Shown here: positions 1 to 64,000 of the stretch, piece after piece
Numbering within the stretch: the first letter of the stretch is position 1
Layout of the letters: the number at the start of each line of letters is the position of its first letter
Assembly (NCBI RefSeq): GCF_004027225.2
Contig: NC_044289.2
Location: forward strand, 9,527,761-9,591,760
Direction: 5' to 3'
Length of the DNA: 64,000 nt
Source: Strigops habroptila
Lineage: Eukaryota; Chordata; Aves; Psittaciformes; Psittacidae
Position numbers and translations under genes: made by a program
The notes under the pieces: generated by a model
Database searches by the model: none
The model's input: the letters and a program-made list of their open reading frames with translations, nothing else
What the model was told of the DNA's origin: nothing

Positions 1-456
1 TTCCTCTTATATGGAATATCAGGGCATATCGGCAGATAAAGATGACTAGAATGATGTACTGTTTTTTGTAAGCATTTTTACCTGCAGTTTATAGTATCTT
101 GCTGAAAACACCAGAGGGGAAAATTAAATGTTTGCCTGTTTCTTGAAATTGTATTTTATTAACTTATGTTTGCTACTGTGCTTAATTAACTTCAAATGTC
201 TGCCATTTTTCACAGAAGAAAGGAGGAGGATGTCACCTAGCTGCAATAGGAATAGAGAGTAGTCACCTCCAGAGAATGTGCTGAAACCCAGCATTAAAAT
301 CATGTGCAAGTTAAATGTATGAACAGCATACCCGCATTTGACTTGAACAGGAATAATTATAAACATGTACTTAACTTCAAGAGTCTCTAATTCATTGTTT
401 CAAAGGGATTTAAGACTAGACTTCATTGCAATTCTTGCACCAAGACTTTTTATTAC
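1..456. other. RNF114 intron, no exon found
   Basis: AT-rich sequence beyond the donor of RNF114 exon 4. I searched the minus strand for the next conserved block (CPIC...PWGDPNYRS...) and did not find it, so the remaining exons are off the left edge. Confidence 0.7.
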
Positions 457-571
457 CACTTGTTTTGCATCCATGCTGTGCAATGTTTTGCAGTGCTCAA
501 CTAGTCCTTCTTGATCAAAGTTTTTCTCGCTGCAATACGGGCAAGGAAAGGTAAAGCGATTTGGGAAGTTC
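457..571 (-). CDS. RNF114: RNF114 coding exon 4
   Basis: The acceptor ACCAG ends at 572 and the donor GTAATA begins at 456. The exon encodes residues 131-169, with a C2H2 finger (C141, C144, H157, H162) around FPCPYC and [10 protein letters not shown]. The reading frame is open to V169 and continues in an exon left of the window. Confidence 0.93.
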
Positions 572-3296
572 CTGGTTGGGGGAGAAAAAGAGGTTATTTA
601 TCACTGTAAGTAAGTTAAAAGTAAGAACTTTAGGATTCAATACTCAAAAATCACCAGCTCTTAAGAATATGAATTATTTAAAGCAATAACCTTATTCTAT
701 ACAATTAATCCAAGCTAATTTTAACAGTCTGTAAATTCCTAACAATAGTTTAAGGAACTCTTAATATCATCCAGATTTACATAGAATGATAGTTTTCTAC
801 AAATGTTGCCATTTATCACCCTTTTTTTAAATGCACAGGGTACCACCCAATATGCTACAACGCAGATGAGTGCCCTACAGTTCATTCCAACTTCCCTTCA
901 TTGTAAGTTACTATAATTAAGAGACAGAAAGATAAAGGTTTTATTTAAAAAATAGCTACTTTTACTGAGTGCCCTGATCTTAAAGATGTTTTGTGCACAG
1001 ACCACAGCAAAAAGCAGAATAGCTTGCCTGTGCACAGTCAGTTGCAGGATTAAGGCTTAGTTTTTCACTATGGGAAAGGATTAAAATGATTAATGCCCAA
1101 ACTGAGCAAAGAGGTGAGGTCTGCTTTTACTTCTTTGACAAAAAATTACAAGTATTTCCAGAGAAGAGCTACTTACCTGGTGTTGTGAAGTGGTTCTTTT
1201 GTTACAGCTTTCACACCTTCCATGATGTAATTCTGGTACTTTGAACAAGAAGCTGCATGGCTGCGCATCTTTGAGAGGTACATCTGTGCAGGCAACAGTT
1301 GCAGAGCAAGGTTAATTGAAACTACTTGCAGTTACTGCTACAGTTTTAAGTAGTAACACGTAAAACAAAGCAGCTTTCTGCAGACAGTGTTGAAGCAGGA
1401 AAACCCGAACACTTCAGCTGGCCAGGCGGAAAGCTTTGAGATTACAGATTAGTTAATCTGTAACTCTGCGGCCTGTAACATCTGACAAAAACAATGCTGT
1501 TCAGGACAGCAGTTTTCTTAACCTCTAGTATAGTGTTGTCTTGTCTGGGCTTAAACCACGACAAGCGTATATATACATAAAAATTGCTTCATCTAAAGCA
1601 AGTTTACCTGGTCTATGACAGTATATGGAAAATAATTTGGCTTTAAGTACAGATCTTGGTGTAGATTGATTGCTATTCGTTCAATCCCATTAACAAAAAT
1701 TAATTAAGGCACTACAGTTTTCTATCAGCTGGGATGAAGACGCTACCCAGAAACAGAGTGAAATTAACTGAACTCTTACCCTCACCTTAGTGTGCCTAAT
1801 TATCTTCTTGTTGTTTTGCCATCTGCTAAGATATTTTCTTATATACTCAATTAACACTAAGAAGCCCAAGCTTACAAAGAGAAAGGAACTATCAGGAAGG
1901 ATGCTGTACAGGGATTCAACATGCAGGATGCTAACAACCAACCATATGGAATACACAAACCATATAAGACAACTTTGACTCATAACCATTTCAAACAAAG
2001 CAAATAAGTTTATGTTTAAGAGCCAAAGAGATCACTACCTAAACCCCACGTCCACTGTTTAATTACAATGTCCATCCCACAGAGACATGCTCACAGAAGC
2101 AACTTCTGAACCAGTATTTTACTCTTATTTTAAAACCACTACCTTTCATCTGGAATTCACTTCCCGAAGAGGTCAACGATAAAAAAACATGGAAAGAAAG
2201 TCAACATTTGGGTGCTGCCTATATAAAATATCTCTAGCACTTATCAGAACAAGCATTTCAACCTGATTCTGCAGAAAGCTGAAGAGCAAGCACTTTATTT
2301 CCCTCTAAGCAGCACGGCTGAGCAGGCACACCTCATGCACTTTATTTCCAAATACTTTCATACTTTTTTATTGCAGCCATTGCAAGTGGTTTCTGTCGTT
2401 TCAATTTGCTTTTCCAAGTCCAGAGCTCTGCTCCCAGGCGACAGGGTACTGCGGCACACACCACACACGGGCTTTTTTGGCTTAAGACACTCCTGCAGGC
2501 ACGGAGTGCAGAAGCTGGGGTGGGAGAAGAAGAGCAGGTGGTGAGAACAGCCCTCCTGGACACCCAGCATAAGCATCCTGAGCCCTTCCATGCCTTCTGT
2601 GCTAAGTGATAATGGAATCTCAAGAACCTACGCCTAATAAACCAGCAGCCCGGTGACATTTGTGCGTGCAGAGAGGAGGAGGGTTCTAGGTCATAATGCT
2701 CAAATTTTGGACAATGCTCTTTCCGCTCCCCCCTTTTCCACATCTTTCCGAAGGGAACTGTAAGTGAAAGACTATTAGCCTTCTTCCTCCCTTTCATGCA
2801 AGCTCCAGGCCACTCATAAGACGCTGCTGAGAAGCAAAGCGACCAGCACAGCCCCCTTCTCCTCAGCCAGCGCCGCTTCACCCCATTGCCCCCGCCGGGA
2901 TCCTGCCCCCGCCGGGATCCAGCCCCCGCCGGGATCCAGCCCCCGCCGCGCAGGCAGCGGCCTTGCCCACCCTGCTCCCGAGGGAGCGACACGGAGCGTT
3001 GGGAGCAACCGATCCGCGGCTCTCCCCGGAGGCCCCGCAGCCCTGACCCGAGGGGTGCAGCTGCGGGCGCGGCTCCCGCTCCCCTCTTGCCGAGAGGGCC
3101 CCAAACCACCTCAGCACCCCCCCCCCCCCCCGCTCCTCGAACCCCGCCGGTCAGCCGCTCACACGTGTCCGCAGGGCACGCGCACCGGGCTCTCGTACAC
3201 CTCCAGGCACACGGGGCAGGTGAAGCGGGACAGCGGATCGTGCCGCTCCGGGGAGCGCGATGAGGACGCACCGGCACCGCCGGCGGCCACCGCCAT
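457..3296 (-). CDS. RNF114: RNF114, RING-type E3 ubiquitin ligase (first four coding exons; 3' end outside window)
   Basis: Four coding exons on the minus strand join in frame: 3163-3296, 2364-2514, 1177-1283 and 457-571. They give the first 169 residues of a family usually about 228 long. A C3HC4 RING is complete: C27, C30, C42, H44, C47, C50, C62, C65. A C2HC zinc finger follows (C89, C92, H104, C108), then a C2H2 finger (C141, C144, H157, H162). This order is that of RNF114 (ZNF313), an E3 ligase of NF-kB, RIG-I and cell-cycle control. The C-terminal ubiquitin-interacting part must lie left of position 1; I found no further exon in 1-456. The ATG at 3296 is the first in frame and has a good context (GAAG before, GCG after). 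SPATA2 lies head to head, as in mammals. Confidence 0.95.
572..1176 (-). other. RNF114 intron 3
   Basis: Bounded by donor GTAAGT and acceptor ACCAG. No coding, RNA or repeat feature recognised. Confidence 0.85.
1177..1283 (-). CDS. RNF114: RNF114 coding exon 3
   Basis: The acceptor GCACAG ends at 1284 and the donor GTAAGT begins at 1176. The exon encodes residues 96-130, including H104 and C108 of the C2HC finger and the family block [13 protein letters not shown]. Confidence 0.93.
1284..2363 (-). other. RNF114 intron 2
   Basis: Bounded by donor GTATGA and acceptor GCACAG. The open frames inside it on both strands match no family I know. Nothing else seen. Confidence 0.85.
2364..2514 (-). 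CDS. RNF114: RNF114 coding exon 2
   Basis: The acceptor CCCCAG ends at 2515 and the donor GTATGA begins at 2363. The exon adds 51 codons in frame, completes the RING (C47, C50, C62, C65) and starts the C2HC finger (C89, C92). The stretch [16 protein letters not shown] is the strongest family match. Confidence 0.95.
2887..2948. repeat. GC-rich minisatellite, 17-bp unit, about 3.6 copies
   Basis: The unit TGCCCCCGCCGGGATCC repeats with T/A variation at its first base, starting near 2887, 2904, 2921 and 2938. It lies in RNF114 intron 1 within the CpG island. Confidence 0.9.
3117..3131. repeat. C15 homopolymer
   Basis: Fifteen consecutive C on the plus strand in RNF114 intron 1, about 30 bases from the exon 1 donor. 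Prone to sequencing error and length variation. Confidence 0.9.
3163..3296 (-). CDS. RNF114: RNF114 coding exon 1
   Basis: Encodes residues 1-44 and two bases of V45. It carries the first six-residue block of the RING: C27-x2-C30 and the C42-x-H44 pair in VPCGHV. The donor GTGAGC follows at 3162. The N-terminal 20 residues are Ala/Gly/Ser-rich and poorly conserved. Confidence 0.95.
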
Positions 3297-3300
3297 CTTC

Positions 3301-3319
3301 CCGCCGCCGCCGCCGCCGC
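3301..3319 (-). repeat. CGG trinucleotide repeat in RNF114 5' UTR
   Basis: About six CGG units (CCG on the plus strand) begin four bases upstream of the RNF114 ATG. Confidence 0.85.
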
Positions 3320-3900
3320 GCCCGGCACCCGCGGAGCAGCCCGTGCGCAGGCGCCGCACCGCCCACCGAGAGGGGGTGTGCGTGACGCCCCGCGTCGGAA
3401 GCGGTCTCACGGCAGGAGGCGGTGCTCGCCCTCCGCTTCCGGGGCGCCGCTGCGAGTTGCCCGCTCCCGCCGGCAGCTCCGGAGCCGGCGCCGGGAGGGC
3501 CGAGCCGAGGGGCGGGCGCGTCCTGCCGCGGGGCCGCCGCAGTGCTCCGCGGGGCCTGCGGCCTCTGCTGCTGAGCGTGTGAGGGGTACGCGGCCCCGCA
3601 TCCGGGTCACCGGACGCTTCCGGCCGAGCGGCGGCGGGTCCCGGTTGCGGCGCGGAGCGGTGAGGGACGGGCCTGGCCCGCGGGCTCCGAGCGGGCGGCG
3701 CGGCGGGGGTGCGGGCGGTGGGCGCTGCGGGCCCGTCACCGGCGAGAGGCGGGAGGGAGCCCCTGTGGGGCGGGCCCGGTGTGCAGCGGAGGCCGCTCAC
3801 GCCGCGGGGGTGACGGCAGTGGCCGCGGCCGTGCCCGCCGCTCCCCGCACCGAGCGGGCTGGGTGTCGCTGCAACAAGTGTGTCCCCCGCAAGCGGGAGC

Positions 3901-6498
3901 GAAACGGCTCCAGCGCGGTGCGTTCCTCCCGCCCCCTTGTACCGCGGGCTGGCATTCCTCAGCGGTGCGGTGTGCTCCGGTGCTGTTCAACAGCGTTTGT
4001 GTTCGGGGTGCGTTTGTTTTCAAGCAAGTTGGCGTTCCTGGTTCCCTTTACCGTGGGTTAGGAGAATGCTGAGCGTGTCCCGTGCTTTTCCCCATGTGCC
4101 ATAAGGATATTTGTGTGACCGTGTCCTGCCAAGCAGCCCAGGGTGGGCAGAGTGGTTGGATCCCTCAGCTGAGGTTTTGACCCAGGAAATGGATAGAAAT
4201 GTTTTCTCATCTCACCCGCAGAAACTAGACTCTGGTCAGAACTTATTTTTCGTGCATCTCCCTGAAATCTTGAAGTTTTCAGTCAATAATTTGCAGCAGA
4301 ACGGCCCTGTTGCCTTCTCTGTTGCATCAGCTAGTGTGCTTCTTAAAACTATATTTATCTTTGCCTGCTCACATATTGAGGGCTTTACCAAGCCTTGTAA
4401 CCATGGTTGTTCGCTGCTCGGAGCCTGCCTGGTGCTGGGTGGGCTGCCTGGCATGGGGATGTTTGGCTCTGGAAGCTCTGTGTGCAGGGAGCAGGGCTGT
4501 GAAGGGTCGCTGGGGTGTTTGCTCTGTCGTGTTTTGCTTTTTGGCTCTGTCAACTCTGACTTGCATACAAACAGTGAGTCAAAATGAGAGCTGGCGGTGG
4601 CTTTGAGTGTCACAGTCTGCAGGGCCTCAGTGGAGGACTTCCCTTTTGTGTGGGGACTTTCCCAATTCTGACATTTCATCCATGTAACCAAGCGCTTTTG
4701 TTTAGTAGTTATTAACAGGGGAGGTGGAAGAATTGTAATACTTAATCCAGCTCCTTGTCAGCTTGACTTGATCAGTCTTGTTCTGGGGGTGTATTACTGA
4801 TGCGCAGACAAAGATCCTTCTCTGAAATTCTTTTGTGGAGCACTTCTTGCTGAGGAACAGGCATTCCATTGTCTTTGTCCGCAGACTTCATCTTGCACAA
4901 CTTAAGGAGGAAAGATCTCTGGGAGGGAGAAGGGTTTACTCCTGTCCCTTATGCTCAAATGTTAATTTAGAACTCCACATTTCCTGTGATTCACAGCTTG
5001 TCTCTTGACAGCAGTGCAGTTTTCTGTGGAAAAAACGAGAGCAGAGTGCCTTTGAGCAGAAACTGAACTGCTAGTTAACTTTTCCCACATGGTGTTGTCA
5101 TTAAGTGCAGCCTTTCATCAAGTAATAGTAACTGCTAGGCTGTTGGGGGTTTATTTTTGTTTGTTTTCCTGGCCTCTTGGTTGTTGGTTTCTGTTGGGTT
5201 TTTTCCCCCCATTAGTGTTATGGCTCCTTTTATTCAGTTAATTTTGCTCTTAACAGTGATTTTCATTTTAACAGGAGTGTGTGGGGGCATTGATCAGCAT
5301 TCTAGCAGCTGCAATTAATATTGGGTGGAAAGTCTTTCCTGAAGTGCTGTTTCAGACTGACTACAACTGAAACAGTGCATTGATTTCTCCTGCCTCCCGT
5401 CCCCGTGGTTCACAGCTGGGAAGTCTGTAAGGGCTGGATTGTGGTTTTATTTAAAAAGCAAAGGCTGTGGTCTGCTTTTTTGATCACAAGTTGCTCAGGC
5501 AGTCGAGATGGAGTACGTTGGCTTGTTCATTACCTTGGGTTTGGTGGTTTTAGGAACCTTCTTTTGCCACCAGCTTTTGCTGTGCAGTATGTGACCTCAG
5601 TGAGGTGAAAATGTAGATGAGTATATACATTAATGCAACTATCCCTGCAAACAAAAGCATACATGATGTAAAAACTGGAACGGCTTTGCTCTGGTCTAAT
5701 AAAGCAGCTATAAATGGCAAGTATAGCTCTTTCTTGCTGAAAAGATTACAGTCGTCTTTGCACTGCCAGTATTGAGCTGAAACTTTGGCTGTCGCTTGCG
5801 GCAATCAGGGAGTGTGTTCTCTGTAGGATGGCTGCAGAGCATTCCCAGAGCAGGGATGGCCTGGGTGTGCCGTCAGGTGGAATGTGAGTGGCAGGAAGTG
5901 TTAGAAAGGCAAAATAAATAAATCTGCTCAAGTCTAGGGGCACTAGAGGAAACAAAACGTAGATGTTTTCTTAAGTTGAGCAAAAGAAACTTCTTTAGGG
6001 GATTTTTTAAATCTCTGTATCACTCTGCAGGGCAAAAAAACCCCCAGTCAGTGACTGATTATTTAAGGTGTTTGAACTGAAAGGGCAAAATAATATGCAG
6101 AGGAGAGACCCTAAAAACTCCTGTTTCTCCCTAAAAACTCCTGTTTCTCCTTTCAGTTTTTTTGGTTTGAGTTACTTTTGCCTTAGTTCCCTGAGCCAAG
6201 GAGCCCTCAGTCCTGGCTTTATTGCAAAACTCTCAGGGCTTTGCTCAATGTAGGTTTGTTGTACTGCTTTAGCTGGATAACTGGAAGAGGAGTAGAGAAT
6301 GACAGCGAAAAGCAGAACAACAGCATTTCTGTAGACTCCTGCACTTCTTATTTCTTGTGCAGAAACTTAAAGAGGTTGTTCTGGGAGCTGCTGCTCTGTG
6401 AACCATTTTATGGAATCCTGTGAAGCAGATGGGTGCTGTGGACATCTGGGGTTTATGCAACTGTGTTGATTTGTCTTTGTTTTCAATCTTTATTCCAG
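3901..6498 (+). other. Likely SPATA2 first intron; no gene seen
   Basis: Lies between the shared promoter and the acceptor TTATTCCAG ending at 6498. The open frames here are short or GC-driven. It contains one 20-bp duplication (6111-6150). Intron status depends on the inferred noncoding first exon. Confidence 0.6.
6111..6150. repeat. Perfect 20-bp tandem duplication
   Basis: CTAAAAACTCCTGTTTCTCC occurs twice without a gap (6111-6130, 6131-6150), about 350 bases upstream of the SPATA2 coding exon acceptor. Confidence 0.95.
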
Positions 6499-6606
6499 AA
6501 GAGTTGCCATTACTGAAGATTCTTAATGCCAGATAATCAACCTACTGCCGAATAACCATGAAAGAGACGAGGTAGCTGCCCAAGCGTGAGATAAAAACTG
6601 ATTTCA

Positions 6607-6924
6607 ATGGATTCAAAATACAAAGACGATTTATTTAGGAAGTATGTACAGTTCCATGAATGCAAACTGAGTGCCTCTGACAACAAGCAGCGTCCTATTA
6701 ATGATGAATATTTGCGAGTGGCAGCCGCAGCCTTTCTTTGCCTTCCCAAAATTGATCCCTTTTATAGATTCCGGTTGATAAAGTTCTACGAGATGGCTGA
6801 AAACTCACTGAGATCTGTGAAATCCTCAAGTTTACATTCTCTACATAATGCATTCAGCATGCTCGAGACAGTTGGAATTAATCTCTTTCTTTACCCCTGG
6901 AAAAAGGAGTTCAAAAATATTAAG
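6607..6924 (+). CDS. SPATA2: SPATA2 coding exon 1
   Basis: The exon itself begins at 6499 after a pyrimidine-rich acceptor, with 108 bases of 5' UTR. The ATG at 6607 opens 106 codons ending in FKNIK, followed by donor GTAAGG at 6925. Confidence 0.96.
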
Positions 6925-9875
6925 GTAAGGCATTTGATGTGTGGCCATAGTGAGAACATGATTTGTGTTGCTTTCTTTTAACACACTTCATGTATTTCTT
7001 TTAAAGTCTTTTTTTCCCCCACCTATTAGCATGATGTATATGTTTGTCTCTATACAGTTGGTAAACAGAAGCCATAGGAAAATTGCAATGTAAAGTGTTG
7101 TGCTGGCAAGAATATCCCGAGAGCAGAAGTACAAGTACTATTTGCATTTATAATGTAACCATAGAATAGAGAAAGAGTTTATTTAAGGTTTTTGGTCAGC
7201 CTAGCCTGTTACAATATCTTAATTTCTACTTTGAAACGCTTTCACTAGGGTGAGTGGTCAAGTTGTGTTTAAGCTCACTCAAAGTTTGATTTTTGTCTTG
7301 GAACAGCTATTAATGGAGCACAAGTACTAAAAACCATTGCATGCTTTCAAGCGGATGCTTTGCTGGGGTTTCCACAAGTTATATGATGGTGGTAAAGGAA
7401 TTTCTCTAACAAGCATTGTTTCCAGAGTATCTTTTATCTGCTTGTCAGCTCTCAATTCATGAAGCTTTGATTTTAATGTACTTTCAAATTATTTATCTAT
7501 GCCAGGATCTCAGAGGGAAAAGTAGGAACTTGTACATTGCTCGGCTTGGGTGCTGGAAGTCAGATAGTGAGTTTTCAGCTGTTGATTTTTCTCTTTTACC
7601 TTTTCCTATATGCTTATTCAAAACTGCCACAGCATTTCAGTAATGAATGCTGCAGGTGACTTACAAGAACAGTTTTGATGCTTGAAAGCTGGATGAAAAC
7701 ACTGCTGGTACAGATGTCTGAAGTAATTTGTGGGTTGTGTGCTCTGTTTGTTTTTCTTAAAGATGCTGTTTCACTATTTAGCAAAGAATTTCAACATTAG
7801 TTCCCTAAAGGGAAACTATCTTTGTTCAAGTTCTCTATATAAATCTTTTTCATCTTATGCTTAAGTTCTGGCCTTTGAAATGTTGGTTGATCCATCGAGG
7901 ATAGCTCTTGATGCACTGCCAGTACTGACTTTGGTTGTGCAGTGTGGATCCAGTAGCTGTTCTATACAAAGATAGGATGGGCAGGCTGCTCTTGCCTCCA
8001 AGCTAAACCAGTTTGAATTGTGTTAAGAACATACCTCAGATATGCCAGATGCTAAGGATTTTTCAACTGCACAGACTCATTTTTGGGGGTTTTTGGGCAT
8101 TTTTAGTGTTTGACCTAATACAAAATTAAATGAAACAGGCATTTGAAACTGCAAAGTAATAGTACAGTGTATTTAAAACTGAATCGAAGAGGACTTTGAT
8201 ACTCCCACAGTGACTTAGCGTTCCTGTTACCTCTAGCTAGCCCCTGTCCAGGGACAATACATGAAATCTCTGATTTTTACCTTTCATGGTAGGCTTGCTT
8301 GTAAATGCAAACATATCTGGTATGCGTAAAAGTTAACGCCAGTGCATAGCACAGTGATTTAAATCAACAGGGAGGACATTATGCTAATCAGGATTTCAAT
8401 TTGAATGGAAACTCTCCTACTTTGAATTTGGCTCATGCAGAATTTCCATCTGCTGAGCAGGAGGGATGCAGAAATGGAGTTCATCTTGCCATGGGAGTTG
8501 CATGTGTTCACTGTGGTTATTATTCTATTTAATTATATGGTATCTGTCACTGAATTATCTGAACATCTAGTCCACCACTGAATTTGTAACCTAGTTTTCC
8601 TTTTATTTCCCCCCAACCCCTTAGACCTACACTGGACCCTTTGTTTATTATGTAAAGTCTGCTCTAACTGAAGATGATGTAAGGCAAATTTTGAACTACA
8701 TGGGCTATGTTCAAGAACTGGGAACAATGTATAAGCTCAAAGAGCAGGTTGATGCCATTCAAGTGAAAATGGTTTCATTTGAACTCTTTTTGGCCAAAGT
8801 GGAATGTGAGCAGCTTGTTGAAATTCACTTGCAAGTGAAGGATAAAGGTTATTCGGAGGTTGATGTCATAAATGAACGAAAAAATAGCACAGAAGATATT
8901 AGAGGCTGCTCAGAAGCCATGAAACGGCGTGTAGAGTGCAAAGAGAACTTGAACACTTCCATGGCACGAATGGTACTCCAGAAATCAGCAAGTGAACGGG
9001 CTTCTAAAGATTATTTCAAGCCAAAGGTGAGCAAGCCTTCTAAATCAGTGGACACATATGATAATTATTGGGAAAGTAAGAAACCACCTTTGATGAGCTC
9101 ACTGAGTCTGAGGAAAGAACCATTTTTAGTTGATGCAGAAGATGACATTAAAGATGAGATTATCCGTCCATCACCCTCTCTTCTGACAGTGTCAAGCTCC
9201 CCACACGGGTGTTCAGATGAATTCTTGCCAACTTCATCTCATCACAATGGCATGCTAAGAACAAATGTCCCTTACAGCTCCTATTTTTCTGCTCAAGAGG
9301 ACTTAGATTTATATACTGATTCCGATTCTAGAAGTATGTTAAACTTTAAAAGACAAGAAGCTATTAAGCCTGATGTATGGCTGTTAAAAAATGATGCCAA
9401 CCCTGTTTACCACAAACGCACCCACCTAGCCAAAGAGACAGCTTCCCTCAAGTGCCAAAACTGTGGCGTACCTTGTGGCACTTCTGTTTGCCAAAAGTGT
9501 GACAATCTGTACAACTCTAGGCAGGAATACCCAGCAGTGAAACAGAGCGCCTATTCAATCAAACCGCTTCCGAATGATGGCTTGCCTCCTGCGTCTTTAA
9601 GGGAGAAATCTCAGTACACATCACAGACTCAGAGTCAAGAGAGAGCTGCTCAGTTCAGTTCAAAATCCAAATCTTCAGGCACCTCGCGCTGCGGCTTTTG
9701 TAACCGGTCCGGAGCTGCAAACACTTGCACGTTTTGCTCAAAGGTCTCATGTGACACTTGCCTCAATGCTTACTATTATGATCCCTGCTGTAGAAAAAGC
9801 GAGCTTCACAGATTCATGCCTAACAATCAGTTAAACTATAAATCGTCCCAGCTGTCCCATGTAGTTTATAGATAG
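6607..9875 (+). CDS. SPATA2: SPATA2, adaptor linking CYLD to the LUBAC ubiquitin ligase (complete, two coding exons)
   Basis: Coding exons 6607-6924 and 8625-9875 join in phase 0 to give 522 residues, close to the usual 520. The N-terminal half (about 5-215) is the PUB-type domain that binds the CYLD deubiquitinase, with the diagnostic FLYPWKKEF and [12 protein letters not shown] on either side of the intron. The PUB-interacting motif that docks on HOIP is DLDLYTDS at 332-339, with Y336. Cysteine pairs occur at 383-400 (CQNC...CQKC). A zinc-binding cluster starts at C462 (CGFCNR...) and runs to the C-terminus, ending in SHVVYR. The protein recruits CYLD to TNF-receptor complexes and regulates cell death. 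An in-frame stop at 6592 fixes the start at 6607. Confidence 0.97.
6925..8624 (+). other. SPATA2 intron between coding exons
   Basis: 1,700-base intron bounded by GTAAGG and CCCTTAG. No gene or recognisable repeat. Confidence 0.9.
8625..9875 (+). CDS. SPATA2: SPATA2 coding exon 2 (terminal)
   Basis: Begins ACC TAC ACT GGA after the acceptor CCCCTTAG and runs 416 codons to TAG at 9873. It holds the second half of the PUB domain, the HOIP-binding motif and both cysteine clusters. Confidence 0.97.
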
Positions 9876-10752
9876 ACTTAATTAGTCTGTTTTGGAGGGG
9901 AAGGAAAGGGGGAGGGGAAAGGGCTATCTTAACTAATGTTCTGACTCCACTGATAAGAAAATAACACTGACCTCTTACCAAAAGAACGCATCCAAATGTT
10001 TGGAACCATGGTTCAGTGATCAGGTGCCAGTTCTTGATTTTTGTGGCTTCACAAATGCTGCAGATGCATTCGATTTCATGCTGCTATAATTTAGGTAACT
10101 CCTGAATGATCATTACCTTTCAGTTTAAAGGGGGAGAAGAGCACATTTTAATTTTTTTTTTTCTTTAAAACTTGGCAGCTGTTGTATGTCAGAAAAGTGA
10201 CATCTCACCTTTCTCTTACATTGCAGTCATCTCCTTGCCCAAATAAAACCATGCAAGGCTTGAAAAGAAGGTCTGAAAATTTAAGGTTCTCCTTTTCTAT
10301 GAGTGATGAAACTACTGCCGGTTTTTGGTTAAAGTATGACTCCCAAATGTTCAAGAGAGATGTGAATGGCTTGTTTTGCCAACAAGGACTACTTTTTTTT
10401 TTTTTTTGAAGTGTGTCTGCATTTCTTAATCTCCAAAATGCAAACACCAACAGCATCTCTTCCTTTTGTCTTTACGTTTCTTCCTTCTCCCCTTATCTCC
10501 CTGTTGTTTATCTCAAGGTTATAGAATCTGAATCTGGACAATTTGTGCTTTATTTTCTGGTGTTGCCAATTTCATCCTACTGGGTTTTACCGTCCGGTAG
10601 TTCAAAAAGGTGAACCTGTAGTTATGTTACTTAAGTTATGCCCGGAGTGTTGTCCTTCCAGATGAGTACTGATTTTAATTTACCTTCTGTTGCACATGTA
10701 TTAAGTACTGTTCTTTGTACTGTAAATAGGTATTTGGAAACAGTTTATTTTT

Positions 10753-10758
10753 AATAAA
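10753..10758 (+). terminator. Candidate SPATA2 poly(A) signal
   Basis: AATAAA in AT-rich context about 880 bases after the stop codon. Other candidates lie at 10242-10247 and 12419-12424. Confidence 0.5.
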
Positions 10759-12418
10759 TATTTAATATGTTGAGTTCTTAAAAGTGGTAGAATCATTATA
10801 ACTATGAAGTCTCTCTGGGTTATTTGTTCAGGTGACTTTTTGTTTTTCCTTGTACTGTATTTCATAGCTTATTATAGTCACTGTGGCAGACTGATCAATT
10901 TTTGGGTTTTAATCTGACTTTTTTTTTCTCTCCTTCTGACAAGGCTACCACTAGTCTGAGTGGAGTCTTGTGTAAGAATTGCAGGATTTTGGTTCTCAGT
11001 GCACGCTTTTCCTTTGTGGTTATGGAAATTGTAAGTATAAATGTTATGCTTGCTTCCAAATTCACTGCCAAGTCTGTAGTGTAGTCCAGCAAGTAAAGCA
11101 CTGGCCTGGTTAAAAATCAGACCTCATTTGTGACTCCTGTTAAAGTAAACCCATCAGTTATGGATGTGAATCAGATAGTAAGATTTATCTGTATTACTGT
11201 AGCACATAGGAACCCACGCGGAGAACCAGGACTCCGTCGTGCTAGGCTCTGTACAGTTTGACCCCCAGACAACACCTGGTTATAAATAGACTTTAGTTTT
11301 TTATTAAAAGGAAACCCCCAAGAATCCTTCTAACTTCCTTATTCCACCTAGCTGGTTAGAACAAAGTATCAGGCAACCTAATCTGATGTGCAGAATTAAA
11401 TGTGTTTAAAATATCTGTAAAAAACTCTAGCTGAGATGTAGAAACTGTGTAGTCCACTTTGCACTAAAATTATTCACTTAGGGGTTTTTTTAAACACTGT
11501 TAGAGTCTAGGCTTCTAAACTTAAATGTCCATTGATCCCTGTGTGACAGAAACATGCATGAATGATCATTTGACTTACATTTTTTGGGTGGGGGGAGGGC
11601 TTGAGGTAGGTAGAGAGGGAAACTATATAGGCTAATGTTGTAAAATAGCTAAAATAATTTTAGCCATAAATGGGTGTCAGAAGTATTATGGAAATAAGAT
11701 GAAACCTGAGTCTTACGGAGGGCTGAGAACAGTAAGTTACTGTACAGTTTGCACTAAGAAACAAAGTGAATGGCGTGTGTTTAGCAATCAGGGAAAATTC
11801 CGAATCAAGTGACTGCAACCGAACATAATGTTATAGGCAAGTATTGCCTTGCTGACCCTGAAGGTGGGGGTGAATATTGTTTAGATGACTGATTTTAAGG
11901 TTTTCAAAATCTTATATGTTTTTTCTATAAATATATATATATATAAATATGACACAAATGTAGATACATTATGTATATAGTGAAGAATTTAAAAACAATT
12001 TTACTATTAAAATACAGTCTAAGGGTGGTTTTCATTTCGGTGGCTATTTTGGTTTTGTTCATCTTCTGAAGTGTCATGCCTGTTTGGCTGCTATACAGTG
12101 TATCTTCTAGTTCACTAGTTCAATTTCCATATGGCTACTCACACTACAGTGAATAACTAAAACTGTGATGCCACGTAATTTTTACGGTGAACATAGCAGG
12201 GACTATACTTGCTTTGAAAAAGAAAAGTCCTGTGTATATATGTCATGGAATACTGTAGTACAAAACTGTGTTGAATTGAAGTGATACCATGCTCTATTTT
12301 TGTGTATCTTACTGTATGAGGTTGCTGTGATTGATACAGTAAAATATATGCTAATTTAAAATGCAGGTGTTTTGCATCTGATTTGTTTAAATTAATTTAT
12401 GTTTTGAAGGAATTTAAA

Positions 12419-12424
12419 AATAAA
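12419..12424 (+). terminator. Candidate distal SPATA2 poly(A) signal
   Basis: AATAAA about 2.5 kb after the stop codon. Downstream sequence loses the continuous AT-rich character of the 3' UTR. Confidence 0.4.
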
Positions 12425-12440
12425 GAGGCCTTTAAGAAAA

Positions 12441-15400
12441 GGCTTAAACTCTTTTCTTAAAGTGGAGTGCATGTAGCTGTCTGTTTCACAACTGCGTTTT
12501 GCATGCAGAAATGAGTTGGTGCCCAGAGGTAATCTGAGGGGCAAAAATGGGCAAGAGTGTATGTATCATGAGCCTCAGCTTTATGAAACTGGATGTACTG
12601 CTTGCAGAATGCAGAGCTTTTTTTAAAAGCGTTTATTTTCAAGTCTTAGCAGCATGACTCAGTTTGTTCCATAAGAGCATGTAAGCCAATATGTCAGCAG
12701 TCTGCAGCAGACAGACTAACGTGGGGTGGAGAGCAGGTTTCATAGGTGATGTGAAGCTAACAGACATTGATTTCCAGCCTTGACTCTCGATGTCATACAC
12801 ACTTCTAACGAGCTTCCTGATATAAGCTGCATCTCACAGAAGATGTGTGATACTACTGGTGTACTTTTGGCACTTGAGTTAGGCCTTCTGGCTCCTTCTT
12901 CATCCTGCTAGCTCCGAAGCAGGATAGTTCCTCAAGTTCCAAACTAGATTATTTTTAAATTTGTCCTTTGTGTTAAAGCATATCAGGCGAATGCTGAAAT
13001 GCCAGAAGTGCCACCTCTACAAGTCCTCTAATCTTATGATCTCCTGAGGTTACTGGAAGCATCAGGGATGATGATAAAAATCAAGCTCAAGGTAACTAAA
13101 ATATTCTTGCAGGAAATCTTATCTTACATCACTCTGCTTCTTGTGCTGATGTAGTTCTGGTGCGTATAAACAAGACTTTATGCTGTTTTACTCGGACATT
13201 TCTGATTGCAGACCTATGTGTGTCTCCTGTGTCTTTTGCTTTCAACAGAAATTTAAAGGTTCAGGACACTATCAGCTAGTTCAGACTTGATGGTTTGAAC
13301 TGACAGCTTCCTAAATTTATTTGTTTCTGGAAGATACCTGTGGATTACAAGCATTTACTACCTGTTGCTTAATTATGCTGTAGAATTTATTTTAAGGGAA
13401 AGATTCACTTTTCTAAATATTTGTTTAGAACCAGAAGCTAATCTGAGCATGGTGATAATTGACACATTGCCGGGAGTGACTAAGAGAAAAAGCAGGAGGT
13501 GATTCCAAGTTAAGGTAATGTTTTTGATGTACCTGTTTTGGATCTGATTTAGTTACTTCCCTGAAATCGGTGGGAGTTAGTCAGACCTTTCAGCATGGCC
13601 GTTACTGTGGTATCTAAGCAGCAACTGAGCTGAGCTACAAATGTGCCTATTTGTGAAGGATGCCCCATGCTTCTTTCTGAAAATCATTGAATGTGGTAGC
13701 GTTTGTCTAAAGACTGTAAGTATGTAAATGTCTTAGAAATCGTGTATAAAATTAATTAGAATTGAACACTGCAGTTACTTTTTAATTACTTTTTCTTCAG
13801 TTGGTTGTATTCTCCTAGAAAAGATTTTTTTTTTTTTGTAACTTGCCTTGCCAGTATGAAAATGTAGGGGCAGGGAATCAGTAATTAAGTAGCTTTCTGG
13901 TTTTGTACTCCTACATCCCTGCTGTGCAAAACAAACTCCGAGGGCAACCTTTTGCACCGAGCCTCTATATGAAAATGAACAGACAAGCGCATCAGATCAT
14001 CTTATGCAGTGCCTGGAGGAAGGCAAAAGGTTGAAGTATGTGATATGGCAGCAGCTCTTTTAACTCTCAAATCCTGCAGACATGCCACATAATTGAAGCT
14101 CTTCCATCTGAGGAGAGGTGTAGGAGAGCCAGAGAGCAGCTGCTTTGTTTGACAGGCTTGCTGTGCAGATTTCAATGTGCTAATGTGTGGAAAGCAAGGC
14201 TGTTCCTTACAGCATTGAAGCTCTCTGCGTTGAAAATATCTTGGCATATTTTATACTGTGCAGTGGGTCTTGGTTCAGACCAGAATCTGGAGTCCTGTGA
14301 CAAGGTAACCTGTGTAGCACTAGAGGTAGTCAGTGCGCTGATGGGCAGCTACCTGCAGCCACACTGTGCCAAAGTCAGAAAAGGCAATTGTAATACCAGG
14401 CTGTCTGTGTAGAGTTGTGGGGATGATTGACCTGTAACCAGGAATTTACAGCACCTAGCAGTACTCGAAGTGTAGCAGTCCTTACAATTCCTTATTTTTC
14501 CCCTCCTGCACTGCTTTTGCTGCTTTCACAGTGGGAGACAGACTATGAGAGCTCTGGCATTGCTGTGAGTTGTTGCTTTTTTGGATATGGCTGCTTTGCT
14601 GCTCTGACCTCTGCAGACGAAAGGATGTTGTCTCCTTAGAAGTCCCTGCAAACATGGGAGACACTGCCTTTCTCAGAGACTCTGGGGTGCTGCCGTTTGG
14701 TTTCTGCCATTTTGTAAGGCAGAGTTGCTCCAAGATTTTCCAAATGCAGGCAAAATGCTTCCCCCATCTGGACCATGCTGCCACAGATGCCTTCCTGGAG
14801 AGATGGGTTTGCTGTTTCCTTGCCCTGAGGAATAGCAGGGTCAGAGGCTATGATTACTGCTGGTCCACCACTGCAATCAGCTGCCCATACTCCTGATCTT
14901 CTCTCAGTGGCGGCAGTGGGTCTGGTTTTCCACTGTGGTAGCAGATGAAAAGGGGCTATGGAAATATTCCTGACATCCAGCAGCTTCCCAAGTTGCCTGT
15001 GCTTAAAGCCAGGCATGGACTTCCACTGAACTTGGAAAGGCTTTGTGCAGAAAAGAGGTGGGCAGGTGGAAATGTTCCAGATAAAAATGAAACAACCTGC
15101 TCTGGTATTTTTCTTTAGCATCAAGAAAAGATTTATCTTCCAGCATTTGGAATCTGGGAGGCACTGAAGTCCTATTGCAGGGAACTTCAGATGAGGTTAG
15201 AGATAGTTTTAATTACTGGTATTTCTTAGTAGTGGGATTCTTTCTTAGTGCTTCAGATCCTGAGTGTAAATCGTGGTGGTCTTGGTCCTTCTGTTCAGGC
15301 TGGTCTCTATCACAGTAGTTCCTGCTTTGAGATCAGGATGTGAGATACCTTCTGGCTGAAGTAATACCACCCATTTGTTTTTCCTGTCTTATACTGAGCT

Positions 15401-18400
15401 TTTAGTTAATTCTGCATTGTGCAGTTCACTGCACTGAAGACAATGTCAGAGCTCCAAGTAGCTTTAAGTAGTGCAGGATCAGGCCTGCAGTATGTGGCTG
15501 ACAACTTGCATGTGGCAGCTGCTTCTGCTGTTGTGGGTGTGGGGCTGTCATGCTTCCTGCTTTAGAAATCATTCTCATGATAGTCATACTGTTCTGAGAT
15601 TTTTATTTTTTTTTTATCATCAACCTGCTTTAAAAAAAGAAAAAGAAAAATCAACCCACAACTGTTAATCAGCTCCTTAGTGAAAAACGCTGCTTTCCCC
15701 CAGAGTCAGTAAAATCTGGTGTGTAGCTTTGTGTGCAGCATGCTCCCATTTAACTGCCTTACCTGAAACTTTCAGTCCAGCTTTCTAAAGCACTGCCAGT
15801 CTAGTGAACTGTCTTCACCAAAGCAGAGATCTCTGCACATCTCTCCATCATTGCACATGTATAAGCTCTGCTCTGCGCTTTACCTTCCAGTTAGGCGAGA
15901 CTGAGCTTCTGTAGTGACTCAGTTGTGGATCTGTGCCAGTGGCATGTGTAAACCCCAAATCCTAATAAATGAACTGTTAATCAAAACAGATGCTACTAAC
16001 AAGCAAGTCTAAAAAGGAACAGCCTGTTTACATGTCTTGGTGCACTTATGCTAACTAGTATATTCATGGTGAACCTTCCCACAAGGCAGCTCTGTGATGG
16101 AGAGGAGAGGCCTCTTCCCTGCTGTGTGGTCTGCTGTGTGTGTCCCTTGCACCACTGGCAGTGGGGGGTATGTGTGGGGTCCCACAGCAGGGCCACAGAA
16201 GCTGCTGAAAGCTCACTAACAGCAAGAACCTGTGTGGTCCTTTAAAGGGCACAGAGGAACCCTGTTAGATACCTGCGTCAGCTCAGGGTCAGAAGATCTC
16301 GCAAAGGGCTGAGTCCTGGCATGAAGATTCCCTCTGCATTCCTAGGTGAAGTGTGGCTGGGTGGGAATGTTGAAGGCAATCCCTGGAAATAGCTGCATAG
16401 CTGTTCCTCAGCAGTTTCTGACACTAGAAGCCAGCAGACACCTGACAGCACTTGGGATGTGTAGATGGGGTTGTCTAACTGGAGTGATGGCAGGTTTGTT
16501 TGGCTAGGTTTTTTGGACCTATTCTCCATTACAACCAAGCATGAGGTGAGCCTGTAATTACTCATGTGGAGAGGGTTGTGTTGTGACCGCAGAGGGACAG
16601 TGGAGGGAATGGGCAGAGTGCCACTGATGGCTCTTTCTGTGCCTGGTGCTTGTGTGTGCCCGAGGAGGAGGGTGGCTGTGTGGATTTACTGGCTGCAGCA
16701 AGTGCGGGTTGACTCAGAGACAGAAGCAGAAGGGGACAAGGATGCCATCTGCCACATCACCTGCTCAAAACCTGCTTCCTCAGGCTGCATTGCTCAGGTT
16801 AGCCATAAGCCTTTCTGTTCAGAGGGGTCAGCTCAGCATCACTGTGAAACACCTCTCGGGAGCTCAGTTTCACTTGGATGGAGCTGGTGGAGGTAGCTCA
16901 TTTATTGGTCCTGAGATGTGCACTGAGGGGAGAATGCCATTTCCATCCCTTTTTGCTTTATGCATGGTTCCTGGCCCTAAAATGCAAGCCTGTTCTAGTA
17001 TCTTTTCACACAGTATTAAATGAGAAGATGTATTCTTATAGCTGTAACAAGTCTGTTTTATAAGCTGGCTTTGGGCCATCTCAGCAGAAATCAGTGGGCT
17101 GCATGCATATGCTCTGCTTCTCCTTTTTAGGGGAGAGTGGGGAGAGGGGCTTTATTCCCCACGCTCTGCCTCTCTGTGAGAAGTAAAGCCCCTCTTAGGG
17201 CATCTATGATTAAATTATCTTATTCTCCAGAACTTAGCAACAGAAATTTCTGAGAGATATTCCTAATGCCAGGAAGGGGAATAAGCATGCTTATGCATTT
17301 TCTGCTCTGCTTTGCTGTGAAGTCGTGTGGAATAGCTATAGATGGCACTCTGGTATTGGTTACTGCTTGTGCCTAGCCGTTTCTGTGCCGCAAGGACAGA
17401 GCACAGTGAGGCTCTGTCTTGGGAGAATAAGATCAATTTGGCCAGCTTCTGAGAGAAGATTTATGTACATCTTCTGCAGCGAACACATGATGTGATCAAG
17501 GCAGTACCGAACGGTAGAAAAGGTAGAAATTAAATTTAAGGAATAAGCTGAAGCCTAGTGGCACAACAGCATCATACTGTAGCAATACTGTTTCCTGCTA
17601 TACAGACTTTTTATAGATAGTGCTTCCATGTAGATGATCTGGCATTTTGGGTCTTGTGTTGATAAGGATTTAAGGTAACTTTGTTTAAGGGAATGTTTTA
17701 TTTAATGTGTGTTCAGGCTTTCCATCTCCTAAGAACTGGTGCTGGAGGCTGTGGTGCCCTACAGTACCAAAGGGGCAGGCTGCAGTGCCTTTGCAGCTCC
17801 AGGACAGAACTGAGGAGGTGCTAGCTGAGCAGAGGATGTTCTTAACCTCTATCTCCTCCTCCTAGGTCTCCAGTGGAGAATTTCAGCCTGAGAAAACCAC
17901 AAAACCTCTTCATGTGAATTCGTAATAGAAATAAGACTTAGAATGGGTGAATAGAAGGGGGTGTTTGCTCTGTGTGTAGCCCTTGCCCTATCGGGGAGGG
18001 TCTTAACATTGTCGGAGTTTGTTCAAGCTTGAACAGTGCTTCACATGCACAGTCAGTCTCAGAGATCTCTTTCTTTCCCTCTCTTACTCTTGCGTTTCAG
18101 TATTCAGGTAGAGAAGCACAGATCTTAAGGTCCTTTCCAACCCTAACCATTCTATGATTCATTTCAAGTGCATTCTCTACTCTGCAGATCACTGCCAGGC
18201 CCTGAGGAAAGTTTCCCATGTCTAGGTTTTCAAAACTGCCTTTCGCTTGGACTCCTTTAGTGACTTCTGCCTGTTTCAGGAGTCAAAGTCTGATTCACTT
18301 TCCATTGTGACTCCTAAAGTCTTGGACTATTTAAAGGCATATAAAAAATTAAAAGAATCTCATCTGGCAGCATAGAAGCCTGTGGTGTTTGAATCTTTGA

Positions 18401-21400
18401 TGTGAACATTTCTCCTGCTTGGAGAATAGTTCATTTTAATGCTGTGAAATAGAGCATGATAACAGTGCTGCTGTATATACTACAGTGAGCATTGTGTGCT
18501 GCTTAATAAAATGATGCTCCTCTCCAAGAATTTCCTTTCATAATGAGAGAGGGAAGGTGCAGTGTTCATGTACTAGTAACTCACACCTAAAACTTCTGGC
18601 ACAAATTTGTCTTTAGTGTAGTTCTGCCTGCAGCTGGAGTTAAATTCTTTCTTCCTGGTTCAGTGCTCACTGCTTCAAATACAGCCTTTTAAATGTTGCA
18701 ATGGTCTAGATACCTTTGGAACCTAGTGTATGTCTATTCTTACTCTGCAGGGAATTTGATAAGCAGAAGCGAGGTTGAGACATGAAGATGTGGTGTGTAG
18801 CCATTGTTGTACTTAGGTTTAGCTGCAGTACAATGGAAAACTGAGGAAGAAAACAACCTGTTTTCTGTAAAGTCATTTTTTGAGATGTTTTAAAACACTG
18901 AGGTCTATAAACATGATTTTGGTGGAAAGAAAGGTGAGAGATTCTAGGAAGCAACATATGGCTGCAGAAGTGCAGAAATGATCAAAACCAAATGTTTCTT
19001 GTTGTAGTGCAAGTGAAGCGTAAGCGTAGAGTGTAATCACTGTATTTTGCTTTTTGGCTGTTCTGAGTTTGTAGTCTCGGGGCAGGTTGTGGGCATCTTC
19101 TGGTACTTTTCAGTGCTTGATTTAAAAATCTTCTTCTTCCTTTCATTGTACTTCCTACTTCTTTTCAACAAGGCTCAAAGCCTGTTGGCAAAATGACTTT
19201 TACTGAACTCCAGTAGGATGCTCACATGTCTTGGGAGTGAATGTAGGTTTGACACTGATTTGATCCTGCTTTTCATGCCTGCAGCTTATCACTCAAGCTC
19301 TCCAATGAAGGACTTAATTCCCTCAGTCACATATTTTCCATATGACTAGATAATAGCTAGAGGCAGTGATTTTTCTGTCAGTGCTTGGCACTGTGGATTT
19401 TGTACAGAAATCTCATGGCCATCTGAAAAGTGGTCTCAAAAACAAGCACTGCATTTGTTTGGAGTGACAGGATAAAACAAAGTGATGGGGTGTTCTTATT
19501 TCTACAGCACTTAACATTTGTCTTTTTTCTCCCCAACAAAGCTTGAAGTCACAGGGAGGTTCATTCATTGTCAGCAGATACCTTCCCTGTCAAACTGAAA
19601 GTCATGTCTCAGTTTCTGTTTGTACTCCCTGGAACCTGGTGCTTGTGAAGAGCACCAGCTCAGCTGCTGGCGATGTCCAGATTTCACCCACCTCCCAATG
19701 GGCTGAAGGTTGGTTGGTTGGTTTGTTTTTCCTGATGCACTAATGCCATGACACCCAGCAGCTTTATCCCAGAAGCAGCTTCATGAAGGGGAGCCTGATT
19801 TCCAGTTCTGTTCAGTCAACAGCTTTCCCTTAACCAGCAAGCAAAGAAGTTTGTAAGTGGGTTTGTGATTAGGGAAAAGAGTCTGCTACGAACCTTACTG
19901 AGACACTGAAATAGCTTATGCACCAGTCACCAGGGCACTGTCTTTTAATCATGACTGATACAGTTCTTTACTGAAGACAAAGCCTGGCACTATAATCTTT
20001 GTGCTGGTTTTATGTTAGTAGAGGAACACTGATTACAATGTGGTTAAACTTGAGCTTTACAACAAGGAGAGGAACCAAGGGTACAGAATTAATACTGATA
20101 AAACCACAGGTGTGAAAGGCTCATTAAAAACTATCAAGCCATGGAGTAGAGGCATGTGTGAAAGAAATTACACCAGTGCCAAAAAGCAGTATGAGTAGGA
20201 AGATAAGGGGAGAAAGTTATTGGCCTGACAGTCCTTCAGAGAGGAGGAGGAAAAAATTGGCTTAAAAATTGAGCCTGATAACAAAGTGGTATCTAATGAC
20301 TCTACATGCGAAAGTGACTTTTCCTTGAAATACTAGTTCTATATTCTAATGCAGGAAAGCTTGGTAGTAGTAAAGGAAGTTGATAGATTTCAAAGGGAAT
20401 ATTAATTAGGAGCAACTTGCAAGTCCAGCCAAAGATCTATTTAAATTGATGCATTTCTCATGGAAATTATGCTGCCATGTGTTTTCCTAAAATAAAATGA
20501 CTTAATAAGGTACTAAGCCCGCATGTGTTCAAAGTAGACTTTGAACATTAGAGAAGAATAAAAGGAGAACTAAAGGAATTCACTCTGGAGTGTGAAATAG
20601 CTGTTCTGCACTGCTACGGGGCTGGGTGGCCTTCTCTGTGCCAACGAGCTTGGGGTGCAGCCCTTCCCACTGCCCTAAAGGTTAGGGAACACACGGGAAG
20701 GCTTGATTCAAGTTCTTGTGTCTTTCAATGATGTTTTGAGCAACAAGATATTGATTCTTCTGTAGCCCGTTAAGACGCAATTTAGCACAAGCTGTGCGCT
20801 GAGGAGCATTGCACCTTGCAGTGTTCTTCTCAAACTGGTAGCTAACTTTCAGTTCCTGTGGGAGGAGCAGGTGGGGCTGGGAAGAACACAAGTATGTGGC
20901 TTTCAAAGAAAAGAGGAGGTGATATTTGGGGCATCTGTGTGTGATATGGGACTGGGAAGGAAGGAGATGGAACAGTAATCAGTTTTCTGGTTACATGTTT
21001 GCTTCTTTCTTTGCTTTCATGTCACAACCTCTTGTCAGCTGCTATATGTTGTTCATTTGGTATTGCTTAAAGCCATGTTTGGCTTATACCAGTTGAAAAT
21101 CTAGTCCATAATTCCTAAGGATCAAGCCTTATTCACCAGTACAGAGGTTGTATTTCTTGTCAGGTCACTTCACGTGTGTGGAGCCTTATACAAAACCACA
21201 ACACACAGATCTCCATGCCTTTCCATTTGTGTATGCTGGAATGTGCTTGATTTGTCATATGGCCATGTGGCATTTACAGACTGAAGCATGATGTACAGCA
21301 TCCTTTGCAACTGAGACCCGGGCTCCCTTGGTGATCTCTGGAAGATCTAAAACTCTTGAGAAAATCAGCCTTTGGAGTTGCTAATGAAAGAGAGCACCCT

Positions 21401-24400
21401 GCAGAATAGTTTAGTTTAGACCTAAGAGGATTTTAAAATACCAACATTTTCCTTTCCTGGACCAAACCCAAATCCTTGGCACCAATGGATCTTCATGCCA
21501 GCAGGACTCCGCTCCTGCATGTGTGTGTTGAAGGCCATTAGGCATGCACTGCTCTGCCAGTGCTGGGTACACCAGTTCTACTTTGCAATGCAAATGTGAG
21601 ACATGGTGAATGTGAATGGATCTGTTTGTGTGCTTGCAGAGATTTTGCAGAAAATTAGATTTATATGCCTAATGCATTTGATGTATCATAGAAGCCTAAA
21701 AGTGTGCCAATCTTCAGTTCTGTTGGAAAAAGCAGGCAGGTGTGTGGCATAAAGGAGACACCACAGTCAAAGGACACAAGAAATGGCTGAGCTGGTAAGT
21801 GCTCTTTGATCTCAACACATCTGTTCCCTTTGAGATATAACTTTTTGAAGCACATAGACTCTTTGCACCATCCCTGCAGCTCAGCCCGTATCATTGCTAT
21901 GAAATAGCCATGAGCTGGAAGAGTTTTTTATGTACTGCTGTTTAAAGGTGACTGTAAGATATCCCCCGTTGTGACCAAGACAACTGTGGATGGTTCTTAG
22001 CTGGTCTGAGTGCTACCTGCTTATATTTGGGTTTTATGCCTTTTGCTTTCTTGACTTGTTTCTGATCCCAGGAAAGCAGCCCCAAGACATGCTAACCCTC
22101 AACTTGCAACATCAGAGCCTGCTCCAGGACCTGCAGCTTGTTGTTCCACAGATGTTTGCCCTGCTCCCCTCTGCTTCAGTCTCTTCACTAAAGTTTGACT
22201 GCTGAGAAACTCTGACAAGGGGTGAGATGAGCTCTTCGTGATGGGGAAGGTGGAGAAGGAGCACTCTGGTTACTGTGCTGGCTGCTTCCTCCCAGTGGTG
22301 CTGGCACTGGTGGGATCCAGCCCCCTGAGTTCTCCCGTCGATGTGTTGCAGTGTCCTGTCTGGGGCTGTGGAGCTGAACAGGGCTGGTTTAGAGAGGATC
22401 TTGAAAGTTAAGGGTTAAACTCTGGCCAGCTGATCTTTAAGTAGCAAGCAGCATTCAAAGCACAGCGGACAAGTGGGATGTGAGAAGCCAGAATATTCAG
22501 GCATTGGGAATTGTGGGTGGCATTGAAAAGCCAAATACAAGAACAGAAACATATATTTTAATCTATATTTCCATTACATTCACAAGCACAAATTGTGAGG
22601 GGGGAAGTGCATCTCAAGAGCAACATATGTGTTATCTCATGCCTCCATCTAAGTATACAAGCATGGGATTAATGTCTATTTAACATAAAGCTGAAAGTTT
22701 GGTGTACAGATGGTAGGAAGTTGGGCAACAGCATGTGTAGCTTGTAGCATAGATCTGTCTTAAATGAATGCTATCACCTAGTGTTGTTTCTCACAAAACG
22801 TTACCCTTGAAATCCACCCCTAACCCACTTGGAAAGATGCCGAGCTGCCTCTTCAGGATAGGAATACTCAGGAGTTTATAGGCCAGGGAGCCTGACCTCG
22901 GTCTGGCTAGGTAAGAATCTAGTGATGATAAAATGAGATGAGAACACAAAGGAGTGAGAGTTGATAAAAATCAGCCAATGTGGCTACATCTTGTCAGACA
23001 AATGTAGTGGGGGTTTCTCCACACCTTTTTAAGGTGATGATGCAGTGAGCAGTGTTGCGCACAAGAAGCGATGGATGCAAACATCTCTAAGACACTTGAC
23101 ACATGGAGGTACAACAGGCTGATGGATAAGGTCAGATAGGTACAAAATGTGCCTGGGAGATACCAAAGGAGAAAATGTGACTGGCATACTGAAAAACTCA
23201 CTGCATGCAGATTTCAGAGCAATGCACAGGTAATAAACAGAACCTTGTATTACACTGTATCTGAAATAAATACTACTAATGCTGTTCGCAGGTGGGGAAA
23301 CAGAGGCTGAGTGAGTGACATGATTCACCAAAAGGGAGAACAGCACAACTGGAAGTAGTACATTCCAGATTCATGTCATTAGTCTGATGTACTTTGACTG
23401 TTTTGGTACATCCCTGTCTAGCCAATAATTGTGGGGTACTGAGAGACGGGATGAGGCTTTACAGAGAACCTCACTCAATGTTCAGGCAATTTTACTTCAG
23501 AATTTTCTTCACTATTTATGATGATTTTCTTTGTTTTTATGAATCTGACCAAGCCTATCTTGAAAGAGAATTCATCTATCAATCTGCTATTATCGAGGTT
23601 ACCTGTTAGGTGCATGCTTTCAGGGAAATAATGTTGACCTCTTTGATTATGTTGTAGCTCTGTCTTTTCTAAAACTTAGGACACTGTCTGCTTTATGAAT
23701 GCAGTTGCAATCAGTGCTTTTATTCTCTGCTCTCAGTTTGCTCTCTAAAATTAAATGCGCTTGTGGTATGAGTGGAAGCCAAGAGTGGTAGTATGCAACA
23801 CTTCAGCTGCAGATGGCTGGCTTGGAGACCTCCCTTGATCTTCACATTTTCTGCCAAGTGGGGATGATAATGGTTCATTAGGACACCCTGCTCATGCATG
23901 GCAGTGGAGCTGGGAAGTGACTTACAAACTATCTGCTGTGTTTAATCCCTTTTAGCCTTTCTGTAAGGGGCATAAAATAGCCGCTTGAGCAGAATCCAAA
24001 CACCTCTCTTCAGTTCCAGACTTTTTTAGTATATCAGTTCTGTGTTTTCCATTGTATTTAAAATTAATCTACTTGTAGATACCTGTTTGTCCTGGGTTCG
24101 CTTAAACCATGACACTGTTTATAGCTAAAGTATTGCCCAAGTTGTCCTTCATGGGCTCTATTCTTTCACAAATGATCCTCTTAATTCATCACTGCTGATT
24201 TTCATAGGCCTTTACTGATATCTCACAGAATTATCAAGTATGTCACTTGCTGAAGACTATACATTTCTTTCACAATCTTTTTGTTGGTTGTGCTGAATGA
24301 GTTTTGTTTGGCAGCTGCTGACATTCCATTAAAGTTTCCTGTGGCAGACCTGACCAAAATGTCACTGTGCTGGTAGCTTTGGGGTTTCATATTCCCAAGC

Positions 24401-27400
24401 CAGTCATGTCAGCGTTATCCTTCCCGTCGAGAGCTTACCAGTAAATGGGTTTAATAGTCAGCTTTTCACAAAGGTTAAATATCATCTCTGTCAGTGAAAG
24501 GTTTTCTCTCACATGTAAGGAAGCGCAAGTGAGGAATTGTACTGGCTTAACTCTTCATCTCAATTTGGCCACCAAAGCTTCATATCACTCCAAGAGCTGC
24601 AAAAGGTACAGTCAGTGTTGCATGATAGAGGTAGAAAAGCAGGGTTTGTCACTTGCTTGGAGTTATGGAACAGGTCAGTAGCAGAACTTGGAGCTGTTCC
24701 TGGGGATGTGAGTGGCGAGGTCTGTGCAGGCATGCAATGGACAGAGCAATGCAAAGGCCAGAAGACAGTGGCTGGGAGAAAAGTCCTTGTTGGGGGAAAA
24801 TTAGTTCCCAACACAGGCTGAGGAATGCTGGAAAAAGGGTTTGTTCAGTAGTTCTGTGGAGGTGATAAATGTTAGCAGAAACTAATAGAGTGCAACTTCT
24901 AACTCTGAAAATTAGGAGGGAAATCAATGTCAATGTTTTCTGTGATTGTATAGCTTCAGAAATGAAGGTTCCACCTTGGCTTTGGCTGATGGACAGTGTT
25001 GCCCATCATCTCATCTTTGTGGACATCTGTGCCTTGAAAATTAAGCAGATTTTTACTGTCCTTTGAGACAGGATGTTCTAAGTTTGCAGTTAGCCTAGGC
25101 ACTGGAAGAGCCATTGAGGAGCAGGGACTTTCAGAGGCCTAAGCCAGCCGTGTCGCAGTGGGTAGGTCATTAGCCCACTGCCAGCCATGTTTTCTTTGTG
25201 TTTGGTCAGTATAGGCATTTATTTTGACTGTACCAGAGGAACAGTATGTGAGTAAGTAAATAATTGTTTAGAATGGCTGGTTTAGTCTCACGAGATCTTT
25301 TTTTACTCATACAAAATGCTGACAAGCAAATCCTTCTAAGGGCTACGGTTTCCTTCAGCTCCCACCTGAAGTTTCTCCATTAATCTGCATCCTGTGCTGC
25401 AGTTGTGCTGATGGCCATATACAGAGAACATCAAACAAGGGAAGAAGTGAATCCCTAGCAAGGACATCATGCAACATGCAAGATTCACCCTTTGGTTCTG
25501 GTACTGTACAGCATTGTGCTCTACATGTGACTGGCAAAGTGGGTAAGTGTGCCCATCTGCACATCAGTACCTTTCTACCCCACACATGGCTGTTTGGTTG
25601 CTGCCCCCCATGCTTAAAATAGAGCTGTGCCTTAGGGAACTCCCTGCTAGTGCTGGCCTGCACAGTGGAGATAGTGTCTGCATTTGGTACTGAGCCTTTT
25701 GCTGCCTGCAGATATCCCCAGTATCTGACACAGCTGTTTGGACAGTTCTCTGAGTCATTAATCCAGGAGAGTACAGAGATAGTTTCCTTCCAATTGTCTC
25801 TGCGCTCCGTTGTCCCATGAATACATCCACGGACTAATTTTTCACTGGATTGAAGGACGAGGCTCCTTTCAGTGTCTGACAATGCAGGGCACAGCAGCAT
25901 TTGGCTTGGGCAGCACAGAGCAGCTGGCTGACTCATATTCCTTGTGATCCCCCCTGTCCTGATGGTGAGACCCTTTCTCAGGGTTGTGCTATTTCTAGTT
26001 ACTCTGATTCATGACCCTTTCCCACAGGAGTTTGAAGTTCCATCTCCTGCTGATGTGCAGTACTGCCCTGTCTGGGCTGCACATGTTTGCTCTGCCTCCT
26101 TGAGCTGTTTCCCTGAGCCTCCTGCTTCACAGGTGAGTGACTGTGGGGCATAACAGCTCTAATTCCTCCTCTCTATCCCATTACCCTGCTGCTCATCTGC
26201 TTGGGAGGTGATGGAAAGGACTCATGTCTGAAACACCGTGAAGGGCAAGACCACCCCAAGAGTCTCCATCTTCCCTGACCAATACAAAGTGATTATTCAA
26301 GCCTCTCTCTCTCATGAATACTTTTGATGTCATATTTTTGGAGCACAATATCCTCAGAGCTGTTTTGCCACTTGAGCCCTGGATCTCTCCTCCCTGTCAC
26401 TTTATTTTCGCCTCTCCTGTCTCGATTATTGATGAGAGCAATTTGCAGTACGTGCTGCCTTATTCGGCAGGAACAAACTAGGTGTACAAGAGAGAAAAGT
26501 ATTCACATCCTCTTTGTAGGAGATTGAGCAATGTGCTTCCAAATCTCTGCACATGTGTACTGTTTCTGCGGGCAACTCTGTCCTGTGCATATAAAGGACT
26601 GTGGTTCTTCCAGGCTTTGCTACTCTACCTCAGGCTGCAGCTGAGCTTCATGTTCATGCTATGGAACATATTCTTAATCTGTATCTGTCACTGCTGCTTA
26701 ATGAAAAAGCTAAACAGCTTTTCTCTTGTAGGCTCCTCTAATAGTTCAATTTTAATTTGCATGTTGCTGACTGATTTTCTGTTTAGGCTATGATAAATAA
26801 AAACTAAACATACAGAACAGATCTCTAGCTAGTGATGTCAATACATTTTACAAACCTGAATTATACCTCACAGCATCCCTGCACTCTGCTTTCTTCTGAG
26901 GGGGAAACTGAGGCAAGCAGAGGTGGCCAAGGAAACAGAGAGCCCTAATGCTGGAAGCAAATCTATTCCTGCCAGCACAGGGTCACAGGGCATGGTCCAG
27001 TTAACATCTCTGCATGCCAGCCAGAGGCCAGTCTGAGTTACTAAGGGCATCAATTGAAAGCTCTGGAAAATCTAGCTGTAGTGATTTGAGCAATGCCATC
27101 TGTGACTGTCTGCTCTGTTCCTCTGCTGGACATGAATGTCACTGCAGTAGAGACTGCAGAAAGCTGCATGCTCCTGTACCTCAGCCCCTCCAGTCTGAGC
27201 CTGGTGTTTCATTATAAACCTTCTGACATACCCAGCTTTGCAAAGAAGTGGTTCAGGTGTGGTAGAATTTCTTCTTTCTTGGCTTTGCATTGAGGGTCCT
27301 CTCATTTGAGAGGCTTCTGCAAGACACTGTTCCAAACAAGTCATTGTAATGGAGATGAAATGTTTCACCAGACATTTAGATGTTCCACTGCTGTGCTTTG

Positions 27401-30400
27401 TGCAAGTGATACTTATGCAGAGTTATCTACTCCTGACATCAATGTTCAGTGTGTTAAAACAATGTTCATGTTCAAACTTAAGAATTCTAGGAATTCTAAG
27501 GTGAAGGAAAATGGTATTTTCATGTGCTGCTCAATCCTTCAGTTTCTAACATTCCTGGTGGGTTATACTTAAACAAATGCTGTCTCCTTACCATTTTCTA
27601 TTAGAAATGTCTGTCCCCTTTTAAATCTGAAATGTGCGATTAGAAGAGATACATGGGTTTAAGTTCAAGGTGTAGGCTGCACTTTTCATTGCCTGTAAAG
27701 GTCACTCATGTAAGTAGGAATAGCTACTGGTAAGCACCGTTATCTGCCAACAATACAGGTTTCATGGACATTTTGCCTGAATAATTACCTGTACTGTATT
27801 CAGTACTGCCATTGCCAGCGACCTTTAAGATGGGTGTAACCATGTCTATTTTCATAAAAAGGAAGAAAAAACACATGGCATAAGACCAAGGGTGGAAAAT
27901 TGTGATTTAAGATGCCATTTGAGTCAAGGAGATGATTAGGGGTGAATTAAATGCCATTAGTAATCAGGAACAGGCCTCTGACAAAATCCCACATGCCCTG
28001 GAAGTCCCTAGCTTTCAGGGTAGTCTCAGGATTGACTGCAACAATGTAGAGATACAGAGTCCATCCTGCCCCTTAGTTCATCAGTGCCTTTATCAATGGT
28101 GGTATTGCTCACAGAGGATACTAGATAACCTCATCTAATTTTAAGACAAAACATTGGTACCACCAGAGCACTAAAATCCAATAAATTCACAAATGACCTC
28201 CCGGCTGTAGTGCTGTAAAAATCCTAAATGGAAATCTGAACTCCATCAGCCCTTCACTTCTTAAAAACAAAATAGATAAATACATGGAAAGGACCAATAA
28301 CAGTTAGGGAATGTAGGAGGTCCGTGTGATAAAACTGGCATTTGCCTCCTCAGCGATGGATCAGTAGCAAGGAAAAGGCTAATAACATTTTCATATGGCA
28401 AGTAGCACATCCACAGGGCTTTCTATTCAAAAGGCAGAAGCCAAAATTGCAGCCTTGGTCATTAAAGGAACTATCACAGACTGGAAGGGCTGCTTGGTTC
28501 ACTCTCTGAGCAGCACAGCCCATAAAGGAGCCAGTGTGGCTACAGCTCACTCCCAAACCTGTCACCACTGCTGACACAACTGTTTAACGTGGGACACAGG
28601 CTGGTTTGGCCACTGGGCAGCAGATGCTCACGTTCACCAGCAGCATCGACCCAAGGGGCTTCCTGAGCCTGGGCTGAATTCCAGGCTGAGGTTGGAAAAT
28701 AGCTACAAGTTGCTCACTGAAAATGGGGTGATGCCCGAGGGCTGCTTGGTGGGATGTAAGTCAAGTCTGGTTGACTGCACCATCCCTCCATGACTCCATT
28801 TCACTGTGTTTATGTGGCCTTTGGTGGAGGAAGAACAAGTTACAAACAAGGGTATAAAAATTTGAGCTTGATGGCAAGGTGCACAGTTCATGCTGCTTTC
28901 TTAGGGACCCTGGTTTAGTTAGACCTGTTTGTGGTCATGGCAGGTGGTTTAGACTTTTGTGTTACTGAGGAAATTAATGGCTAATTAAAAAGTCTTTGGT
29001 TAGATTAGTACCAGATGTTTCACAAAACATTGTTATAAACATCTGTCGAGCTGCCTTGGCAAAAGCCAGTTTGGTCATGCAAAGTCCTGCTGGTCTTCAG
29101 TTTGAGAAAATATACTTGACAAAGCTTTCATTTTTGGATGAAGTTTATATAAATATTTAAAGATTAATTGGATTAATAGGACTTTACAGTAACTCCAGAA
29201 GCATTCTTCTTCTTCATGAATACAAGTACCGTCTTTTCATACACAGGAGTGCCTCTGAAGACGGATGACAGCTCTCAGTTTGATTGTCAATTATGTGTTT
29301 ATCCTCTGTTTGACAGATAATTTTTTCATGGTGATTTACTCTTCCTCGTAATTAGAAGTAGCAATTAGAGTATCTTAGATATTATGCTCGAATTTTCTTC
29401 TAATGATGCTGTCACTGGATGGGCTCTCAGACACCTGTTTCACAGCAGAGCGAACATGGGAATTAATGCTCCACCACACCAATCTGTTTGTTTCTTCTTT
29501 TCTTCCTCCCTTTGAATCATTTTAGTCTCCTGGTATTGGGGAACTTTAGCTGTTTTCCCAAGTTATTCCGTATCCCCAGTTGATGTTTGTTTGTCTTATC
29601 TTTATCTCAGTTACTTCCTTACAGACCTGATCAGCTGGCTTGCTGTCTTTTACTGGGCATCCTCTGTCTCAGAAACAGATGCTCTGCCATGTCTCTTTGG
29701 TATCCCAAGGAAAGCTTTTTTGTTTCACCATCAATGCAAAAAAATGGCCAGATATAGAAGAAACATAGAGACAAGTGAGCACCTAGCAACACTGGCAGCA
29801 CTGCCCATGGCCATGTACCCTCTTGTCGTTGGCCTCTTAGAAACAGCTTTTCCTGCTCACTATTACAAAGCACGTACTCCAAAAAGGATGATGGTTCCCA
29901 GCCTGAGATTGCCCCTGGGGCAGTATTCGGCACCGGGGTTGATATGCAGAAGAGAGGTATGGCTGTGTGTCTGTTTTCTGTGCACAGTTATTACACAAGT
30001 AAATCAACTGTAAACACACATCTCTAATGAATGCTTGTGTGTCAAAATACCGCGTTTGCATGGAAAAGGTTGTAGTATTTGCACATACAAGTTAGGTGCA
30101 CAATTATGTAGTTTAAGTGACTGAACGCACTGGTATGCTTACAAATGCTTGTAGTCAGTGTCTTCCATCGCAGGGATAGAACCACAGGCAAGGAGGTCCA
30201 AATGCAGCCAGACAAGTGGTTCTCAAAGTCTCATCTCTTCCTTATCTCCAACACTTATCACAGGTGTGCTGCCAGGATTTTAATGGAGTGCTCCCAGGAA
30301 AGGGTCCTATATCTGGTGGCAAGCTGGTAGTTTCTACAAGGCAGAGGGATGAGAGTTTTGGGTTACTTCCCACCATCTGGACTTCAGAAATGCTAAGGTG

Positions 30401-33395
30401 AGGACACAGCACTGCAGAGCACCTCTCATGGGTGGCAGCTGGGCTGCACTGTCCCTTCACCTGGTGCAAAAGCGATACCTGCACCCTTGCCGGGCCAGCT
30501 GGGGAGCAGGAGAGCCAGCCCCATGGGGAGAGCAGTACTGAGGAAGCAGGGACCTGCTCCAAAAGGCTGGAAGCTGAGCAAGTACCAGTGAGTATAACAT
30601 TTCATCAGTGCAGCTGCAAAGCAAGAAGACTCTCATAGATTGTTGTCACTGTGTGTAGAGCTGGTTGAAAGCTTTAGGAGGTGAGCTGTGTTGTTCTTTG
30701 ACTGTAACATGACTTACTGGGTTTCTCTGGACAGGCAGGTCTAGCATGTGCACATGTGTGTGCATGTGCATTTTCTTCCCCCAGCAGCTTCCCTTGGCTA
30801 AAGGAGAACCCAGATCCCCATTTTGAAGAGACACAGTAATTTGATTGTGTTTCTTTTAATTTTCAAGTTCTTTGTAAGAGAAAGAGCCCGTAAGCTTCAT
30901 TTCAAAGGTGGAATCTGGAACTTAGGTCTGGAGGCTGGCACTGTTAAAGCTGTTACCAGCTGCTGCAGTGTCCTCCTGGCTCACCAGTGAGCGAGGGAGT
31001 TCATATCCCTGTGCTCACTGCCATTCCCCTCAGCTTTCTGCAATTATGCTGCAAATCCTGCATTCATATGCTTAAAAACCTAAATGTTTAATAACATGGA
31101 AAGGCTTTGATTAGCACAGACTTACAAAAGCATCTAGATAAAGTATCTTCCAACAGGAAAGCTGTTCTTGTCAGGAGAACATGATTAAACAGGCATTTAG
31201 AGAGTTAAACCCTGGGCCCTTTAGAGGCAGCAAGACCTTAGACCAACAGGATCTGCGGTACGAAGCCACCTCAGCTGGTACAAATGAGCTGCAATGGTTT
31301 GGGAGCAAAACTGGGTACTTTCAGCCTCGAGATTGAACTCAAGTAGGTCTCTTCAGGAGGTGGCCCAAGAGGAATTGAAGACTTCTGGTTGGCCTTTGCC
31401 TGTGGCCCATGGGACGGAGAGGGAGAGACAGAGAAAAATGGAGCAGGATTACAGTCCCAGTGCTGTGATTAATGCTGGTGTTGAAAGGGGAGCAGGGCTC
31501 TCTGGGCTGTAACCTACTTGGCAAGTCTTTTCCACTTCAGACTTTCCTGGCTGGCAGCCACAAATATTAGTTCTGAGATGGGTGACATTGTGTAGGTTTG
31601 ACATGCCTCTTGTGTTGTCTTTGTAATGCTGCCAGAGTCCTGTGGTCATTTTCTGTCGATTGGGCTCTTGTTCCTTTGGGGGACTGATAGCGCAGGTATC
31701 CAGTCTTTCTGCTTATTTTTGGGGGCTTTTTTGTTTGTGGTTTGGGTTGTTTTGGTTTTTTCTGTGGGGGGAAGAAGCTTAGAAAACAAAATGAGATGCT
31801 TGAGATAAGAAAGGCTGTACCAAAATCTCTAAAATTCACAGCAAAGAATTATGCTTCAGGTCAATTTTGGTTTCTAGAAATGAACCTGTTGGTTAAAGCC
31901 CAGATCAAAAGTACTCTTTTAAAGATCATACTGTGCTTTGACTGTTGCCATAAAAAAGCAATGTGGAAAGAGTGAGGTGGGTCTGGATTTAAGCATGGCT
32001 CCCCATGTGCTTAGGCTTTAAATGAAAAAGCTGTTCCACGAGCAGCCAACCTTATAAAGTCTAGTTTCCTGCAGGGTTGGGTTTCTGTCTCGTCACCTCC
32101 ATAAGCCCTGGCTCCTCCATCTCTCTTGAGAAACTGCTTGCAGACAAGAAGGAAGGCAGTGAGCAGGGGTCTGTGGGCGCTGCTTGATCAGCTGCCTGCC
32201 CCATGGCGTCTCCACTGAATGTTCTCACCTTCTCAGCCAGCTCCTTCAGGTCTCTCCCCACTGCACAAACCAAGTGGGAACTAAGTTATCTCAAAGTATT
32301 CAATCCTTCTTCCAAATCTGGGTGACAACAGCTGATGAATGAAGTGCTATTGGGGAGAAGCGGTGTTGCTGAGGAGACACAGACTGAGATGGAGGTCTGT
32401 TTCCCAAGGAAACTATGCTAGAAAAATAATGCAATTGTACAAACGTGCCCACAGAATTCAGTAACTGTTTGCAGTCCCTGTGTACAGTGCAGTGTGGAGT
32501 GGAAAGTGCTGCTGCTGCTATTTGAGCTTGTGACTCTGCCAAGGAGACTCTCTGTCCCTTGGTGTGTCAGTGAACACTGTGACTGAGATCCATTCCAGGG
32601 AGAAAATGAGGCACGTTCCCTCATGGATGTCAGGCTCTTTGGGTTAACTCTGGTTGTGTGGAGGGGACTGCATGACGGGGCCTCAAACTTGGCTGAGGCC
32701 TTTGTGTTTCTGGAACACAAACAACAACTAACTTTTGGTTTATAATAATCTCAGTATGTATCTATTTACATAGCTGTTTAGCTCATAAATGTTTCTCATG
32801 AAGGCTCTCTCATGAGTAACGTAAGGCTGTTGCTGTGCATTTCTCTAGCTTTGGGCTTCCTTTCTGAAGCAAATTAAAGCACCCAAATCCAAACTGACCA
32901 GCAGTCCTGGCAATATTTGGAGCTCTAAAAAGGAGAGCTAGGATTTTTGATGTTTTTCCCATTTCTAACTGGCAACCAAGGGAAAACTCTTGGGGTAGAG
33001 AGAATTAACAAAACGCATGGTCGTGACTCGTGTTTTGCCAAGAGGAGACAGGTCAAATGATTTGGGTGGAAAACAAAACCCAGCTCCAATTGGCAACAGG
33101 CTCAGCACAGCGATCCCCACCTCCTTGTCCTCCCCATCACTCCAAGCATGTCCTTGGAGCACCTCGCAGCACAGCATGGGGCCATGCCGGGTGGCCAGCC
33201 AGATCTTCAGGGAGAGGTGAGTGACTTGCCAGCCTGCCTCTCTTGGGGGGGGGGTGAGAGGAGGCGGCCAAAGGGAGGGAAAAGTGATGCTGAGGCCACC
33301 GGGTGCTGCTTTAAACAGCGCTCTCTGTGCCTCAGTTTCTTTTGCTGTGGAAATAGCAGCTCTGAGGCCAGTTGATGGGGATGTGCTGCTGGGGA
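12441..33395. other. About 21 kb without a recognisable gene
   Basis: I read both strands and found no open frame with a known domain, no spliced chain of conserved residues and no structural RNA. The longer open frames (for example the minus strand at 25355-25936) have random-looking composition. A CR1 tail is present near 18117-18160. An AATAAA at 15964-15969 has no gene attached. Older degraded repeats may be present that I cannot name by eye. Confidence 0.6.
18117..18160 (+). mobile_element. CR1 LINE 3' tail, sense
   Basis: Short remnant reading GATCTTAAGGTCCTTTCC, then CAACCCTAACC and ATTCTATGATTC, the usual 3' end of avian CR1. No body is recognisable upstream. Confidence 0.7.
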
Positions 33396-33770
33396 GGGGG
33401 GGCTTGGGTTGAGTGCTTGCTGGGCAGTGGGGCGCAGGGGAGGCCCGTGCTGGCCGTGCAGTGCAAGAGCTGTCCGGGACGGGGGGACGGGTGCGGGCAG
33501 AGCCCCGGGTGCGGGCAGAGCAGAGTCCCGGGTGCGAGCACGGCAGAGCCCGGGCGCGGCGCGGCGGGAGCGGAGCTGTCCGCGGCCGCCGGTGCTGAGT
33601 CGCGGTGGCAGCCGCCGCGCTCCCGCGGAACCTGCGCCCCCCTCCCGATCCCCGCCGCCCCGCGGAGCTGCCGCGGGAGCTCCGGCAAGTTTCAGGCTGC
33701 AGAGAGCGGAGCGGGGAGCGCCCGGGGCTCCTGTGGGAAAGGTAAGGGGGGCCCGGGCATGCCCGGGACT
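33396..33770 (+). promoter_or_regulatory. Isolated CpG island with a strong plus-strand splice donor
   Basis: About 370 bases of dense CpG, including GCGGCCGC at 33582-33589, stand alone in an otherwise GC-ordinary stretch. On the plus strand it ends in GGGAAAG|GTAAGG, with the donor GT at 33742. This is what a promoter plus noncoding first exon looks like. Imperfect GGGTGCGGGCAGAGC repeats lie at about 33487-33550. It could start a long noncoding RNA or an untranslated 5' exon of the opsin 8 kb downstream. Open frames across it are a by-product of GC content. Confidence 0.55.
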
Positions 33771-36700
33771 GGGTATTGGGGGGGCGCCGGTCGCGGTGGG
33801 TGTCCCAGGTGCGGGAGGGCAGAGAGACCAGCCCCATAGCTGTGTCCCTGCTATGTTTGGGGTGATGGAGCACAGCACCGCGGCTGTGCTGCATGTCCCG
33901 GGGGGATACCGGCAGTGCCAGTCCTCGGTGTGACCCCCACTCCCCACCCGGGCAGCCTTAGGCACTGGTGCACATGTGTGAGCTTTAGGGTGCGTGTGTG
34001 CATGGGGCTGCACCCCCTCACAAAGGGGCTTGCAGGAGTCATGGGGGAAAGCAGCGGGGAGGCAGAAAAGAGACTCATTTTGTCTAGCTGATGGGGAAGA
34101 GCAGTCCTGTCACAGGAAAACTCCAACCTACAAAGTGATTTCAGGTAGAGGACTGAGGGCTGCCTTTCCTTATGCTGCAATCTGTCCTTCAGATACTGAG
34201 CAGTCACTCAGCTGTGCTCTTTTTCTCTTCTGTGACTTTTTAAGGGCTGCTTTATTTGCTAGGCAGGCAGCAGTGTCTAAGCCTCCTTTGTGCTAGGAAC
34301 TGCAGAAATCGATTCCTGTTATTTACTATTGAAAGAGACTGGAGGTCAGCTGAGTTTCCAGGCTCATCAGGTTTCCTTCTCCTCTCCAAGAAAGGCTCCG
34401 GCTTTGTGGCACGTTGACTGAAGAAAAGCAACTGTCCAAGTCTGGAGAGGAAAAGGGCAAACCTGACAATCACACAATATAAAACACTTGGTTTTTCAGC
34501 TAGACGGAGTGCATGTGGTCAGGCCAGTCCAGCCATGCCAGTGTCCTCCCAGGTGCCAGATAAGGACATGGGATGTAGGTTTAGGCTGGATTCTTCCTGT
34601 GAATGCAAGAATAGGGTCTGTGATGCAGAACACGAGTGTTTCCTGGTAATGTACCTGTCGCAGGAGCTGCTTGGAAAACTTCATCTCATTTTGAAGTCTG
34701 ATTAAATTGAGGGGAAAGGAGCTTTCACAGTCTGCCTCTTCTCAGAATAGAGTCAGAGCAATGGAGCTTAAATTAAATTCAACATCAGCTTTGTATGCCC
34801 AAAGACTACGTGACCAACCAGTTTGATTTTAAAGGGCTGCGTTGTGCTGGCTGGGTAGCTCCTGATGAGATGTTCTCATGTGAAGCCTCTCCCAGAGGAA
34901 TTACAGATTTAGTCTGGATTAAGCACAGTCATGTTTTTGAAATGTTTTTGAGTTGTAAGAAAACTCCAGCAGCTGTTTCTGTCTGAAGTGAATGTGTTTG
35001 GTGCCTGATGTGATACTTCTGCAGCTTGTGACTCTCCACTACACATGATGGCAGAGAAGGAGGATTGTGCAGGCTTCCCCCTCTGTTGCACGCTCACCTG
35101 AGGAGCAGCTCTGAGGGAAGGAGGCCTTTGGGCAGGTTTGCAGCAGGCAAGCGGAACCAGAACAGGATTGTGAACTAGCAGGGAAGGAGGTTACTCATTT
35201 TCTTGCTGCTACAAGGGTAAAGACCATGTAAGCACCTTGTGGGGCCAGGTGTGAAAAGGTCTCAGCATCCCCCTCACAGAGGAGCTCAGACAAGTGCACC
35301 ACCTCCTAGTTCATCTGAGGGGGAAAGGCTTTACAATCCCCCAGTGACAGCAGCGGGGCAATGCTGGGGGTTTTGCAGTGGTTTCTGTACTGATCCTCAC
35401 TTCCCTGTGCTGCACACAGCTACAGTGAGTTTATAGGATCTAGTTGATGATTTACTTTCAGACACAGAAATGATTTCTCTCCATATTTCTATAAAATGGA
35501 TTTATTGTCCCTGTGTCAATGACATCACCAGATCTATCAGTGCAAGAGACGCATTTTTATCATTTCCTGTATTACAATGAGAGACGTGTGCTTTACAAAT
35601 AGCTCAAGCACAACCATAACAATAAGGTCTATCCCAAGTAATATGTCAGAAATAGAAGTTCATCTCCCCTGGATTACTGTTACTTTTTGCCAGCTTGATC
35701 TCACAGGACACTTGTAGCTCCCTTGATGTATTGCAGGATGGAGACCTGCCAGGGGTCTGAAGGAAATAAAGTCCTGCAAGCTTTGCCAGTTCTCTCCTTC
35801 CATTGCTGCGTGTGTGCATGCACGCCAAGGAGCAGGAACAATTCCTTCCAGACTGTTTATGCTGGGCCTTGCCCTGTCTCATCACCAGTGCAGCTGTGTG
35901 ACCACAGTCCCTCCTTTTTCCCAGACTCCATGTTCTTAATACACATATGCTTTGCTAAAGTATCTCGGAGGGGCAGTGTGCGTGTCCTGTGTTCAGCACG
36001 TCTGCTTCCAAGGGCTCTTGAGGAAGAATGAAATATGGCTTAGGGGAGATCTATGCATTATGTGAATTTCGGGAATGATTTGCTCAGCCCTAAATGAAGG
36101 TTGTTTCCAATTAGGTTAATGAAGGATGTCATTCTTATGGCTAGAGTGACTCGGTCTGGTGCAGGGAGGTATAAATCACCTGTCCCTGTACACAGATGCT
36201 CTTTATCCTCCAAAGAGCACAGGAGAGTAAGAGAGATGATGTTCACTGGGCTGTGAAGCATTGGGCTCCATCTGTGGAGGAGATGAACCCTGTAGCCCCT
36301 TTTCGGCACTGGTGCTGTGTCCCTTGGCCCACACATAGCACAAGGGGGGCTGCCCGTTGCCAGCACCTCCACATCTACTCTCCTGCTGATTTCACTCTCC
36401 TCTGCACCAGCTTTGCTCCCAGGGTAAGTGACTTCCCAGACTCCCATCCCATGGGATGTGGCTCCAGCACCCTGACCCCTTGGCTGGGTCTCACTCAGCT
36501 TGCACTGTCGCAGTGCTCTCATCACCAGAAGCTGCATCTCCCTTCCTTGCACTCTGTTGCATATAGGGGTGGGCAGAGCAACAAGCAACACTGAAGGCAT
36601 TTGCGTGTACAAGTGCTGTAACTCGGTGCCCTAGACAGAGCTATAACCACCTGACAGTGCATTCAATTATCCCAAAGGCACAGGCTCACATCTTTGTGCA

Positions 36701-39700
36701 CACATCCAAAATGTGCCTGTGGGAGCTTTGTCCATTTTTTATCTGTTTGTGGTTAAGGAGAAAGAAACAGTCACATTCTCAAGAAACACTGAAGAAAAAC
36801 TCAGAAGCTCGTGAATATGTAGCAAAACCTCATCTCTCCTTCCCTCACATCCACGGTGTCATACGATGGGTCTAATAACTTGGTGGTTTTCTAATAAATA
36901 TAACCTTGGCATCAATTAAAATGCTTTGGCACACAAGCAAGGGAGAGGTGGGCTCCTCAGGACATTCATCATAGGAAGCACATTGAGATTGGATTTTCGT
37001 TAGCTGTGAAATTAAATACTCTGAGGCAGCTTTTTCACCCTGACAGTTAAGAATATGCATCAGAGTGATGTTCTCATCCTGCCTTGCCTGCTCCTGCGTG
37101 TGCTGGTGAGCAGGGAAGCCTCATCTACTCACAAAGCTTTTAGAGGGTGGCCTGAAAAAGGGAGAAGTTGGGCTCCAACCTTTTCTGCTTCCTTGTGATG
37201 AAGAAATCTCGTCAGAGAACTTTTCTGCAGCATCCCATCACTTCTGCCTGCTCTTTCAGTTAAAACCTTAGATCCCCTAGTTGTCTGGCAGCCCACTGTC
37301 TGTCTTCCACTAAAGCCCAGGTTTGCCATAGGTGCTTTTTCCTAAGATAAAATTTAGATTTTAAACAAAAGATTTTAAACAAAACCTCAGCACAAGCCCC
37401 ATTTATTTTGCTATTCTTTATGAGTCCCTGTGTAGTATGGCAAGGATTTGAGGGTAGGGACAAGATTCACACAGGGCAGGTGAAGGAAGTTGGGGGAATG
37501 TTTCCCTGTTTCCTGCTAGGGATCTCCAGTACTCGTGTCCAGCAAGTTGGGATTGTCAGTGAAAATCTCAAGGGAGAACCTAAGTCTCCACTGCACAGTC
37601 AGTAAAGGAGAGGTCCAGCTTGAACCCTGGGTGTGAAAGCGCTTGCAAGGGGCTCACAATGCAGGGTCGGTACCAGGTATCCAGGAACATCCTTTTACTG
37701 GAATGATTGATCTCATAAAGGGAGAAATCAATCATCTCCCACCCCCGGAGCCGCTGTGCTCCCCTCCTGGGTGACTTTGTGGTTTCTCTGCAACCAGCAG
37801 TGTGTACTCAATGCTCAGAGCCCGGCTTGCACCACGGTGTAACCTCGCAGGAGTTGTGCTGGTTTCTGCAGGCTGCCCTTGGAGAGGGAGCACACTGAGA
37901 ACACAGGGCCTGGAGATACAGCCCCCAGAGCAGGTAACAACAGTTTTCCTATTGCTTTAATATCTGCTGGAAGATGGGCCCAGCACAGACCAGGATGAGG
38001 AGGGACAGCTTAAAGCTGCCCAGTGTCACCTCTGTGCTGGTGTCTGTCTGGGGTTGATAAGTTCTGCTTGGGATTCCTGGTGATTCAATTCCCCAAGCTC
38101 CCAGGGAGCAAACAGGAAAAGGCACCTGGATGGACACTGGCACGTCTCAGTGCCTCAGCCAGGCATGCAGGGAGGAGCTTCCCAGAGCTGCAGGTGCCAT
38201 CAGTCACGCTGAGGACACGGAGAGGGGACAGTCACCTTCAGCATAAACCTGTAAGTGAAAGCCTGAGAGCAGCTTGTGAGCCAAGCACTGAGATGCTTTT
38301 AGTGCAGCGTGAGTGCAGAAAGATGAGGCAGAGAATACCCAGAGCAGGCTGAGGGATGGTGTGCAGCTTCCCAAGCTAATATTAGCTGGGGTCATTTCCT
38401 GCCTAAACCCTCTTTCTCTCTAGGCAGAGCTCAGGGTGGATCTTGGCCCATTGCTGCTCAGACCTGTGTGCCCTGGTGCTTACGTTGTGTAGATATTTAA
38501 GGTAATGGCCAGGGAGTTTGCATGGAGCAGCTGGAAAGCCCAAGCGAGTGGCTCATGGTTACAGTGACTTCTCACAAGCAGCATCTGCTGCTGTGGGGCC
38601 ACGCTGACAGGGCTTGGTTCTCTGTGCTGCGACCCCATGAGATGAATAGAGAGAGGATAGGGGGATGTAAAGCAAGCACCTTGTGAGTTATGTCAGCTAA
38701 GGAAAGCAAGTTGATGCCCATGAAGTATATCTTATAAATGAGGGCATTCAAATGTGTGGCACCCCAGTGCCAAAGCAGAACTAAGAGAGCAATGTTCACC
38801 AGCCAGGAAAGCGTATGGAAAAGCAGATCAGTGTGCATCTAAGAAGTGTTTGCTGGGCTGGCAAGAAGTCCTCCAAGTCAAGTTGTTGCTCTGACACCAG
38901 CACTGTATTATGTAAAGTGGGAAATCTCTAAAATGCAATTGTTAATATTTTCCTTACATATTTTAGCAGGCATTTAGCAGTTATTAAAAGGTAATGAATT
39001 AAATCGCCAAACATCGAACTGTGTGTGCAAAATATGGTGCATGTGAAGTTGCGGTGCTGCGTTTGTACATACTGGTAACAGGACAGGAGATGTTTGGTAT
39101 GTTCGAGTACAAACTAGCTGTGTGGCTGTCAGCCTGCCTGGGCAATCACACTGCTTGGTGCTTTTTCCCATAGGTGCTTGCATATCAAACCCCAAGGGCT
39201 AGCAACCTCTTCTAAGCTGGTAGATAATAGCTGGAGTTCAGTTTCATAGTAAAGCACATGCTGTTGTTAAATAAATGCTTTGTTTTGCACAACAAAAGAC
39301 TGGAAAAATTGCAGGTGTGGTGGTCATTGCTCCAAAGGGAAAGATCATGGCAGGAAGCTCTTTTGTACTAGGAAACCCAGACAGAAGTGGTTAGACAACC
39401 TGTGTGTGTTTGCCTTCACAATGTCCGTACAGTGCCACAGACCAGACTTTCCAGACCCGGGCAGGAGGATGGGGCATTTCAAAACACTTCAGTACTTCTT
39501 TCTCATTACTGAAAGGCAGTAAATGAGTTGGGGAAGGAGGTGAGCGTGCACAGCTTCCTGAGCACCTCTGTCAGTTTAGCAGAAGGATGTAAATGGAGCT
39601 TAATTTAAAATCACATTTGCATCAAGCTGTCAAACCAGTAATGTGGGCAAAACATGTCTCAGGGATGTGGGAGTCTTCCAGCAGCACAAGGCTTTGGCCA

Positions 39701-41774
39701 TGTCTACTAGAGCGAGCAAGGCGAAACCTGGCTTGCTGTTGCTCCTTCTGTCTTCAGTGCATGACACCTCTTTCTGTGAGCACACACTGGCCAGGACTGC
39801 TCTGCACAGACCAGTTCTCTTGCTTTCCACCACCTCTGTTCACAAGAGGAGCAGGAACCATCCAGAGAGGCCCGAAGTTCAACAAAGTGAATTGAGAATC
39901 ATGGATGACCATTGCAGCTCCCATTAACAAAAGAATTAACCAGTATCCTGCCTGGTCTGCAGGGACAACTCCATCATACTCATGGTATGTAGGCACCAGC
40001 CATAAAACTATTTGATTGCTCAACATCAGATGCTTGAGATAGGCTCACTGAAAAGTAGCAAGGGGGACTACATGAGCTGTAAACATGCCATAGGTTGTGT
40101 GCCCACCTAACCCAAGAAAGCCATGAAGGAGGGCAGAGGAACCATGGTCCATATGTATTTGGCTGTATGGGCCAGTAACACAGAGAACAAAGAACTATTG
40201 GCAGGATCGCTTGGCAGTTGAACACCAATTAGTGTCTTAAAATGTGTTTACACTGTAAGCTAATTTACTCATTGCTCTAAGTAGCTCCATCTATCTGAAT
40301 GCAGCCTTGGATGAGAGGTGGGCATTTTCATGTGGGTACAGGTAACAAGGGTAATTGCTCTGTGAAGTCCACGTCAGCAGAGCTCAGGTTCCATCTCCCA
40401 TGGCTCTTGGTCCGTGTGATAGCTCCCAAACCACCTCACAGCACTTAGAGTCCAGGTGGGAATCTGCTGGGATATTGTTTGTTATTCACCACCTCCCCAT
40501 AAGGCCCATAAGTTCCCTGTTCCAGCTCACAGCATGTCCCTGTGAAGATGAGGTGATGGGGCAGGAATAAGCAGCCTGTTGGCATGTGTGAGGGTTAAAC
40601 TGAGCTGTGGCTGCCCCTGCTCCCTGGCAGGGCTGTTCTCAGTTCTCCTGCAGCCTGCAGGTAGGGACCTTGAGGAAGAAGTCAGGAATACTGCATGCAT
40701 TAAACATCCCAGCAAGCAAGCTAAGAGCTATTGAAACATATAATTAAACCATTATTTTCTCTTGCCCCATCTTCTTTATTTTACCTGAACACAATATTTT
40801 TCCATTTATTTGTTATCAGTGAAGGGAGTGAATATCCTGAAACACGTCTGCTGTTCTGCTCTACTACCCCCTATTAACTTCCTGAGCACTGGGGAACCTT
40901 TGGCTCAGCTGCACAAAATAACAGGAAACTAATTAGACCGATAAAACTCCATGATTGAGTCAGGCACCCCGAGAAAGGGAATGACTTTTTACTACTATTC
41001 TTTTTGTATTAATACATGTGTTCACCCTCAAGTTCTTCACCGCCTGCACTGCACAGCAGGGATCACATTTAGTTACAACTGAAGAAGGAAGGTCCAGGCA
41101 GGAGCAGTGATGATTGGGGTGACAATTCCTTTTTGGCCCCAGCTGTGGGGTCTCCTGGGCCCCGGGGTTTGATAAGCAGCTTGTTGCAAGTCCCATTGTC
41201 TGCATGGCCCTTCCACACACAGAGTGCACATCTCACAGTAGAGGCAATTAGGTGATGCTGGGATGGCACATGAACAGGTCCTGGCCATATCGCAAAGAGA
41301 GTGGGCCAAAGAGAGTCCGTCTCTCGCTGATGTGGACACAGGGATGGTGGAGGCACATGAAGGACCGCACAAGCCTGGAGGAGATGGGGACTTTGCAGAT
41401 CATGAAGCCTCCAGCTCTGAACAGCCGGGCCTCATGTGCAAACACACAGTGTCTGCTGCAGTCAGCACATGGCTGAGACTTGCAGAGAAGATTTAGACCC
41501 AAAGGCTAATGCTAATCAGTAAGATCTGTAACTGAAGGAGCAGTAGTCAAGTGAGATTACAGCCTGATCCTGTTATCAGCCCCCTGCCCATCCGGTTCGG
41601 TCAGTGCAGCATTAACAAAGCCACCTCCCGCAGTGGTGGGGCCATGGGGGTTGTGTGCTGCTGGCTCCGTTGTAGTGCAGTGCCAGGAGCATGTCACAGA
41701 GCTGCCCTCAGAAGCCGAGCGCTCCTTCGTTAGCCAACATTCACTCTCACGTGTATTTGTATCTTGTTTTGCAG
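33771..41774. other. About 8 kb between the CpG island and the opsin; no gene seen
   Basis: No coding or RNA feature recognised on either strand. The sequence ends at an acceptor (TTGTTTTGCAG) touching the opsin ATG. It would be one 8,033-base intron if the CpG-island exon belongs to the opsin. A 14-bp tandem duplication is at 37357-37384. Confidence 0.5.
37357..37384. repeat. 14-bp tandem duplication
   Basis: GATTTTAAACAAAA occurs twice in direct succession. Confidence 0.9.
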
Positions 41775-41862
41775 ATGGGAAATGAGTCCAACACCTCAGT
41801 GTTCATCTCCACCTTATCAGAGAGAGAAGACCTGATTTTTGGCACGCTCTATTTGGTCTTTG
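41775..41862 (+). CDS. OPN5L1: Opsin coding exon 1
   Basis: Encodes residues 1-29 and one base of G30, followed by donor GTAAGG at 41863. The ATG directly follows an acceptor-like TTTTGCAG, so the exon may begin exactly at the start codon after a spliced 5' UTR. An in-frame ATG at 41691 would otherwise add 28 residues. Confidence 0.85.
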
Positions 41863-44800
41863 GTAAGGAAAGACAACTTGTTATACCTGAGTCCCTGCTG
41901 TGGGAAGCCCAGGTGCCTGCCAGAGACAGTCAAGCCTTTTGTAGTCGCTGATGCTTCCAGAAATGTTCAGTCATTAGCAGCATAATCAAAATAGCCCTTC
42001 GCATATTGAAGGTGATTCGGACCTCAAGCTCATCCTTGCTTCCAGCAGAAGGTGCTGGTGAAGGTCCTGTGATTTGGAGTTAGTGGCATTGAATAGCCAG
42101 CAGGCAAAGCTGGGGGCTAGGATGTGCTTTGAGGTATCCTGGGCATGGTTGGTGTGGGCCAGAAGAGAACAATGGGCAAAGAAAAGCCTTCCAGTTTTCT
42201 TAGCCCTGAGCATTTTGTCTCCCAAGAGTTTTTCATGCCTGAGAGGATGGGGAACCCAAGGGACGCTCATATCACTGGGACCACGAGCAGTCCTCTAGGC
42301 ACCTACAGCTCCTAAGTGTTAGTACAGCTACTAAAATGTACTTAGTACAAATGTGAGACTAGCTCTGTGGGAAAAAAAGCCTCGTGAGGCTGGGAAGAAG
42401 GACAAACATCTCAGTGCTCTACCCTCCAGCAATCCCAGAGCCTCCAAAGCTCTGGATTTGGCCAGGTCCTGTGTGGGAATCCTGTTCCTGAGGAGAACTT
42501 CAGTGGCTTTGGGAGCTGGTTCTCACCATGGTGTTTAATTTACAGTCTAATCCACTAGGGAGAAACTCTCATCCCACCCAACCCATCCCAAGAGCAGCAA
42601 AGATTCCCCTTCTGAGGACAATGAAACCTCTTTTCAATGAAAGCACAATTACATAGTAAAAAAAGGCGAGAAAGCCCTTGTTATAAAATGTTAATCACTG
42701 CTGTTGTTTTAAATACATGAATAGCAAACAAAGAGCCTCCTTTTGTTTAGTCTGGATTTTCCTTCATCTTCATAATGCCTTTCTTGTTGTTTATTTTGTT
42801 ACCGCGATATTGGACAACACAGACTCACAGGAGTGACATTGCCAGGAAGAAATTAAACAGGCAAAGGGGCCCAGGTCCCTGGCCTCACATCAGAAGAGAA
42901 ATCACACAAAGCTCCCATTATTTATCTAGCTGGAAGGAAGTGCCCCCCTGGCTCCTTCCAGCTGAAAGAAGTGACTTAGGCCAGATCCTGCACCCGGAGC
43001 CCACTGCAGTCTCATCCCGTCACTGCCCTCCTACCAAACGCCTCTGTAGGACCTCAGGAAGGGGAAGGGATCAAATTCAATGTAAAGCAGCTCCAGATGT
43101 GCTCACAGAGCTCTGCAGGTCCCATGGGCTCCCCTGCTCAGTCCACTCCAGATGGGGAAGCCTGGAGCCCTTTCCACCCTCTGTAGACATCTCCGGTGTT
43201 TGCTTCCAAACATCTCAAGATGATCCTGGCTTCTTTCCCGGCTCTGTTACACACAGCACTGTTCCTCTGCCTTCTCCACAGGCATCGTGTCCCTCTCTGG
43301 GAACTCGCTGCTCCTGCTGGTGGCCTATCGGAAAAGGTCCATGCTGAAGCCTGCTGAGTTCTTCATAGTCAACCTGGCCATCAGTGACCTGAGCATGACG
43401 GTGACGCTCTTCCCCTTGGCCACCTCATCCTTCTTTGCACACAGGTACCTTGTGGAAGCAGCTCTGTACTGCCAAAGAGCCCTGATTGTGGATGGATGCA
43501 AGGGGTCAGTCTGGTGGCACTGGGGCACTGTGTAACCTCACAGACATCCATCCCACAGCAGGGTGCTTTGCTGTTCCCTGTCCCTTTGGTTTACCACTGC
43601 TGGAAATGGAATTTGGTGGTGGGTTTCTGAGCTGGCACCTATGCGGCGTGAGCACTGCAGCGGTGTGCACTGGCATGCATCACAGCACTCCCACACCCCT
43701 GGCTCCATCTGTGCTTGTCACTGGGATGCTCAGGGAACAAATTAGGGCAAGATCATGCCCCTTTTTGGGGCAATTGGTTGCTGGTATCCGTGCAATCTGT
43801 TGCAGCCACCCTATGTGGGGCCAGCTTTGCCAGTGTGGGACCGGCAGCTGGGAAATACCCAGCCTTCCTTCAGAGCAGGGACCGGGAGGAACATCCCCAT
43901 CCAGGGAGTGGCAGGGGCTGCCAGCCATCGCCCTGGGCGAAGGGGCAGGGCTGGGGTTACCACAGGCTTCCCCTTGCAGGTGGCTGTTCAACCAGGCGGT
44001 CTGCACCCTCTATGCCTTCTGCGGGGTCCTGTTCGGGCTGTGCAGCCTCAGCAGCCTGACGGTGCTCAGCACGGTTTGCTGCCTGAAGGTCTGTTACCCA
44101 GCATATGGTAAGTGCTGGGTGTGTTATCTGAGCTATGCTTATACCCCTCTCTGTTAACATAACCCATTGTGTTTGATGGGCCAGATCCACCTCTTCTGGG
44201 AAGACTCTGCCCCAGGGCAGCCTATTCCCAGTCAATACACAGGGTCATAGGAAAGTTTAGGTTGGAAAAGACCTTTAAGAGCATCAAGTCCAACCATTAA
44301 CCCAGCACTGTCGAGTCCACCATTAAACCATGTCTCTTCCACATCTACACAGCTCTTAAATACCTGAACAGCCTGTTCCAATGCTTCCTAATGTCCAATC
44401 TCAACTTCCCCCAGCATAACTGGAGGCCATTTCCTCTTATCCTATTGCTTGTTACCTTTCAGGTAGTTGTAGAGAGTGAGGAGGTCTCCCCTGAGTCTCC
44501 TTTTCTCCAGGCTAAACAGCTCCAGGTCCCTCAGCCACTCCTCATCACACTTGTGCTTCAGGCCCTTCACCAGCTCCGTTGCCTTTGTCTGGACATGCTC
44601 CAACACATCAGACTTTAGCTTAGGCTAGAGCAGACTCTGCCTCTGGGAAGCCACAAGCTCTGGCACTGCAAGAAGAGCTGCTTTCCCTTGTCACTGGTGG
44701 GAGAGCCGTAGGCCAAATGTATTTAATTCACTGATATAATTAATGCAGGAGGGCTGGGTTTGCAGTGTTGCAGCTCACTTCTGTAGCCCTGTTTTTACCA

Positions 44801-47800
44801 GGACTTCCTCTGCAGAGCTAATGTGATGTTTGCAGCTCTAAGCAGCTCTTTGGAGAGGGCATGCACTGCAGAGAGCACCTGAGGGAGCGAGGGGACCCAG
44901 GGATGTCCCCTACACATTTACAGCTCTTCCTATTTGGAGCTGCTTCTTAATTTCCTCAGCTCAGCTGCTAATCCTCCATCTAGCATGTATAGACTTTGGA
45001 TTGAAGGCCAAAATTAGAACTAAAATGTGAGATCAAAGATGACAGTTTGATTTGCAGATCAGCCCCCAGGGTACATCCTCACCCCTCTCCCATGGCTGAC
45101 TGCCCTGAGCCTGTGGCTGTTGCCAACCACCAACCTGCTTTGTGCAGCAGCTCACAGCGCCTCAAGGATGATGCTGGAGCACAGGCACCTCGGTTATGTG
45201 CCAGCACAACAGCTCAGGAGATCACTAAAAAGGTGGAAGGAAAGATAAAGATAAAAGTGGGCTGCTAAAAGGCAGCCCAGGTACAGTGGCTTTTCCCTGC
45301 GCAGGTTCTGCTCTAGATTAGCTGGCAATTGGCAGCCTGGTACATTGAGTTTATGTCCCGGTGACACCCCTGCCCATTTTCCATGAGGAAATGACTAATT
45401 TCAATGTGTTTTTAATTGCTTGGTTTCAAAGAAAATGTTACTCCTATGTACGGCTGGAGATACAGAACTTTATACTGAGCTTTTAGAGGATCAGGCAGTT
45501 TTAGATTTGACAGGGGATGGGACAAAAAGGAAGAAACCCCTCCTCCCTCAGGATTTCAGTCTGCCAGAGAGGAAAAGGTCCTTCCAATGACAGTGTCTGG
45601 GATGGTGCTGAGCAGACCAGGCTACTGCAGCCAGGCAGCCCCCCCTCCCAGCTGCCCACAGGGCCACGGGTGGTAAGGCATTGGAACAGGCTGCCCAGGG
45701 CCGTGGTGGAGTCACCATCCCTAGAAGTGTTCACACACCATGTAGATGAGGCCCTCCGTGACATGGTTTAGGTGGTCTTCGTAGTCCTGTGCTAATGGTT
45801 GGATTTGATGATCTTAAAGGTCATTTCCAACCTGGTTGATTCTATGATTCTATGTCCCCCCACATGCCACCAGCAGCCACACGACGTCCAGCAATTCCTC
45901 TGCAAGCTGAGAGAGGCTGCACCGCTGGTCCTCAATCCTGAGTGGATTGTGGCAAACCCTTTATCTTTCTCTTGGCTCCTTGTTCTGGCCACCCCAAGGG
46001 GCTGGGGGGATACCTGTGCACCCCGGAGCGCTTGGGTGAGCATTGGCATGGCTCTGCCTGCTCCTGCTCAGTGGCTCTGTCCATGTCCCATGGCAGTTGG
46101 CCTCATCTCCGGTGCCTGGGCAGCTCAGGGTCACAAACTCCACTTTCTGCTCCCCTTTGCCCATGGGAACCCATCCTCATCCTTATCCCTCTGTCATAGG
46201 CAACAAGTTCTCTCCCTGCCACGCCGGAGTGCTGCTGCTGTGCATCTGGGCATATGCCCTCATGTTTGCCACAGCCCCCTTGGCCGAGTGGGGCAGCTAT
46301 GGCCCCGAGCCCTATGGGACAGCCTGCTGCATCATGTGGAAAGCCTCGAGCAGGGAGGCCACGCTCTACATCCTCGCCCTCTTCATCTTCTGCTACCTTC
46401 TCCCCTGCCTCCTCATCCTCGTCTCCTACTCGCTGATCCTCTGGAGGGTGCGGGTGTCCCGGAGAGCCGTGCGGCAGCACACATCCCCCCAGCGCAGAGC
46501 CCACAGCGTGCACAGCCTGGTCGTGAAGGTAGGGGAGGGCTCGGGGTGCTGCGGGGTCTGGGGGTGTCTCCAGCCCAGCACTCCATGAGCAGGTGAATGT
46601 GACGGGACCCCTTCTCCAGGTGTTTGTGTCAGTAATAACATATTTCTTCTCATTTAAAGCCATCAGATGGAGGAGTTTTCATTTTAAATTACACTGGGAA
46701 AGATCGTAAAAGGAGCTTGATGAGTCATTGTTCCCCAGACTGCAAGCTAATACTATAAATTAACAAGGGTATGCCAAAAAAAAAAAAGCGGATATCCTTT
46801 AAAAAAACCCCAAATACAAAAGAAAGCAGCTTGCAAACCTGGCCTTGAAGGAGGTGTTCGTGTCTGCTTAGAGGAGGGGGTCTGAGCATGGCCCATTTCC
46901 AGAGCCTCTCGGTTGGTCTGCACACTGGCACACAGATTGATGGAGGGATGTTGAGTGCTCCAAAGGGCTGCTGCTCCCAAGCTGGCCTGGTCCCAGCCGG
47001 GCCCCTGGGTGCTTTGTACCCATCTGACACCCATCGGGCTGAGGAAATTCCCAAGTTTCCCAGGTGGGACAGGGTGCGAGTTGCCTGAAGTGAGCACAGA
47101 TTTATGCACCACACTGGGCAATGCTGAGTCACTGCCCTGATGTGTGACACACCGATGCTCCAGTGGAATGGGTCCAGAAGGGTCAGCTCCTTTCCCCTGG
47201 GATGCGACTGACTGCTCGGGGTCTCGTTGCACATGGCTGAGTTTTGGGGGGTTCAGCACCCCGTAAGTGCCACAGGAGGCTCATGGCACCACCATCTCCA
47301 TCTCCTTCTGTTCCAGCTGAGCGTTGCCGTGTGCCTGGGGTTCCTGGCTGCCTGGACCCCTTACGCTGTCGTTGCCCTGTGGGCAGTGCTGGGTGACGCC
47401 AGCCAAGTGCCAGCGCTTGCCTTCGTGCTGTCAGCCGTCTTTGCCAAGTCCTCGACGCTCTACAACCCCCTGGTGTACCTGCTCTTCAAGCCCAACTTCC
47501 ACAAGTTCCTCTCCAAGGATGTGGTGCTCTTCCAGGCCATGCGTACCCTGCTCTGCTGCTGCTGCCCCAGCGCTGCGCTCCAGCCCTTCCCATCCCCAGG
47601 CTTTGGGGGCCACCCTGGGGCTTGCAGGAACTGCAACGACACCTTTGAGTGCTTCAGTAACTACCCCAAGTGCCACAAGCCCGCGCAGGCGCCCGGCTCC
47701 TCGCCCCGCTGCGCTCCCCTGGCCATGCTGGCTGATGGGGCTGCGTGCCAGCCACGGCTGAAGAGGACGGTGCAGGTGATGGTGCTTGTCACACGGAGAA

Positions 47801-47871
47801 GGTCGGGCCTGAGCGCTGTGAACGTGGTGGGAGAAGCTCTGCCATCGGATATCATGAAAGACCTTCTCTGA
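41775..47871 (+). CDS. OPN5L1: Neuropsin-family (OPN5-like) opsin, OPN5L1 type, complete in five coding exons
   Basis: Exons 41775-41862, 43282-43444, 43980-44107, 46200-46528 and 47317-47871 join in frame to give 420 residues. Seven membrane helices are visible at about 21-48, 57-80, 90-113, 134-155, 180-207, 237-260 and 269-292. K280 in [10 protein letters not shown] is the retinal Schiff-base lysine and NPxxY is N286-Y290. C92 and C169 form the usual disulfide, and E163 is at the bovine-181 counterion site. The bovine-113 site is Y95, as expected in this group. The E/D-R-Y site is V116-C117-C118. C170 (bovine 188) is the cysteine reported to form a retinal adduct in OPN5L1. N3 and N6 are N-glycosylation sequons, and C316-C319 may be palmitoylated. 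The family is certain; the OPN5L1 subtype is inferred from C170, and OPN5L2 is the alternative. Confidence 0.88.
41863..43281 (+). other. Opsin intron 1
   Basis: 1,419 bases from GTAAGG to CCACAG. No gene or named repeat inside. Confidence 0.85.
43282..43444 (+). CDS. OPN5L1: Opsin coding exon 2
   Basis: Acceptor TTCTCCACAG, donor GTACCT at 43445. Encodes residues 30-83 and two bases of R84: the rest of helix 1 ([16 protein letters not shown]), the first inner loop with KPAEFF, and helix 2 (NLAISDL). Confidence 0.93.
43445..43979 (+). other. Opsin intron 2
   Basis: 535 bases from GTACCT to CTTGCAG. Open frames cross it by GC chance; removing it restores the conserved HRW at residues 83-85. 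Confidence 0.88.
43980..44107 (+). CDS. OPN5L1: Opsin coding exon 3
   Basis: Acceptor CCTTGCAG, donor GTAAGT at 44108. Encodes R84 to G127: disulfide C92, helix 3, and the altered V116-C117-C118 triplet followed by LKVCYPAYG. Confidence 0.93.
44243..44615 (-). mobile_element. CR1 LINE 3' fragment, antisense
   Basis: Starts with TAGGTTGGAAAAGACCTTTA, then TCAAGTCCAACC. It continues through the reverse complement of the usual CR1 end (GGAGACCTCC, GCTGTTTAGCCTGGAGAAAA), finishing at GACATGCTCCAACACATCA. The terminal 8-bp repeat is decayed and the middle is shortened. Confidence 0.88.
45660..45855 (+). mobile_element. CR1 LINE 3' fragment, sense
   Basis: Reads GCATTGGAACAGGCTGCCCA, GTGGAGTCACCATCCCT and GATGATCTTAAAGGTCATTT. 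It ends in two ATTCTATG units at 45839-45854, a typical avian CR1 3' terminus. The origin of the 140 bases before it is unclear. Confidence 0.9.
46200..46528 (+). CDS. OPN5L1: Opsin coding exon 4
   Basis: Acceptor CTGTCATAG, donor GTAGGG at 46529. Encodes G127 to K236: helix 4, the second outer loop with E163 and C169-C170 (PEPYGTACC), helix 5 (FCYLLPC), and a basic third inner loop (SRRAVRQ, QRRAHS). Confidence 0.93.
46529..47316 (+). other. Opsin intron 4
   Basis: 788 bases from GTAGGG to GTTCCAG. Includes an A12 run near 46779. No other feature. Confidence 0.88.
47317..47871 (+). CDS. OPN5L1: Opsin coding exon 5 (terminal)
   Basis: Acceptor TTCTGTTCCAG. Encodes residues 237-420 and TGA at 47869. 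It holds helix 6 with W249-x-P251-Y252, helix 7 with K280 and NPLVY, helix 8 (FKPNFHKF), the C316-C319 cluster and a long cytoplasmic tail of about 100 residues. Confidence 0.93.
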   Translation: MSVAVCLGFLAAWTPYAVVALWAVLGDASQVPALAFVLSAVFAKSSTLYNPLVYLLFKPNFHKFLSKDVVLFQAMRTLLCCCCPSAALQPFPSPGFGGHPGACRNCNDTFECFSNYPKCHKPAQAPGSSPRCAPLAMLADGAACQPRLKRTVQVMVLVTRRRSGLSAVNVVGEALPSDIMKDLL

Positions 47872-50800
47872 GCCTGGCCATGCCCCACTGTGTCCCGCCA
47901 GCGCGCTGGAAGACAAACCTAAACCCGATGTTTCTCTCTCCTACGTACCCAATGGGCCCCCATCATGTTCTGCAGATGAAGTGACATCTAAGACCACCCT
48001 TGCCTCCTGCTCTGGTCTGGCTCTTGCAACCCTGAGCCTAACCTTTGCACTTACAAAAACCAAACAAAATACCAGACTCCCAGTGCCTGAAGCCTGCCCA
48101 GGGTGCAAGTCCAGGGAGCAATTTCTCCTGTGACTTGCTCTCTGGGCCCTTGGCCTTTGTTTCTCCCTCCTGGTGCTCTGATGACCAAGTAGGAACTTGG
48201 TTGTCTTAAGAAACTGTGCCTGGCGGGGAGGGCCTGAGAGGTGTCCTACCTCCAGCGCCAGGTCCTGCAGCCCCTGCTGACCATGTCCTTTCCCAATGGG
48301 GAGCAGGACTGCACTGCTCAGCTACCTCACTCGGGATTATGAAGCATCTTGATATACCTCTCTAGAGATTACTCTGTGCAGGCTGCCTAACCCCACTCCC
48401 TCAATTTGAATGCAAATCAACCACCATCCTATAGATTGAAATGGGAGCTTGTCTTTAGAGTAAGGTTTGGGGTTGAAATAATCCTGGTGTGAGTAATAGC
48501 AGTCCCAGGTCATGTAATTCCCAGGGAATTGCAGATCTGTGGACAAGCACCATCCTGGAGACGGGGCAGTGGCTGGAGGGTGTCCCCCAGTGGTTGGGAT
48601 GAGGATGGGGCAGCTCCTGCCATCTGCACTGCTGTGCAGGGAGCAGCTGCCTTCAGAGCAGCATCCCATGGGATCATAGTCAGCATCCGGCGATCAGGGT
48701 GGGCAGCGCACCCATGGGAAGAGTCTGGGATGAAAAGGACCAAGAAGCGAAGCCATCAACCGAAACATCCCCACACTGTGGCAGGCTTGCAGGAGCCTCT
48801 CTCCAGTAACGCGCTGGCAGCCCTGCAGCAAAGCTCACTTGGGGCTGAGCTTGGGGGCTCCCCATCACACCCCCAGCTCCAAGCTGCCCATGTGCCCTGC
48901 CCTGGGCACGGCAGGAGCTGATTTTGCTTTGCAGGGGCTGAACAGCACAGCTGGGGTGCTGAGAGAGGCTGGTTATGCCCCAACAAATGCATTCAAGGTG
49001 ATGAGAAGAGTCAGCAGCAGAGGTGGGAAGCGTGCTGCCCACCAGCACCCAGGCAGTTACTCGCGGGAGCGCTTTACATTGTCTCTGGTTTAAGGACAGG
49101 CCCTTGGGTGACATGGTCTAGTGTGATGTGTCCTTGCCTGTGGCAGGACGTTGGAACTGGGTCATCTTAAGTTCCTTTCCAACCAGAACCATTCTGTGAT
49201 TCTGAAGAGCAAAACAGCAAAACCCATCGCCAGGGCTGCAGCATCAAATGTGCTAAACGGGAATAGTGACCCATTGTCCACATGGAGAGCTGGGAAGCAG
49301 CCACTGCCCCGATGCCATCAGGGGCTGTGCTCTGCCTGCCCGCTCTGCCTGTCCGCTGACCCTGAGCTCTCCCTCCTCCCTCCAGACACCAATAGTGCTA
49401 TTTTTAGCCATTGCTCCAGAACCAGGATCTATCACTGCCTTTTCTTAGCACAGACACAGCAGCCTCCTCTCTTCCAAGGACTCACAGCACGTCACAGAAG
49501 ACCCACTAGCTGCAGGGTGTGCAGAAACACAGAAGGGAGGGGATGCTCTGGGTGGGCAACGGCAGATTCATTTAAACTACAAACTTAAACCTAAGCATGA
49601 AGAATACGGAGGGTTTTGGGTTTCGATGTTATGGCCCAATTCCAGCGTAGGTGGCAATGGAGCCAGTGTGAGCTCTGCGGTGGGGAAGGCGGTTACTGCC
49701 TGCAGCAGCACCCAGCGAAGGGTGCTGGGTCCTGCCCTTGCTTCCCCTGTGTGTGCCATCATCACCAGCTGCTGCTGCACAGCTCTCATTAGCACACAGC
49801 AGTCACGCACTTGCTTCCGTCCCTTGGTCATTTCCACTGAGCCACTTTAACTGGCAGTTTCCCTGTGACGAGAGGGTCGTGGTACCTTTGGGGTGCTCCT
49901 GCATTGTCTCGAGGTGGTTTTGTCTATGTGTGATACCTGCAGGTGGTCGGGGCAGGGTTTATGCCCAAGAACCAAGTAGTAACTGAAGGGCCATGCAGGG
50001 AGCGATGCTTCTGCCTTTGCTCCCTATTCCTGCTATGCAAGAACCCGCACCCAGCCCCAAGATGGGCAGTATCTGCAAAACACTGCACAGAAAGATATTA
50101 ATATCAGGAGGGAGGACAGGGTTCTCAGTGAGGGTGCAGGTCACTGCCCTTCCCACCCGCAGGTGGGGGTGCCCCATCCCAGGCACTCCAGCACATGAGG
50201 GAATCACTCAGAATCACTGCTCACTGGTCATCGCATTCCAGATATTGTACATTTTAAAGTAAACTCACTCGTGCAAGACTGGCGTTTGACTTGGCTCAAT
50301 CATGTGCTAGCGGCTGCGCTCCGGGATAAATGGGAATACTGCAGCTGTGCCTGCTGCTGCGCGTGGTCAGGATGGGAGCGCTGGTGCTGTGGGTGAGCGG
50401 CCACAGAGACAGAGCATGGCACATCGGTTGGGCTATGGGGACTTTGGGCCAGCAAACTCTCCTTCCTCAGCCAAGCCTGGCTGTACCTGCTGCCCATTGC
50501 TGCCCTGGGGGAACAGGAGCTTCCAGAAAGGTGGCCAAGGGCTGATCTCCCACGGTAGGGCACGGATACAACGAGCTGCTGCCATCTCCTGGGGCCTCTC
50601 AGGGCAAGGCCACCCTGTGATGTGACCCCGGCCAGGCTGGGGCTTCGGGCTGTGATGGGCTCAGGTTCATGGCGTGGTCCAGCCACTGATGCAGCATCAG
50701 GTCCCTGCTTTGGTTACCAGCTGCTTTGTCCCCTGCTGCCTGAAAAATACTGCGGTCCCGAAATCACCTGGAGACAGGAAAAGAAATAACCTGCAAATCC

Positions 50801-53800
50801 CCCCAGTCCTTTATTACTGCAGGAAAACCCCAGATCAGAATCTTCATCTGTAGTTTGGCGACAGAATGGCCAACATTGAATCATGCAACACTGGGTGGGC
50901 TTTAATCTACATTCATAGAGACACCCCTGCTGCTGGGGAGTGCAGGCAGGCACTTTGCAAATCACAATCATTTTCATCAACTCCAGGAGGTCCAGGGGCT
51001 CTCCCCAGCATGACCTGGGGCTGCTATAACCCAGGTCCTCCTGCCTGCCAGGCTGGAGCCCTCTTTGGGGCATGGCACAGCTGGTGCTGATGCAATCAGT
51101 GTCCCCAGCTGGGAATAGTGCCATCAGGTGCCACCAATTGCATGGAGACAAGAGCCCACCACCAGGGGCAGCTCCTGTGGTGGTGAGGCTGAGGCTGTGA
51201 GGAGGATGTGGCTTTGCCCTCGGGGCTGAGGTAGGTCTGTGTTGACTGCTCTGGTGGGCAGGGGCAGGGTTTGGGATGGTTACTGGGTATGAGAACTGAT
51301 TCCTTTAGCTTTTGGTGCTGCTGCAGCCTTGTCACCAGCTCTGAGCGGGTGGGAAGGGGCTTGGGGGCTGCAGGGCTGTGTGGCTGTTCAGTGGAGCCTG
51401 GCCCTGGTGCGGGGAACAAGCTAGGGCTGGTTTGGGTTTGGTGCCTGGGCAGGGGTGCTGCAGTCACTGTATTTCACACTTGGTGCTGGCTAAGCAAGAA
51501 CATTTGTGCCTTTTACCAGTGATGGCTTTATTTTCACACAGCCGTCATATTCCAAGCTCAATTGGCCTCTTGAGGTTGAAGCTGCTGAGGCAGGTGCAGA
51601 CGTGTATGCTCCATTGATCTATACACATAAACAGTGTATAGTTACTGACAGTGCAGTCTGAGCTAGCAACTCCTTGCATCCAAACCTTTTGCACTTCCAA
51701 AGTCATCGGCTGCACAAAGCTGACAGTGCACCCTCCCCTCTCGTGTCTTGTGTTCTGGCTGTGTTACCTCCTGTGGCTCATTCTTCCCAAACAGCATTCC
51801 TCAGCCACAGTTTGTGCCATTGACCTCTAAATGCAGCCCCATGGGTGGAAATCTCCCCTCTCGGGTGGGTGACCTGGCCTGCAGGCTGCACAGTCACTTG
51901 GGAGAGGAGAAGGGTGTTTAACAAGCAAAGATCAGAGCCCTGGTCTTTCTCTCCAAAGTTCATCTCCTGCATGGCAGATCATGTCCATTGCTTTTGGTCC
52001 TCCTATGGCAGCTTTTAGACCAGGCTGTAGAAACAGCCTGTAGGTGCTTTAATGTTTAAACTAAATGTCTCTTGGTGTGGTTGAGTTAAAAATAACATCT
52101 TCATCATGATGAAACCGAGGCAGGGGGAGCTGGAGGTGTTTGTGTTCGGCTGGTGAAACACGAGCAGGCTGGGGCGAGGGTCCAGCTCTCGGGCAGGCGG
52201 GGCAGAGGTGGGGCTCAGAGATGGTGCAGGTTGAAAGTAAAGCAGACCTATGGTAAGGATTGTTCCATCTGTGACTGTGACAGCTGTATCGGGACGTGGG
52301 GTGCCCCCAGATATGTCACTCTGGACGGGACAGGAGCAGTGATGTGTGTGCAGTAGGTACCTGCTGGAGTCACATCACATTCTCTGCCGTCTCTTGTGGA
52401 TGAGACCTGGGAGCTCTCAGCCCTGCACAGGGAGGGGTGGCGGGTGCTGGACCAAGCCTGGACCATGCTCAGAGCAGCTCTCCCGATGGGGATGCCAGGG
52501 ATGGGGCAGGCAGCAGCATCCCAGCCTACCTGGCACAGGGGCTGCCCTCAGCCTGGCCAGTCTGACTGTAGCTTTAGCAGCTCCCAAACCAAGCGGCTCA
52601 GAGGGCTGCTCGTTGGCTTTGCAGAGTGCATCTCGACTAGTGGGGAAACTGAGGCACAGATCGTGCCTGTGAGCTGGCAGTGATGACACAGCAGTGAGTG
52701 TTTGCTGTCCTTGAGCTGTGGTGTGAAACCTGGTGAAAGCCCCTGTTGGTTTGGGGAACAGGATGGGCTGAAGAGGTGGGAAAATAACTTCTTGGTGTCT
52801 TTGGGTTCCCCCCGCTTCTCCTTTGCACGGGGCCTTGGTCATCAGGAGGAACAGCCGCTGTCTGACAGAACATCAGGGTTCTGTAATTAGTAGCATCCAT
52901 TGTACTTCCTGGTGGCTCTGCTTTTAAGGGAGCATAATAAAATCAGCTATACTCTTGCACAGATCTGTAGATGGCACCAAGTTAGGATGAGGCTGCTGGT
53001 ACTTGTGGGAAGAGGATTAGAGTTTAATACTGGCCTGGTAAAATAGGAAACTCTCTAAAGTAACTGCAAGGCAGTAAGGAGACAAGAGTTTTGATTTTCT
53101 GAGCATATAACTTGAAGTGAATAAATCCAAAGTGAAATGACTGACACAGAGAAGTCAATGTATTGATAAATGAATATGAAAATTGGTCACTATGGTAAAA
53201 ACTTGTACCGGTACCAAAATAAGGAGGGTTGGTGCATCTTTTGAGAGAGAACAAAGCTGTCTTAATTCGAATTTTGACAAATGTAATATTTTATTAAGTT
53301 TTAGGATAGTTGCTTTTAAATTAAACCATCAGAAACGTCGTCACTGTAATTGCTGCAAAGGGATTTCATTAGTTCCAGCCGTATCAGTTAATTGCTTCAG
53401 TTTCATGTGTAGAATCACGCCCCGAACACGGCTCATTAGATGCCGGAGCACTACCACCAATGGCCAGGAGAGGGCAGGAAACGCTCAATCTGCCCTCCTG
53501 GAGTCGCCAAAGAGCTGCTCTATGGGGACGTGCCTCCATCCATTTCTCAGGTGACCCATTTCACCGGAATAACAACAGAAATTGGAGGCTAATTTATATT
53601 TCAGCATGACTGAGGCATAACACGGAGCCCAGTGCAATAGCAGATAGATCAATGTAAACCTTCCAGTGACAAGGGAAGCTCCCAGAGCCCTTCCAGCAGC
53701 TCCTGGGCTGAAGTGCTCCTGTTGAGAAACCCAGTTAGGCTGGTGGGGAAACTAGAATGTAATGAAGTCTACTGTTGCCATGACAGGTGAAGAAAAAGCC

Positions 53801-54034
53801 TGAGTTTTACACAGACCCTCTCCTAAGGATAAAGCAAGCACCAACTGCTTTCTGGGCAACACCAGAAGCTGAGTTCATGGCCCATTCCCACCAGTGCATG
53901 TTTTCAGCTCTGGGATTAAGTTCTTCAAACAAATGGGATGGGGAAAGGGAAGAAGGAAGTCCTGTAGCAAGATGTGTTACTGTGAAAACAGCTCAGACAA
54001 CGCAGGTTTAGCATTCTAAATACATTCTTGAACT
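47872..54034. other. Intergenic stretch between convergent opsin and SLC9A8
   Basis: The first part should be opsin 3' UTR, but no nearby AATAAA marks its end; the first convincing plus-strand AATAAA is at 52936-52941. GC-driven open frames here match no family. A CR1 tail is at about 49105-49204. Confidence 0.6.
49105..49204 (+). mobile_element. CR1 LINE 3' tail, sense
   Basis: Reads GACATGGTCTAGTGTGATG, then TCATCTTAAGTTCCTTTCC and AACCATTCTGTGATTCTG, a diverged CR1 3' end. Confidence 0.8.
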
Positions 54035-55423
54035 TTTATTTTTCCCAGTGGCAAGCAGTTGACTACAAACCTTAGTAGCAAAACCAGACCAAAAATATGT
54101 CTCACTCTCAGAAGCAAACATGTGCTCTTGGCATGTCAGATTTACATGCAGAACTACGATTCACATTTTGACAGTGAATATGTAAATGCCTAATGAGGGA
54201 TTTGGGTTGGCAGCGAGAGCAAACTGCTGTGTGTGTAACCATGGCAAATGTGCAGCCAACACTGTGGGTCTGTTTAGGTGCACACAACTCTATGGACTAG
54301 GCCATGTAGAAGTGAAATGATACTGCTGGCTTTGAAACAGTGTAAGCAGAGAAAAACCCTATTAACAAACAACAATTTAATGAAAGCTATTTGGCACTTC
54401 CCAACTGAGGCTGCTTCAGCAATGTGCAATATCTTTGTACCTGGATTAGATCTTACAGACTATTCTTCCTCATGTGCACACTGCTTTTGCTTCCACTAGA
54501 ACTTAAAAACATTCCGCTAGTGGGTTCTGGAGAGTTAGAGATACTTCATGAATTAGGCAAAATAAAAGCTGCTGTTTTCTAAGACTTGAAGCCAAAGTGC
54601 CAGCAAGGAGCTACTGCCAATTACAGAAACTCAACTGCAACTGGCTTTAGCCAAAGAGAAAAGACATTAAACCTCCAATATCAAAGGCAGTGCTGTACTA
54701 TGTCACACAAACCCCCGCTTCCCAAACCATGCTATAATCAGTTCTGTGGGTTTGATACGTCAGTATAAAAAAAGAAAGAAATCCCATAAAATAGAAATCA
54801 AGAACTTAAAAGGACAAAACCACCAGTTCCCAGAGGTGCTTTCTTGTATGTGCAATGTATGCCTTTTGCCAAGGTATACATCTTCTCCAGATCCATAATG
54901 TGCAAATCCCATAAATTATAGATTTATTCCAGTCAGATTCCCTTACTAGTGCTGAAACATTCACAGTATAAACTGTCAAGATTCTCCATGCTGTGAATGA
55001 ATATATACACATATATATATAAAAAAAGTAAAGTGCAATTCATTCTGTTTTGCAGAGTCATACGTGGCTCTGTTCTTCAGCATATGTTTACAGCAGATTT
55101 CATAATAGGAAGAAGATCCTCCCATTAAACAATATCATCATTTCATGGCAGATGTTCCTGCTTTTCAATAGGCTGCATTAAATTTGCTATGCTGCAAAAT
55201 TTGAATCAAAGGTTCTTCATTCACTCCGGTGTCTGATGCTTATGGTTTCCATCACTGACAAGTACTATCAAAAGCACAGTAGATCTGTGGTTTTATACCT
55301 AAACATGTAGCACAAGACATGTCTGAAATTGGAAAGTTCATTCTCAGCTTTTGTGCAGCCAGACTCTTGATCCTTAAACCCTCTTTCTAATGATCTAAAC
55401 TCACTGCACTCCTGCCTGGTGTT
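54035..55423 (-). other. SLC9A8 3' UTR with two candidate poly(A) signals
   Basis: AT-rich sequence after the stop codon. On the minus strand AATAAA occurs at 54928-54923 and 54040-54035, giving a 3' UTR of roughly 0.5 or 1.4 kb. Confidence 0.6.
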
Positions 55424-55531
55424 CTATAGCAGCTCTTGCTCATCATCTTCAGATCCTGAGGGTCCTTGTCGTACCTCTTCATACCACTTGTTTGTGAGGG
55501 TTTTCATCTGTATGCGCCCATGATGCAAGTC
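55424..55531 (-). CDS. SLC9A8: SLC9A8 terminal coding exon
   Basis: Acceptor TGCCTTAG. Encodes DLHHGRIQMKTLTNKWYEEV, RQGPSGSEDDEQELL and TAG. Confidence 0.96.
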   Translation of the reverse strand, partial: DLHHGRIQMKTLTNKWYEEVRQGPSGSEDDEQELL

Positions 55532-58500
55532 CTAAGGCAAAAGCAAACCAGAAGAGTTTGTTACTTAGCTACAGTGCTACTTGTGTCTTAGAGCAAAAGA
55601 GAAAGACTGGTCTAATTTATTCCTTAGGAAACAATCCACTCCTGGTCTCTAGGCAGGCAAAGCAATTCTGTTTCCTACTAGAAAATACTTATCAAGTGTT
55701 CAGTCAGTGATTATTTCCACAGATGATATTTTTGATGACAGGTATTTTTATACCTGTATTTTCTAGTCAGTCCTGCTCTGTGGGTTTCAACAACTCTGAT
55801 GCTGTCTGGATGGCCTGGCTCTGACTCTCTTCATGTTGCCAGGACCAGTGGGATGCTTGTGGCCTGCTCTGGTGATTCATGTACTTACATTTCTAGCCTT
55901 TGGTTGCAATCTGGATGGCAGCCTGTGCTTTTGGCTACCAACTATGAATCAGATGCTTACTCTGGTTTCATGATTCCTTTTTGGTTTTGCAAAATATGTC
56001 TTTAGCTTTTGTAGGAAAGTGCTGAAAGTGTTCTTTTGAAAAGAAAGGTACAAAACAAAAGGAAAAATAGTATGTTTGGCAAGTCTAGGATGATGGAATG
56101 TGCACACTTTACACAAATTTATCAACTCCACAGCAAAAATGCTTAATTCATGGCAAACTGGAAAAACTGTGGAAAAAAACCCCCAAACCAATGTGGCTAA
56201 GGAGTCCCAGGTTTCTGAGGCATGGGAGCGAAAATGGCAGAGTATTTACACCTCTCAGAGCCACCCCGTGTTAAGTTACATGTTCAGTCAGGTGTCATTT
56301 TGCATTTACAGCTTCAAAGTCTTAGTGTCCCAGTGAAGAAGTCTCAAAGGTGAAGGCTGCAATGCTGGTGTGTCTTTCCCAGAAATAAACTGCACTCTGC
56401 AGACAAATCCCAGCTCCAGAATTCACAGGATCATCTACAGTAAAAGGCAGGAACTTTGCATGACAGCACTTGAAAAACTCCGTGTAAGTGGCTGCAGCTT
56501 TTTCTAGCAACAGTAATAACTAGTAACTCCTGATACTGTTCATGGCACTCCGCAAGATTAAAGGCAATAAATCCATACACGTTTTAAAGTTTAACTGTGG
56601 TAGCCCTGAGAAATGCTCATTTAATCCAACCTGCAATTTCACAGTGCAGCTTTTCATTACAGCTGCTCTACATATGCACGAGTAATATATTAGATGGTTC
56701 ACTCCTCCTAATGTACAAGTTGCACAGCTACACTATGAGCCTTGAGTGGTACAGAGAGAAATGACAACCAACTCTACCACAGGTTTTCTTCTAGAAAACA
56801 AGAAAAACTTACTTCTTGTGTGAGTCTTCTGGTAAAGAAAGGGTTCAAATACTTGGCGTCAAGCCACATAAACCCTTTGAGGTCCTGGCGTTTTATGTAC
56901 TGGGCTTCATATTCCTCCTCTGTGAGCTCTGATAAATGTTCAGATTCTATGGTGTTTCCCTGGAAAGATCAAAAATATTAGAGTAACATGAGAAATGTTG
57001 CAGTCATCCCCTTGGCTTGCTCAGCCCCCTGCTCTGTGCTCTCCCTTCTTACAAACAATTCCCATGCTGGAAAAACATGGAAATTATCACTTCAGCCTAC
57101 CAGGGCTTATAGCTATATGAATCTGTCCAGCTGTTGATTCCCAGAGCCACTGAGCTTCCCTTTTCATGCTGAAAGGTAAAAGACCTCACATGTTCCATGT
57201 TTTGTATTGCTACTACTGCTGAGAACAGATTTCTAGTGTGCAGGTTTTCTCTTGTGAGCTGAACAATGATTTTGTCCAGCAAGCCACACTAACGTCATTG
57301 TTTTACTGAAAACAAGCCCTGTGTCAGAACGCTCGCTATCCCTGTGCTCTTCCTATACACACCTCCCTGCATGGACAGAGTAAGGTAGTTCTGAAGACTG
57401 CAAGCTTTTTGAAACCTCATGCCAGAAGGAGCTGTTCTTCAGATCCTACAGAACAATACCCTGTGTGTATTGTTCTATGGTTTGGGGAAAAACAGGCAAA
57501 TGCCCTGGGATACCTCATGTATTCCAGTCTTTTGCACGTGAGGTTTCAGACTGGCTGTTAGTTTTCTCCAGTACTCTTGCTCAGACAGAAACTGCTTTAA
57601 CATAAAAGCCAGTCAGAGAGGTGCTGTTGATACCACCTTCTCATGGCCTTTGCTTTGGCTTTTTCGAATTTCCATCTGCCTTTTATGATTAATTCATGAC
57701 TCACGCTGTACTAGCTACTTTCCCTCTGTATATGACTCAATCCTCTATCATCTGCTTTACACTTTTGCAGGGGTTACTTTAATTTGTGTGGCTCAAGTTA
57801 TAATTAGGCTGAGTTAAGAGACTCTCTCTCTTCCCTTTGTCCAAACAGTTATTTTGTGTAAACACTACTCAAGCTCTGTCTTTGGGATATGTTAAAATTA
57901 TATCGCTTGGCTTTGTCCCACCACCTTGGCTTTTTGCACTGCTTTCATTCTCCTTTTTAGTACAATGAAAATCAGAGATCCTCTGAATAAAAAACCCAAA
58001 CAAACCATCTTCTCAGTCTTGCTAAGATTGATGTCCTTCTTGTTCCTCTTGCGCGCTTTGGAGTCCTCAATGTCAATCAGCCTGATGAGGGGCATGGTTC
58101 CTCCACCCAGCAGCAGAATGGTGAACAATACTATGATGATTGTTGTTGTCCCAATGAGTTGCCGCTTCTCTATTGGTTCCAAGCCCAAATGGAGGCTGAG
58201 GGCATAGGGAATTGCTCCACGTAAACCTTATCAGAGAACAGCAAATCAATGAAGGGTGAATCAACAGGTACATTGATCCTCAGCACCCTGATAAACTAAC
58301 AGGAATTCCCTATCTTTGAAAGATTTTTACAGTCCTACCATGCTCATTCATCTACCATTTGGTTACCACCCTAAAACGAGTCTAAACTCTTCAGATACTG
58401 TTGTTCAAAATGTGAAGTTGCTAGACCTAGAAAGAAAAGCAGACTGCTTGCAGAAAAGCTTCAGTGGGGATCACCACTGCATAGCCCTCTAGCACAAAGG

Positions 58501-61500
58501 GGGAAGAGAACTTATCCATTGCACTTCAGTTTGAGAGCAGGCAAATGCTCAGTTGAGTTTTGCTCCACAGACAGAAAACTGGTTCCTCCCAGAGTTGCCC
58601 ATGCAATGAAAAAGACACAACATTTTTTCAGGTTCTCCATAATTTGAGCTTTAACTTACCACTAAACCACATGATAAACATCATTTTGGGGGTGATTTTG
58701 TGATCACGGAAAAAGTTGAGCAGGTAGGAAAGTGGGAAAATGTTCACTGCTCTACCAAACAGAACAAGTACCTGAAAAACAGAAATAAAAGCAAAAGACC
58801 ATTTGATGTGTTACATTCATGCAGGCCCCAGTTGCATCTGGTTTGCACAGGGTAAGGCAAATGTGCTCTTTCCGCTCACAAGTCTTGCAAGCAGGAGCAC
58901 TGCTAAGCTAATATGAAGAAATCTCTCAGCACAGGTCAATGTGGAATTGAAGTTTTTAAACATTTTGTCTGCTTAACAGAAATTAAACCAGACTTGTCAC
59001 TGACAGATAGCAGATACTACTTTACTTATAATAAATAAATGAAACCCAAGAGGCATTCCAGGGAGACCAGGAATTACTTTGGGTAAAAGTTCTCCTCAGT
59101 TCAGTCAGTTCAACTCCTTTAATCATTCCCTTGGTGCAACACTAAGAGGCAATAAGATATTTCTATTGCCTCCCCATGGACCAGTTCCTCGGAGGAAAAG
59201 GCCAGAAGCCAAACAAACAGCATGTAATCCAGTTCCTCAATGCTTCCCTGGGTACGGTTATAAAATATACCTCCCATTGAAATGATGTTTTGAGAGGAGA
59301 AAAAAATGCACTATTGATTTAATGGCAGACAATTAACAAATATAGTGAAAACTTTAACTCAGAAAAGCAAAGGTTTTCACAAACAAGCTTTTAAGCTCCA
59401 CCACAAACAGACCTTGATAAGATAAATATCCTAGAATGAGTCATCCTTGAAGGGCTGTGCTGTTTTCCTTTATGAATCACCCCAAAATTACACAGTTTGC
59501 ATTATGCCTGTGAGGGCAATGCTACATAGAAGGAAGTGTCACACCTTAGATAGATAAAGAAGTTGGGTGTAATGCAGCGAGAGCAGTTCCCCATGCTGAT
59601 ATCACCATCTGTGAATTGCAGGTAACAATTCTTGCCGTAAACCATATACTAAAATGCACTAGGATACGTTATTGTATGTGACTGGAAGTGGATTCACATT
59701 CCCCTCTTTTGACTGTGCAAACATACTTTTCATATCTGTATTATACAATTACAATAGCAATAGACGTAGGTAATCTCCATGTGAAACATAATTCAAAGTG
59801 CCACCACATAAAACTACGTTAAATATGGAATGAAACAAAAAGAATTAAGAATGGAGTCAAAGAATGAATACACATTAGAGAAGGTTTGAGTAAAGGCTTC
59901 CTCTGAAGCAGGTGAGCTCAGAGTGAAGAAGTGGTGTATGGACTAAACTGGTTAATGTAAAAAAGCTGCAATAATTTATGAGAGGGAGACTCAAAAGCTG
60001 TAGTACTGGGAGCAGAGTTTGATACCAGTTTACACTGTAGGTTCTATGAAGCTATGTAAAAACTCAGCATTGCTTTCTGGTAAAGTAAAATACCGGAATA
60101 AAGCGCCATGTATAACAATCTCAACACCTTTTGAGATTTATTTTAATAAATCTAATAGGGTCAAAAGCAAGATTCTGTTACTTATAATCTTCTACAGAAG
60201 GGCTTCAAAATATCAGCAAACTGGAATTCCTGAAAGACAGATGTACACTAAAGTGCTGAGAACAAGAATAATAATGCTATTGGTGAGAGTTAACATTGTA
60301 CAATATATAAAAATATAAAAGTATTTTCATAAACCCCTCTAAAACATAACTATTCTAAAATATACTAACTGTAAGTTATTTCCCCCTGCCCCAATACCAA
60401 AAACGCATCTGTAAAAGTATGGAAGAAAGTAAATACCTACTATGCACCAGATGACAAAGGACATTTCAAACTTGTGAGGAAAACTAAAAATTGACAGGCC
60501 AAGAAAAGCAAAAACGCATGTTTCTGAAAAAGAGAAATCACATATTAAATAAACAATTATATAAAACCTTTTCTACTCCTATTGTAAGTTATTACATACA
60601 GTACATAAAACAGTATTTCCTGACTTTTGAATGCATGAAATAGGAACAAATGCCATTATGCAAAGACCAGATTCTTCCACTTGCTGCCAGTGGACAGCAC
60701 TTTAGTCTTTGTGTGTGTGTGTGTAGGCTTTTTATTTTACTTACTGTAAATTACTAGTAAGTATGAACAAAGGTAACAAAACGTTGTTCTAAAGACTGGG
60801 GAATTTTTAACTTGAGGAATATAGGACAAGCTGCAGAACACAAGTTACAGGAGGGACTACTATGGACTTTGGTAGCTTTGAGTTAGATTCTATATGAAAC
60901 TGAAATGTCAGGCACAGTCTCATATACTGCAAGCTGAACATGTTTATAAAATATTCAATTCATTAAATTCTTGTAAGTGGCAGCAGTTCATGACTTTCTT
61001 TGTAATAAAATACTGCACTGATCTAACGACCCTCGTATATTCTAATAACCTCTAGAAGAGATGTTTGCAGATCTGAAATAGTACCACCACTGTACAATGA
61101 TTACAGTAATCCAAATATTTTATTTCCACAGCATCAACCCATTACCATCAGAGAATCACAGAGTCAAGCTGTTTCATCAGTTCACTGCAGTCCCAGCAAG
61201 GTAGGCTCCTTATCATAATGGCAGTTCAAAATAGGATGGTTTTGGACAGATCGTAGCAGCATGAGACTTTGGGTACTGGCTACTTACATATGCATGTTCG
61301 AAACAGTATCTTAAATAACTCCTTTACAGTGACTTGCATGAATATGTGCTTTTTTAGCATTTGTAATAGAGCAATATCAAACCCTGGTGAGCTACTGTGT
61401 TCAGGTGATAAGTGGTTAAGTTTAGTTTGCATCAAGGTCACTCCCTGACTACGTTCCAAATGCATTTTCCTATGAACAATACAGAACACATTCATGAAAT

Positions 61501-62115
61501 CCCCTAGAAAAACAAGATATATTTGTAATAAGCATGTGATTTCTTTGAAACTTTGGTTTGCAAAAGGAAATGGAAAGGCTCTGGGACTCTGAGCTGCTTG
61601 TATCTCTACTTACAAAAACTTCTTCTCAATTTGAAGCTATTATTAAAATAACATTAAAAAATACTGCTAAAAATCCATCTTCTAAACCTAAAAATAGACC
61701 AGAGGAACATAGGAGTCAGAGATCTCTATCTGGTTGTCAGTCTTGTGGCAAATCTTCGCAGGAGCCTGCAGGCTGGGAGAGAGAGATTTACTGTATGTTT
61801 TATCCAATATGGCAGGAAAGGTGACTTCTGACTGCATTCTGGCCTCCACTAGGAATTCTTCTCTTAAAGGCATGTATCACTGACATACAGATGGCTAAAA
61901 GAAAATTCATGTCTCTGCTGCTCCCATCAGAATCACCATTTCAGGCAAATATATTTTTAAGCTGTTAATATTAGGTATTAAGAGCAGGTAGCACCTACCA
62001 CACATGAAAGCAACAGTTCTCAGTGTCTGCTGCATTAAAATCTGTGTAACCGGGGACAAGTTATGGTGCGTATAGTGAGACATCACGATGCCAGAGAAGA
62101 GGATTGCCATGATAC
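55424..62115 (-). CDS. SLC9A8: SLC9A8, Na+/H+ exchanger NHE8 (last six coding exons; 5' part outside window)
   Basis: Minus-strand exons 61999-62115, 60441-60523, 58660-58771, 58006-58226, 56813-56959 and 55424-55531 join without a frame break. They give the last 261 residues of a family of about 580. The first encodes IMAILFSGIVMSHYTHHNLS, followed by membrane helices. The NHE core motif WFSGLRGAIPYALSLHL spans the 58660/58226 junction. The cytoplasmic tail ends in SGSEDDEQELL. NHE8 exchanges Na+ for H+ in the Golgi, endosomes and apical membranes. Exon phases match throughout and the last codon is followed by TAG at 55426. The N-terminal half of the transporter lies right of the window. The gene converges on the opsin. 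Confidence 0.97.
55532..56812 (-). other. SLC9A8 last intron
   Basis: GTAAGT to TGCCTTAG. No gene or named repeat seen. Confidence 0.85.
56813..56959 (-). CDS. SLC9A8: SLC9A8 exon
   Basis: Acceptor CTTTCCAG, donor GTAAGT. Exactly 49 codons, from GNTIESEHLSELTEEEYEA to NPFFTRRLTQE. Confidence 0.96.
56960..58005 (-). other. SLC9A8 intron
   Basis: GTTTGT to CTTTCCAG. Nothing recognised inside. Confidence 0.85.
58006..58226 (-). CDS. SLC9A8: SLC9A8 exon
   Basis: Acceptor CTGATAAG, donor GTTTGT after ATG. Encodes LRGAIPYALSLHLGLEP, EKRQLIGTTTIIIVLFTILL and the start of the cytoplasmic tail (NKKDINLSKTEKM). Confidence 0.96.
58227..58659 (-). other. SLC9A8 intron
   Basis: GTAAGT to CTGATAAG. Nothing recognised inside. 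Confidence 0.85.
58660..58771 (-). CDS. SLC9A8: SLC9A8 exon
   Basis: Acceptor GTTTTTCAG, donor GTAAGT. Encodes VLVLFGRAVNIFPLSYLL to MFIMWFSG, with phase 1 at its 3' end. Confidence 0.96.
58772..60440 (-). other. SLC9A8 intron
   Basis: GTAGGT to GTTTTTCAG. AT-rich; no gene or named repeat recognised. Confidence 0.85.
60441..60523 (-). CDS. SLC9A8: SLC9A8 exon
   Basis: Acceptor TTTTTCAG, donor GTAGGT. Encodes ETCVFAFLGLSIFSFPHK to SFVIWCI, a membrane segment. Confidence 0.96.
60524..61998 (-). other. SLC9A8 intron
   Basis: GTAGGT to TTTTTCAG. AT-rich, with a short GT microsatellite near 60710-60724. Confidence 0.85.
60710..60724. repeat. (GT)n microsatellite
   Basis: About seven GT units in an SLC9A8 intron. 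Confidence 0.85.
61999..62115 (-). CDS. SLC9A8: SLC9A8 exon (first in window)
   Basis: Acceptor TTATCTATAG ends at 62116; donor GTAGGT begins at 61998. Encodes GIMAILFSGIVMSHYTHH to RTVAFMC, plus one base of the next Glu. Confidence 0.96.
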
Positions 62116-64000
62116 CTATAGATAAAAATGTGGCAGTTAACAGAAGAAGAACAGCTTGTACTCTGCAAATATTTGTGTTTTTAGCTCTTACTAACACAAA
62201 AGCTTATGAAGCAATAAGTGAGGTTTCTATTACTGTTGTTATTCATTACCGGTCTCATTCCACTGATTATATTAAATATCAGGAGGTCAAATATAGGTCA
62301 CTTGCAAGCTAGAATAAATCCCCATTATGTCACGTTTTCCCATAAAATTGAGGAACTAAAAAGCTACTTCTTGAGTATTTTTTCCTGCTTTTCACTCTCC
62401 TAACAGGAAGAGAGACATCAAAAGAGAATAAAACCAATTTGAGAACAGCGGGGCTAGAGAACTGTATGAGTCAGTTCTCGCAAAAAGCGTGTCCCTCTTT
62501 CCTACCTGCTCATCAGCCAGCCCCAATCACTCCACCAGAAGTAGAATGAGACCATGTGAATCCACTCCCGTACGGTGCACCACATTTGATACCATAGAAA
62601 ATTGGGAATGAATAACACACACAGGTGTACCTCCAATTTTCTACCAATCTGAGAATCAGAAAAGCTATTGAGGCTTGAGAATTCAGGGCAAAAATTACCT
62701 CTGTAAGAATCACAGAATCATTTACGTTGGAAAAGGCCTTTAAGATCACTGAGTCCAACCATAAGGAAAGTAAAGTGTGTTATGTAGGGTCTGCAAGGAA
62801 TGCTACCTGCCACAGAATGTCCTTTGCCTCCAGCAGAAAGGGTCACCAAACCATCTGCTTATGTTACTACAGAGATTAGTCTCAGGTATCAACAATGGGG
62901 AAAGCCACCAAATTAGAGTTCAGTTGCCCTAATGGCATGCAAAGCATGGGGAGAGGTGTAGCAACTGATATCACAGGCCAGAACAGCTACCTCAGATTTC
63001 ACTGTATTTCACAAATCTTTGTGCTAGGTATTTTTTCCATCTCCCTTGCTCCTCTGCTCTTGGTTATTTATAGGAAGAATCTGAATATCAACCTCTTTTG
63101 CTAACAGCTCAAGATGTATCATAGACACTGTCAGTTTTTCACTGTTCATAGGGAGCTGGGTATCTTAAAAGGAAGTTCTAAACATTTCCATGCTTCCTGC
63201 ATAGAATTACACTTGCGAAGGATGCCATTTGGGATAATGGTTAGGGTTGTGAAAAAAATTAGCAGCCCCCTTGAAGAACAACTACAGTATTCCTTGTGAG
63301 GAAATAACAAACCAAAATTGACAATATAACCCAGCAGAAATCAACTGCAGTGCAGCTCTCGGGAGGACAGGATGACGTGAGATGCCTGCTTTGCCCAAAA
63401 CAAGGGAAGTTTAATAGACTAGAAGTGTTTGGCTGGAGCTGTGTGCCCAGGAATGGCACAAATAAACACAACTGGAAGGATTAGAATAGCTGAGGTACAG
63501 TCAAAAGAATCCTTTGTCTGAAACACAGAGGTGACCTGCCTAAGGTCATTCAAAGTTTAGATTTCTTGAGAAGTCATTCTTGAAGGCGCTTGAGAAATGA
63601 GAGAGGTTGTCTTTATAAATAAAATTACACAGAATCTTTGTCATCCTGAGAGTAAATAACTAGGAATCTTACTGTAAATTCTTTTTCATTGTACACCAAC
63701 ATGCAGATGTGTTGGTTATATAATGCAATGGCCCTGCAATTCTGTAATATTTAGTATAATTTTATATTAATAGGCAGTATAAATTAGAAATAGAACAGAC
63801 CACATGCTGAGACCCTTTCTCACAAGGCAAAACTTGTTTTTAAACAGCAATGCAAATATTTTAACATATCAAACTGCTTGTTTAGGTTTCCTATAATTTC
63901 ATTGCCCTGCGTAAGTGTTGGCTTATACACACATTCGGATTGTATAGTGGGCAGAATGGAATGTTTGCGTTAGGATTATACATCTTGATTGTGTAACTAC
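62116..64000 (-). other. SLC9A8 intron running off the right edge
   Basis: Upstream of the acceptor at 62116. I looked for the preceding conserved block (FAYLPYGL-EGISLS) on the minus strand and did not find it. Contains one CR1 remnant. Confidence 0.75.
62704..62764 (-). mobile_element. CR1 LINE 3' tail, antisense
   Basis: AGAATCACAGAATCATTTAC, then GTTGGAAAAGGCCTTTAAGA and GAGTCCAACC: the reverse complement of the avian CR1 3' end, with two degenerate 8-bp units. Confidence 0.85.

Follow-up and report, generated by a model that had tools for sequence, protein, structure and literature searches.

An opsin gene between SPATA2 and SLC9A8

The window analysed here, a stretch of 64,000 nucleotides from the genome of Strigops habroptila, carries an opsin gene of five coding exons on the forward strand (41775-47871) which, when rebuilt from the sequence and joined, give a coding sequence of 1263 nucleotides specifying a protein of 420 residues. 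The exons, along with the genes lying to either side, are as follows (positions written in the form Lys296 follow the numbering of bovine rhodopsin):

454..3281, minus strand: RNF114 coding exons, outer upstream flank, beyond SPATA2; four tblastn pieces found with a provisional sequence of the human protein
8625..9875, plus strand: SPATA2 coding exon, within an open stretch, upstream flank; Pfam PF21388 (PUB-like domain), 3.7e-47
41775..41862, plus strand: opsin coding exon 1; the first 29 codons plus one base, covering the N-terminus and the beginning of TM1; donor GTAAGG; phase 1
43282..43444, plus strand: opsin coding exon 2; TM1-TM2; donor ACACAG/GTACCT; ends in phase 2
43980..44107, plus strand: opsin coding exon 3; TM3, Cys110, and Val-Cys-Cys replacing DRY at residues 116-118; ends in phase 1
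46200..46528, plus strand: opsin coding exon 4; TM4, loop 2 (Glu181, Cys187, Cys188, Met190) and TM5 (Tyr212); ends in phase 0
47317..47871, plus strand: opsin coding exon 5; TM6, TM7 with Lys296, NPLVY, Cys-rich helix-8 region, tail of ~115 residues; stop TGA
55427..62116, minus strand: 3' coding exons of SLC9A8 (NHE8), downstream flank; six tblastn pieces at 82-100% identity to a provisional sequence of the human protein

Pfam and tblastn bear out the position given in the first-pass annotation, which had placed an opsin between SPATA2 and SLC9A8; the former lies upstream on the plus strand, the latter downstream on the minus strand. RING and zf-Di19 Pfam matches fall on two of the four RNF114 pieces, and with four of the SLC9A8 pieces joined together a Na_H_Exchanger match is obtained at 9e-19; taken singly against Pfam, two of the SLC9A8 pieces have no match and one falls under the curated cut-off, and the N-terminal part of the protein (query residues before 320) has no match within the window. 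The order and strands of RNF114, SPATA2 and SLC9A8 agree with those of human 20q13, and we take the SPATA2-SLC9A8 region of chicken to be on chromosome 20. Across the open-access literature searched, no paper was found that links SPATA2, SLC9A8 and an opsin, nor was this genomic address for the gene found in print.

The sole stop codon in the opsin frame is the terminal one. Open frames by themselves are weak evidence, since after shuffling of the bases a single exon of the gene is still open in 1.4% to 31% of cases; chance as the origin of these frames is nevertheless excluded by a match to Pfam 7tm_1 across residues 36-290 (E=3.1e-40), by 554 distinct PDB sequences that match at E<=0.001 (the best being squid rhodopsin, at 5e-38) and by GC contents of 0.54, 0.48 and 0.81 at codon positions 1, 2 and 3, a pattern typical of coding sequence. 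A search of NCBIfam returned no match, and with a provisional human OPN5 sequence as query the matches in the window were confined to the opsin exons and adjoining intron edges. A pseudogene reading was also rejected, the 420-codon frame and its splice sites being without defect. The earlier claim that all five exons preserve frame, splice sites and the retinal lysine holds up, in that the rebuilt borders are exact, all four introns run from GT to AG and a lysine stands at residue 280; judged on its sequence, the gene is intact and probably functional.

Neuropsin affinity, group residues and a predicted cycle

Lysine 280 is equivalent to bovine 296 and sits within the seven-helix receptor of the rhodopsin family recognised by 7tm_1, which identifies the protein as an animal opsin. 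To place it further, a tree was built of eight rows, consisting of the window protein and seven comparators (provisional sequences of six opsins from human or cattle, and a squid fragment), none of which was dropped. The window protein pairs with human OPN5 (neuropsin, Opn5m), a UV-sensitive bistable opsin, with support of 95/94, and human OPN5 is also the nearest of the seven by identity across the core (37% over 257 columns). The earlier note had offered a position outside the neuropsins as one outcome that would overturn its reading, and the pairing with OPN5 goes the other way, with comparators that are mostly provisional sequences and include one other neuropsin. Support is good for two of the five inner branches, and human RGR sits on a long branch, such that we regard the eight-row placement as a lead with numbers attached, short of a formal placement; as only one other neuropsin was included, the tree does not separate neuropsin groups such as OPN5L1 and OPN5L2.

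That separation is better approached through individual residues, and of the four published marks of OPN5L1 (the DRY motif and positions 167, 188 and 212) three are present in the window protein. Val-Cys-Cys occupies residues 116-118 (bovine 134-136); an altered DRY motif is described as characteristic of Opn5L1 proteins, the chicken version being Val-Cys-Cys (excerpts of PMC12579811). Position 188 is Cys (residue 170), which is conserved throughout the OPN5L1 group (PMC5871776), and position 167 is Phe (residue 149). At positions 167/188/212, Opn5L1 is reported to have Phe or Tyr/Cys/Phe as opposed to Trp/Thr/Leu in Opn5m, with 167 and 188 also said to differ between Opn5m/L2 and Opn5L1 (accessible sections of PMC8766551). 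The exception is position 212, where the window protein has Tyr (residue 192) in place of the Phe reported for Opn5L1; this is still aromatic, unlike the Leu of Opn5m. Position 212 is counted among the residues surrounding retinal, and Phe212 is a trait of the members compared rather than a formal definition of the group, going by the same sections of PMC8766551. Human OPN5, in the provisional sequence used here, has DRY, Thr188, Trp167 and Leu212, whereas the window protein has Val-Cys-Cys, Cys, Phe and Tyr.

Might the gene then belong to another neuropsin group, i.e. OPN5L2/opn8, opn6 or opn9? None of these is in the tree, and Tyr212 is unlike the residue reported for OPN5L1; we consider the idea very unlikely indeed, however, given that 167 and 188 are both of the Opn5L1 type where Opn5m/L2 are reported to differ (PMC8766551, in the sections cited) and that a changed DRY motif is said to typify Opn5L1 (PMC12579811, likewise in excerpt), the residues of opn6 and opn9 lying outside this comparison.

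A second departure is found at bovine position 190, which is Met in the window protein (residue 172, exon 4, window 46334-46336), and Asp or Asn in the seven comparators; chicken Opn5L1 has Asp (PMC5871776). As read from the sequence, either Tyr212 or Met190 could affect the colour of the protein, its stability or the time it takes to recover. Because Met190 and Tyr212 deviate at otherwise steady positions, they might also be taken as signs of relaxed constraint, in an OPN5L1-group gene that is intact yet drifting toward loss in this lineage. This we think unlikely, as it sits poorly with 420 codons free of stops or frameshifts, clean splice sites, a third-position GC of 0.81 and a core of opsin residues that is kept but for the DRY change usual in the OPN5L1 group.

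It is highly probable that the window gene encodes an intact opsin of the OPN5L1 group (Opn7), which by analogy with the characterised chicken protein would be a receptor for all-trans-retinal, Gi-active in the dark, inactivated by light and self-resetting. A reverse, self-resetting photoreceptor is predicted here, instead of an ordinary opsin, because of the combination of Val-Cys-Cys for DRY with Cys188, two features to which the first-pass annotation had not drawn attention; and since the protein retains Lys296, Glu181, Cys110, Cys187 and Cys188, we infer the same cycle as in chicken Opn5L1. In such a cycle the apoprotein would take up all-trans-retinal at Lys296, with Glu181 as the counterion, and the dark all-trans form would activate Gi even though the protein has no DRY motif. 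On absorption of a visible photon, the retinal would isomerise to 11-cis and signalling would stop, after which Cys188 would add to the polyene chain of the retinal and the bond would rotate thermally; the Cys188 adduct would free all-trans-retinal over a period of hours, turning the receptor back on by itself. We speculate that in the brain and retina the protein may serve as a dark sensor or a ‘time since light’ sensor; all that is said of its photochemistry, Gi coupling, expression and role is inferred from published studies of the chicken protein. For zebrafish Opn7b, whose sequence homology with chicken Opn5L1 is given as ~42%, constitutive Gi/o activity in darkness that is turned off by blue/green light has been reported (excerpts of PMC8302595).

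Which copy: OPN5L1 or opn7b/OPN5L1b

The presence of Opn5L1 in chicken and the absence of the group from mammals are already published (PMC5871776), and Opn5L1 is among the genes sought in owls (PMC5629816, in excerpt). OPN5L1 being known from birds and other non-mammals, any novelty may lie in which copy the window gene is. The naming of, and reports on, the neuropsin family are inconsistent. Opsin 7a (= Opn5L1a) and opsin 7b are given as separate groups in the accessible part of PMC9596584, which refers for this to a survey of 2017, and the names 7a-d used in teleosts may differ in meaning from 7a and 7b in tetrapods. The first-pass annotation had called the gene OPN5L1-type; the group marks (Val-Cys-Cys, Cys188 and Phe167) sustain that assignment, but the label OPN5L1 itself may name the wrong copy.

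For the chromosomal comparison we take turkey chromosome 3 to correspond to chicken 2 and human 8q, and Xenopus laevis 9_10 to be the frog counterpart of human 20q, home of SPATA2, SLC9A8 and RNF114; the pairs SNAI1/SNAI2, CEBPB/CEBPD and KCNB1/KCNB2 presumably mark the same two regions as the opsin pair proposed below. OPN5L1 is listed on turkey chromosome 3 in a table row of PMC6828962, a placing at odds with an address between SPATA2 and SLC9A8 if that region is indeed chicken 20, such that the window gene and chicken Opn5L1 likely differ in chromosome. In Xenopus laevis, opn7a is on chromosome 6L and opn7b, a member of the Opn7 group like the window gene, is on 9_10 (L and S), according to excerpts of PMC10547888.

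At the level of sequence, chicken Opn5L1 (AB368181; elsewhere opn7a/Opn5L1a) resembles the window protein in Val-Cys-Cys, Cys188, Lys296, Glu181 and the core of loop 2, the second extracellular loop. Over this loop 12 of 16 residues agree with chicken Opn5L1, as against eight of 16 with the provisional human OPN5 sequence, the Opn5L1 sequence compared being one short chicken peptide and its other marks taken from published descriptions; the four that differ are residues 177, 180, 190 and 192. Two chicken Opn5L1 UTR primers matched the window no better than did shuffled primers, a weak result given that UTRs diverge between bird orders.

Two readings follow from these data. One is that the window gene and the chicken OPN5L1 already characterised (opn7a/OPN5L1a) are direct orthologues, with the difference in chromosome a matter of annotation or mapping; this is a real possibility, though less likely than not. 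The identical Val-Cys-Cys triplet is in its favour and speaks against a second copy; Cys188 and Phe167 are in keeping with it too, and no second avian gene of the OPN5L1 group is named in the accessible portions of the literature searched. It has to contend, on the other hand, with the turkey listing (PMC6828962, table row), with the four unlike residues of loop 2 and, weakly, with the primers. Alternatively, the window gene is the second copy, the ohnologue opn7b/OPN5L1b, for which we put the chances at even. The chromosome data, loop-2 differences and UTR-primer result, taken together, favour this second copy; allowing for annotation error and for uncertainty between species is what holds it at an even balance. 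Were it correct, birds would have two intact reverse-photoreceptor genes, OPN5L1 in a human-8q-like setting and OPN7B/OPN5L1b in the human-20q-like SPATA2-SLC9A8 interval, the two having arisen in the genome duplications at the base of the vertebrates, a scenario that we hold to be just as evenly poised.

None of the open-access papers found in our search treats synteny and chromosome of opn7/opn5 opsins in mammals. Within their accessible parts, a mention of OPN5L1 in the chicken SV paper PMC9632285 comes with no position, PMC3279408, PMC12670784 and PMC11283901 yielded neither position nor residue data for OPN5L1, and the synteny given in PMC4864311 covers Opn5m2 only.

If the two-gene reading is true, birds would have in this second copy an uncharacterised dark sensor, in which Tyr212 and Met190 may shift colour or the time to reset. 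The second-copy assignment would also provide two natural bird reverse photoreceptors differing at positions 190 and 212, from which the determinants of colour and of dark-recovery time might be sought, and would mean that tissue maps of chicken OPN5L1 cover only one of two genes. The fixed address between SPATA2 and SLC9A8 shows where relics of the gene might be sought in monotremes, marsupials and placental mammals, by which its loss could be dated.

The ends of the gene and intron 3

The ATG at 41775 is a candidate start only, the 5' exon and the true start depending on transcripts. An acceptor-like TTTTGCAG lies directly before it, and upstream no stop interrupts the opsin frame over 33 codons (window 41676-41775), with a second in-frame ATG in this extension. 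Some 8 kb 5' of the opsin is a CpG-island-like stretch (window 33201-34100; maximum observed/expected CpG of 0.79) at which no gene was recognised, and which could act as promoter for a non-coding RNA or for a 5' exon not seen here.

At the other end, the tail of ~115 residues (window 47500-47871) is cysteine-rich, with CCCC after helix 8 and more cysteines beyond; that of human OPN5, in the provisional sequence, is shorter. Intron 3 contains an inverted repeat pair, at 44237-44321 and 45771-45855, whose members are 75% complementary, and which we take, from their motif, to resemble a pair of oppositely oriented ends of CR1-type LINEs, as would suit a bird or another sauropsid.
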